Positions 1 through 32,967 of a stretch of DNA of 32,967 nt are shown here, one piece after another. Numbering within the stretch: position 1 is the stretch's first letter; the number at the start of each line of letters is the position of its first letter. Source of the stretch: an uncultured Alphaproteobacteria bacterium (GTDB lineage: Bacteria; Pseudomonadota; Alphaproteobacteria; Bin95); contig CALLKY010000102.1 of NCBI GenBank assembly GCA_938083135.1, positions 1-32,967 of the forward strand. The letters are read 5' to 3'. The translations under genes and the position numbers were made by a program. The notes under the pieces are model-generated. The model saw nothing but the letters and a program-made list of their open reading frames with translations, was not told the origin of the DNA and did no database searches.

Positions 1-559
1 AGGGTCCTTGCGCTGCGGCATGGGATCAATCCGAAGACCGTTGCGAAGTGGAAGAAGCGGCGCTCGGTGGAAGATCGGCAGACAGGCCCACGAGAGCCAC
101 GGTCAACGGTTGTCACCAAGCCGTCATCGTCGCATTCCGCAGGCACACTCTGCTGCCGCTGGATGATTGCTTGTACGCCCTGCAGGCGACGATCCCGCAT
201 CTGACCCGCTTATCCCTACATCACTGTCTTCAACGGCACGGCATTAGTCGTCTGCCCGATGTAGGCGGTGACAAGCCAGCCCGGAAGAAGTTTAAAAACT
301 ATCCCGCTGCCCGGCAGCCTATGCGCAGCATGCGCGAGAGGGGATTGGCTACTTCCATATCGACCTGGCGGAAGTCCGCACAGCCGCAGGCAAACTCTAC
401 CTTTATGTCGCCATCGATAGGACATCGAAGTTCGCTTATGTCGAGGTCGACGATCGCGCCAATACAATGACCGCCGCAGCCTTCCAAGACGCCTTGGCCG
501 AAGCTGTCCCCTACGACATCCACACAATCCTGACTAAAAGCTTCTCAGTGTCAGCCTGA
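1..559 (+). pseudogene. IS481-family transposase remnant, frameshifted and truncated
   Basis: Three frames read in succession give one IS481-type transposase. Bases 1 to about 115 (frame 1) give the helix-turn-helix region (INPKTVAKWKKR). About 118-305 (frame 3) give AVIVAFRRHTLLPLDD through KFKNYP. Bases 344-559 (frame 2) give the start of the DDE core, YFHIDLAEV, which carries the first catalytic Asp. In intact relatives KNYP runs straight into GYFHID, so 306-343 look like a 38-base insertion, which explains the second frame change. After IHTILT (about base 532) the sequence departs from the family just where the second catalytic Asp (LTDNG) should be, and a stop follows. The 5' end lies outside the window. 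The gene is dead: two frameshifts and no second or third catalytic residue. Family membership is recognised from memory of IS481 sequences, not from a search. Confidence 0.85.
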
Positions 560-584
560 GGCGAGACGACTGCTATCTGCTTAG

Positions 585-631
585 CGCCCGCCGTTGGAGC
601 CCAATAAGGGCCACCGATAGCGGGTGTTTTT
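585..631 (+). terminator. Probable intrinsic terminator upstream of the cytochrome operon
   Basis: Bases 585-591 (CGCCCGC) pair with 620-626 (GCGGGTG, one G-T pair). Inside lies a second stem, GCCC 599-602 with GGGC 608-611, closing an AATAA loop. TTTTT follows at 627-631. It sits between the IS remnant and the cytochrome operon and would stop read-through into it. The middle of the stem has mismatches, so strength is uncertain. Confidence 0.5.
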
Positions 632-764
632 GCGTGGGCGGAAACAATCATCGTCGGCTATGGGAACAAAAAGTTCACTATGTCCTTCTCTTATCGAGCT
701 TCCCCATGCGACAATCTGGTGCTAAGGTCGAATCTCGTCAAACCCACACTTAGGGAAACGCCCA

Positions 765-1679
765 ATGATTAAGTCTATAATGCAATTCACATTTGCAGCA
801 GCGCTCGCGCTGACTACGATTATCGCGCAGCCTGCTGCTGCGGCAAATGTTGGTGCCAAAACCTGCCAAGAATGCCATCGTGCTGAGTACGATGTGTGGA
901 AAGGCACCGCACACTTCAAGGCCTATCGTGGCGCGCACAAGCACAAAAATGCAAAAGCGATCGCGGCTGCCTCCGGCACTGGCAAATCCATGCGGAAAAA
1001 CAAAACCTGCATGACCTGCCATTACACGGTAATTGGCAGCAAGGCGAAAGCTGGGCCGTCCTGCGAAAGCTGCCACGGCGGCGCTTCCAAGTGGGTAAAA
1101 ACCCATAATGACCTTGGTGCTGGTGTCAAATCATCTGCAGATGAGTCTGCTGCCCACAAGAAGTCGCGCCTGGCTGCTGCGCAAAAAGCTGGCATGATCC
1201 ATTCCTCAATGGTTTACGACATTGCCGAGAACTGTAATGCCTGCCACACCATGCAGAAGATTGACCCTGCAATGGCCGGCAAGCTGATCGATGCAGGCCA
1301 TCCAATCAATGGTAGCTATGAGCTGGTGAAGTATAGCCAGGGTCAAGTTCGCCATCGCTTCTATCCCCCGAATATCACCAAGAACCAGAAAATGAACAAG
1401 GCGGAACTGTCCCGCATGTTCCTGACTGGCCACGCTGCTGGTCTCGTCTATGCGACGAAGGTTCTGAAAAGCGCCGATAACGCAAAGTACAAAGCCGCTA
1501 TGGAACAACGCGTTGCTGATGCAAAGAAAGCAATCGGCGCAGCTAAGGGCTCTGTACCGGCTGCGGGTGCACTTCTGTCCTCACCGACGGAATCAAACGC
1601 CAGGAAGTTTGTCGCCGCGTTGCAGGGCAAGGACCTGTCCGGTGCTGTCGGCGGCATGTTGCCCTCTAAGTACAAATAG
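765..1679 (+). CDS. Periplasmic tetraheme cytochrome c (c554-like)
   Basis: A 304-residue exported multiheme cytochrome. The N-terminus (MIKSIMQF, then an Ala/Leu-rich core ending QPAAAA) is a Sec signal peptide. Four heme c sites follow: CQECH (C34), CMTCH, CESCH and CNACH. The spacing and extra histidines resemble the cytochrome c554 family of electron carriers. The last ~100 residues have no heme motif and are Ala/Lys-rich and helical. The ATG at 765 has AGGGA at 752-756 as ribosome-binding site; an in-frame ATG at 780 is less well supported. It is the first gene of a multiheme cluster, separated from the next by 124 bp with a large hairpin, so it may be expressed at a different level from the genes below it. 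Inferred role: soluble periplasmic electron shuttle between the inner-membrane and outer-membrane components. Confidence 0.85.
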   Translation: MIKSIMQFTFAAALALTTIIAQPAAAANVGAKTCQECHRAEYDVWKGTAHFKAYRGAHKHKNAKAIAAASGTGKSMRKNKTCMTCHYTVIGSKAKAGPSCESCHGGASKWVKTHNDLGAGVKSSADESAAHKKSRLAAAQKAGMIHSSMVYDIAENCNACHTMQKIDPAMAGKLIDAGHPINGSYELVKYSQGQVRHRFYPPNITKNQKMNKAELSRMFLTGHAAGLVYATKVLKSADNAKYKAAMEQRVADAKKAIGAAKGSVPAAGALLSSPTESNARKFVAALQGKDLSGAVGGMLPSKYK

Positions 1680-1706
1680 GGCGATAATACCTGCGAATCC
1701 TGAGGC

Positions 1707-1753
1707 GGTATTCGATGGAGGCATGCTGGGGTGGGCATGCCTCCATTGATACC
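1707..1753 (+). other. Large hairpin between the tetraheme cytochrome and cNMP/Fe-S genes
   Basis: ATGGAGGCATGC (1715-1726) and GCATGCCTCCAT (1735-1746) form a perfect 12-bp inverted repeat with an 8-base loop. Outside it GGTAT (1707-1711) pairs with ATACC (1749-1753) across a small internal loop. No T-run follows, so it is not a classic terminator. It could stabilise or process the mRNA so that the first cytochrome is made in excess, or it could be a protein-binding dyad. Confidence 0.8.
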
Positions 1754-1803
1754 AGCCAAAGGCCCGCGGTTTTCCGCATCACGCGCTTCAGGGGGATGGC
1801 GCT

Positions 1804-3426
1804 TTGGCCTTAGCGACAAGATTAGCCCGTCCGCAACGTTGGGATCGTCCGTTCGATCCAGGTATGACCGCGGCAGATTTGGAACAGCTAAAGCTTGATC
1901 CGGTTGTCGCCGCGATTGATGCTGACGCGTTCCCAGGGACCATCCCACTTGATGGCATTCTCGCGAACGATTCGCGGATTATTCATTACAAAGCCGGTGA
2001 GATCGTCGTTCGCGAAGGCGATTACGGTAATTCCGCATTTCTTATTATGTCCGGCGCTTGCGATGTTGTCGTAAACCCGCCGCTGACCGATGCACAGCTT
2101 GGCCGCCAAACTGAAGCGCCAGCAAGCATTGGGCGCGCGATTTCACAACTCTGGAAGCGCACTGTCGTGCCGGAAGTCCGTGACGTCAGCCGTTATGGCA
2201 ATATCGCCGTCACCGAGACAGATCATCAAGCCGTTTTTCTGCAAGATTATGGCGTTGTGCTTGGCGGGCGTAGCTTGCCGCGCCTCGGCGCGCAGCAAAT
2301 GTTCGGTGAGTTGGCCGCTCTGGGCCGCACCCCCCGCGCGGCAAGTGTCGTTTGTGTCGAAGACGCAGAGGTCCTTGAAATTCGCTGGCAGGGCCTGCGG
2401 GAACTCCGCCGGTTTGACGCTGGCTGGCGCCGCCAGATCGACACCAACTACCGCGCCAATGCGCTGATCTCGCATCTGCAGGACACGCCGCTGTTCGATG
2501 GCCTGTCCGACGACGCACTGCAATCCATTGCAGACGCGACATTGTTTGAAACATATGGCTCCTTTGATTGGAGTTCTTCGTTCCAGCGCGCCGAAAGCGA
2601 CGCGCGCCTGGGCACAGAACCCGTGATTGCACGTGAAGGCGAATATCCAGATGGCCTCTTGCTTATCCGTGCAGGGTTCGGCCGCGTTTCTGTGCGCCAA
2701 GGGGCAGCAGAACGCACACTGACTTACCTATCTGCTGGCGATCATTTCGGCTTGAGTGAGCTCTATGCTGGCTTCAAGGGCGGTGGATCACCGATGGAAG
2801 CAACACTCCGTGCCGTTGGTTACGCCGATGCATTGCGTGTGCCAACTAAGGTGCTCGAAGAGCATGTCTTCCCGCGCATGAACAAAGCGCCGGATAGCTT
2901 CCTGCAATTCGCAGCCCGTCCGTTGGCTGATGATTCGCTGCAGGAATGGGCAATTGAAGAGCGTTTCATCAACGGCACCATGGCGATGCTGATTGATTTG
3001 GATAAATGCGTGCGCTGTGACGATTGCGTGCGGGCCTGCGCGTCCACCCATGGCGGCAATCCTCGCTTTGTGCGTCACGGCAAGATCAATGACCATTGGA
3101 TGGTCGCCAATGCCTGTATGCATTGCTCTGACCCCGTTTGTATGATCGGCTGCCCAACAGGTGCCATTCACCGGACACAAGCGGGCGGCTCTGTTGTCAT
3201 CAATGATGATAGCTGCATCGGGTGCGGTACGTGCGCCAATTCCTGCCCTTACAATAATATCCGCCTTGTTGAAATTCGGGACCTATCTGGTGCCCCGGTC
3301 CAGGACGAAGCGACCGGGCAGCCCATTCGTAAGGCGACAAAGTGTGATCTTTGCGCCGGTATTCCTGGTGGCCCCGCCTGTGAGCGCGCCTGCCCGCACG
3401 GCGCTCTACAGCGCGTTGATTTTTAG
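1804..3426 (+). CDS. Dual cNMP-binding domain / four-cluster [4Fe-4S] ferredoxin fusion
   Basis: A 540-residue protein without signal peptide, hence cytoplasmic. Residues ~55-200 are a cyclic-nucleotide-binding domain with an intact-looking phosphate-binding cassette (FGELAALGRTPRAASV, keeping the Glu and Arg that contact the nucleotide). Residues ~230-370 are a second, degenerate copy (FGLSELY.., no clear Arg). From C402 the C-terminus is a DmsB/NrfC-type ferredoxin with 16 cysteines in four motifs: CVRCDDCVRAC, CMHCSDPVCMIGCP, CIGCGTCANSCP and CDLC-X8-CERACP. Such subunits normally pass electrons between a catalytic subunit and a membrane quinol or heme subunit. The TTG start has AGGGGG at 1790-1795; an ATG at 1864 is the alternative. 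The next gene starts 12 bp downstream. Inferred role: ligand-gated electron transfer between the cytoplasm and the diheme membrane subunit. Confidence 0.85.
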   Translation: MALATRLARPQRWDRPFDPGMTAADLEQLKLDPVVAAIDADAFPGTIPLDGILANDSRIIHYKAGEIVVREGDYGNSAFLIMSGACDVVVNPPLTDAQLGRQTEAPASIGRAISQLWKRTVVPEVRDVSRYGNIAVTETDHQAVFLQDYGVVLGGRSLPRLGAQQMFGELAALGRTPRAASVVCVEDAEVLEIRWQGLRELRRFDAGWRRQIDTNYRANALISHLQDTPLFDGLSDDALQSIADATLFETYGSFDWSSSFQRAESDARLGTEPVIAREGEYPDGLLLIRAGFGRVSVRQGAAERTLTYLSAGDHFGLSELYAGFKGGGSPMEATLRAVGYADALRVPTKVLEEHVFPRMNKAPDSFLQFAARPLADDSLQEWAIEERFINGTMAMLIDLDKCVRCDDCVRACASTHGGNPRFVRHGKINDHWMVANACMHCSDPVCMIGCPTGAIHRTQAGGSVVINDDSCIGCGTCANSCPYNNIRLVEIRDLSGAPVQDEATGQPIRKATKCDLCAGIPGGPACERACPHGALQRVDF

Positions 3427-3438
3427 GGGGCGCCAAGA

Positions 3439-4269
3439 ATGATCGTCCGAACAGTCAACAGCGTCCGGCCCTTCGGCTACACCCTGGCGGCCATCGGTGC
3501 CGCTGTGATCGCCGGCCTCGCTTATTATTCCCATCAGGAACACCTGAAGCTCAGTGACGCCACCTTCGTCACCGGTTGGGTGTTGCTGACTGCCATGGTT
3601 TCGCTGGCGCTTTTCAACATCCGCAAGCGTCTTTCCATGATGCCAATGGGTCGGGCAGCTTATTGGCTTGCGCTGCACGTTGTCGTTGGTCTGTTCGCCG
3701 TCGGAATGTTCATCGTCCACACTGGCGGCATATGGGCCACAGGTTTCTATGAGCAAGTGATGGCTGGATTGTTTTGGGCGACCGCCCTGTCAGGCGTCTT
3801 TGGCTGGCTCTATCAGCGGGCGATGCCAAGGCGCCTTACGCGCATCGGCTATGAAGTCGTTTATGAACGCATCCCGGCTGAAATTGCTGCCCTTCGCGAG
3901 GAAGCTGAAGAAGCTGCCCTTGAAGGCGTAGGTGCGAGCGGCGAACCAACCCTTGGCCGCTTCTATTCAGAAACCATGCAGGACTTCTTCCGCCGGCCAC
4001 GCTTTATGATAAGCCACCTTCTCGGTGCAGGCGCAGCCCAGCAATGGGTTGACCTCCGGTTCCGCACGGTGCGCGGACTTGTTGGCGCACAAGAAGAACC
4101 CGCCCTTGCCCGGCTTGAAGCCGCCGCAAGACGCAAACTCTCTATAGACGCTCATTACGCCATTCAACGCTCCTTGAAGCTTTGGGTGGCGGTTCACGTC
4201 GTGCTATCTGCAGCAATGCTAACGCTTGCGGTATGGCACCTCATCCTGGTGCATGTGTACGCCCGATGA
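3439..4269 (+). CDS. Membrane diheme cytochrome b-like subunit
   Basis: A 276-residue integral membrane protein with about five transmembrane helices: ~12-31, ~41-60, ~74-96, ~99-121 and ~247-273. A soluble segment of ~120 residues between the last two is rich in Glu, Ala and Arg. Helix 3 holds H80 and H94, and helix 5 holds H253 and H267. Both are H-X13-H pairs, the geometry that ligates two stacked b hemes in cytochrome b and formate-dehydrogenase-gamma-like subunits. I see this directly; heme binding itself is inferred. GGGGG at 3426-3430 is the ribosome-binding site. The stop overlaps the next ATG (ATGA), so it is translationally coupled to the decaheme cytochrome. Likely role: carry electrons across the inner membrane between the [4Fe-4S] protein and periplasmic hemes, perhaps exchanging with quinone. 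I do not recognise a named family. Confidence 0.8.
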   Translation: MIVRTVNSVRPFGYTLAAIGAAVIAGLAYYSHQEHLKLSDATFVTGWVLLTAMVSLALFNIRKRLSMMPMGRAAYWLALHVVVGLFAVGMFIVHTGGIWATGFYEQVMAGLFWATALSGVFGWLYQRAMPRRLTRIGYEVVYERIPAEIAALREEAEEAALEGVGASGEPTLGRFYSETMQDFFRRPRFMISHLLGAGAAQQWVDLRFRTVRGLVGAQEEPALARLEAAARRKLSIDAHYAIQRSLKLWVAVHVVLSAAMLTLAVWHLILVHVYAR

Positions 4270-6374
4270 CTGAAGACAAAAACAGCTTCGCCCACGATCG
4301 CTCCCCCTATGAGCGCCCGAATTTTCCTTTCCGGTGCGGCAGGGAAGCAGCCTTTGGCAAGCCGTGCCCGCGCGGCCCAAGCGCTGGCGGTGATTGCCAG
4401 GGGATATCGGACTGCACACCATTCCGGACACGCAAGATCGTGACAAACGCTGAAACCGGCGAAGAAACAGAGATCCAGCGATGGGAATGCCGCCGCCCGC
4501 AACATGCCGGTGGCCCCTGCGCTGAAGGTCCACGACCGGACGGCACATGCTCTTGCATCCATCCGCCATGCGCGCCTAAACCGACCATCCGTCGTCAGCG
4601 CGGCCGCTGGGCAATGCTTGCAGTCGCCGCAATGGTCGCCATGGCCTTGGCATTTGTCGGCGCTGCTGGCGGGATCATTGGCCCGAAACCAGATGCAGAC
4701 GGCATTCTTAGCCATGTTGGCTGGCCGAGTTCAGTCAACCCTGGTCCGCTTTCCGGCAAGCATGAGCAATTCACGGCCAAAGACGGCTGTATTTCGTGCC
4801 ATGTCGGGCATTCAGACACATTAACGGGCTGGGCTGGTGCACTATTCGAACGCACCACCATTTCTGAGTCCTGCGTCTCGTGCCACAGCTTCGGTGAGAA
4901 GCAGGCTGATGCCGACCCTAAAGCCCAATCGCCAATGGCATTTGCCGCTCATAACACGAAATTCCCGAATCGCACGGATGCCCCTACAGCAACCTGCACG
5001 GGCTGCCACACGGAACATAAAGGTGTGGATGCTTCGATCACGCCGATGGAAGATGGCCAGTGCTCTGCGTGCCACACCACCAAGTTCGATAGTTTCTCCA
5101 AATCCCATCCGGCGTTTGGGGCAAACTTCCCGCATGAAAGTGCGCGAACCATCAAGTTCCCGCATGGCAAGCACCTAGAAACGCATTTTGTTGACCAGCG
5201 CTATATCGACAAAGCACCAAAGAATGGCTGCGTTTCCTGCCATACAGACCAGGTTGATGGGCGTTTGCTGCCCGGCAGTTTTGAGAATGGCTGTGCCGCA
5301 TGTCATGAACTTGCGATTAAGGAACAGGGAATGGTTGTCTTCGGCCTTCCTGAATTGAGCGACCCTGAATTGACCGCGGAAGCCCGCGACTCTTGCGGCT
5401 TTCCTGTGCCGCAGCTTGAGCCGGCCCGTGCGACCCTTGAGGCCCTGGCTGAGGCACTGCCAACGATGCAGGCGCTTGGTGAAAACGCCGAATCTGGCAA
5501 CCTGAACGGCGTCATGACTGCAGTTGAGGCCTTAGGCGAGGCCCAGGCCGCGATTGCCGAAGCGCAGGATGAGCTTGCTGAGGCTGTCGACATGTCGGAA
5601 GCCGTTTCCCTTGATTCGCTCTCCCCGATCGCAGCATTCCTTCTCGCCGTCCCGGCTGATGATGCGGATGAATATAGCGAAGCAGCAGCAGCCTTCCTTA
5701 TTGCCGCTGCCGCCGAAGGGCAGGCCCCGCTTGCCGAAGCAATCGACGCGAAGGGCGGTGATGCGACCGCGCTGTTGGCTGGCCTTTCGCCTGAGTTAGT
5801 GACGGAAGTTACTTGCGCTTGGGCCGCAAACACGGAATATGAACCTAAGCAAGACCCTGAACCGGGCGCTGGTTGGACTGCGCAGGAGCTGCAAGTGTCT
5901 TATCTGCCAACAGGCCATGCGGATGCTGTGACCAAGGAATGGATTGCACTTGGCCTAGCGAATCGTGGCAGTGACGATGAAGGTGCCGAAGCTTTTGCCG
6001 ACCTCGTGCTCAGCGCGGGCGACGGGCCGGGTCGTTGCTTTAAGTGTCACGTCGCACCAGCGGCAGATGCTGAAAAACAAGTCGTGCAATGGGCTATCCC
6101 ACGCGTGGATGTTCGCCCATTCACAGCTTTCAATCATGATCCGCACTTGAATGTACTGGATCAGGGCGCTGGCTGTGCTACATGCCATCGTCAGTTGGAG
6201 CCGGGCGCAACCTTGGCTGATGGGCAATCTCGCCCAGGGCCGCATGCAAACGACTTCAAGCCGATCGACCAAGCGACTTGCAAAGACTGTCACCGCCCGG
6301 GCGGGGTTCGGCAGGATTGCGCACTTTGCCACCGCTACCATAGCAATCCGTCCATCCGGAAACGGACGATGTGA
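4266..6374 (+). CDS. Membrane-anchored decaheme cytochrome c with cytoplasmic Cys-repeat domain
   Basis: A 702-residue protein. Residues 1-114 are hydrophilic and cysteine-rich, with a duplicated C-X9-C-X9-C motif (C24/C34/C44 and C75/C85/C95) plus C50, C97 and C102. A basic stretch (RRQRGR) and one transmembrane helix (~116-139) follow, placing the Cys domain in the cytoplasm and the rest in the periplasm. Ten CXXCH sites come next: six between ~175 and 347 and four between ~591 and 689. Between the two groups lie ~243 heme-free residues, largely Ala/Glu-rich and helical, with two lone cysteines. The ATG at 4266 overlaps the previous stop (ATGA). Six-plus-four heme grouping with a long spacer is unusual compared with compact decaheme MtrA-type proteins. 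Likely role: take electrons from the b-type subunit and spread them through the periplasm. The Cys repeats may bind Zn or Fe-S; no known domain is recognised. Confidence 0.85.
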   Translation: MTEDKNSFAHDRSPYERPNFPFRCGREAAFGKPCPRGPSAGGDCQGISDCTPFRTRKIVTNAETGEETEIQRWECRRPQHAGGPCAEGPRPDGTCSCIHPPCAPKPTIRRQRGRWAMLAVAAMVAMALAFVGAAGGIIGPKPDADGILSHVGWPSSVNPGPLSGKHEQFTAKDGCISCHVGHSDTLTGWAGALFERTTISESCVSCHSFGEKQADADPKAQSPMAFAAHNTKFPNRTDAPTATCTGCHTEHKGVDASITPMEDGQCSACHTTKFDSFSKSHPAFGANFPHESARTIKFPHGKHLETHFVDQRYIDKAPKNGCVSCHTDQVDGRLLPGSFENGCAACHELAIKEQGMVVFGLPELSDPELTAEARDSCGFPVPQLEPARATLEALAEALPTMQALGENAESGNLNGVMTAVEALGEAQAAIAEAQDELAEAVDMSEAVSLDSLSPIAAFLLAVPADDADEYSEAAAAFLIAAAAEGQAPLAEAIDAKGGDATALLAGLSPELVTEVTCAWAANTEYEPKQDPEPGAGWTAQELQVSYLPTGHADAVTKEWIALGLANRGSDDEGAEAFADLVLSAGDGPGRCFKCHVAPAADAEKQVVQWAIPRVDVRPFTAFNHDPHLNVLDQGAGCATCHRQLEPGATLADGQSRPGPHANDFKPIDQATCKDCHRPGGVRQDCALCHRYHSNPSIRKRTM

Positions 6375-6385
6375 GGATTAAGACG

Positions 6386-8155
6386 ATGGAAGAGAGAAAG
6401 ATGAAATTTGGAATCCGCCCCTTGGCGCGCCAACTCCTAATTGCTGGCGCTTTCGCCGTTGCAGCATTTGGCATGCCAATGACAGCCACTGCAGCCGAAA
6501 AAGAAGATCCGCATGCGGACCTTATGGCCGAGGAAAGCTATCCAACAGCCGCCCAATGCGGAGCCTGTCACACCCAGGTCTATCGCGAATGGGCGTCGTC
6601 TAACCACGCCTACGCATCGATTTCGCCGATGTTCCATAAGTTCGAGCAGAAGATTAATGATCTCTCGAGCGGCACCATCCGCGGCTTCTGCGTACGATGC
6701 CATCAACAGATCGGCACGCAGCTCAACGAACGTCGCGACCTCCCGCTTTGGGAACGCAATCAAATTTCACGCGAAGGCATTTCCTGCGTGACGTGCCACC
6801 GCGTCCGTGAAGAATTCGGCAAGGTCAACGGCGAGCGCCGGGTCACGCCAGGTCGCGTCTTCACGCCCGTCAGCGGTGCTGGCGATGGTGAAAAGCTGAA
6901 GGAAATCATTGAGAACCGCGGCGAATACCGCGTTTCTGTCAGTGAAGAAGAACGTGGTGCGCAAATTCACACAGGCGTTTACAAATTCCCGCAGATCTCG
7001 AAGTCTGAATTCTGCGTGTCTTGTCACCAGGTTGCTGTGAACCCAGGCATTAAGCTTGAAGTCGTTTGGGAGCAATATCGGAATTCACCGGCTGCTGCCA
7101 ATGGCGTGACCTGCCAAGATTGCCATATGGGTAAAGTGCCAGGCCGGGCTGATGGATACACGACCGGGCCTGTCGCTATCGTGAATGGCGAAGAGATTGA
7201 TCCAGACCGCAAGCACTCCAACCATGCCTTCTACGGCCCTGGTTACCCAATTGCGCATCCTGGTATCTTCCCACACAATCCGGATGCAGCCGAAATCCCC
7301 ATCGAGGACTGGCTCGAATTCGACTACCGCTCTAAGTGGGGCTCGGAAGAGTTCGAAGAGAAAGTCGAGAACGGCGAAATTGATGAAGACAGCCTGCCAG
7401 CCGCATGGTCCGATTCAGTTGACCGTGAGGAAGCTTGGGAAATCATCCAGGAGAACATTGGGCTTCTGGAAGAAAAGCGCGATCTTCGCCGCCAAGTGAT
7501 GGAAAACGGTTCCCGTCTTGACGGTCCGTTCTTCGCCAGCGCGCCGAAGCAAGGGTCCTCGCTCAGCTTTGACATCAAACTGACCAATACCGATGACGGC
7601 CATAACCTGCCGTCTGGTTCTCTCGGCGCTCAGCCTGAAATTTGGCTGAACGTTGCTGTCGTGTCGCCCAGCGGCAAGACGGTATGGGAATCAGGTTACG
7701 TTGATGCGAATGGTGATATGGCTGACATCCACTCCCTAGAAGTGGCAGCTGGTAACATTGAGTACGACGACCAGCTGTTCAACCTGCAAACCAAGTTCCT
7801 GTTCACGAACGTTAAGGGGACTGAACGCGAATGGTATCTGCCGATCAATATTGATATTGATCAGCTTCCATTCATCCGCCCAGCAAACGTGCCAACGACT
7901 ATCTTGAACCATGCACCATTCATCCGCATGGAAGGTCGTTCGATCCCACCACTTGGGTTCCGTAACGCTAGCTACACCGTGCCGGCAGACGCGATGACGG
8001 AAAAAGGCACATACCAAATGGCTGTCCGCCTGCGGAGCCGCGCCGAACCGATCTACTTCATGCGGTTCGTCGAAGCGACGCCGGAAATGGAAGAAGCCAT
8101 GAACAGCTGGATGCTTGATTTCCATTCCTACACCGTGGAATTCGAAGTCAACTGA
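6386..8155 (+). CDS. Exported pentaheme cytochrome c with C-terminal heme-free domain
   Basis: A 589-residue exported protein. The start at 6386 has GAGGA at 6373-6377; a second ATG at 6401 is also preceded by a purine-rich stretch. A signal peptide runs to about TATAA (residue 37). Five heme c sites lie in the first half: CGACH (C58), CVRCH, CVTCH, CVSCH and CQDCH (C243). Residues ~248-589 have no heme motif and look beta-rich, with DDGHNLPSG, a motif resembling the GHxLPTG element seen near the C-terminus of several multiheme cytochromes. The first half resembles the c554-like multiheme family. The gene starts 11 bp after the decaheme gene, so the two are co-transcribed. It could be a periplasmic carrier, an active-site reductase, or the partner of the beta-barrel encoded next. 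No lipobox Cys is seen at the signal-peptide cleavage region, so surface lipoprotein anchoring is unlikely. Confidence 0.82.
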   Translation: MEERKMKFGIRPLARQLLIAGAFAVAAFGMPMTATAAEKEDPHADLMAEESYPTAAQCGACHTQVYREWASSNHAYASISPMFHKFEQKINDLSSGTIRGFCVRCHQQIGTQLNERRDLPLWERNQISREGISCVTCHRVREEFGKVNGERRVTPGRVFTPVSGAGDGEKLKEIIENRGEYRVSVSEEERGAQIHTGVYKFPQISKSEFCVSCHQVAVNPGIKLEVVWEQYRNSPAAANGVTCQDCHMGKVPGRADGYTTGPVAIVNGEEIDPDRKHSNHAFYGPGYPIAHPGIFPHNPDAAEIPIEDWLEFDYRSKWGSEEFEEKVENGEIDEDSLPAAWSDSVDREEAWEIIQENIGLLEEKRDLRRQVMENGSRLDGPFFASAPKQGSSLSFDIKLTNTDDGHNLPSGSLGAQPEIWLNVAVVSPSGKTVWESGYVDANGDMADIHSLEVAAGNIEYDDQLFNLQTKFLFTNVKGTEREWYLPINIDIDQLPFIRPANVPTTILNHAPFIRMEGRSIPPLGFRNASYTVPADAMTEKGTYQMAVRLRSRAEPIYFMRFVEATPEMEEAMNSWMLDFHSYTVEFEVN

Positions 8156-8192
8156 TTGGGGATCGCCGCAGGTGAATGAGGGGAATAGAAGC

Positions 8193-9731
8193 GTGACACT
8201 AAGTTTTTCAAAGATGACCGGTCGCATTGCATTGACAACAGCGGCTTCGGCTCTGGCGATGATGGTCGCCACTGGCGGTCCTGCATATGCAGCGAGTGCC
8301 CATGATGACAGCCCGCGCAAAATGGATCCGAATGTTAAACCATCGGAGCATGACGCAGACGTCTTCAAGGCGGATCCAACATACGAAGAAAAAGCGTATG
8401 ATGCGGAGCGTCAACTCGAAATCTATGGCGGCAAGCGCAACATTGAGGAGCCACGCCCGATCCTAGAGGTCGGTCGTCCGCAATATGTAGAAGGTCCATT
8501 CGACGAAGGCATTAATGTCGTTGGCGAAAAGAACCTCTTGTTCCCGTCCTTCTCGGTCTTCGGTGACTTCCGTACAGCGGTTGCCGCTAACGATGTTGGC
8601 GGCGATGTGGTCTACGAGTTCGCGAACCGCCTGAACCTGGACCTCGACCTTAAGCTCACCGGCACAGAGCGTATTCACGGGTTCTTCCGGCCGATAGATC
8701 AGAACGGCAAGTTCATGGGGTATCGAACCGGTGACAAGAACGGCAATAACGGCGTTGATGGAAAATTCGATGCCAACCCAGAAACACTGTTCTTCGAGGG
8801 CGACATCGGTGCCATTTACGGCGGCTTAGCTGACGAATATGCAACGTTTGACCTGCCAATCGCATTTGGCCTGACGCCGTTCGTTATGCAAAACGGCCTT
8901 TGGGTTGATGATGCATTTATTGGCGGTGGCATTTCACTGGCGGCATTGAACAGTCCAGCCCTTGATATCACCAATATGGACATCACCTTCTTCGGTGGGT
9001 TCAACGAAATTGATTCCCCTGCTTTCGTTGGTCGGGATGGTGTGCTCGACACCAACGATGTATCGATTTATGCAGTGGCCGCGTTCGTTGAATGGTTCGA
9101 AGGCTACTCAGAATTCGGCATCGGCTACGTTGATGGTCGCGACCTTTCTGATGATATTGACTATGTGAACTTTACCGGTGCCTTCACCTCCCGATACGGT
9201 GGTTGGCTTTCAAACTCTGTCCGCCTGTTTGGTGCTGTTGGCCAGGACACGGATGTTCGTTCCACAACTGCAAACGGTTTTGCTTTGCTGGTCGAAAACT
9301 CATTGATCACATCCAAGCCAGATGTCTATGTCCCCTACTTCAACGCCTGGGTCGGTATTGATAAGCCGCAATCCTTGGTGCGAAACAATGGTGGTCTGCT
9401 GAAAAATACCGGCATCACCTTTGAGAATGACGGCATGACCTCATTCCCGAAACTGGACGATACCGCCCAAGATACCTTTGGCGGTGCCATTGGTATCAAC
9501 TACCTATTCAGCTTGGACCAACAGCTTGTTGTGGAAGCATCCACGGTGCAGACATTGGCCGGTGACGAGGTTGCGGGCCAGCCGGCGCAAGGCGCGCAGT
9601 ACGGCCTTGGCTTCCGCTATCAGATTCCTGTCACGAACCGGGTTATCCTCCGGGCTGACGGCATCTACGGCATTCGTGAAAATGAGAAAGATATTGGCGG
9701 CGTTCGCTTCGAGGTGCGCGTTAAATTCTAA
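8193..9731 (+). CDS. Outer-membrane beta-barrel (porin-like) of the cytochrome operon
   Basis: A 512-residue protein starting at a GTG with GAGGGGAA at 8179-8186; the ATG at 8214 is an alternative. A signal peptide ends near GGPAYAASA. A charged linker of ~90 residues follows, then repeated short amphipathic stretches of alternating polar and hydrophobic residues, aromatic girdle-type residues, and a C-terminal strand ending RFEVRVKF. A terminal Phe on such a strand is typical of BAM-assembled outer-membrane barrels. No heme motif is present. I do not recognise it as MtrB or PioB, which are larger. Its position 37 bp after the pentaheme gene and before the reductase suggests it forms the outer-membrane part of the electron conduit, although it could be a substrate porin. 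Acidic Asp/Gly-rich loops such as DKNGNNGVDGKFD look like calcium-binding turns. Confidence 0.75.
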   Translation: MTLSFSKMTGRIALTTAASALAMMVATGGPAYAASAHDDSPRKMDPNVKPSEHDADVFKADPTYEEKAYDAERQLEIYGGKRNIEEPRPILEVGRPQYVEGPFDEGINVVGEKNLLFPSFSVFGDFRTAVAANDVGGDVVYEFANRLNLDLDLKLTGTERIHGFFRPIDQNGKFMGYRTGDKNGNNGVDGKFDANPETLFFEGDIGAIYGGLADEYATFDLPIAFGLTPFVMQNGLWVDDAFIGGGISLAALNSPALDITNMDITFFGGFNEIDSPAFVGRDGVLDTNDVSIYAVAAFVEWFEGYSEFGIGYVDGRDLSDDIDYVNFTGAFTSRYGGWLSNSVRLFGAVGQDTDVRSTTANGFALLVENSLITSKPDVYVPYFNAWVGIDKPQSLVRNNGGLLKNTGITFENDGMTSFPKLDDTAQDTFGGAIGINYLFSLDQQLVVEASTVQTLAGDEVAGQPAQGAQYGLGFRYQIPVTNRVILRADGIYGIRENEKDIGGVRFEVRVKF

Positions 9732-9779
9732 TCACTATCGTGCTGCTGGCCAAAGTAGCGCCGGGATTGGGGAAGAGCG

Positions 9780-11045
9780 ATGGATAATCTGGCGAACTAT
9801 GTCGCCATAGGCGCAGCTGGACTGCTGGGCCTTTACATTCTGTCTCTGTTGATGGGATCGCTCCGTCAACAGAGCCGTATGGCGCGGCATTATGAGGAAC
9901 AATCCTTGCTATTCCGCGCTCGTGCGGAAGGTTTGCAGAGGATCCGTGCTGAGGAGATCGAGAAGACCCAGAACACCTGGGCAGGTCTTCGGAAGTTCAA
10001 AGTTGCTCGTAAGGTCAATGAGATCGCGGATTGCCACTCTATCTACCTCGAGCCTCATGACGGGCGGCCTTTGCCACCGTTCGAGCCGGGCCAATTCCTA
10101 ACGTTCAAGTTCGCTGTGCCGGATCAGCCCAGCGACGTCATCCGGTGCTACTCCCTGTCCGATGCACCTGGCCGTGACTACTATCGGATTACCGTAAAAA
10201 AGGTGCTGCCGCCCCGTGGCAAGCCTGAAATCGCACCTGGCGTTTCCTCCACCTTCGTCAATGAAATTCTGAGTGAAGGCGATATCATTGATGTGCGTGC
10301 GCCCAATGGCGGGTTCTATCTAAAGCGTGAACATAAGCGCCCCGTCGTCCTGATCGGCGGCGGCGTTGGCATCACGCCTGTGCTCAGCATGCTGAACTAC
10401 ATTGTTGAGCATGAGCCGCAGCGGGAAACATGGTTCTTCTTTGGCGCACCGAATAAGGCTGGCCACATTATGAAGGATCATCTAGCCCAAATCGCGGCGG
10501 AGAACCCAAATGTCCGCATGCATATTTGCTACAGTGACCCGACCGATGACGATGTGCTTGGTGAAGATTACGACCATCACGCCCGCGTCTCTGTAGAATT
10601 GTTCAAGAAAGTTCTGCCTTCTAACAATTTTGAATACTATTTCTGCGGCCCACCGCCGATGATGAATGCGCTTGATGCAGACCTCAAAGCTTGGGGCGTA
10701 CCAGAAGCTGACATTCATTCTGAAGGCTTTGGCCCCGCTTCGGTCAAAAAGCCAAAACCACCTGCGGCGGAAGGTGCTGCAGAAGAAAAAGCTGTTTCAG
10801 TTACGTTTGCAAAATCCGGCAAAACCCTGGACTGGACACCAGCAGCTGGAACGATCCTTGATTTCGCGGAAGCGAACGGCGTTGATATCGCATCAGGGTG
10901 CCGTGCAGGGAGCTGTGGCACGTGCCTTACAGCCGTTATGGAAGGCGATGTCGATTACGAGACGCCGCCAGATGCTCCGATCGAAAATGGCTCATGCCTC
11001 GCATGTGTAGGCACGCCAAAAGGGCCGATCAAGATCAACGCCTAA
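9780..11045 (+). CDS. Membrane-anchored NAD(P)H reductase with flavin and [2Fe-2S] domains
   Basis: A 421-residue protein. An N-terminal transmembrane helix (~7-27) is followed by basic residues (RQQSRMAR), so the bulk faces the cytoplasm. Residues ~70-330 form a ferredoxin-NADP reductase-like unit: RCYSLS binds flavin, GGGVGITP is the nucleotide loop, and CGPPPMM is the usual C-terminal NAD(P) motif. Residues ~345-421 are a plant-type [2Fe-2S] ferredoxin (CRAGSCGTC, then a fourth Cys in SCLACVG). The FNR-then-ferredoxin order matches HCP reductases and some oxygenase reductases. It would take a hydride from NAD(P)H and deliver single electrons. GGGGAAGAG just before the ATG is the ribosome-binding site. 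As last gene of the operon it is the likely electron entry (or exit) at the cytoplasmic face. Confidence 0.88.
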   Translation: MDNLANYVAIGAAGLLGLYILSLLMGSLRQQSRMARHYEEQSLLFRARAEGLQRIRAEEIEKTQNTWAGLRKFKVARKVNEIADCHSIYLEPHDGRPLPPFEPGQFLTFKFAVPDQPSDVIRCYSLSDAPGRDYYRITVKKVLPPRGKPEIAPGVSSTFVNEILSEGDIIDVRAPNGGFYLKREHKRPVVLIGGGVGITPVLSMLNYIVEHEPQRETWFFFGAPNKAGHIMKDHLAQIAAENPNVRMHICYSDPTDDDVLGEDYDHHARVSVELFKKVLPSNNFEYYFCGPPPMMNALDADLKAWGVPEADIHSEGFGPASVKKPKPPAAEGAAEEKAVSVTFAKSGKTLDWTPAAGTILDFAEANGVDIASGCRAGSCGTCLTAVMEGDVDYETPPDAPIENGSCLACVGTPKGPIKINA

Positions 11046-11066
11046 ACCAAAGTCAGTCAGAAACAT

Positions 11067-11104
11067 AACGGCCCGGAACCAACAGGTTTCGGGCCGTTTT
11101 CTTT
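11067..11104 (+). terminator. Rho-independent terminator of the cytochrome operon
   Basis: AACGGCCCGGAACC (11067-11080) pairs with GGTTTCGGGCCGTT (11085-11098) over 14 bp with one G-T pair and an AACA loop. TTCTTT follows. It lies 21 bp after the reductase stop and may also serve the converging CoA-transferase gene. Confidence 0.92.
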
Positions 11105-11135
11105 GATGACTGGTCTCGTCAAGCAATAGCGGCGA

Positions 11136-12338
11136 TTAAACGATCCCGTCCGCCTTTAGCGCATCGATATCAGCGCTGGAGAGATTAAGCATCTCCCCCA
11201 GGATCTCCTCCGTGTGATGCCCAATAGGTGGCCCGGCATGGGCGACCCGGCCTGGCGTGCCCGTTAGATTGGGGGAGACACCAGGCATTGGAATATCACC
11301 CAATTCCTCGTCTGGAACCGTCACGATATTGTTGCGAGCCTCGAAATGGGGGTCTTCGGCAATATCGGCTGCTGTATAGATGCCACCGAAGGGAACATTT
11401 CCGCCAACCAGTCGCGCTTCAATATCTGCGAACTCATGGGCCTTGATCCACTCACCCAGCAGCGCCTCAAGTTCGTCTGCGCGTTCAATTCTAGCTGCAC
11501 TTTGGGCGTAACGCGGGTCTGTGGCGAGTTCTGGCATGCCAATTGCGTCTGCCAACCGTTTAAAAACGCCATCGCCACCAGCAGCGATCTGCACGTAGCG
11601 ACCATCTTTTGTCTCGAATGTGCCGGCGGGAGAGAATGTCGGATTGCGATTGCCAATGCGCTCCCGCACCTCCCCATTCATCATGTACTTAGTGATAAGG
11701 TCCGCTGTAATGCGGAATGGCGCTTCGTAGAGGCCAAGGTCAATCATTTGCCCCTCTCCCCCCTGCGCATCCCGCTGATAGAGCGCCAGCATTGCTGAAA
11801 GCGCCCCAAACGTGCCTGTATTATAATCCGCAGTTGGAAACGCGGGGCGGACGGGGAAGCGATCCGGGAACCCAGTTGGGTACATATAACCCGAGAACCC
11901 CAGTGCGATCCGATCATAGCCTGAGCGCTTTGAATATGGCCCTGTTTGCCCATATCCAGACACGCGCACCATAATCAGCCGTGGATTGACAGCCTTCAGA
12001 TCCTCCCAACCGATATTCCATCGCTCCAGCGTACCGGGCGTGAAGTTCTCCATCACAATGTCCGCAGTCGCGGCCAGGTCCCGCAGAATCTGTTGGCCTT
12101 CAGGAACGCGCAGATTGAGCGTGATGGACTTCTTGTTGCGGCCTTCAATCAGCCAGTTCGGCGGTCGACCGGCCTTGCCATCCACGGGCGTACCACGCAG
12201 CGCATCGCCGCGCCCTGGCTGCTCGACTTTGATGACCTCAGCGCCAAAATCGCCAAGCAGCGTAGCACCGAATGGTCCAGCGATCAGCGTGCCGATATCC
12301 AGCACACGCACACCAGCGAGCGGCAAGGGCGTCGTCAT
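11136..12338 (-). CDS. CaiB/BaiF family (class III) CoA-transferase
   Basis: A 400-residue protein of the class III CoA-transferase family, which moves CoA between carboxylic acids through a glutamyl/aspartyl-anhydride mechanism. Family marks: an N-terminal LAGVRVLDIGTLIAGP, the ADFGAEVIKVE-type segment (here GDFGAEVIKVE), ENFTPGTLERW, SGYGQTGPY, and the catalytic Asp at D171 in TADYNTG. Length matches the family. It lies 41 bp downstream of the ABM-domain gene, with which it probably forms an operon. The acyl substrates cannot be read from sequence. A second member of the family is encoded at 24422-25654 but is clearly divergent, so the two are not a recent duplication. Confidence 0.93.
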   Translation of the reverse strand: MTTPLPLAGVRVLDIGTLIAGPFGATLLGDFGAEVIKVEQPGRGDALRGTPVDGKAGRPPNWLIEGRNKKSITLNLRVPEGQQILRDLAATADIVMENFTPGTLERWNIGWEDLKAVNPRLIMVRVSGYGQTGPYSKRSGYDRIALGFSGYMYPTGFPDRFPVRPAFPTADYNTGTFGALSAMLALYQRDAQGGEGQMIDLGLYEAPFRITADLITKYMMNGEVRERIGNRNPTFSPAGTFETKDGRYVQIAAGGDGVFKRLADAIGMPELATDPRYAQSAARIERADELEALLGEWIKAHEFADIEARLVGGNVPFGGIYTAADIAEDPHFEARNNIVTVPDEELGDIPMPGVSPNLTGTPGRVAHAGPPIGHHTEEILGEMLNLSSADIDALKADGIV

Positions 12339-12379
12339 GATAAAAGGCCTCTATCTCGGGATAAACTGCAGGCAGTGGG

Positions 12380-12691
12380 TTATGCGTCAGACATCACGTG
12401 GATGACGCGGTCAGCCAGCATCTCTTTCGTGCTGGCACCATAAGCCTTCATGTGAGGGGATGCTGCATGTGCACCAAGTGCAGCCATGCTGGCCCACTTT
12501 TCTACAACGACGAACGAATCGTCACCATATTTAGCCGCGAATCCAGCGTCAGCGCAGTCAATCGTGGCACCATATTCAATGCATCCGTCTTCTTCTAACA
12601 CCGCAGGCACATTGGCCTTGAAGAGCTTAAGCACTTCGTCGCGCTTTCCAGGTTTCGTGGTGATGACGGCGAGGACATGAACGCGGGACAT
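12380..12691 (-). CDS. Antibiotic biosynthesis monooxygenase (ABM/YgiN-like) domain protein
   Basis: A 103-residue single-domain protein with the dimeric ferredoxin-like fold signature of the ABM family: HVLAVITTKPGKRDEV at the start, an EDGCIEYGATID strand, FVVVEKWASMAALGAH, and an SPHMKAY helix. Members include the quinol monooxygenase YgiN and many proteins of unknown substrate. A strong ribosome-binding site (GGAAGGAAG) precedes the ATG. It is the first gene of a probable two-gene operon with the CoA-transferase. Family assignment is firm; function is open. Confidence 0.85.
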   Translation of the reverse strand: MSRVHVLAVITTKPGKRDEVLKLFKANVPAVLEEDGCIEYGATIDCADAGFAAKYGDDSFVVVEKWASMAALGAHAASPHMKAYGASTKEMLADRVIHVMSDA

Positions 12692-12828
12692 GGGGGCTTC
12701 CTTCCAGTTTGAATTGATGGAGGAAGCCTAAGCGCCCAGCCACACCTGTCAACGGCACCGACAAGGCAAACCTATGCCGGTCATAACCAACTTGGAGAGG
12801 GAAAAGGCGCCTAAAGCCGCAGAATAAA

Positions 12829-12903
12829 TGGTGACCCCAACGGGGATCGAACCCGTGTTTCCGGCGTGAAAGGCCAGCGTCCTAACCGCTAGACGATAGG
12901 GCC
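12829..12903 (-). tRNA. tRNA-Glu (anticodon TTC)
   Basis: Read on the minus strand: acceptor GGCCCTA pairs with TGGGGTC, the discriminator is A, and CCA is encoded at 12831-12829. The anticodon stem CTGGC/GCCGG encloses the loop CTTTCAC with anticodon TTC. The T arm contains GGTTCGATCC. Length is 75 with CCA. It lies alone between a minus-strand operon and the MscS gene. Confidence 0.97.
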
Positions 12904-13100
12904 AGCGCGGCGTTTAGGCAGGGACGATGTAGCGCTGTTACGGATGGAAAGCAAGCACAGAAAGCTGCAAAAATTCATGCCTGAGACATGGGGCCACAGT
13001 CTGCCCTAGTTCTCCTGCACGGCCTATACTATGAAGCGTCAAGAAAAAGTAGGTTCTGCACGTCACGCAGGCCCCATTGCGCCGAAACGGATGACGCTGC

Positions 13101-13895
13101 ATGTCGCTCAAACCTTTCACTGCAGTCTGGCTCGCAACGCTTCTTACATTGATAGTCTTTGGGCAGGTCTCGCGCGCACAGACCCCAATCGGCGATGCCG
13201 CACCTCCGTCCGCCCAAATAGCCAATGATGCAGCTAGTCTGTCCTCAGTGGATACAAAGCTAGCTGTCCCAGAAAATCGTTGGGAGCGGGTCCTTCTGTC
13301 AGCTGAGGATTATGTCGCCAGCGGCCAGTCGATCACTTCACAGACAGAGCTCTATAAGGAATTGCTGGACGACGTTCTTGCCTCTGCCAAACCCCTGCGT
13401 GAGTCCTCAATATCTGAAATGGGCGAAGCGGAAGCTTTGCTGGATGCGCTTGGGCCCGCGCCAGACTCAGAGAAGAATGAGGCTGAGCCCGACGAAGTCG
13501 CGGATCAACGCAAGCAATATCAAGCTGAATTGGATAGGCTGACATCTGCTATTGCCCGCGCTGAGGTTGCGATTGTCCGGATTGAAACCCTCAAAACCGG
13601 TCTCGCCGGCCTTGCGCGGGAGCAACTAGCCAACCAGTTGAATCAGCGGACCACAGACCCGTGGAGCGTTACTAGCTTGGGTCGTGGCGTTAAAGAGTTC
13701 GCCCTGAGCATCGGCCATGTACTTGCCGCCCCCGCAAGCTGGCGTGCAAGCCTAGAACCGGCGGAATGGCGCGACTTGGCTGACAGGCGGCTGCCATTGT
13801 TCCTAGCCGGGTTAGTTGCAACGGCGCTGATCAGCCTTCTACTGCGCGGCATGCTTAAACGCCGATATGCTATGCAACCGGTGCCCAGGGCATGA
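13101..13895 (+). CDS. N-terminal part of a DUF3772/MscS mechanosensitive channel protein
   Basis: 264 residues. A signal peptide (~1-26, ending SRAQ) is followed by a mostly helical, coiled-coil-like periplasmic domain with the look of DUF3772, which caps large MscS-type channels, and one transmembrane helix at ~227-250 (LPLFLAGLVATALISLLL) near the end. In the usual single-chain family (~750-800 residues) further helices and the MscS core follow in the same chain. Here frame 3 ends at 13895 and frame 2 carries on from an overlapping ATG (ATGA) at 13892. Either a frameshift split the gene or coupled translation makes separate subunits. The ribosome-binding site before 13101 is weak. Likely nonfunctional or dependent on the downstream pieces. 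Confidence 0.65.
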   Translation: MSLKPFTAVWLATLLTLIVFGQVSRAQTPIGDAAPPSAQIANDAASLSSVDTKLAVPENRWERVLLSAEDYVASGQSITSQTELYKELLDDVLASAKPLRESSISEMGEAEALLDALGPAPDSEKNEAEPDEVADQRKQYQAELDRLTSAIARAEVAIVRIETLKTGLAGLAREQLANQLNQRTTDPWSVTSLGRGVKEFALSIGHVLAAPASWRASLEPAEWRDLADRRLPLFLAGLVATALISLLLRGMLKRRYAMQPVPRA

Positions 13896-14353
13896 CCAAG
13901 GCCCGGCGACTGGGTGCTGCGGTCGTGCGAATGGTGGCCGATGGCTTGATGCCAGCCCTACTGCTGATCCTGATTTTCATCTGGAGTCGTGACGTCCTTG
14001 CGGGCCATGGTTCCCCCCTTCTGTTGGATACAATTAAAGGCGCGGTCATCGCATTAGCCACATTGGCGCTTTCGCTTGCTGGGATTAGCGCTGCTGTAGC
14101 ACCAAGCCGCCGCGAGTGGCGTCTCCTGCCTGTATCCAATGACGCCGCAAGTGCGATCCGTCGTCGCGTGATGGTCCTGGCGATCGTCGTTGCTGCTGAT
14201 GTCTTTCTTTGGGCTGCCCTGACGAATGAAGCAAAGTCACCAGAGTTTATAACCGTCTATGCCATGCTGGCCTGCGCCGCCCGCGCCCTGGCATTGCTGC
14301 CCTTGCTGCGCGGCCGCCTTTGGCGCTTGCAGGCATTTGGCGTCACGCCATAG
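13892..14353 (+). CDS. Middle transmembrane part of the split MscS-type channel
   Basis: 153 residues with about four hydrophobic helices (such as LMPALLLILIFIW, VIALATLALSLAGISAAVA and VMVLAIVVAADVFLWAAL). It corresponds to the central membrane region of DUF3772-type MscS proteins. It starts at an ATG overlapping the previous stop and ends at a TAG (14351-14353). Frame 2 stays open after that stop (SSSRRPSRIW) and joins the next piece without a frame change. A single in-frame stop therefore separates it from the channel core. This is more like decay or a sequencing error than a natural gene boundary. Confidence 0.5.
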   Translation: MTKARRLGAAVVRMVADGLMPALLLILIFIWSRDVLAGHGSPLLLDTIKGAVIALATLALSLAGISAAVAPSRREWRLLPVSNDAASAIRRRVMVLAIVVAADVFLWAALTNEAKSPEFITVYAMLACAARALALLPLLRGRLWRLQAFGVTP

Positions 14354-14383
14354 TCTAGCTCTCGTCGCCCGAGCCGTATTTGG

Positions 14384-15508
14384 ATGGCGGCGCGGATTGT
14401 TGTTGGTACCGCCGCTGTAGGGTCTGTGGCCGCAGCAGGACTTGGCTATGCCGACCTAGCGCTATTCGTCGCGCGCGGGCTCACGGCCTCCCTGGTGATC
14501 ATTGGCGGCCTGTTATTACTGCGTGGAGCGATCCACGAGGCGATATCCTCAGCCATGCACACAGATGCAGCGCTCAGCTGGATCGGCGTCAGCCACGACA
14601 CGGCAGAGACGCTAGCGTTCTGGGTGCGCCTGCTACTTGAGCCTGTGTTTATCGCCATTGCTGTCATTCTTGTCGGACCATTCTGGGGCCTGACGCAGCA
14701 GGAAATGCTGACCCGAGCTGGAACCCTACTAAGCGGGTTCAAAGTTGGTGACGTTACGATTTCGTTCACGGCGATTGGTCTTGGGCTGCTGGTCTTTATT
14801 GTCATTCTGGCCATCATCCGCGCCATACAGCGCGCGATGCTGGCCAACCTATTGCCGCGCACCCGGTTGGATATTGGTGCGCAACACAGCCTGACAACGG
14901 GGTTTGGCTATCTCGGCGCCGTGATCGCGATCATGGTGGCGATTTCGACGCTGGGCATTGATCTCTCAAACCTCGCCATTGTCGCTGGCGCCCTATCCGT
15001 CGGCATTGGCTTTGGCTTGCAGAGTATCGTCAATAACTTTGTCTCAGGGCTTATTCTGCTTGTTGAGCGACCGGTAAAAGCTGGTGATTGGGTTGTTGTC
15101 GGCGACCGGCAGGGATTTGTGAAACGGATCGCCGTCCGCGCGACAGAGGTCGAGACCTTTGATCGATCAAGTGTGATCATTCCGAATTCGGACCTTATCT
15201 CCAGCGCTGTGATTAACCGCACCCACAAGGACCGGATTGGGCGGATCGATGTCGCCATCGGCGTCGCCTATAGCGTTGATACCCGTAAAGTCAGTGAGAT
15301 GCTGGTAGAGATCGCCACCGCCCACGATGAAGTGATATCGATGCCAGAACCATTCGTGCTGTTTATGGGCTTTGGTGCCAGCAGTCTCGATTTTGAACTG
15401 CGTTGCTATACCGACCACAACATCCGGAGCCTGCGGATCGCTACCGATTTACGTCACACCATTCATGAACGCTTCGCGGAATCAGGCATCGAAATCCCCT
15501 TCCCATAG
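14384..15508 (+). CDS. MscS family mechanosensitive ion channel (C-terminal core)
   Basis: 374 residues containing several helices and then the full MscS core. The pore helix reads GALSVGIGFGLQSIVNNF. The beta domain follows (LLVERPVKAGDWV, VEIKRI-like VKRIAVRATEV, SVIIPNSDLIS), then the alpha/beta C-terminal domain ending ESGIEIPFP. Such channels open under membrane tension to release osmolytes. It could fold alone, since it contains the pore and cytoplasmic vestibule, but there is no ribosome-binding site before the ATG at 14384 and the preceding frame is open up to a TAG at 14351. The original gene was probably one ORF from 13101. Confidence 0.8.
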   Translation: MAARIVVGTAAVGSVAAAGLGYADLALFVARGLTASLVIIGGLLLLRGAIHEAISSAMHTDAALSWIGVSHDTAETLAFWVRLLLEPVFIAIAVILVGPFWGLTQQEMLTRAGTLLSGFKVGDVTISFTAIGLGLLVFIVILAIIRAIQRAMLANLLPRTRLDIGAQHSLTTGFGYLGAVIAIMVAISTLGIDLSNLAIVAGALSVGIGFGLQSIVNNFVSGLILLVERPVKAGDWVVVGDRQGFVKRIAVRATEVETFDRSSVIIPNSDLISSAVINRTHKDRIGRIDVAIGVAYSVDTRKVSEMLVEIATAHDEVISMPEPFVLFMGFGASSLDFELRCYTDHNIRSLRIATDLRHTIHERFAESGIEIPFP

Positions 15509-15612
15509 CGCGTTGTGCATATGGCACCTGATGCCCCTTCGGATGAAAGCCATAATCTTCAGAAAGATGATAGCGAAGGCATTACCGAAAACGCAGCAGG
15601 CGACAGCAAAAC

Positions 15613-18600
15613 CTAACTGGAGCCTGATGTTTGGGGGCCACCTAACGGATCGCCCCCAGTATCGTCATCGCTTGCGCCAAGGATATCATCCAGATCAGCG
15701 ACCAGATCGCGCAACACCGCTTCCTCTGAATCAAACCGATCCGCTTCATCTTCAACGAATGCGTCGACCTGCAGGTTCTCGGACGTAGGTTTGGCCGCCA
15801 ACTGCAATTCTTCGGCTGTCGCATCCTCATCCACTGCAACGCCACCTTGGCGGCCCCAGCGATCGAGCGTGGCGTTTAAGCGGCCATGGTCTATAGGCTT
15901 CGACAGGAAGTCATCCATGCCAGCGTCCATGCAGCGCTTACGGTCCTCGACCATGGCGTTTGCCGTCATTGCGACGATGGGCGTTTTGGAAGCAACATTG
16001 TCCATGGCGCGGATCTCACGGGTCGCGTCCAGGCCGTCCATCTGCGGCATCTGCATATCCATGAAGATGACATCATATTTTTTGCGCAGAACCGCAGACA
16101 GCGCTTCCAGGCCGTTTTCTGCAATATCAACGCGATGATTACCCAGCTTCAGCATCGCCGTCGCAACCATCTGGTTGACGCGATTGTCTTCCACCAGCAG
16201 CACATCCAACGGTGCCAGGAGGCCGCTGTCATCATTGGTCGGCGGATCGATGGTCACGTCTGCCACCTCGTCCTGGTTCGGGTTCAATAGCTGCCAGGAT
16301 CGCACTGGCGCCGCCACAACCCCATCGACCGCTGGCAAGGCCAGCAAGTCATCTGTATCCGCCCGTTCCTTAGAGATTACGACGATACGCCGCTCCGTGT
16401 CATGGCCCAACTTTGCGACAACAGTCACAAGGTCGTGCACGTTTAGATCTGCGCTCTCCAAAATACCAATCGTTTTGGTGCTGATTGACGGGTCATCTAA
16501 GGCCCGTAAGCCGCTTGCCGCATCATCCGCAATCAGGGCATCAGCGCCAGCATCTTCAACGGTTTTCACGATCATCTGGCGCGTTAAGCTGTCTTGGCCA
16601 ATGATCAGCCAATCGCCCGTATCTTGCGGCGGTTCAATGGATTGCGCCGTATCAGCGGGCACGAAAGGTGCCTCGACCCAGAAGCAACTCCCTTCACCAG
16701 GTGCGCTCTCAACACCAATCCGGCCGCCCATCAACTCAATCAATTGCTTTGAAATGGTCAGCCCAAGCCCGGTGCCGCCATACCGTCGCGTGGTAGATGC
16801 GTCCGCTTGGGTAAATGGCGTGAACAGCTTTTCCAGAACCTCTGCCGGAATACCGATACCAGTATCCTTAACCTCGAACCGAACCGTCGTTGTACCTGTA
16901 CTGGTTTGGCTGATCGCACGAGCGTTTATGGAGATGCTGCCCTCTTCTGTGAACTTGGTCGCATTGGACACAAGGTTCAGCAATATCTGACGGAGCCTAT
17001 TGGCATCGCCAAGCAGCCTATCTGCTAGACCAATATCTGCATAAGCAACAACTTCCAGCTGCTTAACAGCCGCGCGAGCACCCGCGATATCCAGCACGGC
17101 ATCCAGTAGACCTTTCAGGCTGAATTCTTCTGTCTCAAGCTCAATCCGCCGCGCTTCGATCTTTGAAAGATCAAGCACGTCATTAATGAGCGTCAGCAAA
17201 GCTTCGCCGGAGTTTTGGATCGTCTCGACCTGGCGGCGCTGCTCCGCCTGCATTTCGCTTTCCAGCAGCACGGACGCCATACCAAGCACGGCGTTCATTG
17301 GTGTACGGATTTCATGGCTAATCATGGCCAGGAATTCAGACTTCGCCCTATTCGCCGCCTCCGCCGCCTGGCGTGCCTCTATCAGTTCCGTCACATCGGT
17401 CCAAACGCCAACGACACCGCCTTCAGACGTTCGACGTTCATCCGAAATAATCCAACGATTACGCGTAGTTTGTTTGGTTATTGGGCCAATGTCGTTGAGG
17501 TGCTCGAACATACGTTTATCGATGAACGCTTTTCGCTCTTTGCCTGTCAACTTTCTATAATCGGCGATTGAAGACGGGATTTTTTCAAATTGCTCTCCAA
17601 TCTGCAGCCTGTAGCCGTCCAGTGGAGACATCTCACTAAATGCCTTGTTGCATGCCACTAGACGATCATCAGCATCGAACAAAGCAAATGAGTTTGTCTG
17701 GGCGTCAATCGCCTGCTCAAGCCGGCGCCGCGCAGCTGCGGCTTCTTCCATCAACCGCGCGCGCTCGCCCTCCAGCTGTTTCTCATAGTCGATTGAGAAC
17801 GCAGCACCGCGATAGCCCAAGAATTCGCCATTATCGTCAAAGAAGGGCACGCCACTGGTACGTAACCACCCGTCGTTACCGTCCGGCCCTGCGCGGATAA
17901 ATTCAAAGTCACGGAATGGTTCATGGGCAAACATTGCCCTTTCGACTTCATCAAGCTCGGACCGTACGGCCTGCACGCCAGCCGCCATAAGGTCTCGCCG
18001 CGTTTTGCCGTAATGCCATTCAGGTTTCACGCCGGCCATCCGCTCGACGCTCTCGGTCATGAAGACAAAGCGATGCTCGGCGTCTGTCTCCCATATCCAA
18101 CCTGACAGAGCCTGCGTGGTGTCATTCATGCGCTCGACCGCTAAGCCGCGCTCGCGCTCGATCAGCTCTTGGCCACGCAATAGCTTCAGTTCATAGGCCT
18201 TCCGGTCCGCAATATCGTGCCACTCGATGAGGGCAGCAGGTTGGTCGCCATAGGCAATCCGCGTTGAGGAGACCTGCACATCCAGCGGTGATCCATCCAG
18301 CCGCGTATGTCGCCATTCGAACCGCGTACTCCCATCCAGGCGAATAATCGTGGCATTCTCGCGGACACGCTCGGCGGACAATGCTCCATCTGGCTGATAT
18401 TCCGGGGAAATCGCATCCATATGGAGCCCGATGATCTGCTCCTTCTGCGCCGCGCCGATAAGCGACAATGCGGCAGCATTACAGTCGACAATAACAGACT
18501 CTCTCACAATCAGGTGGCCCGTCGTGGATCGTTCGAACAGTGCCTTAAACCGTGCTTCCGCTTCGAAGCTGTCTGTGACGTCACGGAGAAGCCAAACTTC

Positions 18601-20562
18601 AGCCTCGTCAGCCCGATACCCGGCCCACTCCACCTGGCGTATCGAACCATCTGGTTTACGGATGGGGAAACTCAGGGAACGGGAGAAGCCTGTACGAACT
18701 TCTTCTTCGTAGGTCTCCCGCGCTGGGATTTCAGGCCTAACCGGCACCAGGCGGAACCAGTCATCCAAGCTGGTCAGCTCATCCCGTGATCGGCCCGTCA
18801 TCTCCTCAACATAGGCATTGATCGTCATTTGCCCGTTTTCGACATAGACAGCACCGGCTGGCAGCAATTCCACCATGTGGGCAAGTCTACGCTCAGACGC
18901 TGCCAAGCGTTGCTCCGCGCGCCGACGCTCTGTGATGTCGTAACCAACTGTTACGAGACCGATGCTTTCCCCCGCTTCATTGAGCTGCGGGTATTTCATA
19001 ATATGCAGAATGTAATCGCCAGCCGGTCGTTCGAGCTCTAGCGGTTTACCGGTTTCCAAAACAAGCCGGTCCCGAGCGTCAATGGCCCGGCCCATATCGG
19101 TTGGAATAGCGTCCGCCATCCGCTTGCCAACGCCGTCGCTGTCCTGCTCGAGGTTGAATACCTGGGCAAAACGCTTGTTGTAGATCAGTAACCTGCCATT
19201 CGGGTCTTTGACGCTAACTGTCGCTGGCAGCTGATCAATCACCGCGCGGAGAAGCTGTTCGGACGCTGCGACTGCTGCTCGCGATGCCGCAAGCTCCAAC
19301 TCACCCTGCCGTTCCTTATTGATGTCACTGGTGACGCCCCGATAGCCCAGGAATTTGCCACTCGGGGTGAACATCGGCGAACCGGAACACCGGACCCATA
19401 CGGTTCCGTTGGTTTTCGTATCAATGCCGTATTCAAAGTTCTTGAACGGTCGCCGGGCCTCCAAGTCAACAATATGCGGCTGCCATTCGGGATGATCCTC
19501 TGGCACTTGAACCCGCGCGAGCTGCCAGCGTGTTTTACCGAAAAGACCGTCGAGCGCCCCTTCTTCGAGCTCCTCGCCGACTGCCCTGATGTGGGTCAAT
19601 CGATGCTCTGCATCTGTCTCCCAGAAAACGTCGGCGCTTGCCCGTGCCCAATCCGCAAGCCGCTGCTCGCTCTCAGCTGCCAATTTCTTCGCTCTTGCGC
19701 GCTCACGATCCGATCTGGATGCGCGAACAGCCATTATCGATGCTGCCAGCACAAGCACGATTGCAATGGCTAAAGAAAACGGGAATCGCCCAAGCCAGCA
19801 GGCGAGTACCGCCGAGTGTGGCTGCGAAAATGTTACGTAAAGCTGATGCTTAGGGTCGTACCGCCAGCCTACAAGCCGATGAGAGCCATCCGTGTTGATG
19901 GCCTCGATATCCGATACGCCACTCATCGCACCGGACTGCTTTATCGCCTGGAACAATGGCCCCTTGCTAGCGTCCTTACCAACAAGCCCTTCCAACATTG
20001 GCCTGCGCCACCAAATTTGACCATCCGCCGTCGCGATTGCGATGGAATCTGCTGCGTCTTCTCCGATATCGGTCCAAAGGCTGCTTAGCCGATCGAGTTC
20101 AATTGTGGTGGCTAGGACATGGTTATCGCGATCAAGCGTTGCGAGAATGGCCCGCCATTTACCGTCAAGTTGGAATGGGAGGCTAAGTCCCGGTCGACCG
20201 TCCCGCCTGTTGGCGATCGCTTGGCGTATTGGCTTTGATAGACTGGCGGAAACCAGATCAATATCTGGCGCAACAATTATGCCTTCAGCCGCACCATCTG
20301 CCGCTCCAAAAACAATCCCATCGCGGATATAGCGCGGTTTATCAGCAACCGCAGCGAGGCGCGCCTCTGCATTTTCCAACATAATTGAAAGCGGGAGATG
20401 GGCGGTTCGACTTTGATGGAGAAGATTGCGGCTAACGAAATATCGCGAATCATTCCAAGACCATGCAGCCCAAAGTGCCACAGCCATCATCAGACCTGCG
20501 ATGAGAGCCGCAATCGCCCACTTCGATTCAAGTCGGTATAGTGGCAGCCGCGCTTTCGCCAT
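15613..20562 (-). CDS. Large membrane hybrid histidine kinase with multiple PAS domains
   Basis: A 1649-residue sensor kinase. Two transmembrane helices (~14-35 and ~257-281) bracket a ~220-residue periplasmic sensor. About six PAS-type domains follow up to ~1060, several closing with the typical VGYDITERR or GYRGVTSDI ending. The kinase core has SHEIRTPMN with phosphorylated His H1083, NLVSNATKF, DTGIGIP, FTPFTQAD and GTGLGLTIS. Next come a degenerate receiver-like segment (~1330-1440, DWLIIGQDSL, lacking the acidic pocket) and a true receiver with VLLVEDN, phospho-acceptor D1502 in FMDMQMP and the Lys in FLSKPI. The acidic ~80-residue tail has no Hpt domain, so a separate phosphotransfer protein is needed. 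No response regulator is adjacent. GGTGAG precedes the ATG. The stimulus is unknown. Confidence 0.92.
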   Translation of the reverse strand: MAKARLPLYRLESKWAIAALIAGLMMAVALWAAWSWNDSRYFVSRNLLHQSRTAHLPLSIMLENAEARLAAVADKPRYIRDGIVFGAADGAAEGIIVAPDIDLVSASLSKPIRQAIANRRDGRPGLSLPFQLDGKWRAILATLDRDNHVLATTIELDRLSSLWTDIGEDAADSIAIATADGQIWWRRPMLEGLVGKDASKGPLFQAIKQSGAMSGVSDIEAINTDGSHRLVGWRYDPKHQLYVTFSQPHSAVLACWLGRFPFSLAIAIVLVLAASIMAVRASRSDRERARAKKLAAESEQRLADWARASADVFWETDAEHRLTHIRAVGEELEEGALDGLFGKTRWQLARVQVPEDHPEWQPHIVDLEARRPFKNFEYGIDTKTNGTVWVRCSGSPMFTPSGKFLGYRGVTSDINKERQGELELAASRAAVAASEQLLRAVIDQLPATVSVKDPNGRLLIYNKRFAQVFNLEQDSDGVGKRMADAIPTDMGRAIDARDRLVLETGKPLELERPAGDYILHIMKYPQLNEAGESIGLVTVGYDITERRRAEQRLAASERRLAHMVELLPAGAVYVENGQMTINAYVEEMTGRSRDELTSLDDWFRLVPVRPEIPARETYEEEVRTGFSRSLSFPIRKPDGSIRQVEWAGYRADEAEVWLLRDVTDSFEAEARFKALFERSTTGHLIVRESVIVDCNAAALSLIGAAQKEQIIGLHMDAISPEYQPDGALSAERVRENATIIRLDGSTRFEWRHTRLDGSPLDVQVSSTRIAYGDQPAALIEWHDIADRKAYELKLLRGQELIERERGLAVERMNDTTQALSGWIWETDAEHRFVFMTESVERMAGVKPEWHYGKTRRDLMAAGVQAVRSELDEVERAMFAHEPFRDFEFIRAGPDGNDGWLRTSGVPFFDDNGEFLGYRGAAFSIDYEKQLEGERARLMEEAAAARRRLEQAIDAQTNSFALFDADDRLVACNKAFSEMSPLDGYRLQIGEQFEKIPSSIADYRKLTGKERKAFIDKRMFEHLNDIGPITKQTTRNRWIISDERRTSEGGVVGVWTDVTELIEARQAAEAANRAKSEFLAMISHEIRTPMNAVLGMASVLLESEMQAEQRRQVETIQNSGEALLTLINDVLDLSKIEARRIELETEEFSLKGLLDAVLDIAGARAAVKQLEVVAYADIGLADRLLGDANRLRQILLNLVSNATKFTEEGSISINARAISQTSTGTTTVRFEVKDTGIGIPAEVLEKLFTPFTQADASTTRRYGGTGLGLTISKQLIELMGGRIGVESAPGEGSCFWVEAPFVPADTAQSIEPPQDTGDWLIIGQDSLTRQMIVKTVEDAGADALIADDAASGLRALDDPSISTKTIGILESADLNVHDLVTVVAKLGHDTERRIVVISKERADTDDLLALPAVDGVVAAPVRSWQLLNPNQDEVADVTIDPPTNDDSGLLAPLDVLLVEDNRVNQMVATAMLKLGNHRVDIAENGLEALSAVLRKKYDVIFMDMQMPQMDGLDATREIRAMDNVASKTPIVAMTANAMVEDRKRCMDAGMDDFLSKPIDHGRLNATLDRWGRQGGVAVDEDATAEELQLAAKPTSENLQVDAFVEDEADRFDSEEAVLRDLVADLDDILGASDDDTGGDPLGGPQTSGSS

Positions 20563-20658
20563 CTAGTCTCACCCGCCGAGATTGATAGAGGCTTACAAAC
20601 GCTACATCTGGTTAATGTCTCGTTGCCGTCCTGGTTTTCCGTAACTAAGTCAGCGCCC

Positions 20659-21165
20659 CTATCGCTGCAAAGACTGTAACCCGGCAGTCAGCCCGCGCAA
20701 GGAAAATGGCAACTGGATTGGTTCGCGCCGCAGATCATAGAATAGCAGCCAGCCATTGGACCCGGCCTGCATTGCCGCCAGAAGCTGAGGCTCAACATCA
20801 AGCTCCACATGGCAGCCGCGCTTGTCGCAGAACTTAAAAGCCCCCCAGCCATCAACACCCTGGTCCGTGCGCACCCGCAAACCATCCGGCAAATGAATAG
20901 CGCCGAGCGGCATATTAATCACCGCAACAGGACCCCGCTTCCCTGGCTTAAAACCAAGCGTGATGTTTGCGACCTGCTTGCCCTGGTATGAGACCCGCTG
21001 AAAGACAAAACATACCTCCTGCCCCTGGCCCCCAGCTTCGCAGGCTTCCGTCCAATCGCGGAATGTCCGGCCCGTCTGGCGCACGGATTGCGCTTCGGCG
21101 ACGCTGCCTAGAACGACGATCATCGCTAAGGCCATCGCCGTTACGACGTGAAATGCGCGGATCAT
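20659..21165 (-). CDS. Invasion-associated locus B (IalB) family periplasmic protein
   Basis: 168 residues. A signal peptide (~1-26, ending VAEAQ) is followed by the IalB domain: FRDWTEAC, CFVFQRV, the KPGKRGPV segment, INMPLG, WGAFKFCDKRGC and the conserved GLTAGLQSL end. Four conserved cysteines can form two disulfides. The family is widespread in alphaproteobacteria and named after a Bartonella locus linked with erythrocyte invasion; in free-living species its role is unknown and probably unrelated to virulence. The ATG at 21165 was chosen over an upstream codon at 21198 because GAGG lies at proper spacing and the signal peptide then begins correctly. It is divergent from tadA. Confidence 0.9.
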   Translation of the reverse strand: MIRAFHVVTAMALAMIVVLGSVAEAQSVRQTGRTFRDWTEACEAGGQGQEVCFVFQRVSYQGKQVANITLGFKPGKRGPVAVINMPLGAIHLPDGLRVRTDQGVDGWGAFKFCDKRGCHVELDVEPQLLAAMQAGSNGWLLFYDLRREPIQLPFSLRGLTAGLQSLQR

Positions 21166-21276
21166 GGATTTAGCCTCACTCGGACTTGGCCATCGCACTC
21201 ATTCTTTCTGGCATGGGCCAAGACATCTTCTGGCGGACCTAATCGATCAAACTGAACTACATACATAAGCGCGCAC

Positions 21277-21296
21277 ATTCTCCATTTCCCGAGAAT
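21277..21296. promoter_or_regulatory. Dyad ATTCTC-N8-GAGAAT upstream of tadA
   Basis: Perfect 6-base arms at 21277-21282 and 21291-21296 lie 17 bp before the tadA start, in the divergent ialB-tadA spacer. It could be an operator or a leader hairpin. A second, imperfect repeat (CTTGGCCAT 21185-21193 and ATGGGCCAAG 21213-21222) lies upstream of ialB. Both are unproven. Confidence 0.3.
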
Positions 21297-21313
21297 CGTG
21301 TATTTACCACGCG

Positions 21314-21772
21314 ATGCGCGCCCTGTCCCCCGATGATCAAGCCTTAAATGCAGCATTCGCCGCTGCCCGTGTCGCCGCTGCCCAAGGCGAAGCGCCGATA
21401 GGTGCTGCTATCTTGCACCGGGGTGAAGTGATTGTGCGAACGCATAATCTCGTAGAAACCACCCCGGACCCAACGGCCCACGCTGAGATCCTGGCGATAC
21501 GCCAAGCCGCAGCCCTGCTTGGCGACGCGCGCTTGCCGGAATGCGATTTGGTGGTGACGCTAGAGCCTTGCGCCATGTGCGCTGGCGCGATTGAGCATGC
21601 ACGCATCCGGCGCTTGGTGTTCGCAGCCTATGATCCTAAGGGCGGGGCTGTTGATCATGGTGCCCGCGTTTTTCAACGGCCCGCCTGCCGCCACGCGCCA
21701 GATATCATTGGCGGCATCCGGGAAGCAGAATCCAGGGACATGCTGCAGGCATTCTTCAAAGCGCTCAGATAA
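21314..21772 (+). CDS. tadA: tRNA-specific adenosine deaminase
   Basis: 152 residues of the cytidine/deoxycytidylate deaminase fold. Zinc and catalytic residues are in TAHAEI (His ligand and proton-shuttling Glu) and EPCAMCAGAI (two Cys ligands). The family's RRLVFAAYDPKGGAVDHG segment is present. TadA converts A34 to inosine in tRNA-Arg(ACG), letting one tRNA read CGU, CGC and CGA, and is essential in most bacteria. The length matches. Its stop (21770-21772) directly abuts the stop of the converging dioxygenase gene, leaving no room for a terminator between them. Confidence 0.95.
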   Translation: MRALSPDDQALNAAFAAARVAAAQGEAPIGAAILHRGEVIVRTHNLVETTPDPTAHAEILAIRQAAALLGDARLPECDLVVTLEPCAMCAGAIEHARIRRLVFAAYDPKGGAVDHGARVFQRPACRHAPDIIGGIREAESRDMLQAFFKALR

Positions 21773-22534
21773 TTAGCGGGGAATCAGCTGGTTCCCACCA
21801 TGCTGATCTTTCCCCCGCATCAAATACACAGGGCGCATGGAATGATCAACGATATTGCGGGCCTTGGCATCAGCTGCGGCAAGCTCACGGTCAAATAGGC
21901 TTGTCGTCGGCATAAACCGCATCGTCAAACCCCGGCGCGGATTGGGGGAGGCATTGGCCTCTGATCCATGCAGCAGGAAAACATCGTGCAAGGATATTTG
22001 GCCAGCTTTCAGAACCAAGTCGACGGCATCCGCCTCGTCATAGGTCGAAGGATCGAGTTCCTCAAATAAGGTTACGTCTGCATCCTCGTTAAGCGCGTTG
22101 TGGGCCTTAATGGCACGGTCCTTGTGGGAACCGCGAATAATACGAAGGCAGCCATTCTCGATAGTGGCATCATCAACGGCGAGCCATGCAGTGCATGTTG
22201 CGAGCGGGCGAATTGGCCAGAACTTACCGTCCTGATGCCATGGCGTGCGCTGCCCATTCAGTGCCGGTTTCGCAAAGAAACTTGAATTCCAGAGCGCTAT
22301 ATCCGGCCCGATCAGCTGCGCGACCATATCTAGGATCACGGCATTGTCGCAAATCTCAACGAACGCCTCATCCTGATCCAGCAGTGCCGGGCAATAATTG
22401 CGAAAGTCTGGCCGTCGTTCCACCAGCGCCGCATGCCGCTCTTTCACGCGATCCAGCACGGAGTCTGGCATTTGGAAATCTGGAATCACGTAGCCTTGCT
22501 CGTGATAATGCTCAATCTGTTCGGAATTCAGCAT
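21773..22534 (-). CDS. Phytanoyl-CoA dioxygenase (PhyH) family protein
   Basis: A 253-residue Fe(II)/2-oxoglutarate oxygenase. The metal-binding facial triad is visible as HQD in PWHQDGKFWP and the distal His in SLHDVFLLHGS. The 2-oxoglutarate-binding Arg is probably in RRGLTMRF. ENGCLRIIRGSH is the family's conserved middle motif. Members hydroxylate varied small molecules, including phytanoyl-CoA, ectoine and phosphonates. Sequence alone does not say which; residues typical of ectoine hydroxylase are not evident. It stands alone, convergent with tadA. Confidence 0.9.
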   Translation of the reverse strand: MLNSEQIEHYHEQGYVIPDFQMPDSVLDRVKERHAALVERRPDFRNYCPALLDQDEAFVEICDNAVILDMVAQLIGPDIALWNSSFFAKPALNGQRTPWHQDGKFWPIRPLATCTAWLAVDDATIENGCLRIIRGSHKDRAIKAHNALNEDADVTLFEELDPSTYDEADAVDLVLKAGQISLHDVFLLHGSEANASPNPRRGLTMRFMPTTSLFDRELAAADAKARNIVDHSMRPVYLMRGKDQHGGNQLIPR

Positions 22535-22572
22535 AGAAGCCGCCTCGCTCGTTCTAGGGCTTAAACTTCACT

Positions 22573-22755
22573 CTAATCGACGCAACGCATCCATTGATAG
22601 CCCGATGCACGACCGGCGCGATCCAGGGCTTCACGCCGCGCTGGCGCTGCTGGACCGGGTGCGGTGAAGGACGTGCAAAAGCCGGTGAACAGATTCGTAA
22701 ACCCAAGCCAACGGGCCTTGAGGGCGAGCACGCGATGTCTGACAGGTCTCACCAT
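22573..22755 (-). CDS. Possible small protein following the YciI gene
   Basis: A 60-codon frame beginning 2 bases after the YciI stop. It has many Arg and Ala residues and ends QWMRCVD. No ribosome-binding site is clear and no family is recognised. The close spacing would allow coupled translation, but in GC-rich DNA an open frame of this length arises easily by chance. The rest of the 223-bp gap between the PhyH and YciI genes shows nothing else. Confidence 0.22.
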   Translation of the reverse strand: MVRPVRHRVLALKARWLGFTNLFTGFCTSFTAPGPAAPARREALDRAGRASGYQWMRCVD

Positions 22756-22757
22756 GG

Positions 22758-23069
22758 TCAGATGCTGTCCGCACCATCAGCCGCCGGTGGGTTCCATTGC
22801 CCCTTATTCATCCGCCTGAGACGAACGGATTGGAACACGCCCGCTTTCACAAATGGCTCCGCGGCAACAAAAGTCTCCGCAGCTTCAAGGTTTGGCAGAT
22901 TGATGATCCAAACACTGCCGTCCTTGGCGTCATCAGCGCCGAAGGTCACACCTCCGAGCACGACGATGTCCGCATGAGCGGCAAGGTAATCCAGATGCGT
23001 CTGACGGATTGATGCGCGCACGTCTGCCATGCCCGGTTTATCAACGCAGGTCACGGCATAGAGCGGCAT
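22758..23069 (-). CDS. YciI family protein
   Basis: A 103-residue YciI-like single-domain protein (dimeric alpha/beta, ferredoxin-like). Seen: an N-terminal PLYAVTCVDKPG strand, the conserved His and Asp of the putative active site in RQTHLDYLAAH, VVLGGVTFGADD, GSVWIINLPNLEAAETF and the C-terminal VRLRRMNKGQW. The biochemical role of the family is mostly unknown. It sits 13 bp after infA on the same strand and may be co-transcribed with it. Confidence 0.88.
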   Translation of the reverse strand: MPLYAVTCVDKPGMADVRASIRQTHLDYLAAHADIVVLGGVTFGADDAKDGSVWIINLPNLEAAETFVAAEPFVKAGVFQSVRLRRMNKGQWNPPAADGADSI

Positions 23070-23082
23070 CGCAGGCTATCCG

Positions 23083-23301
23083 CTACTTGTGGCGGAACGT
23101 GATCCGACCCTTGGTCAGATCATAGGGCGTCATCTCAACGGAGACTTTGTCTCCGGGCATCACGCGGATACGGAATTTCCGCATCTTTCCGGCGAGCCTC
23201 GCGATAACTTCGTGTTCGTTCTCGAGCTTAACTCGGAACATGGCGTTTGGCAGTTTTTCAACAACCTCGCCTTCAAATTCGATTAGGTCTTCTTTGGGCA
23301 T
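23083..23301 (-). CDS. infA: Translation initiation factor IF-1
   Basis: 72 residues, the standard IF-1 length, an S1/OB-fold protein that binds the 30S A site during initiation. Nearly every family landmark is present: [52 protein letters not shown] and [10 protein letters not shown]. Where most IF-1 proteins read RKNRIRV or RKHRIRV this one reads RKFRIRV, and HTAGKMRK is replaced by RLAGKMRK. These departures raise the possibility that this is a second, divergent infA copy, as some proteobacteria have, but it could be the only one. Confidence 0.95.
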
Positions 23302-23427
23302 ACGTCTTCCAAGCGTGTTTTCTCCGCAAATGCTGGGAGTGTTCTACACAGCTTAGGCCCAAGAGAGAAGCGGTCATTGGTTCGCACAAATTATGGCTTT
23401 GCCATTGCATGCGCGCTGGCGGGCTGA

Positions 23428-23760
23428 TCACCCCCCATCAGGGTAAAAGATTTCATCCATGCTCAGCGCCGCGCCGCGGTCATAATCAACGAACACTGCG
23501 GCAAGCGTATTCTCATCGGGGTCCATTCGAACGACGTAAAACCCTGTTTCAAATGATTTTGCCTGATCGCCAAGGCGGTAGTGCACCGATCCATGTAATT
23601 TGTCGCCGCGCTCACAAGGGCGAGCAAAATCGTACAGAGATAGGCCCCGTGCACTCCAATCACGCAAGGAATATTCCTGCCCATCAATTTTCGCAGTGGC
23701 GTCTGGCGCTTCGAACCTGTCTTCCAGCCGACCGGGAATTCTTCGTGCGTTGGCATCCAT
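23428..23760 (-). CDS. PilZ-domain c-di-GMP receptor-like protein
   Basis: 110 residues comprising essentially one PilZ domain. Both diguanylate-binding elements are visible: RLEDR (RxxxR) near the start and DWSARG (DxSxxG) about 25 residues later. Beta-strand stretches follow (GLSLYDF, KLHGSVHYRLG, TGFYVVRMD, LAAVFVDYDRGAAL). The ATG at 23760 has AAGGG upstream; a GTG at 23775 is less likely. Free-standing PilZ proteins transmit c-di-GMP levels to motility, exopolysaccharide or secretion machinery; nothing nearby shows the partner. Confidence 0.75.
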   Translation of the reverse strand: MDANARRIPGRLEDRFEAPDATAKIDGQEYSLRDWSARGLSLYDFARPCERGDKLHGSVHYRLGDQAKSFETGFYVVRMDPDENTLAAVFVDYDRGAALSMDEIFYPDGG

Positions 23761-23821
23761 AACGGAACCCTTCACTCACTATCGATTTCCACAACTTTAT
23801 GCAGGCCCAGATAACGCGACG

Positions 23822-23845
23822 TTAAGTCAAACTGGCAAAACTTAA
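23822..23845. promoter_or_regulatory. Dyad TTAAGT-N12-ACTTAA before the TerB-like gene
   Basis: Perfect 6-base arms at 23822-23827 and 23840-23845 in the divergent spacer between the PilZ and TerB-like genes. Spacing suits a dimeric regulator, but no regulator is nearby and chance occurrence is possible. Confidence 0.25.
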
Positions 23846-23876
23846 GATGTATCAATGCCAAATCGAGCGAAATAAA

Positions 23877-24419
23877 ATGTCTATGCCCTCAGCGCCGCTG
23901 GCCCGCCGCCGACAGAAATTCGCCTTAGATTTGGCGCCGCGTGCTAGTATCAAACCGTCGAATCGCCAAGCCGAACGACGGGGGCTGAAGCTGACGCAAC
24001 TAACCAACACATTGGCCGAGCTACTTGGCGGTGACCGAGCCGACCATCGTCGTGGGCAATTCTTGGCGGAAGCCAGCATGGCCGCAGCCGCTCTCGTGGC
24101 GACCGCTGAAGGCGATGTCACATTCGCTGAACGCGCGCTGATCGATCAAGCAATTGATGCGCTATCAGAACTCGGTGCGATTTCCACCCAGGACGCAGCA
24201 GCGCTCTTTAATGAATTCGTTGATGGCATCCGTGCGAACAGCAGCCAGGGCCGCCGCCCAGCGCTTGAAGCGCTGGCGGAAATTGAAGGCATTGCTGACG
24301 CCGCCACCATTGTTCTGCGGATCGCGGATGCTGTCGCAACTGCCGATGGCTCAGCCTCCGCCGCAGAAATCACTGCAGTGCAGGATATCGCGGCGGCGCT
24401 GAACGCAGCAGCCTCATAG
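23877..24419 (+). CDS. TerB-like helical domain protein
   Basis: About 180 residues if started at ATG 23877; an in-frame ATG at 23847 directly abuts a dyad. A basic N-terminus (RRRQKF) leads into an all-helical domain. Two acidic, metal-binding-like turns are seen, TAEGDVTFAERALID and TADGSASAAEITAVQD. The paired A.(D/E)G.....E pattern is typical of the TerB/tellurite-resistance family, where these Asp and Glu residues bind divalent metal. No other ter gene is nearby, so tellurite resistance should not be assumed. The stop is 2 bp from the stop of the converging CoA-transferase gene. Confidence 0.65.
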   Translation: MSMPSAPLARRRQKFALDLAPRASIKPSNRQAERRGLKLTQLTNTLAELLGGDRADHRRGQFLAEASMAAAALVATAEGDVTFAERALIDQAIDALSELGAISTQDAAALFNEFVDGIRANSSQGRRPALEALAEIEGIADAATIVLRIADAVATADGSASAAEITAVQDIAAALNAAAS

Positions 24420-24421
24420 GG

Positions 24422-25654
24422 CTACTTACGCCTATCGACCAAAGCCACACCGTCATTGATGAGCGATTCGACCTCATCCGCGCTGATCCCCGCTTCTGCC
24501 AAAACTGCCCGTGTCGCGGAGCCATATTTTGGTGGGCCAGACCGTGCACCCCCCGGTGTACGGGATAGTTTCGCCTGGACGCCAAGCGCGCCATATCCAT
24601 CTTCAGCGCCAACGCGCATCTGCCGGAAGATCGTGTGCGGGTGCTCCATCACGTCGGGGATCGTGTTGACCGGCCCCGCCGGCACGCCCTTTTGCAGAAG
24701 TCCCAAGGCCAAAGGCTCGCACTCATATTGCGCCAACTTCTCCGCAAGCAGCGCTTTTAATGCGTCGCGGTTAGAGGATCGATCTGCATTGTCTTTAAAG
24801 CGAGGATCATCAGCCAGTTCCGGCGCTTCAATCGCATCGGCCAACCGTTTGAACTGGCCATTGTTACCTACGGCCAAAAACAGATCTTTGTCCTTAGTTG
24901 GGAAAACGTCATAGGGATAAACGTTCGGATGGGCATTGCCGGTAATGACGGGCGGCTTGCCGCTCATCAGATAGTTATTGCCTTGCGGGTGCAGCAACGC
25001 CACGGCGCTGTCATACAGCGTGATATCTAGGAACTGCCCCTTGCCCGACTTGCCCCGCTCCAACAGCGCCATCAGAATCGCAATGGCGGCATTGAGGCCC
25101 GTGCCCATGTCCACCATTGGCGTACCGACACGCACGGGGCCAGATTCTGGCGAGCCGTTGACGCTCATCATGCCAGACATTGCCTGGATCACTGCGTCAT
25201 ACCCAGGGAAGCCGCCAAGCGGCCCATCAGCGCCGAAGCCTGTTACGCGGCAATGGACGAGACGCGGAAAGCGCTCCGCCAGGACGTCCTTATACCCAAG
25301 ACCCCATTTTTCCAGCGTGCCTGGCTTGAAGTTCTCAATCAGAACGTCCGCGTCCTCAAGCAATTTCCCCAGCACGGCTTTGCCCGCCTCACTGGCGAGA
25401 TCAAGGCCGATGGAACGCTTGTTGCGGTTGACGCCCTGATAATAGGCGCTTTCGCCTTCCTCGTTGAATGGAGGGCCCCAATCCCGGGTTTCGTCACCCT
25501 GGGGCGGCTCGACCTTGATCACTTCGGCGCCATGATCCGCCAGGATCATTGTGCAATATGGCCCGCCCAGAACGCGGGTCAGATCAATGACCTTAAATCC
25601 AGCTAGGGCACCAGCGCTCATGGTTGAAAATGGGGAACTATCAGGAGACATCAT
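24422..25654 (-). CDS. CaiB/BaiF family (class III) CoA-transferase, operon end
   Basis: About 410 residues. Family motifs: LAGFKVIDLTRVLGGPYC, ADHGAEVIKVEPP, NRNKRSIGLDL, ENFKPGTLEKWGLGY, TGFGADGP and the catalytic Asp D182 in TPMVDMGTG, followed by GKGQFLDITLYDS. The paired ATGs at 25654/25651 were chosen because GAGAAAG lies just upstream and they follow the VOC stop by 16 bp; a longer frame starting at 25759 would overlap the VOC gene heavily. It is the last gene of a five-gene leftward operon with PrpB and MmgE/PrpD homologs. It probably activates or releases a dicarboxylate or hydroxy-acid intermediate as its CoA ester. Confidence 0.93.
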   Translation of the reverse strand: MMSPDSSPFSTMSAGALAGFKVIDLTRVLGGPYCTMILADHGAEVIKVEPPQGDETRDWGPPFNEEGESAYYQGVNRNKRSIGLDLASEAGKAVLGKLLEDADVLIENFKPGTLEKWGLGYKDVLAERFPRLVHCRVTGFGADGPLGGFPGYDAVIQAMSGMMSVNGSPESGPVRVGTPMVDMGTGLNAAIAILMALLERGKSGKGQFLDITLYDSAVALLHPQGNNYLMSGKPPVITGNAHPNVYPYDVFPTKDKDLFLAVGNNGQFKRLADAIEAPELADDPRFKDNADRSSNRDALKALLAEKLAQYECEPLALGLLQKGVPAGPVNTIPDVMEHPHTIFRQMRVGAEDGYGALGVQAKLSRTPGGARSGPPKYGSATRAVLAEAGISADEVESLINDGVALVDRRK

Positions 25655-25670
25655 ACTGCTTTCTCGAACT

Positions 25671-26105
25671 TCAGTCCGTTGGACGATCCACGACCCAAAG
25701 GTAGCCGTCGGGATCAGTAATATAGGCCTCACGCAGGCCATGGCCTTTATCGAGGGCACCTGCGAAAATCACATCGCCCCGTGTCCGGGCGCGGGCTTCA
25801 GCGGCGTCGGGGTCCATGTTGTGGAGACGCAATTCTACGCCGACGCCCCGGTGAGCACCCTCAGCCAAGCTGCCGTGAAGTGGATGGCTGTCATATGTGT
25901 GGTCCGCATGCAGGATCCACTCCGCACCCTGGGCGCGCATAACCGCGAAGTCAGGGTCGGCGTAGACGGCCTCAGCCTCCAGCACCTCAATGCCAAATGC
26001 GACCGCTGCGGCGACATCCTGCACCAATAGGTTCACGCCGAAACCTTTCAGGGACTTGCTGTAAGCCCCTGCTGGCATCCAGGGATCGCCTTCGCGCTTT
26101 TTCAT
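25671..26105 (-). CDS. VOC (glyoxalase/dioxygenase) superfamily protein
   Basis: 144 residues with paired beta-alpha-beta-beta-beta modules of the vicinal oxygen chelate fold: FGVNLLVQDVAAAVAF in the first, GVGVELRLHNMDPDAAEARA in the second, and the signature ending LREAYITDPDGYLWVVDRP. Potential metal ligands are the Glu in REAYITD and histidines in HADHTYDSHPLHG. Members are isomerases, epimerases, lyases or dioxygenases. In this operon a role on a CoA ester or branched hydroxy acid is plausible but not shown. The start overlaps the NADP-reductase stop by four bases (ATGA). Confidence 0.8.
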   Translation of the reverse strand: MKKREGDPWMPAGAYSKSLKGFGVNLLVQDVAAAVAFGIEVLEAEAVYADPDFAVMRAQGAEWILHADHTYDSHPLHGSLAEGAHRGVGVELRLHNMDPDAAEARARTRGDVIFAGALDKGHGLREAYITDPDGYLWVVDRPTD

Positions 26106-26779
26106 TTCGGTACATGCCTTCCGTCTTTCGTTGGCGTACCGGTGATGCGGATGCCAGCACCATCAATGCCATAGCGACGGTTCACCTGAATGATGAGTGA
26201 GGTCATTGCCTCCGCCGCTGCAGAATTCGCCAGTGGCCCAACATGCCAGCCGCGCATGCCTGCATCTTCAACCAGATCGATCACCGTCTGGCGCGCCGCG
26301 ACTTTATCGCCAGCGACCAGCACATCGCATTCCAGATCAGCCGCTGATTTCAGTTTATCTGCCGCAACGTTCTGGAAGGCAGAAACAACGGTCACGCCTT
26401 CGCCCAGCGCCTTCTGCGCATTGACGGCAGCAGACCCGCCTTCTGGCAACTGCACAGTGCCAACTTTGGGCGGCATCAGTGGAACGGTCGCGTCAATCAG
26501 AATCTTGCCCTCAAGCCCAGCCCGGGAAGCTTCCAGCGTGCCGAGTTGGTTGGCGTAAGGCACCGTGATCGCAACGATATCCGCCGCTGCAGCCGCTGCA
26601 AGGTTCTCCAGGCCAGTAACGCCGAAGTCTTTCAGGTCAGCCGCCGCTGCTTCTGCTTTTTCTGTGGTGCGGGAGCCGATGATGACTTTGTGGCCAGCTT
26701 TCGCCCAGCGCCGGGCAAGGCCAGTGCCAAGGTCGCCGGTGCCGCCAAGGATCGCGATCGTCTGCGGGGTCGATGTCAT
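26102..26779 (-). CDS. NADPH:coenzyme F420 reductase-like (NpdG family) protein
   Basis: 225 residues with the F420-dependent NADP reductase fold. Seen: a Rossmann start AILGGTGDLGTGLARRW, IIGSRTTEKAEAAA (an SR.. pattern favouring NADP), VAITVPYANQ, ILIDATVPL, VSAFQNVAADKL, DVLVAGDK, and the C-terminal GPLANSAAAEAMTSLIIQVNRRYG. This family usually passes hydride between NADPH and F420, a cofactor patchily distributed in proteobacteria. Homologs without F420 also exist, and no F420-synthesis gene is in the window. It lies 6 bp after the MmgE/PrpD gene and overlaps the VOC start. Confidence 0.82.
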   Translation of the reverse strand: MTSTPQTIAILGGTGDLGTGLARRWAKAGHKVIIGSRTTEKAEAAAADLKDFGVTGLENLAAAAAADIVAITVPYANQLGTLEASRAGLEGKILIDATVPLMPPKVGTVQLPEGGSAAVNAQKALGEGVTVVSAFQNVAADKLKSAADLECDVLVAGDKVAARQTVIDLVEDAGMRGWHVGPLANSAAAEAMTSLIIQVNRRYGIDGAGIRITGTPTKDGRHVPK

Positions 26780-26785
26780 GCTGTT

Positions 26786-28309
26786 CTAACTTTCCGTTCC
26801 GAAATCAAAAATGCCAGCGCCCGTCGGCGCGTTCGGCGTGACAGCGCCATGCGCTGCTGTTGGATTTAGGGCGAGAAGACCCGCCGCGTCCAGTCCGCCA
26901 AGGGATAATGTTTGCGTCACCACCCGCGCGGCCTCACCTTGCCCAAGCAAAGGTTCTGCCAGACGGGTGAATTTGGTGACATAATCCGCTTCCTGCCAGG
27001 GTGCCGCACCATTCGGATGCGCATCCGCCGCAGCCTTCTCGAAGTTCAGAACCTCACCAGATTTCAGCGTCAATTCCAACCGGCCGCCATAAGCACGTTC
27101 GGTTGGATCATCGGCGTGATATCTGCGCGTCCATTCATCGTCGAGCATTGTTTCAACGCGGTTCCACAAAGCCACAGTCCTCTCACGGCCCGCCCGTTCC
27201 GGCGTATAACTGGCTTCATGGTCCCAGGCACGGTCTTCAAGCGCGACTGCGAGGATATACATGATGGAGTGATCCAAGGTCTCACGGCTGGCCTTCGGGT
27301 CCATCTTCTGGGGATCATTCGCACCGGTACCGATCACAAAATGTGTGTGGTCTGATGTGTGCAGCACAGCCCGTTCAATCATCGCAGGATCAACCGCAGC
27401 GCGGGCTTCAAACGCCAGATCAATGATCGCTTGGGCCTGATATTCCGCCGAATGTGCTTTCGGGAATGTCTCTAGAATCCCGGCGGGCGGCGCGCCGCGT
27501 ATCGGCAGGCGGACCGTGTATCGTGCGTCCTTACCGGCGAGCATCCACGGAATGATTGAGTCTTCGCCCTCATAAATCGGATTAGGCGCACCCTCACCCC
27601 GCATAGCCCGATCAAGCGCCTCAACGGCGATCTTGCCAGCCTGCGCCGGGGCATATGCTTTCCACGAGCTAATATCGCCCTTGCGCGATTGCCGGGTCGC
27701 AAAACTCAGGTGGACCGCCTGATTGATCGCTTCATAGATCACACGCGGTGCCACACCCATGAGTGATCCTGCACCTGCTGCAATTGCCGGTGCCAAATGA
27801 GCCACATGGTCTTTCTTGAAAGAATGCAGATCAATCGCACGGACCAAGGCCACGTGGATTTCATAGGCAATGGCAATCGCACGGGTTAGCGCAACGCCGC
27901 TCCGCCCCGTCTGCTGCGCCACGGCCAGGAGCGGTGCGATACAGTCACTTGGGTGGGCGAAGTCTGCGGCGAGATAGGTATCGTTGTAGTCCAGTTCCCG
28001 AACAGCGACGCCATTGGCAAACCCGGCCCATTCACAATCGACACGAATATCTGGGCTCAACCCAAGCAATGCCGCGCCGCCTGCACGCGGATGCGCCAAC
28101 GCCATTGCCCGGGCAGAAGCCACAGGACTGCGATTGATCGCCGCCAGGCCCACGGCAAAGCTATCGAGCACCCGCAGCCGCACCATCTGGCCGATGTCTG
28201 GCGGAATATCTGGCGAGGACGCTGCCCAGGCGGCCATGCGGCCAGCCAACTGCTCTTCCCAATGGGGAGTCTCACCCGAAGGAAGTGCGCGGATTGTGTA
28301 ATCCCGCAT
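26786..28309 (-). CDS. MmgE/PrpD family dehydratase, copy 1
   Basis: 507 residues of the 2-methylcitrate dehydratase / cis-aconitate decarboxylase superfamily. Helical N-terminal features include RLRVLDSFAVGLAA, FANGVAVRELDYNDTY, HPSDCIAPLLAVAQ, AYEIHVAL and the DHVAHLAPAIAAGAG stretch. The C-terminal alpha/beta lid contains FPKAHSAEYQAQAIIDLA and DHSIMYILAVAL, positions where the family has substrate-contacting His residues. It is somewhat longer than typical. ATG and the prpB stop share one base (TGATG), so it is coupled to the lyase gene upstream. Together they would perform dehydration (or hydration) and retro-aldol cleavage of a tricarboxylate. Only 27-30% type divergence from copy 2 is expected by eye; the two are not recent duplicates. 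Confidence 0.9.
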   Translation of the reverse strand: MRDYTIRALPSGETPHWEEQLAGRMAAWAASSPDIPPDIGQMVRLRVLDSFAVGLAAINRSPVASARAMALAHPRAGGAALLGLSPDIRVDCEWAGFANGVAVRELDYNDTYLAADFAHPSDCIAPLLAVAQQTGRSGVALTRAIAIAYEIHVALVRAIDLHSFKKDHVAHLAPAIAAGAGSLMGVAPRVIYEAINQAVHLSFATRQSRKGDISSWKAYAPAQAGKIAVEALDRAMRGEGAPNPIYEGEDSIIPWMLAGKDARYTVRLPIRGAPPAGILETFPKAHSAEYQAQAIIDLAFEARAAVDPAMIERAVLHTSDHTHFVIGTGANDPQKMDPKASRETLDHSIMYILAVALEDRAWDHEASYTPERAGRERTVALWNRVETMLDDEWTRRYHADDPTERAYGGRLELTLKSGEVLNFEKAAADAHPNGAAPWQEADYVTKFTRLAEPLLGQGEAARVVTQTLSLGGLDAAGLLALNPTAAHGAVTPNAPTGAGIFDFGTES

Positions 28310-29241
28310 CAGGAGTTCCGTGGCCCGGCAATCCGAATATCATCGGGAACAATCGTTTCGGCCACGCTGTCATCCAGCACTTCGAACTCATGATATCCAA
28401 TGGTTTCGTAAAGCTCAGCTCGGGTTTGCATTTTGTCCAGATGATTAATCAACGTGTCCTCAGCTTTCAGCGCGCCATACATCTCCTGCATCGCCTTCGA
28501 GGCGACACGGAGGCTGGAGACGGGCCAGATCACGACCTTGCAGCCGAATTCTTCAAACTGCTTGGCCGTGTAATAGGGCGTGCGGCCAAATTCCGTCATG
28601 TTCGCCATGAAAGGTGCCCCACATTCGGTGGAGAAGCGGCGGAATTCTTCCGGCGTCTTGATGCCGTCCGCAAATACCAAATCCGCGCCCGCTTGGACGT
28701 ACAGCTTGGCCCGCGCGATCCCGGCTTCCAGCCCTTCGGCCTGCACAGCATCCGTCCGCGCGATGATGCGGAGGTGGCGGCGCGCCTTGCGGGCAGCGGC
28801 GACTTTGCGGGCCATGCCTTCTGGCGTCTCCAGAAGCTTATCGTTCAGATGGCCACATTTCTTGGGCAGCACCTGGTCTTCCATCTGAATGGCCGCGGCA
28901 CCTGCGTCTTCAAGCTCACGGACCGTCCGCATAACGTTCAGAACTTCGCCATATCCGGTATCGCCATCAACAATCAGCGGCAATTGCGTCGCCCGGTGGA
29001 TTGTGCGGACGACGAAGCAAAGGTCATCCAGCGTAATAACCCCAAGGTCTGGCAGCGCCATAGAGGCCGTTACGGCGGCACCTGAAACATATAGGCAATC
29101 AAACCCAGCGTTCTTCGCCAGCACGCCCGCCATAGCGTTATGCGCGCCTGGCGCGCGGACAATGCCCGGCCTATCAACCAGCGCCTGAAATCGCTCACCC
29201 ATGGGCGTTGAATCCCAATCGTCCGCTACCAGCCAAGTCAT
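28309..29241 (-). CDS. prpB: Methylisocitrate lyase-like protein (PEP mutase / ICL superfamily)
   Basis: 310 residues. Superfamily marks: VDGDTGYGEV with the Mg-binding Asp residues, IQMEDQVLPKKCGH with the lyase-specific catalytic Cys at about C129, IIARTDAVQAEGLE, and GADLVFADGIKT. The KKCGH loop is found in isocitrate and methylisocitrate lyases and absent in PEP mutases and oxaloacetate decarboxylases, so C-C lyase chemistry is favoured. The exact substrate (2-methylisocitrate, 2,3-dimethylmalate or other) is open. The ATG at 29241 follows a GGGGGACGGG stretch; starting further upstream would run into the shared dyad. It is the first gene of the leftward operon. Confidence 0.87.
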   Translation of the reverse strand: MTWLVADDWDSTPMGERFQALVDRPGIVRAPGAHNAMAGVLAKNAGFDCLYVSGAAVTASMALPDLGVITLDDLCFVVRTIHRATQLPLIVDGDTGYGEVLNVMRTVRELEDAGAAAIQMEDQVLPKKCGHLNDKLLETPEGMARKVAAARKARRHLRIIARTDAVQAEGLEAGIARAKLYVQAGADLVFADGIKTPEEFRRFSTECGAPFMANMTEFGRTPYYTAKQFEEFGCKVVIWPVSSLRVASKAMQEMYGALKAEDTLINHLDKMQTRAELYETIGYHEFEVLDDSVAETIVPDDIRIAGPRNS

Positions 29242-29265
29242 GACCCGTCCCCCGCCCTTTGTCAG

Positions 29266-29296
29266 TTCCTTGGCTCTTGCGTGGAGGGCCAAGGAA
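29266..29296. promoter_or_regulatory. Dyad between divergent prpB and prpF operons, probable operator
   Basis: TTCCTTGGC (29266-29274) and GCCAAGGAA (29288-29296) are perfect 9-base inverted arms, 22 bp centre to centre, two helical turns. It lies in the 98-bp divergent spacer, 25 bp from prpB and 43 bp from prpF, where one dimeric regulator could control both operons. No regulator gene is adjacent. Confidence 0.6.
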
Positions 29297-29339
29297 ACTC
29301 AATAATCTGGATCATACCGCGCCTTTTGGAGGACGCCAG

Positions 29340-30518
29340 ATGCGTCAACGGAAAATCCCTGCTGCCTTTATCCGTGGCGGCACCAGCAAGGCCGTCGTGT
29401 TCCATGCACGCGACCTGCCGGCGGACCGCGATCTGTGGCCAGAACTGTTCGTCGCAACACTGGGCGCTGATGATCCAAACGGTCGCCAGTTGAACGGCAT
29501 GGGCGGCGGCATCTCCTCCCTCTCGAAGATCTGCGTTGTCAGTCCGCCAAGCCGGGATGACGCTGATATCGACTATTCATTCTTTCAACTCACGCCCAGC
29601 AACGCCTCCGTTGATATCTCTGGAAACTGCGGAAATATGTCGAGCGCTATCGGGCCGTTTGCGCTGGATGAAGGCTTAGTTCAGGCCGAAGGCGGCAAGA
29701 CAGAAGTTCGCATTCACAACACCAATACCGGCAAGATCATCCGCGCCCGCTTCGATGTAGACGAAGGCATGGCCGCAGTAGACGGCCCGTTCACGCTGCC
29801 CGGCGTCGGTGGCCCTGGTGCCCAGGTAACCTTGGATTTCCTTGATCCAGGCGGCGCCAAGACAGGTACACTGGCTCCCACTGGCAATACACGCGATGTG
29901 TTGAATGTGCCGGGGGTAGGCCAGATCGAAGCCAGCATGATCGATGCAGCAAACCCCTGCGTCTTCGTGCGCGCCAGCGATATCGGCATCACAGGCGCAG
30001 AAGCACCAGATGTGCTTGAGGCTGACACCGCTTTCTTAGCGCGCATGGAAGCCGTTCGCCGTGCTGCAAGCGTCGCCATGGGGCTTTCTGGCACCTTGGA
30101 GGAAGCGGCGAAAATTCCCAGCATCCCTAAGGTCGCGACTGTGGCCGCACCCATAGATCAAACACTGCTAACGGGCGATCTATTGCCAGCGAATGAAACA
30201 GACATCGTCGTCCGCATGATATCTATCGGCCAGCCCCACCGGGCTGTGCCGCTGACAGGCGCCCTCTGCCTTGCCGTCGCGACCAAACTGCCAGGCTCAA
30301 TCCCGTTTGAGCTTTGCCGCGATGGCGTAGATCAAGTCCGTGTCGCACAAGCATCCGGGCTCACGGTGGTTGAGGCTGACATGACAGAAACCGCAAATGG
30401 ATGGCGTGCTGAAAGCGCCAGTGTCATCCGCACCCAGCGACGGTTGATGGATGGCTATGTCTATGCCTCCGCCGCACGCACGCCCGGCATGGATGCCCTC
30501 CAAGCCGCTGCTGAATAG
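29340..30518 (+). CDS. prpF: PrpF family isomerase (2-methylaconitate isomerase-like)
   Basis: 392 residues of the PrpF family, which has the diaminopimelate-epimerase fold and isomerises 2-methylaconitate (or aconitate) by proton transfer. Seen: an N-terminal KIPAAFIRGGTSKAVVF, GMGGGISSLSKICVV, and the signature SGNCGNMSSAIGPFAL; a second-half motif is IGQPHRAVPLTGALCL. In the methylcitrate pathway of some bacteria PrpF acts with AcnD; no AcnD is encoded here, only MmgE/PrpD proteins. GGAGG at 29328-29332 supports the ATG at 29340. It is the first gene of the rightward operon. Confidence 0.92.
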   Translation: MRQRKIPAAFIRGGTSKAVVFHARDLPADRDLWPELFVATLGADDPNGRQLNGMGGGISSLSKICVVSPPSRDDADIDYSFFQLTPSNASVDISGNCGNMSSAIGPFALDEGLVQAEGGKTEVRIHNTNTGKIIRARFDVDEGMAAVDGPFTLPGVGGPGAQVTLDFLDPGGAKTGTLAPTGNTRDVLNVPGVGQIEASMIDAANPCVFVRASDIGITGAEAPDVLEADTAFLARMEAVRRAASVAMGLSGTLEEAAKIPSIPKVATVAAPIDQTLLTGDLLPANETDIVVRMISIGQPHRAVPLTGALCLAVATKLPGSIPFELCRDGVDQVRVAQASGLTVVEADMTETANGWRAESASVIRTQRRLMDGYVYASAARTPGMDALQAAAE

Positions 30519-30527
30519 GAATATCTG

Positions 30528-31886
30528 ATGGATATGAATGCCCCCACCCGCACCCTCGCTGAATGGTCTCATGGGTTTTCAGGCGCTGACCTGAACGACG
30601 CTTGCCGTCACGCCACGCGCCTCGCAATCCTGGATACGTTGGCTGCGGGCCGCTACGGCATGCCGGAGCCATGGACGAAAATGACCCGTGAAATGGTCGC
30701 TGCCCTGCCGCCAGCGCCAGGAACGCCAGGCCTCGCGCGGTTATGGGGGGATAAGCAAGCAACCATGCGCCCGGCAGATGCAGCGCTCGTCAATGGCGTC
30801 GCTGCCCATGCGTTTGAGTTGGATGACTTCTCCGCCAAGCTGCATCCGGGCGCGGTGGTGCTTCCCGCAGCCTTAGCCGTCGCAGAAGCGCGCGGGTCAT
30901 CCATGGAAGACCTGCTCATCGCCACTGCCCTTGGCTATGAGACAATGATCCGCATTAGCCTGGCGCTAGACCCAAACATGGCGCGGCTGCGGGGCTGGCA
31001 TCTTACTGGCGTCGTCGGTCCACTTGGGGCGGCCATAGCAGTCGCCAAGCTGATGAACCTGACGGCGGAGCAAACCACCTGGGCGCTCGGCCTCGCCGCG
31101 ACACAGGGTGCGGGACTATTCGCGTTCAATGCCGATGGTGCCATGTCAAAGCGCTTGCACCCGGGCCGCGCCGCCCAATCTGGCATTATGGCCGCAGAAC
31201 TCGCCGCACGGGGCTTCACTGGCCCTGCAACTGTGCTGGAAGTGGAAGATGGCGGCTATCTGCGCGCGTTCTCTGACGATTGGAAGCTGGAGCCGATTAC
31301 GGACGGATTAGGCCAGGACTGGTGCCTGCTCGACGTTAATTTCAAGCCCTATGCCTGCTGCGGCAGCGTCCATTGCTATGTGGATGCCGCTAAACAAATC
31401 CGCAGTGAAATTGGCGGCGCGCCAACAAGGGACCAGCCAATCCGCGCAGGTGTCGCCCGTGTCGTTGATGTGCAATGCGGCTATGATTATAAGCCGGGCG
31501 CGGTCCTGAATTCACAGATGAGCCTCCGCTATTGCCTCGCTGTAGCCCTGCTGGACGGGGAAGCCTTGCCCGCACAGTTCCGGGATGATCGCATCAATGA
31601 CCCCGCCGTCACGGCGCTTGCCCAACGGATCGAATTGGTGCCGGACCCTGAATTGGACCAACTGTACCCCACGCACTATTCCGGCTGGGCGGAAGTGGGC
31701 AATACGCGCGCCTTCATCAAGGACCCTGCAGGCTCCACCGCCAACCCGAACCGGGAAGCCGCACTCCGCCAGAAGGCGCACGCACTGTTCGCGGATTTAA
31801 ACCACCCAGAAGGGGCCGCGCGCCTGGAAGCAGCCGTTGAATCCGGCAGCGGCGCTAAGGACCTGCTGGATAGCTTCGCCGCGTGA
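30528..31886 (+). CDS. MmgE/PrpD family dehydratase, copy 2
   Basis: 452 residues, the usual family length. Seen: HATRLAILDTLAAGRYG, VNGVAAHAFELDDF, HPGAVVLPAALAVAE, LRGWHLTGVVGPLGAA, SKRLHPGRAAQSGIMAAELA and FKPYACCGSVHCYVDAA. The K-R-L-H-P-G-R-A-A-Q-S-G element is the classic middle signature of MmgE/PrpD proteins and is clearer here than in copy 1. Cis-aconitate decarboxylase and 2-methylcitrate dehydratase share this fold, so hydration/dehydration or decarboxylation are both possible. It starts 9 bp after prpF, with AGGAA as ribosome-binding site, and its stop overlaps the next GTG start. Confidence 0.92.
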   Translation: MDMNAPTRTLAEWSHGFSGADLNDACRHATRLAILDTLAAGRYGMPEPWTKMTREMVAALPPAPGTPGLARLWGDKQATMRPADAALVNGVAAHAFELDDFSAKLHPGAVVLPAALAVAEARGSSMEDLLIATALGYETMIRISLALDPNMARLRGWHLTGVVGPLGAAIAVAKLMNLTAEQTTWALGLAATQGAGLFAFNADGAMSKRLHPGRAAQSGIMAAELAARGFTGPATVLEVEDGGYLRAFSDDWKLEPITDGLGQDWCLLDVNFKPYACCGSVHCYVDAAKQIRSEIGGAPTRDQPIRAGVARVVDVQCGYDYKPGAVLNSQMSLRYCLAVALLDGEALPAQFRDDRINDPAVTALAQRIELVPDPELDQLYPTHYSGWAEVGNTRAFIKDPAGSTANPNREAALRQKAHALFADLNHPEGAARLEAAVESGSGAKDLLDSFAA

Positions 31887-32605
31887 ATACCACCTTCCCG
31901 GACAAACAATCCGCCCGTGAGCATGTCTGGGAGCGGCTGGACCAGGAAAAACTCGCCGCATACCCCTTCCCGCCCAAGGGCCGCATTCCGAACTTCAAGG
32001 GCGCTAAGGATGCTGCTGCGAACCTCTTCACGCTGGAGCCATGGGCCAGTGCGACGCGCATCAAAGTAAACCCAGACAGCCCCCAACGCTTCGTCCGCGC
32101 AGAGGCGCTGCGGCGCGGCGTGGAAGTGTACGTTGCAACCCCAAAGCTGGTGGGCGGATTCATGCTTCTGGACCCGGCGCGCATCCCCGTAGACGCAATC
32201 TACAAGGCCAGTGCGCGTGCAAACTGGCCGCAATACGCCGTGCCCATCGCGTTGGATGACTTGCCCCACATGGACGCCATCGTCGCCGGATCCGTCGCCG
32301 TAACGAAAGATGGCAGGCGGGCCGGTAAGGGGGCAGGCTATAGCGACCTGGAATTCGCCATCCTCCGCGAACTCGGCCACCCACCCTGCCCCGTGGCAAC
32401 TACGGTGCATGACGTGCAGGTAATCGATGGTGTGCCGACAGAAGCCATAGACCAACACCTAGCCGCCATCGCCACGCCCACAAAAGCATGGCTAACGGGC
32501 GCGGACCCGGCAGACGCCCCCACAGGCATAGACTGGTCCCGCATCGATGACGCCGCCCTTAAAGCCATGCCACCTTTGCAGGATATTCAAAACCGCAACA
32601 ACTGA
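31883..32605 (+). CDS. 5-formyltetrahydrofolate cyclo-ligase (MTHFS) family protein
   Basis: 240 residues beginning at a GTG that overlaps the previous stop (GTGA). Seen: a basic start (PDKQSAREHVWERL), VKVNPDSPQ-like IKVNPDSPQRFVRAEAL, GVEVYVATPKL, MDAIVAGSVAVTKDGRRAGKGAGYSDLE and CPVATTVHDVQVIDGVP. The GKGAGYSDLE loop matches the GKG.GY.D element that binds ATP or folate in MTHFS-fold proteins. It is not the housekeeping FAU-type enzyme by length and motif, but resembles a subgroup found beside catabolic genes. Its role in this operon is unknown; a folate-linked or acid-activation step is possible. Confidence 0.8.
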   Translation: MNTTFPDKQSAREHVWERLDQEKLAAYPFPPKGRIPNFKGAKDAAANLFTLEPWASATRIKVNPDSPQRFVRAEALRRGVEVYVATPKLVGGFMLLDPARIPVDAIYKASARANWPQYAVPIALDDLPHMDAIVAGSVAVTKDGRRAGKGAGYSDLEFAILRELGHPPCPVATTVHDVQVIDGVPTEAIDQHLAAIATPTKAWLTGADPADAPTGIDWSRIDDAALKAMPPLQDIQNRNN

Positions 32606-32620
32606 TGGCTTGCCGTCTGG

Positions 32621-32645
32621 CGCAGGTAGCGCTATCTACCCTGCG
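32621..32645 (+). other. Hairpin between the MTHFS-like gene and tRNA-Leu
   Basis: CGCAGGTAG (32621-32629) pairs with CTACCCTGCG (32636-32645) with one bulged C. No T-run follows. It might be a processing site before the tRNA or a weak transcription stop. Confidence 0.4.
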
Positions 32646-32650
32646 ACGAT

Positions 32651-32735
32651 GCGGGTGTGGCGGAATCGGTAGACGCGGCAGATTCAAAATCTGTTTTCTT
32701 CGGAAGTGGGAGTTCGAGTCTCCCCACCCGCACCA
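32651..32735 (+). tRNA. tRNA-Leu (anticodon CAA)
   Basis: Acceptor GCGGGTG pairs with CACCCGC, the discriminator is A, and CCA is encoded (32733-32735). The anticodon stem GCAGA/TCTGT holds loop TTCAAAA with anticodon CAA, reading UUG. A long variable arm (TTTTCTTCGGAAGTG region) and T arm with GTTCGAGTC are typical of tRNA-Leu. Length is 85. Confidence 0.96.
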
Positions 32736-32792
32736 TATGCAGCTACACAACATGTTGATTATTCGGCATATTTATAAAATACTAACTCTGAG

Positions 32793-32816
32793 TGGTACGT
32801 TTTTTGGTACACTTTT
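32793..32816. repeat. Tandem 12-bp repeat downstream of tRNA-Leu
   Basis: TGGTACGTTTTT (32793-32804) is followed directly by TGGTACACTTTT, identical at 10 of 12 positions. It lies in an AT-rich stretch beginning right after the tRNA, together with the palindrome CAACATGTTG (32747-32756). No gene is evident from 32736 to the window end (232 bp). Such repeats flank integrase sites beside tRNA genes in some genomes, but no integrase is visible. Confidence 0.6.
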
Positions 32817-32967
32817 GGCTTAATTAATTTGGGGCTGGCCTATCTAAGGGTTTCGGTTCAGAGGTTTGCCCACTTGCGTAATACTTTCAAGAGGTTTTCG
32901 GTGGGCCTGTGATTGAAGCGCCATTCGCACTCTTTGAGATAGAGGTGAAAGTGCTGGCTAGGGACGC

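Follow-up and report, generated by a model that had tools for sequence, protein, structure and literature searches.

Outer-membrane barrels and multiheme cytochromes are combined in several described systems. In MtrAB, MtoAB, and PioAB, the two together span the cell envelope, with the 26 strands of MtrB sheathing MtrA (PMC7198977). A different set of genes, the putative porin-cytochrome cluster PCC4, was catalogued in 2017 and, as described in the main text of that survey, consists of a porin, periplasmic cytochromes with 4, 5, and 10 hemes, a five-TM inner-membrane protein, and further redox genes (He et al., 2017; PMC5566968). Subgroup I was placed in Hyphomicrobium and Subgroup II, which has a pfam13247 Fe-S gene upstream of the inner-membrane gene, elsewhere. 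The same text places PCC4 in the habitats of Fe(II) oxidizers and proposes that electrons flow inward to the quinone pool (PMC5566968). PCC4 is named once in a 2026 paper, and no functional test of it was found in the open full-text literature, a body of work that takes in few of the subscription papers. The nearest system with a phenotype is the Geobacter cluster extHIJKLMNOPQS, in which the porin ExtI lies beside the pentaheme ExtKL of the PHC family and is accompanied by 10-heme and 4-heme cytochromes and a cytochrome b (PMC5877670). Without ExtI, selenite and tellurite are reduced less well, whereas Fe(III) citrate reduction is not lowered (PMC5877670).

The operon analysed here is almost certainly PCC4. 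It lies in a window of 32,967 nucleotides (the whole stretch of DNA that was analysed) and consists of seven ORFs, P1 to P7, all on the + strand from 765 to 11045, with 4, 0, 0, 10, 5, 0, and 0 CXXCH motifs, respectively, 19 in total. A porin is thus encoded together with cytochromes of 4, 5, and 10 hemes; P3 has five TM segments, an SGXXG motif, and two WX3HX13H motifs; and P2, which matches PF13247 (8.8e-9), ends 12 bp upstream of P3, as in Subgroup II. Among the features tested, the operon does not differ in gene content from PCC4 as its published main text presents it. The system as such is thus already known, and what is new relative to that text is a third architecture with a fused TrxR-like domain and the OprD-like character of the barrel. 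The seven ORFs, the 19 CXXCH motifs, the tight spacing, and the terminator were all confirmed on the sequence. It also stands that the operon has no obvious catalytic subunit, that its parts together reach from the cytoplasm to the outer membrane, and that these parts differ from MtrA/B/C and PioAB, MtrB/PioB being absent from the genome. From P2 to P7 (1804-11045), spacing ranges from 4-base overlaps, between genes 3 and 4 and between genes 4 and 5, to about 48-58 bp. The P1-P2 gap of 124 bp contains a stem-loop (1712..1750, + strand; -62.3 kcal/mol, fold z -4.7) that has no T run and is possibly an mRNA processing or stability element. An intrinsic terminator with a 14-bp stem and a T-rich tail (11067..11098, + strand; fold z -7.4) marks the operon end.

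On the cytoplasmic side, P7 (9780..11045) is a membrane-anchored NAD(P)H-FAD-[2Fe-2S] reductase of the Hmp/BenC/NqrF type, with an N-terminal TM segment at residues 8-26 and matches to PF00175 (8.8e-21) and PF00111 (1.5e-12). P2 (1804..3426, TTG start) joins cNMP-binding domains (PF00027, 4.8e-24; two to three domain matches) to a ferredoxin part that matches Fer4 families, and the 16 Cys counted in that part, arranged in DmsB-like order, would provide for four [4Fe-4S] clusters. Its phosphate-binding cassette reads FGELAALGRTPRAAS, and the canonical form FGELAALGRxPRxAS is kept in the first cNMP domain of P2 in the loci of types A and B described below, which makes ligand binding by this domain plausible. 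P3 (3439..4269) is identified as a diheme b-type membrane protein from its motifs and predicted TM segments. It carries W76-x3-H80-x13-H94, S118-G-x-x-G122, and W249-x3-H253-x13-H267, the HX13H pairs having bis-b-heme spacing, and the four His, both Trp, and both Gly are invariant among 28 homologues. Assignment of P3 to the NOX/ferric-reductase family was rejected, as no Pfam match to that family was obtained and the HX13H spacing is all that is shared; a search of the P3 profile against solved structures returned chance matches only. P4 (4266..6374) comprises an N-terminal cytoplasmic domain with eight Cys (Cys8), one TM helix at about residues 116-134, and a periplasmic part with 10 CXXCH motifs. 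The Cys8 domain (window 4266-4650) is an undescribed element built of two four-Cys repeats; it found no relative in Pfam or PDB and is possibly a cytoplasmic metal or Fe-S site. In the periplasm, P1 (765..1679) is a c554-like tetraheme cytochrome c with a signal peptide and matches to PF13435 (1.6e-10) and NCBIfam Cyt554 (4.8e-12).

P5 (6401..8155, with an alternative GTG start at 6371) is a pentaheme cytochrome that belongs to the family of ExtKL and Thermochromatium tepidum c552, the PHC family defined in PMC11976967, as it combines a five-heme domain with the Ig-like C-terminal domain of the PHC fold. In profile searches it matched T. tepidum c552 (5ze8, 2e-13), the selenoprotein MccSep, and c554. 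Its AF2 model (pLDDT 81.8) has 5ze8 as the best structural match, with Z 21.8 over 351 of 385 residues; the T. tepidum protein thus shares the full-length fold and the five hemes at 17% identity in the structural alignment. ExtKL and MccSep carry selenocysteine in the C-terminal domain, whereas P5 has Ser407 at the position aligned with that of MccSep, and GHNLPSGS strongly predominates among the forms that the motif takes. Five His outside the heme motifs (69, 190, 275, 286, and 401) are invariant and would suffice to give each of the five hemes a second His ligand; with five candidate distal ligands for five hemes, none is obviously left free to act in catalysis. Homology to the Geobacter ext cluster was assessed for P5 and ExtKL alone and is weak at the sequence level, and the ext cluster has features of its own, namely a Rieske/cytochrome b input, the 12-heme ExtM, and a rhodanese, and lacks an NAD(P)H module. 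On plasmids, P5 found distant matches only (20-26%).

The barrel P6 (8214..9731) begins with a periplasmic stretch of about 80 residues and is predicted by a single-chain AF2 model (pLDDT 82.7), from which both strand count and pore type are taken, to be an OprD/Occ-like pore of about 18 strands. It matches OprD/Occ porins in fold (Z 25-27) and has no Pfam match. With inward and outward residues assigned by the in/out pattern of the strands, mean conservation is 0.78 inward and 0.59 outward (p 8e-10), and 43 inward positions are conserved at 95% or more as against 9 outward ones, many of the conserved inward residues being Arg, Asp, Glu, or Asn. This pattern agrees with a selective pore, or with a lumen occupied by a ligand or partner, and only poorly with a general diffusion porin. 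The initial annotation had likened the operon to an Mtr/Pio conduit, of which the envelope-spanning set of parts stands, but a wire of P5 or P4 threaded through P6 is unlikely given 18 predicted strands as opposed to 26 in MtrB, and the MtrAB-like picture is weakened to the extent that the model can be trusted. Judged by barrel geometry, 18 strands would not leave room for an entire pentaheme protein. PF11854 (MtrB/PioB) matched neither P6 nor any other protein of the host genome; with this absence and the 18-strand model in place of a sheath-wide barrel of about 26 strands, membership in MtrAB/PioAB was rejected. MtrB is also missing from the 50 best fold matches of P6, which by itself excludes nothing.

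The initial annotation made its interpretation depend on whether the genes co-occur elsewhere, and the core set does. A GTDB genome scan with P5 gave 321 relatives, of which 80 were kept, further loci were added, and profile searches were run. Of the 42 loci in which P5 is flanked by 7.5 kb or more in both directions, 37 have P1, P3, P4, P5, and P6 together, a figure conditional on loci having been picked by P5, for which a phylum sample and a search for P3 in trans serve as independent checks. The other five loci have P5-P6, with or without P1, and in each of these genomes P3 is found elsewhere, adjoining P4 and P2, with P7 in three of the five sets and a long P2 of type-B size in two. One of the five is the complete Uabimicrobium chromosome, on which record coordinates place the two halves over 4 Mb from each other. 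Heme counts are steady across copies: P5 has 5 in 88 of 89, P4 has 10 in 61 of 65, and P1 has 4 in 65 of 71, at least some exceptions being cut or merged ORFs. Such recurrence of both the genes and their heme counts indicates that the set is more than chance. Records with the full set are labelled as Alpha-, Beta-, or Gammaproteobacteria, Verrucomicrobiota, Planctomycetota, or Myxococcota, and the genes are also carried by isolates, among them Hyphomicrobium facile DSM 1565 and Solimonas terrae. Among 398 sampled Pseudomonadota genomes other than the host, P5 was found in 3 and P6 in 4 (in a listing that includes the host), as three adjacent P5-P6 pairs and a fourth P6 at a contig edge; in this sample the two are rare and travel together.

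An NAD(P)H module, which the initial annotation had identified in P7, proved to be the constant part of the cluster: 36 of the 37 complete loci have one NAD(P)H flavoprotein module and no more, drawn from three types that can replace one another. Type A, as in this operon, pairs P2 with P7 (6 complete loci, plus shorter ones); type B has a TrxR-like FAD domain fused to P2 (7 loci); and type C has a Fer2-FNR protein and no P2 (23 loci). Subgroup I of PCC4 is type C and Subgroup II is type A; the main text of He et al. (2017) makes no mention of type B. The remaining complete locus, L032, has P2 and no P7 that could be found, and a TrxR fusion suggested by its length was ruled out by a check of the Rossmann motif. 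In the P5 tree, loci of like type group strongly together, type A being the widest and type C forming one side of a branch, though the exact number of type changes is unreliable since the label of L032 is wrong and that of L053 probably so. The cytoplasmic N-terminus of P4 covaries with type, being FHA-like in type B and absent in type C, and the Cys8 domain occurs in 23 type-A loci and in no type-C locus. An FHA domain, as in type-B P4, is also found in P7 of Candidatus Uabimicrobium amorphum (L124 5899-7512), where it hints at phospho-dependent regulation.

These modules bear on the direction of flow, which the initial annotation had left open. NAD(P)H oxidation is the normal activity of the families to which P7 and the TrxR-like module belong, although FNR-type flavoproteins can run backwards, and the membrane potential favours outward electron movement. 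Given these families and this potential, export is the best reading. It is further favoured by the recurrence of NAD(P)H reductases together with the absence of RuBisCO over the cut-off in 11 of 12 carriers, the host included. The host has two COX1-family (heme-copper) oxidases, and no further C554 or Cytochrom_c3_2 family gene was found in its genome. An aerobe with one conduit and no CBB cycle is unlike a chemolithoautotrophic Fe(II) oxidizer, an argument that covers CO2 fixation by RuBisCO and the CBB cycle.

We therefore favour, tentatively and at a little below an even chance, a PCC4-type delivery of NAD(P)H electrons outward to a small acceptor reduced at the pore P6. From the gene set, motifs, co-occurrence, family relations, and predicted folds, we infer an electron order, a direction, gating, docking, and an acceptor as follows. 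Electrons would pass from NAD(P)H to the FAD and [2Fe-2S] of P7 and then to the [4Fe-4S] clusters of P2, where a cyclic nucleotide bound to the intact cassette would probably gate the flow and the Cys8 domain of P4 perhaps joins the step. P2 would reduce the two b hemes of P3, which would carry electrons across the inner membrane to the decaheme P4, and from there P1 and P5 would follow, an order suggested by location and cofactors. P5 would sit where the selective 18-strand pore opens to the periplasm and reduce a small acceptor that P6 admits, such as a metal chelate, a metalloid oxyanion, or a redox shuttle. As outward flow with the membrane potential wastes energy, the role is probably not energy-conserving respiration and would more probably be protective, assimilative, or redox-balancing. 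Apart from the NAD(P)H modules, counted in favour of this reading are the P3/P4/P2 sets in trans, the invariant HX13H pairs of P3, the cNMP cassette, the covariation of P4 with type, the family of P5 with the ExtI phenotype, the lumen of P6, and the oxidases without RuBisCO. Counted against it are the reversibility of FNR flavoproteins, the published inward model, the apparently saturated heme ligands of P5, and the conserved P6 lumen, which also suits a barrel holding part of a partner. A bolder form, which we regard as unlikely, is a trans-envelope reductase that is widespread, draws on NAD(P)H, is gated by cyclic nucleotides, and has had its input module exchanged among three designs; second messengers would then switch the flow and the substrate would meet electrons at the pore. 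If PCC4 exports NAD(P)H electrons, it would serve electron disposal or the reduction of an outside substrate in carriers that mostly lack RuBisCO, which would change the meaning of the wide presence of a cluster proposed as an Fe(II)-oxidation conduit. Besides Hyphomicrobium, many uncultured bacteria of marine and fresh waters carry it, and direct tests could build on the intact cassette for cyclic nucleotides and on the exchangeability of the input modules.

The same outward direction is kept if P5 reaches the outside through or alongside P6, so that NAD(P)H electrons are exported to insoluble or extracellular acceptors such as minerals, electrodes, or partner cells. The envelope-spanning set with its 19 c hemes and the almost constant adjacency of P5 and P6 in the loci surveyed speak for such a true trans-outer-membrane conduit, as does the discussion of PHC proteins as relatives of cytochrome nanowires (PMC11976967). 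It is made rather unlikely by the predicted 18-strand OprD-like barrel compared with 26 strands in MtrB (PMC7198977), by the lack of a surface cytochrome in the operon, and by the Fe(III) citrate reduction retained in the mutant of ExtI, itself a loose analogue of P6 (PMC5877670).

Reversal of the direction gives the model of He et al. (2017), in which electrons from an extracellular donor of the Fe(II) or Mn(II) type move inward to quinone or NAD(P)+. That PCC4 is reported, in the main text, from genomes of Fe(II) oxidizers, Hyphomicrobium, and drinking-water filters (PMC5566968) agrees with uptake, yet the constant partner here is one of three kinds of NAD(P)H reductase, where that text leads electrons into the quinone pool. 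Passage from Fe(II) through the b hemes to NAD(P)+ would run uphill against the membrane potential, and with RuBisCO missing as described, we consider uptake improbable. Slightly more doubtful still is P5 as a periplasmic reductase with P6 a mere co-transcribed uptake porin, for the selenocysteine that MccSep, a PHC homologue, has at the position aligned with P5 Ser407 and the classing of cable-bacteria PHCs as potentially catalytic (PMC11976967) are met by a Ser, rather than Sec or Cys, at the P5 site and by five invariant distal-His candidates for five hemes.

A constant catalytic partner gene was sought among the inspected neighbours of the relatives and rejected, as none of those seen (YceI, cytochrome b561, a TPR protein, xanthine-dehydrogenase-like genes, and housekeeping genes) recurs constantly. 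Just 5′ of the operon, the window holds an apparently broken IS481-family transposase remnant (138-308, within ORF 48-470) that is 87% identical to annotated IS481 copies on plasmids. Downstream lie a hybrid histidine kinase of 1649 aa with many PAS domains (15613-20562) and, at 26786-31886, PrpD/MmgE, PEP mutase/isocitrate lyase-like, and PrpF genes with a CoA-transferase close by, probably a 2-methylcitrate-like catabolic region. A second, divergent P5/P6 subfamily was also observed (L107, L108, L109, L110, L111, and L126), with P5 about 35-42% identical, the motif GHxVPTGF, and a weak P6 match. Most of its loci have the same seven genes, and some genomes (G004 and G451) contain both subfamilies.

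Follow-up and report, generated by a model that had tools for sequence, protein, structure and literature searches.

Tandem cyclic nucleotide-binding domains fused to a four-cluster ferredoxin in a conserved bacterial gene cluster: a candidate point of second-messenger control over electron flow

The locus and its genes

The stretch of DNA analyzed here, which we call the window, spans 32,967 nucleotides of a contig from an uncultured Alphaproteobacteria bacterium (CALLKY010000102.1, assembly GCA_938083135.1). At 1804..3426, on the plus strand, it encodes a protein of 540 residues, read from a TTG start, in which two cyclic nucleotide-binding (CNB) domains are joined to a ferredoxin. The genes around it lie on the same strand. 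Upstream, 765..1679 encodes a c554-like periplasmic tetraheme cytochrome c with four CxxCH motifs, a signal-like N terminus, and a match to PF13435 (E 1.6e-10). Downstream come a membrane protein with four predicted transmembrane segments (3439..4269); a membrane-anchored decaheme cytochrome c (4266..6374) with ten CxxCH motifs, a transmembrane segment at residues 116-134, and a match to PF14522; and a pentaheme c554-like cytochrome (6371..8155) with five CxxCH motifs and a long C-terminal domain. These are followed by a putative outer-membrane protein (8115..9731, likely start Met at 8214) with a signal-like N terminus and a C-terminal Phe, and by an NAD(H)/FAD reductase with a C-terminal 2Fe-2S domain (9780..11045), which matches PF00175 (E 8.8e-21) and PF00111 (E 1.5e-12) and carries a transmembrane anchor at residues 8-26.

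Domain architecture of the CNB-ferredoxin

Searched as a whole protein against Pfam, the product of 1804..3426 matches cNMP_binding (E 4.8e-24, 84.6 bits) in three stretches, and a genome-wide Pfam search likewise returns three PF00027 pieces, at 1981-2070, 2275-2406, and 2623-2862. There are three stretches for two domains because an insertion of about 70 residues, absent from the first-pass annotation of this DNA, breaks the first domain into two pieces. CNB domain 1, which resembles those of MloK1, PKG, and PKA-R, occupies 1921..2478 (residues 40-225). Its insertion lies at 2074..2277 (residues 91-158), between strands at residues 86-89 and about 159-160, and its phosphate-binding cassette at 2302..2349 (residues 167-182), with Gly168, Glu169, Ala172, Arg175, and Arg178. 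CNB domain 2 (2485..2898, residues 228-365) has a degenerate cassette that lacks an arginine. The HycB-like [4Fe-4S] ferredoxin domain follows at 2980..3423 (residues 393-540).

Several 4Fe-4S families in Pfam match residues 432-536. The ferredoxin domain holds 16 cluster cysteines in four sets of four, the arrangement of a four-cluster ferredoxin of the HycB/DmsB/NrfC fold; none of them varies across 93 sequences apart from Cys441 and Cys526, each of which is present in 92. By phmmer, the nearest solved ferredoxins are 7qv7_A (E 1.3e-16) and 7z0s_B (E 1.9e-13), both of the HycB type. No transmembrane segment was found in the protein, and no helix-turn-helix family appears among the 13 Pfam matches of the ORF scan, which sets it apart from regulators of the CRP/FNR kind. 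The first-pass annotation had proposed a canonical and then a degenerate CNB domain ahead of a four-cluster ferredoxin, all in one cytoplasmic chain; the Pfam matches, the conservation across 93 sequences, and the lack of a transmembrane segment bear it out. The observation of this CNB-CNB-ferredoxin architecture is far beyond chance. As a side observation, the CNB-ferredoxins of three loci (L066, L118, and L119) each contain one CxxCH motif.

An AlphaFold2 model built from 74 sequences reached a pLDDT of 85.1 and a pTM of 0.77 (an earlier model from 13 sequences had a pLDDT of 64.5). In VIA-align, model residues 19-220 superpose on 3cl1_A, the CNB domain of the M. loti channel MloK1 with bound cGMP (Z 16.4, rmsd 2.3, 129 of 130 residues aligned), which together with the 84.6-bit Pfam match identifies domain 1 as a CNB beta-roll with its C-terminal helices. 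Residues 215-365 superpose on the CNB-B domain of PKG, 4qx5 (Z 15.4, rmsd 1.8, 126/127 aligned); in the model, domain 2 has thus retained the CNB fold despite its degenerate cassette. Residues 389-540 superpose on HycB of formate hydrogenlyase, 7z0s_B (Z 14.9, rmsd 3.9, 144/170 aligned). The first Foldseek matches are the tandem-CNB regulatory subunits of PKA and PKG (6rsx, E 2.9e-18). Whole-chain Foldseek TM-scores are low (about 0.2, with rmsd 11-25), probably because the domains shift relative to each other, and the single-domain VIA-align results are used in their place.

Distribution of relatives

A sample of 398 genomes of the phylum, with that of the window among them, yielded near-whole-chain relatives in 12 others; identity is 42-50% across most of the query, and the relative at L046 was reported in two pieces. 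Many weaker matches from the same search are ordinary ferredoxins. In GTDB contigs, scanned with patterns drawn from the ferredoxin part and thus outside the CNB domains, at least 546 relatives were found. The best 80 were kept, and all of these aligned over nearly the whole query, as is favored by a ranking made against the whole query. Titles among the 80 name Alpha-, Beta-, and Gammaproteobacteria, Nitrospinota, Omnitrophota, Verrucomicrobia, Elusimicrobia, Planctomycetes, and Chloroflexi, with the caveat that the titles Chloroflexi, Rhizobium, and Asaia may reflect misbinned contigs of metagenome-assembled genomes. Two of the 80 come from complete chromosomes (Kordiimonadales bacterium IMCC3096, locus L082, and Planctomycetales bacterium ZRK34), and most others from metagenome-assembled genomes.

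The presence of class III cyclases was considered as support for a cyclic nucleotide and rejected: they are found in 13 of 13 genomes carrying the CNB-ferredoxin gene, and they are also found in 79 of 100 sampled genomes, so that the co-occurrence is uninformative.

Conservation of the predicted nucleotide-binding pocket

Conservation was read from an alignment of the window's protein with those of 92 loci (93 sequences) and from a set of 78 sequences dereplicated at 90%. In domain 1, Gly168, Ala172, Arg175, and Arg178 are each present in 93 of 93 sequences and Glu169 in 92, the sole exception being L044, which has Met at that position; Phe167 is invariant in the dereplicated set (78/78). The domain thus holds the Gly-Glu pair and the arginine that define the phosphate-binding cassette of PF00027. 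The best match of the domain 1 profile is to the cGMP-dependent kinase 5ezr_A (E 1.4e-22), with the alignment split into several short segments, and the cassette positions align with those of cGMP-dependent kinases. In CNB domains that bind cyclic nucleotides, the glutamate contacts the ribose, and the arginine contacts the cyclic phosphate. The residue after Arg178 was examined as an indicator of cAMP versus cGMP and dropped, as the position varies: 53 of the 78 sequences have Thr there, 19 have Ser, three have Ala (the window included), and three have Asn.

Domain 2 presents a different picture. No arginine is conserved in its cassette region across the 78 dereplicated sequences, and its profile matches solved CNB domains weakly (PKA-R, 1e-5). 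That one cassette is retained while its neighbor on the same chain has lost the arginine argues for a ligand-binding role of domain 1, and this selective retention of the pocket suggests that the domain binds a ligand. The pocket is kept, moreover, across sequences titled as at least seven phyla.

A reading that we consider very unlikely is that both CNB domains are ligand-free scaffolds, whose fold serves to position the ferredoxin between the reductase and the cytochrome b. The degeneracy of domain 2 in all 78 dereplicated sequences speaks for such a role. The invariance of Gly168, Arg175, and Arg178 in proteins that share 41-76% overall identity with the window's protein is, however, hard to explain without a ligand.

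In the insertion within domain 1, Glu124 is invariant (93/93), and Arg101 and Arg126 are present in 89 and 90 of the 93 sequences; given the invariant glutamate, the insertion is not filler.

The conserved gene cluster

The setting of the gene was assessed in 55 loci with at least 4.5 kb of upstream and at least 7.5 kb of downstream sequence, counting a BLAST match anywhere in the locus on either strand. The membrane protein and the decaheme cytochrome each have a match in 54 of the 55 loci, the reductase in 52, the c554-like cytochrome in 51, the pentaheme cytochrome in 42, and the outer-membrane protein in 41. The membrane protein is encoded directly downstream of the CNB-ferredoxin in 87 of 90 loci. 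The exceptions are L039, which has no match to the membrane protein, and L064 and L098, where the neighboring ORF overlaps through the choice of start. At L039, the CNB-ferredoxin and the c554-like cytochrome are present, and the cytochrome b, the decaheme cytochrome, and the reductase were not matched in the stretch fetched.

Conservation within the partner proteins was counted over closed ORFs within set length limits (80 membrane proteins and 54 outer-membrane proteins, the window's included). Four histidines of the membrane protein are invariant in the 80 aligned sequences; they form two pairs in two transmembrane helices (His80/His94 and His253/His267), the pattern expected of a b561-like diheme cytochrome b. 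As predicted from sequence, the product of 3439..4269 is therefore a probable diheme cytochrome b. Pfam gives this protein a weak match to DUF4405 (E 0.019) and no match to NrfD or DmsC.

In the ten ORFs around the CNB-ferredoxin gene, Pfam detects neither a molybdopterin catalytic subunit nor a family of the NrfD/DmsC kind, which places the cluster outside the CISM class. This bears on a second statement of the first-pass annotation, that the ferredoxin is a respiratory subunit of the DmsB/NrfC type. The fold is as stated. The subunit type is not supported: the nearest solved four-cluster ferredoxins are HycB types, the scanned ORFs include no molybdoenzyme or NrfD/DmsC partner, and the membrane partner has the four invariant histidines of a probable diheme cytochrome b, so the DmsB/NrfC label is valid for the fold only. 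HycB-type ferredoxins of formate hydrogenlyase and HDCR share sequence and fold with the window's ferredoxin domain and differ in their context, since no hydrogenase or formate dehydrogenase was found in the window's cluster and CNB domains have been added to the chain.

Among the remaining partners, the pentaheme proteins carry PF13435 in 27 of 27 members scanned. The decaheme cytochrome has a cysteine-rich N-terminal head before its transmembrane segment (4266-4600), with eight cysteines that recur in 90% or more of 79 sequences; no known family matched this head. A C-terminal Phe is found in 51 of the 54 putative outer-membrane proteins, and a weak home-made statistic of residue alternation gives these a mean strand z of 1.37, against values of 0.3 and 0.8 in two soluble proteins used as controls. 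The window's member has no Pfam match and thus no porin family, and when 38 members were scanned with Pfam, each match concerned a single member and none was better than E 0.039. Profile matches of this protein in the PDB were set aside as chance: they are to consensus-TPR or designed proteins and fall nearly all at positions about 46-108.

According to a passage of PMC12319191, an NAD-linked hydrogenase has a CNB-like subunit, HoxI, whose ligand is believed to be NADP; in an NAD-linked enzyme, a CNB fold can thus accommodate something other than a cyclic nucleotide. On the strength of that account of HoxI, NAD(P)(H) is the main rival to a cyclic nucleotide as ligand. The domains would then respond to NADPH or NADH and so signal the redox state to the conduit, a role that has been proposed for HoxI of the soluble NAD-reducing hydrogenase. 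Besides the NAD(H) reductase encoded in the cluster, a title in the reference list of PMC3189943 speaks for such sensing, as it reports activation of the soluble NAD-reducing hydrogenase by NADPH. The contacts kept in domain 1 point the other way: the residues for the ribose (Glu, 92/93) and for the cyclic phosphate (Arg, 93/93) are those of a cyclic nucleotide site, and we regard sensing of another nucleotide as quite unlikely. As far as that passage goes, HoxI of the Ralstonia soluble hydrogenase resembles the window's protein in pairing a CNB-like domain with an NAD-linked redox enzyme, and differs in being a separate small subunit, in its presumed NADP ligand, and in having no fusion to Fe-S clusters.

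A sister family with the flavoprotein in cis

Through the weaker matches of the phylum search, we reached a sister family of single-chain proteins of 800-1,100 residues, in which a flavoprotein of the pyridine-nucleotide-disulphide type is followed by two CNB domains and a four-cluster ferredoxin. Fourteen such loci are known (L018-L031), of which nine, chosen by hand, were fetched with their flanks (L127-L135). The family shares with the window the CNB-CNB-ferredoxin core and similar cytochrome b and decaheme neighbors: a cytochrome b-like protein and a cytochrome with 9-10 CxxCH motifs adjoin the sister gene in all nine fetched loci, and in two of these (L127 and L129) the cytochrome b is fused onto the sister chain. 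The differences lie in the flavoprotein, which is encoded in cis, whereas the window's cluster has a separate reductase of another type; in the cassettes, both of which are canonical; and in an FHA-like N terminus on some of the multiheme cytochromes. BLAST did not find the window-type pentaheme cytochrome and outer-membrane protein in the nine sister loci.

In all 13 sister proteins aligned, both cassettes retain the Gly, the Glu, and the Arg (14 were tried, and L130 was missed by the motif filter), a further pattern that would be hard to explain if CNB domains served as scaffolds without a ligand. The fusions, in turn, support an order of flavoprotein, CNB-ferredoxin, cytochrome b, and decaheme cytochrome for the electron chain that the window's cluster would form.

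The same fusions weigh on the idea that a cyclic nucleotide does bind and controls how the complex assembles, how it docks at the membrane, or how stable it is, not the flow of electrons. The conserved insertion in domain 1, with its invariant Glu124, could be a docking surface, and the fold resembles that of PKA-R, whose tandem CNB domains work through the binding or release of a partner. However, the CNB domains, the ferredoxin, and, in two of the nine sister loci, the cytochrome b form a single covalent chain, so that recruitment cannot be the whole role there; we consider this reading unlikely.

Seven sister multiheme partners were scanned: five give E-values of 1e-3 or below for FHA or for Yop-YscD, an FHA-like family, and two exceed the curated FHA cut-off. 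A passage of PMC10734462 lists an unexplained 10-heme "Forkhead-associated protein" in Gallionellaceae; as a guess, this could possibly be the decaheme partner of the sister family.

A proposed model for gated electron transfer

We propose a transmembrane electron conduit, linked to NAD(H), in which this protein serves as the cytoplasmic ferredoxin and is allosterically gated by a cyclic nucleotide bound in domain 1, a reading whose chances we judge to be even. Electrons would pass between the membrane-anchored NAD(H)/FAD/2Fe-2S reductase, the four [4Fe-4S] clusters of the CNB-ferredoxin, the inner-membrane diheme cytochrome b, the membrane-anchored decaheme cytochrome c, and the periplasmic c554-like cytochromes. 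In most clusters, they would probably continue to the pentaheme cytochrome and the outer-membrane protein. In this most likely reading, the conduit would cross the inner membrane and perhaps the outer membrane too. The domains, the pocket residues and their conservation, the gene cluster, and a fold model are what the analysis shows; from these we infer the cofactor content and the order of electron transfer, as well as the direction of flow, the ligand, and the gating.

For the gating itself, CNB domain 1 would bind cAMP or cGMP, and the degenerate domain 2 may relay the signal structurally, as happens in regulators with tandem CNB domains. Binding would alter the docking of the ferredoxin or the passage of electrons, so that the conduit would open or close in post-translational response to a second messenger. 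We infer this switch from three features taken together: the retention of one pocket, the tandem layout resembling that of PKA-R, and the recurrence of the arrangement in the sister family. With somewhat less than even confidence, the model can be extended to a widespread class of conduits in two forms, one with a separate reductase and one with a flavoprotein in cis, in which cAMP or cGMP would switch electron transport through the inner membrane, and probably to the cell exterior, with no involvement of transcription.

Second messengers gate ion channels, kinases, and transcription factors. If the model is true, respiratory or extracellular electron flow would be a direct target of cAMP/cGMP signaling. 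The cluster, common to many uncultured bacteria, resembles an electron wire that runs from NADH across the cell envelope, and a well-preserved cyclic nucleotide pocket on a part of that wire suggests that a second messenger may switch the current directly.

Relation to known systems

The tandem CNB modules of PKA-R and PKG (PF00027) share with the window's protein two consecutive CNB domains and, by profile, the cassette of domain 1. They differ in that the window's protein has no kinase and a four-cluster ferredoxin as its output, its second CNB domain is degenerate, and its first carries an insertion. The CNB domain of MloK1 (3cl1) shares the fold of domain 1; MloK1, however, gates an ion channel, whereas the output here is an electron carrier. 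Among porin-cytochrome extracellular conduits, passages of PMC10734462 name MtoAB, Uet, and PCC3. Like these, as those passages present them, the window combines multiheme cytochromes and a putative outer-membrane protein in one cluster; it differs in that this protein has no porin match in Pfam and in the direct presence of an NAD(H) reductase and a CNB-ferredoxin. CNB domains are found in other settings as well, and a passage of PMC8049743 describes one in family 2b encapsulins.

In open-licence full texts, a scope that subscription papers and preprints mostly fall outside, we found no description of the CNB-ferredoxin fusion or of its cluster. As far as searched, the components are each of a known kind, and their combination and its conservation are undescribed.

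Other features of the contig

Elsewhere in the window, a partial match to an IS481-like transposase lies at the contig edge (48-470; 41 bits, cut-off 224). The minus strand encodes a hybrid histidine kinase of 1649 residues with several PAS domains and a receiver (15613-20562). Genes for MmgE/PrpD, a PEP mutase-like protein, and PrpF adjoin one another at 26786-30518, a set that we take to resemble a methylcitrate/propionate-type cluster.
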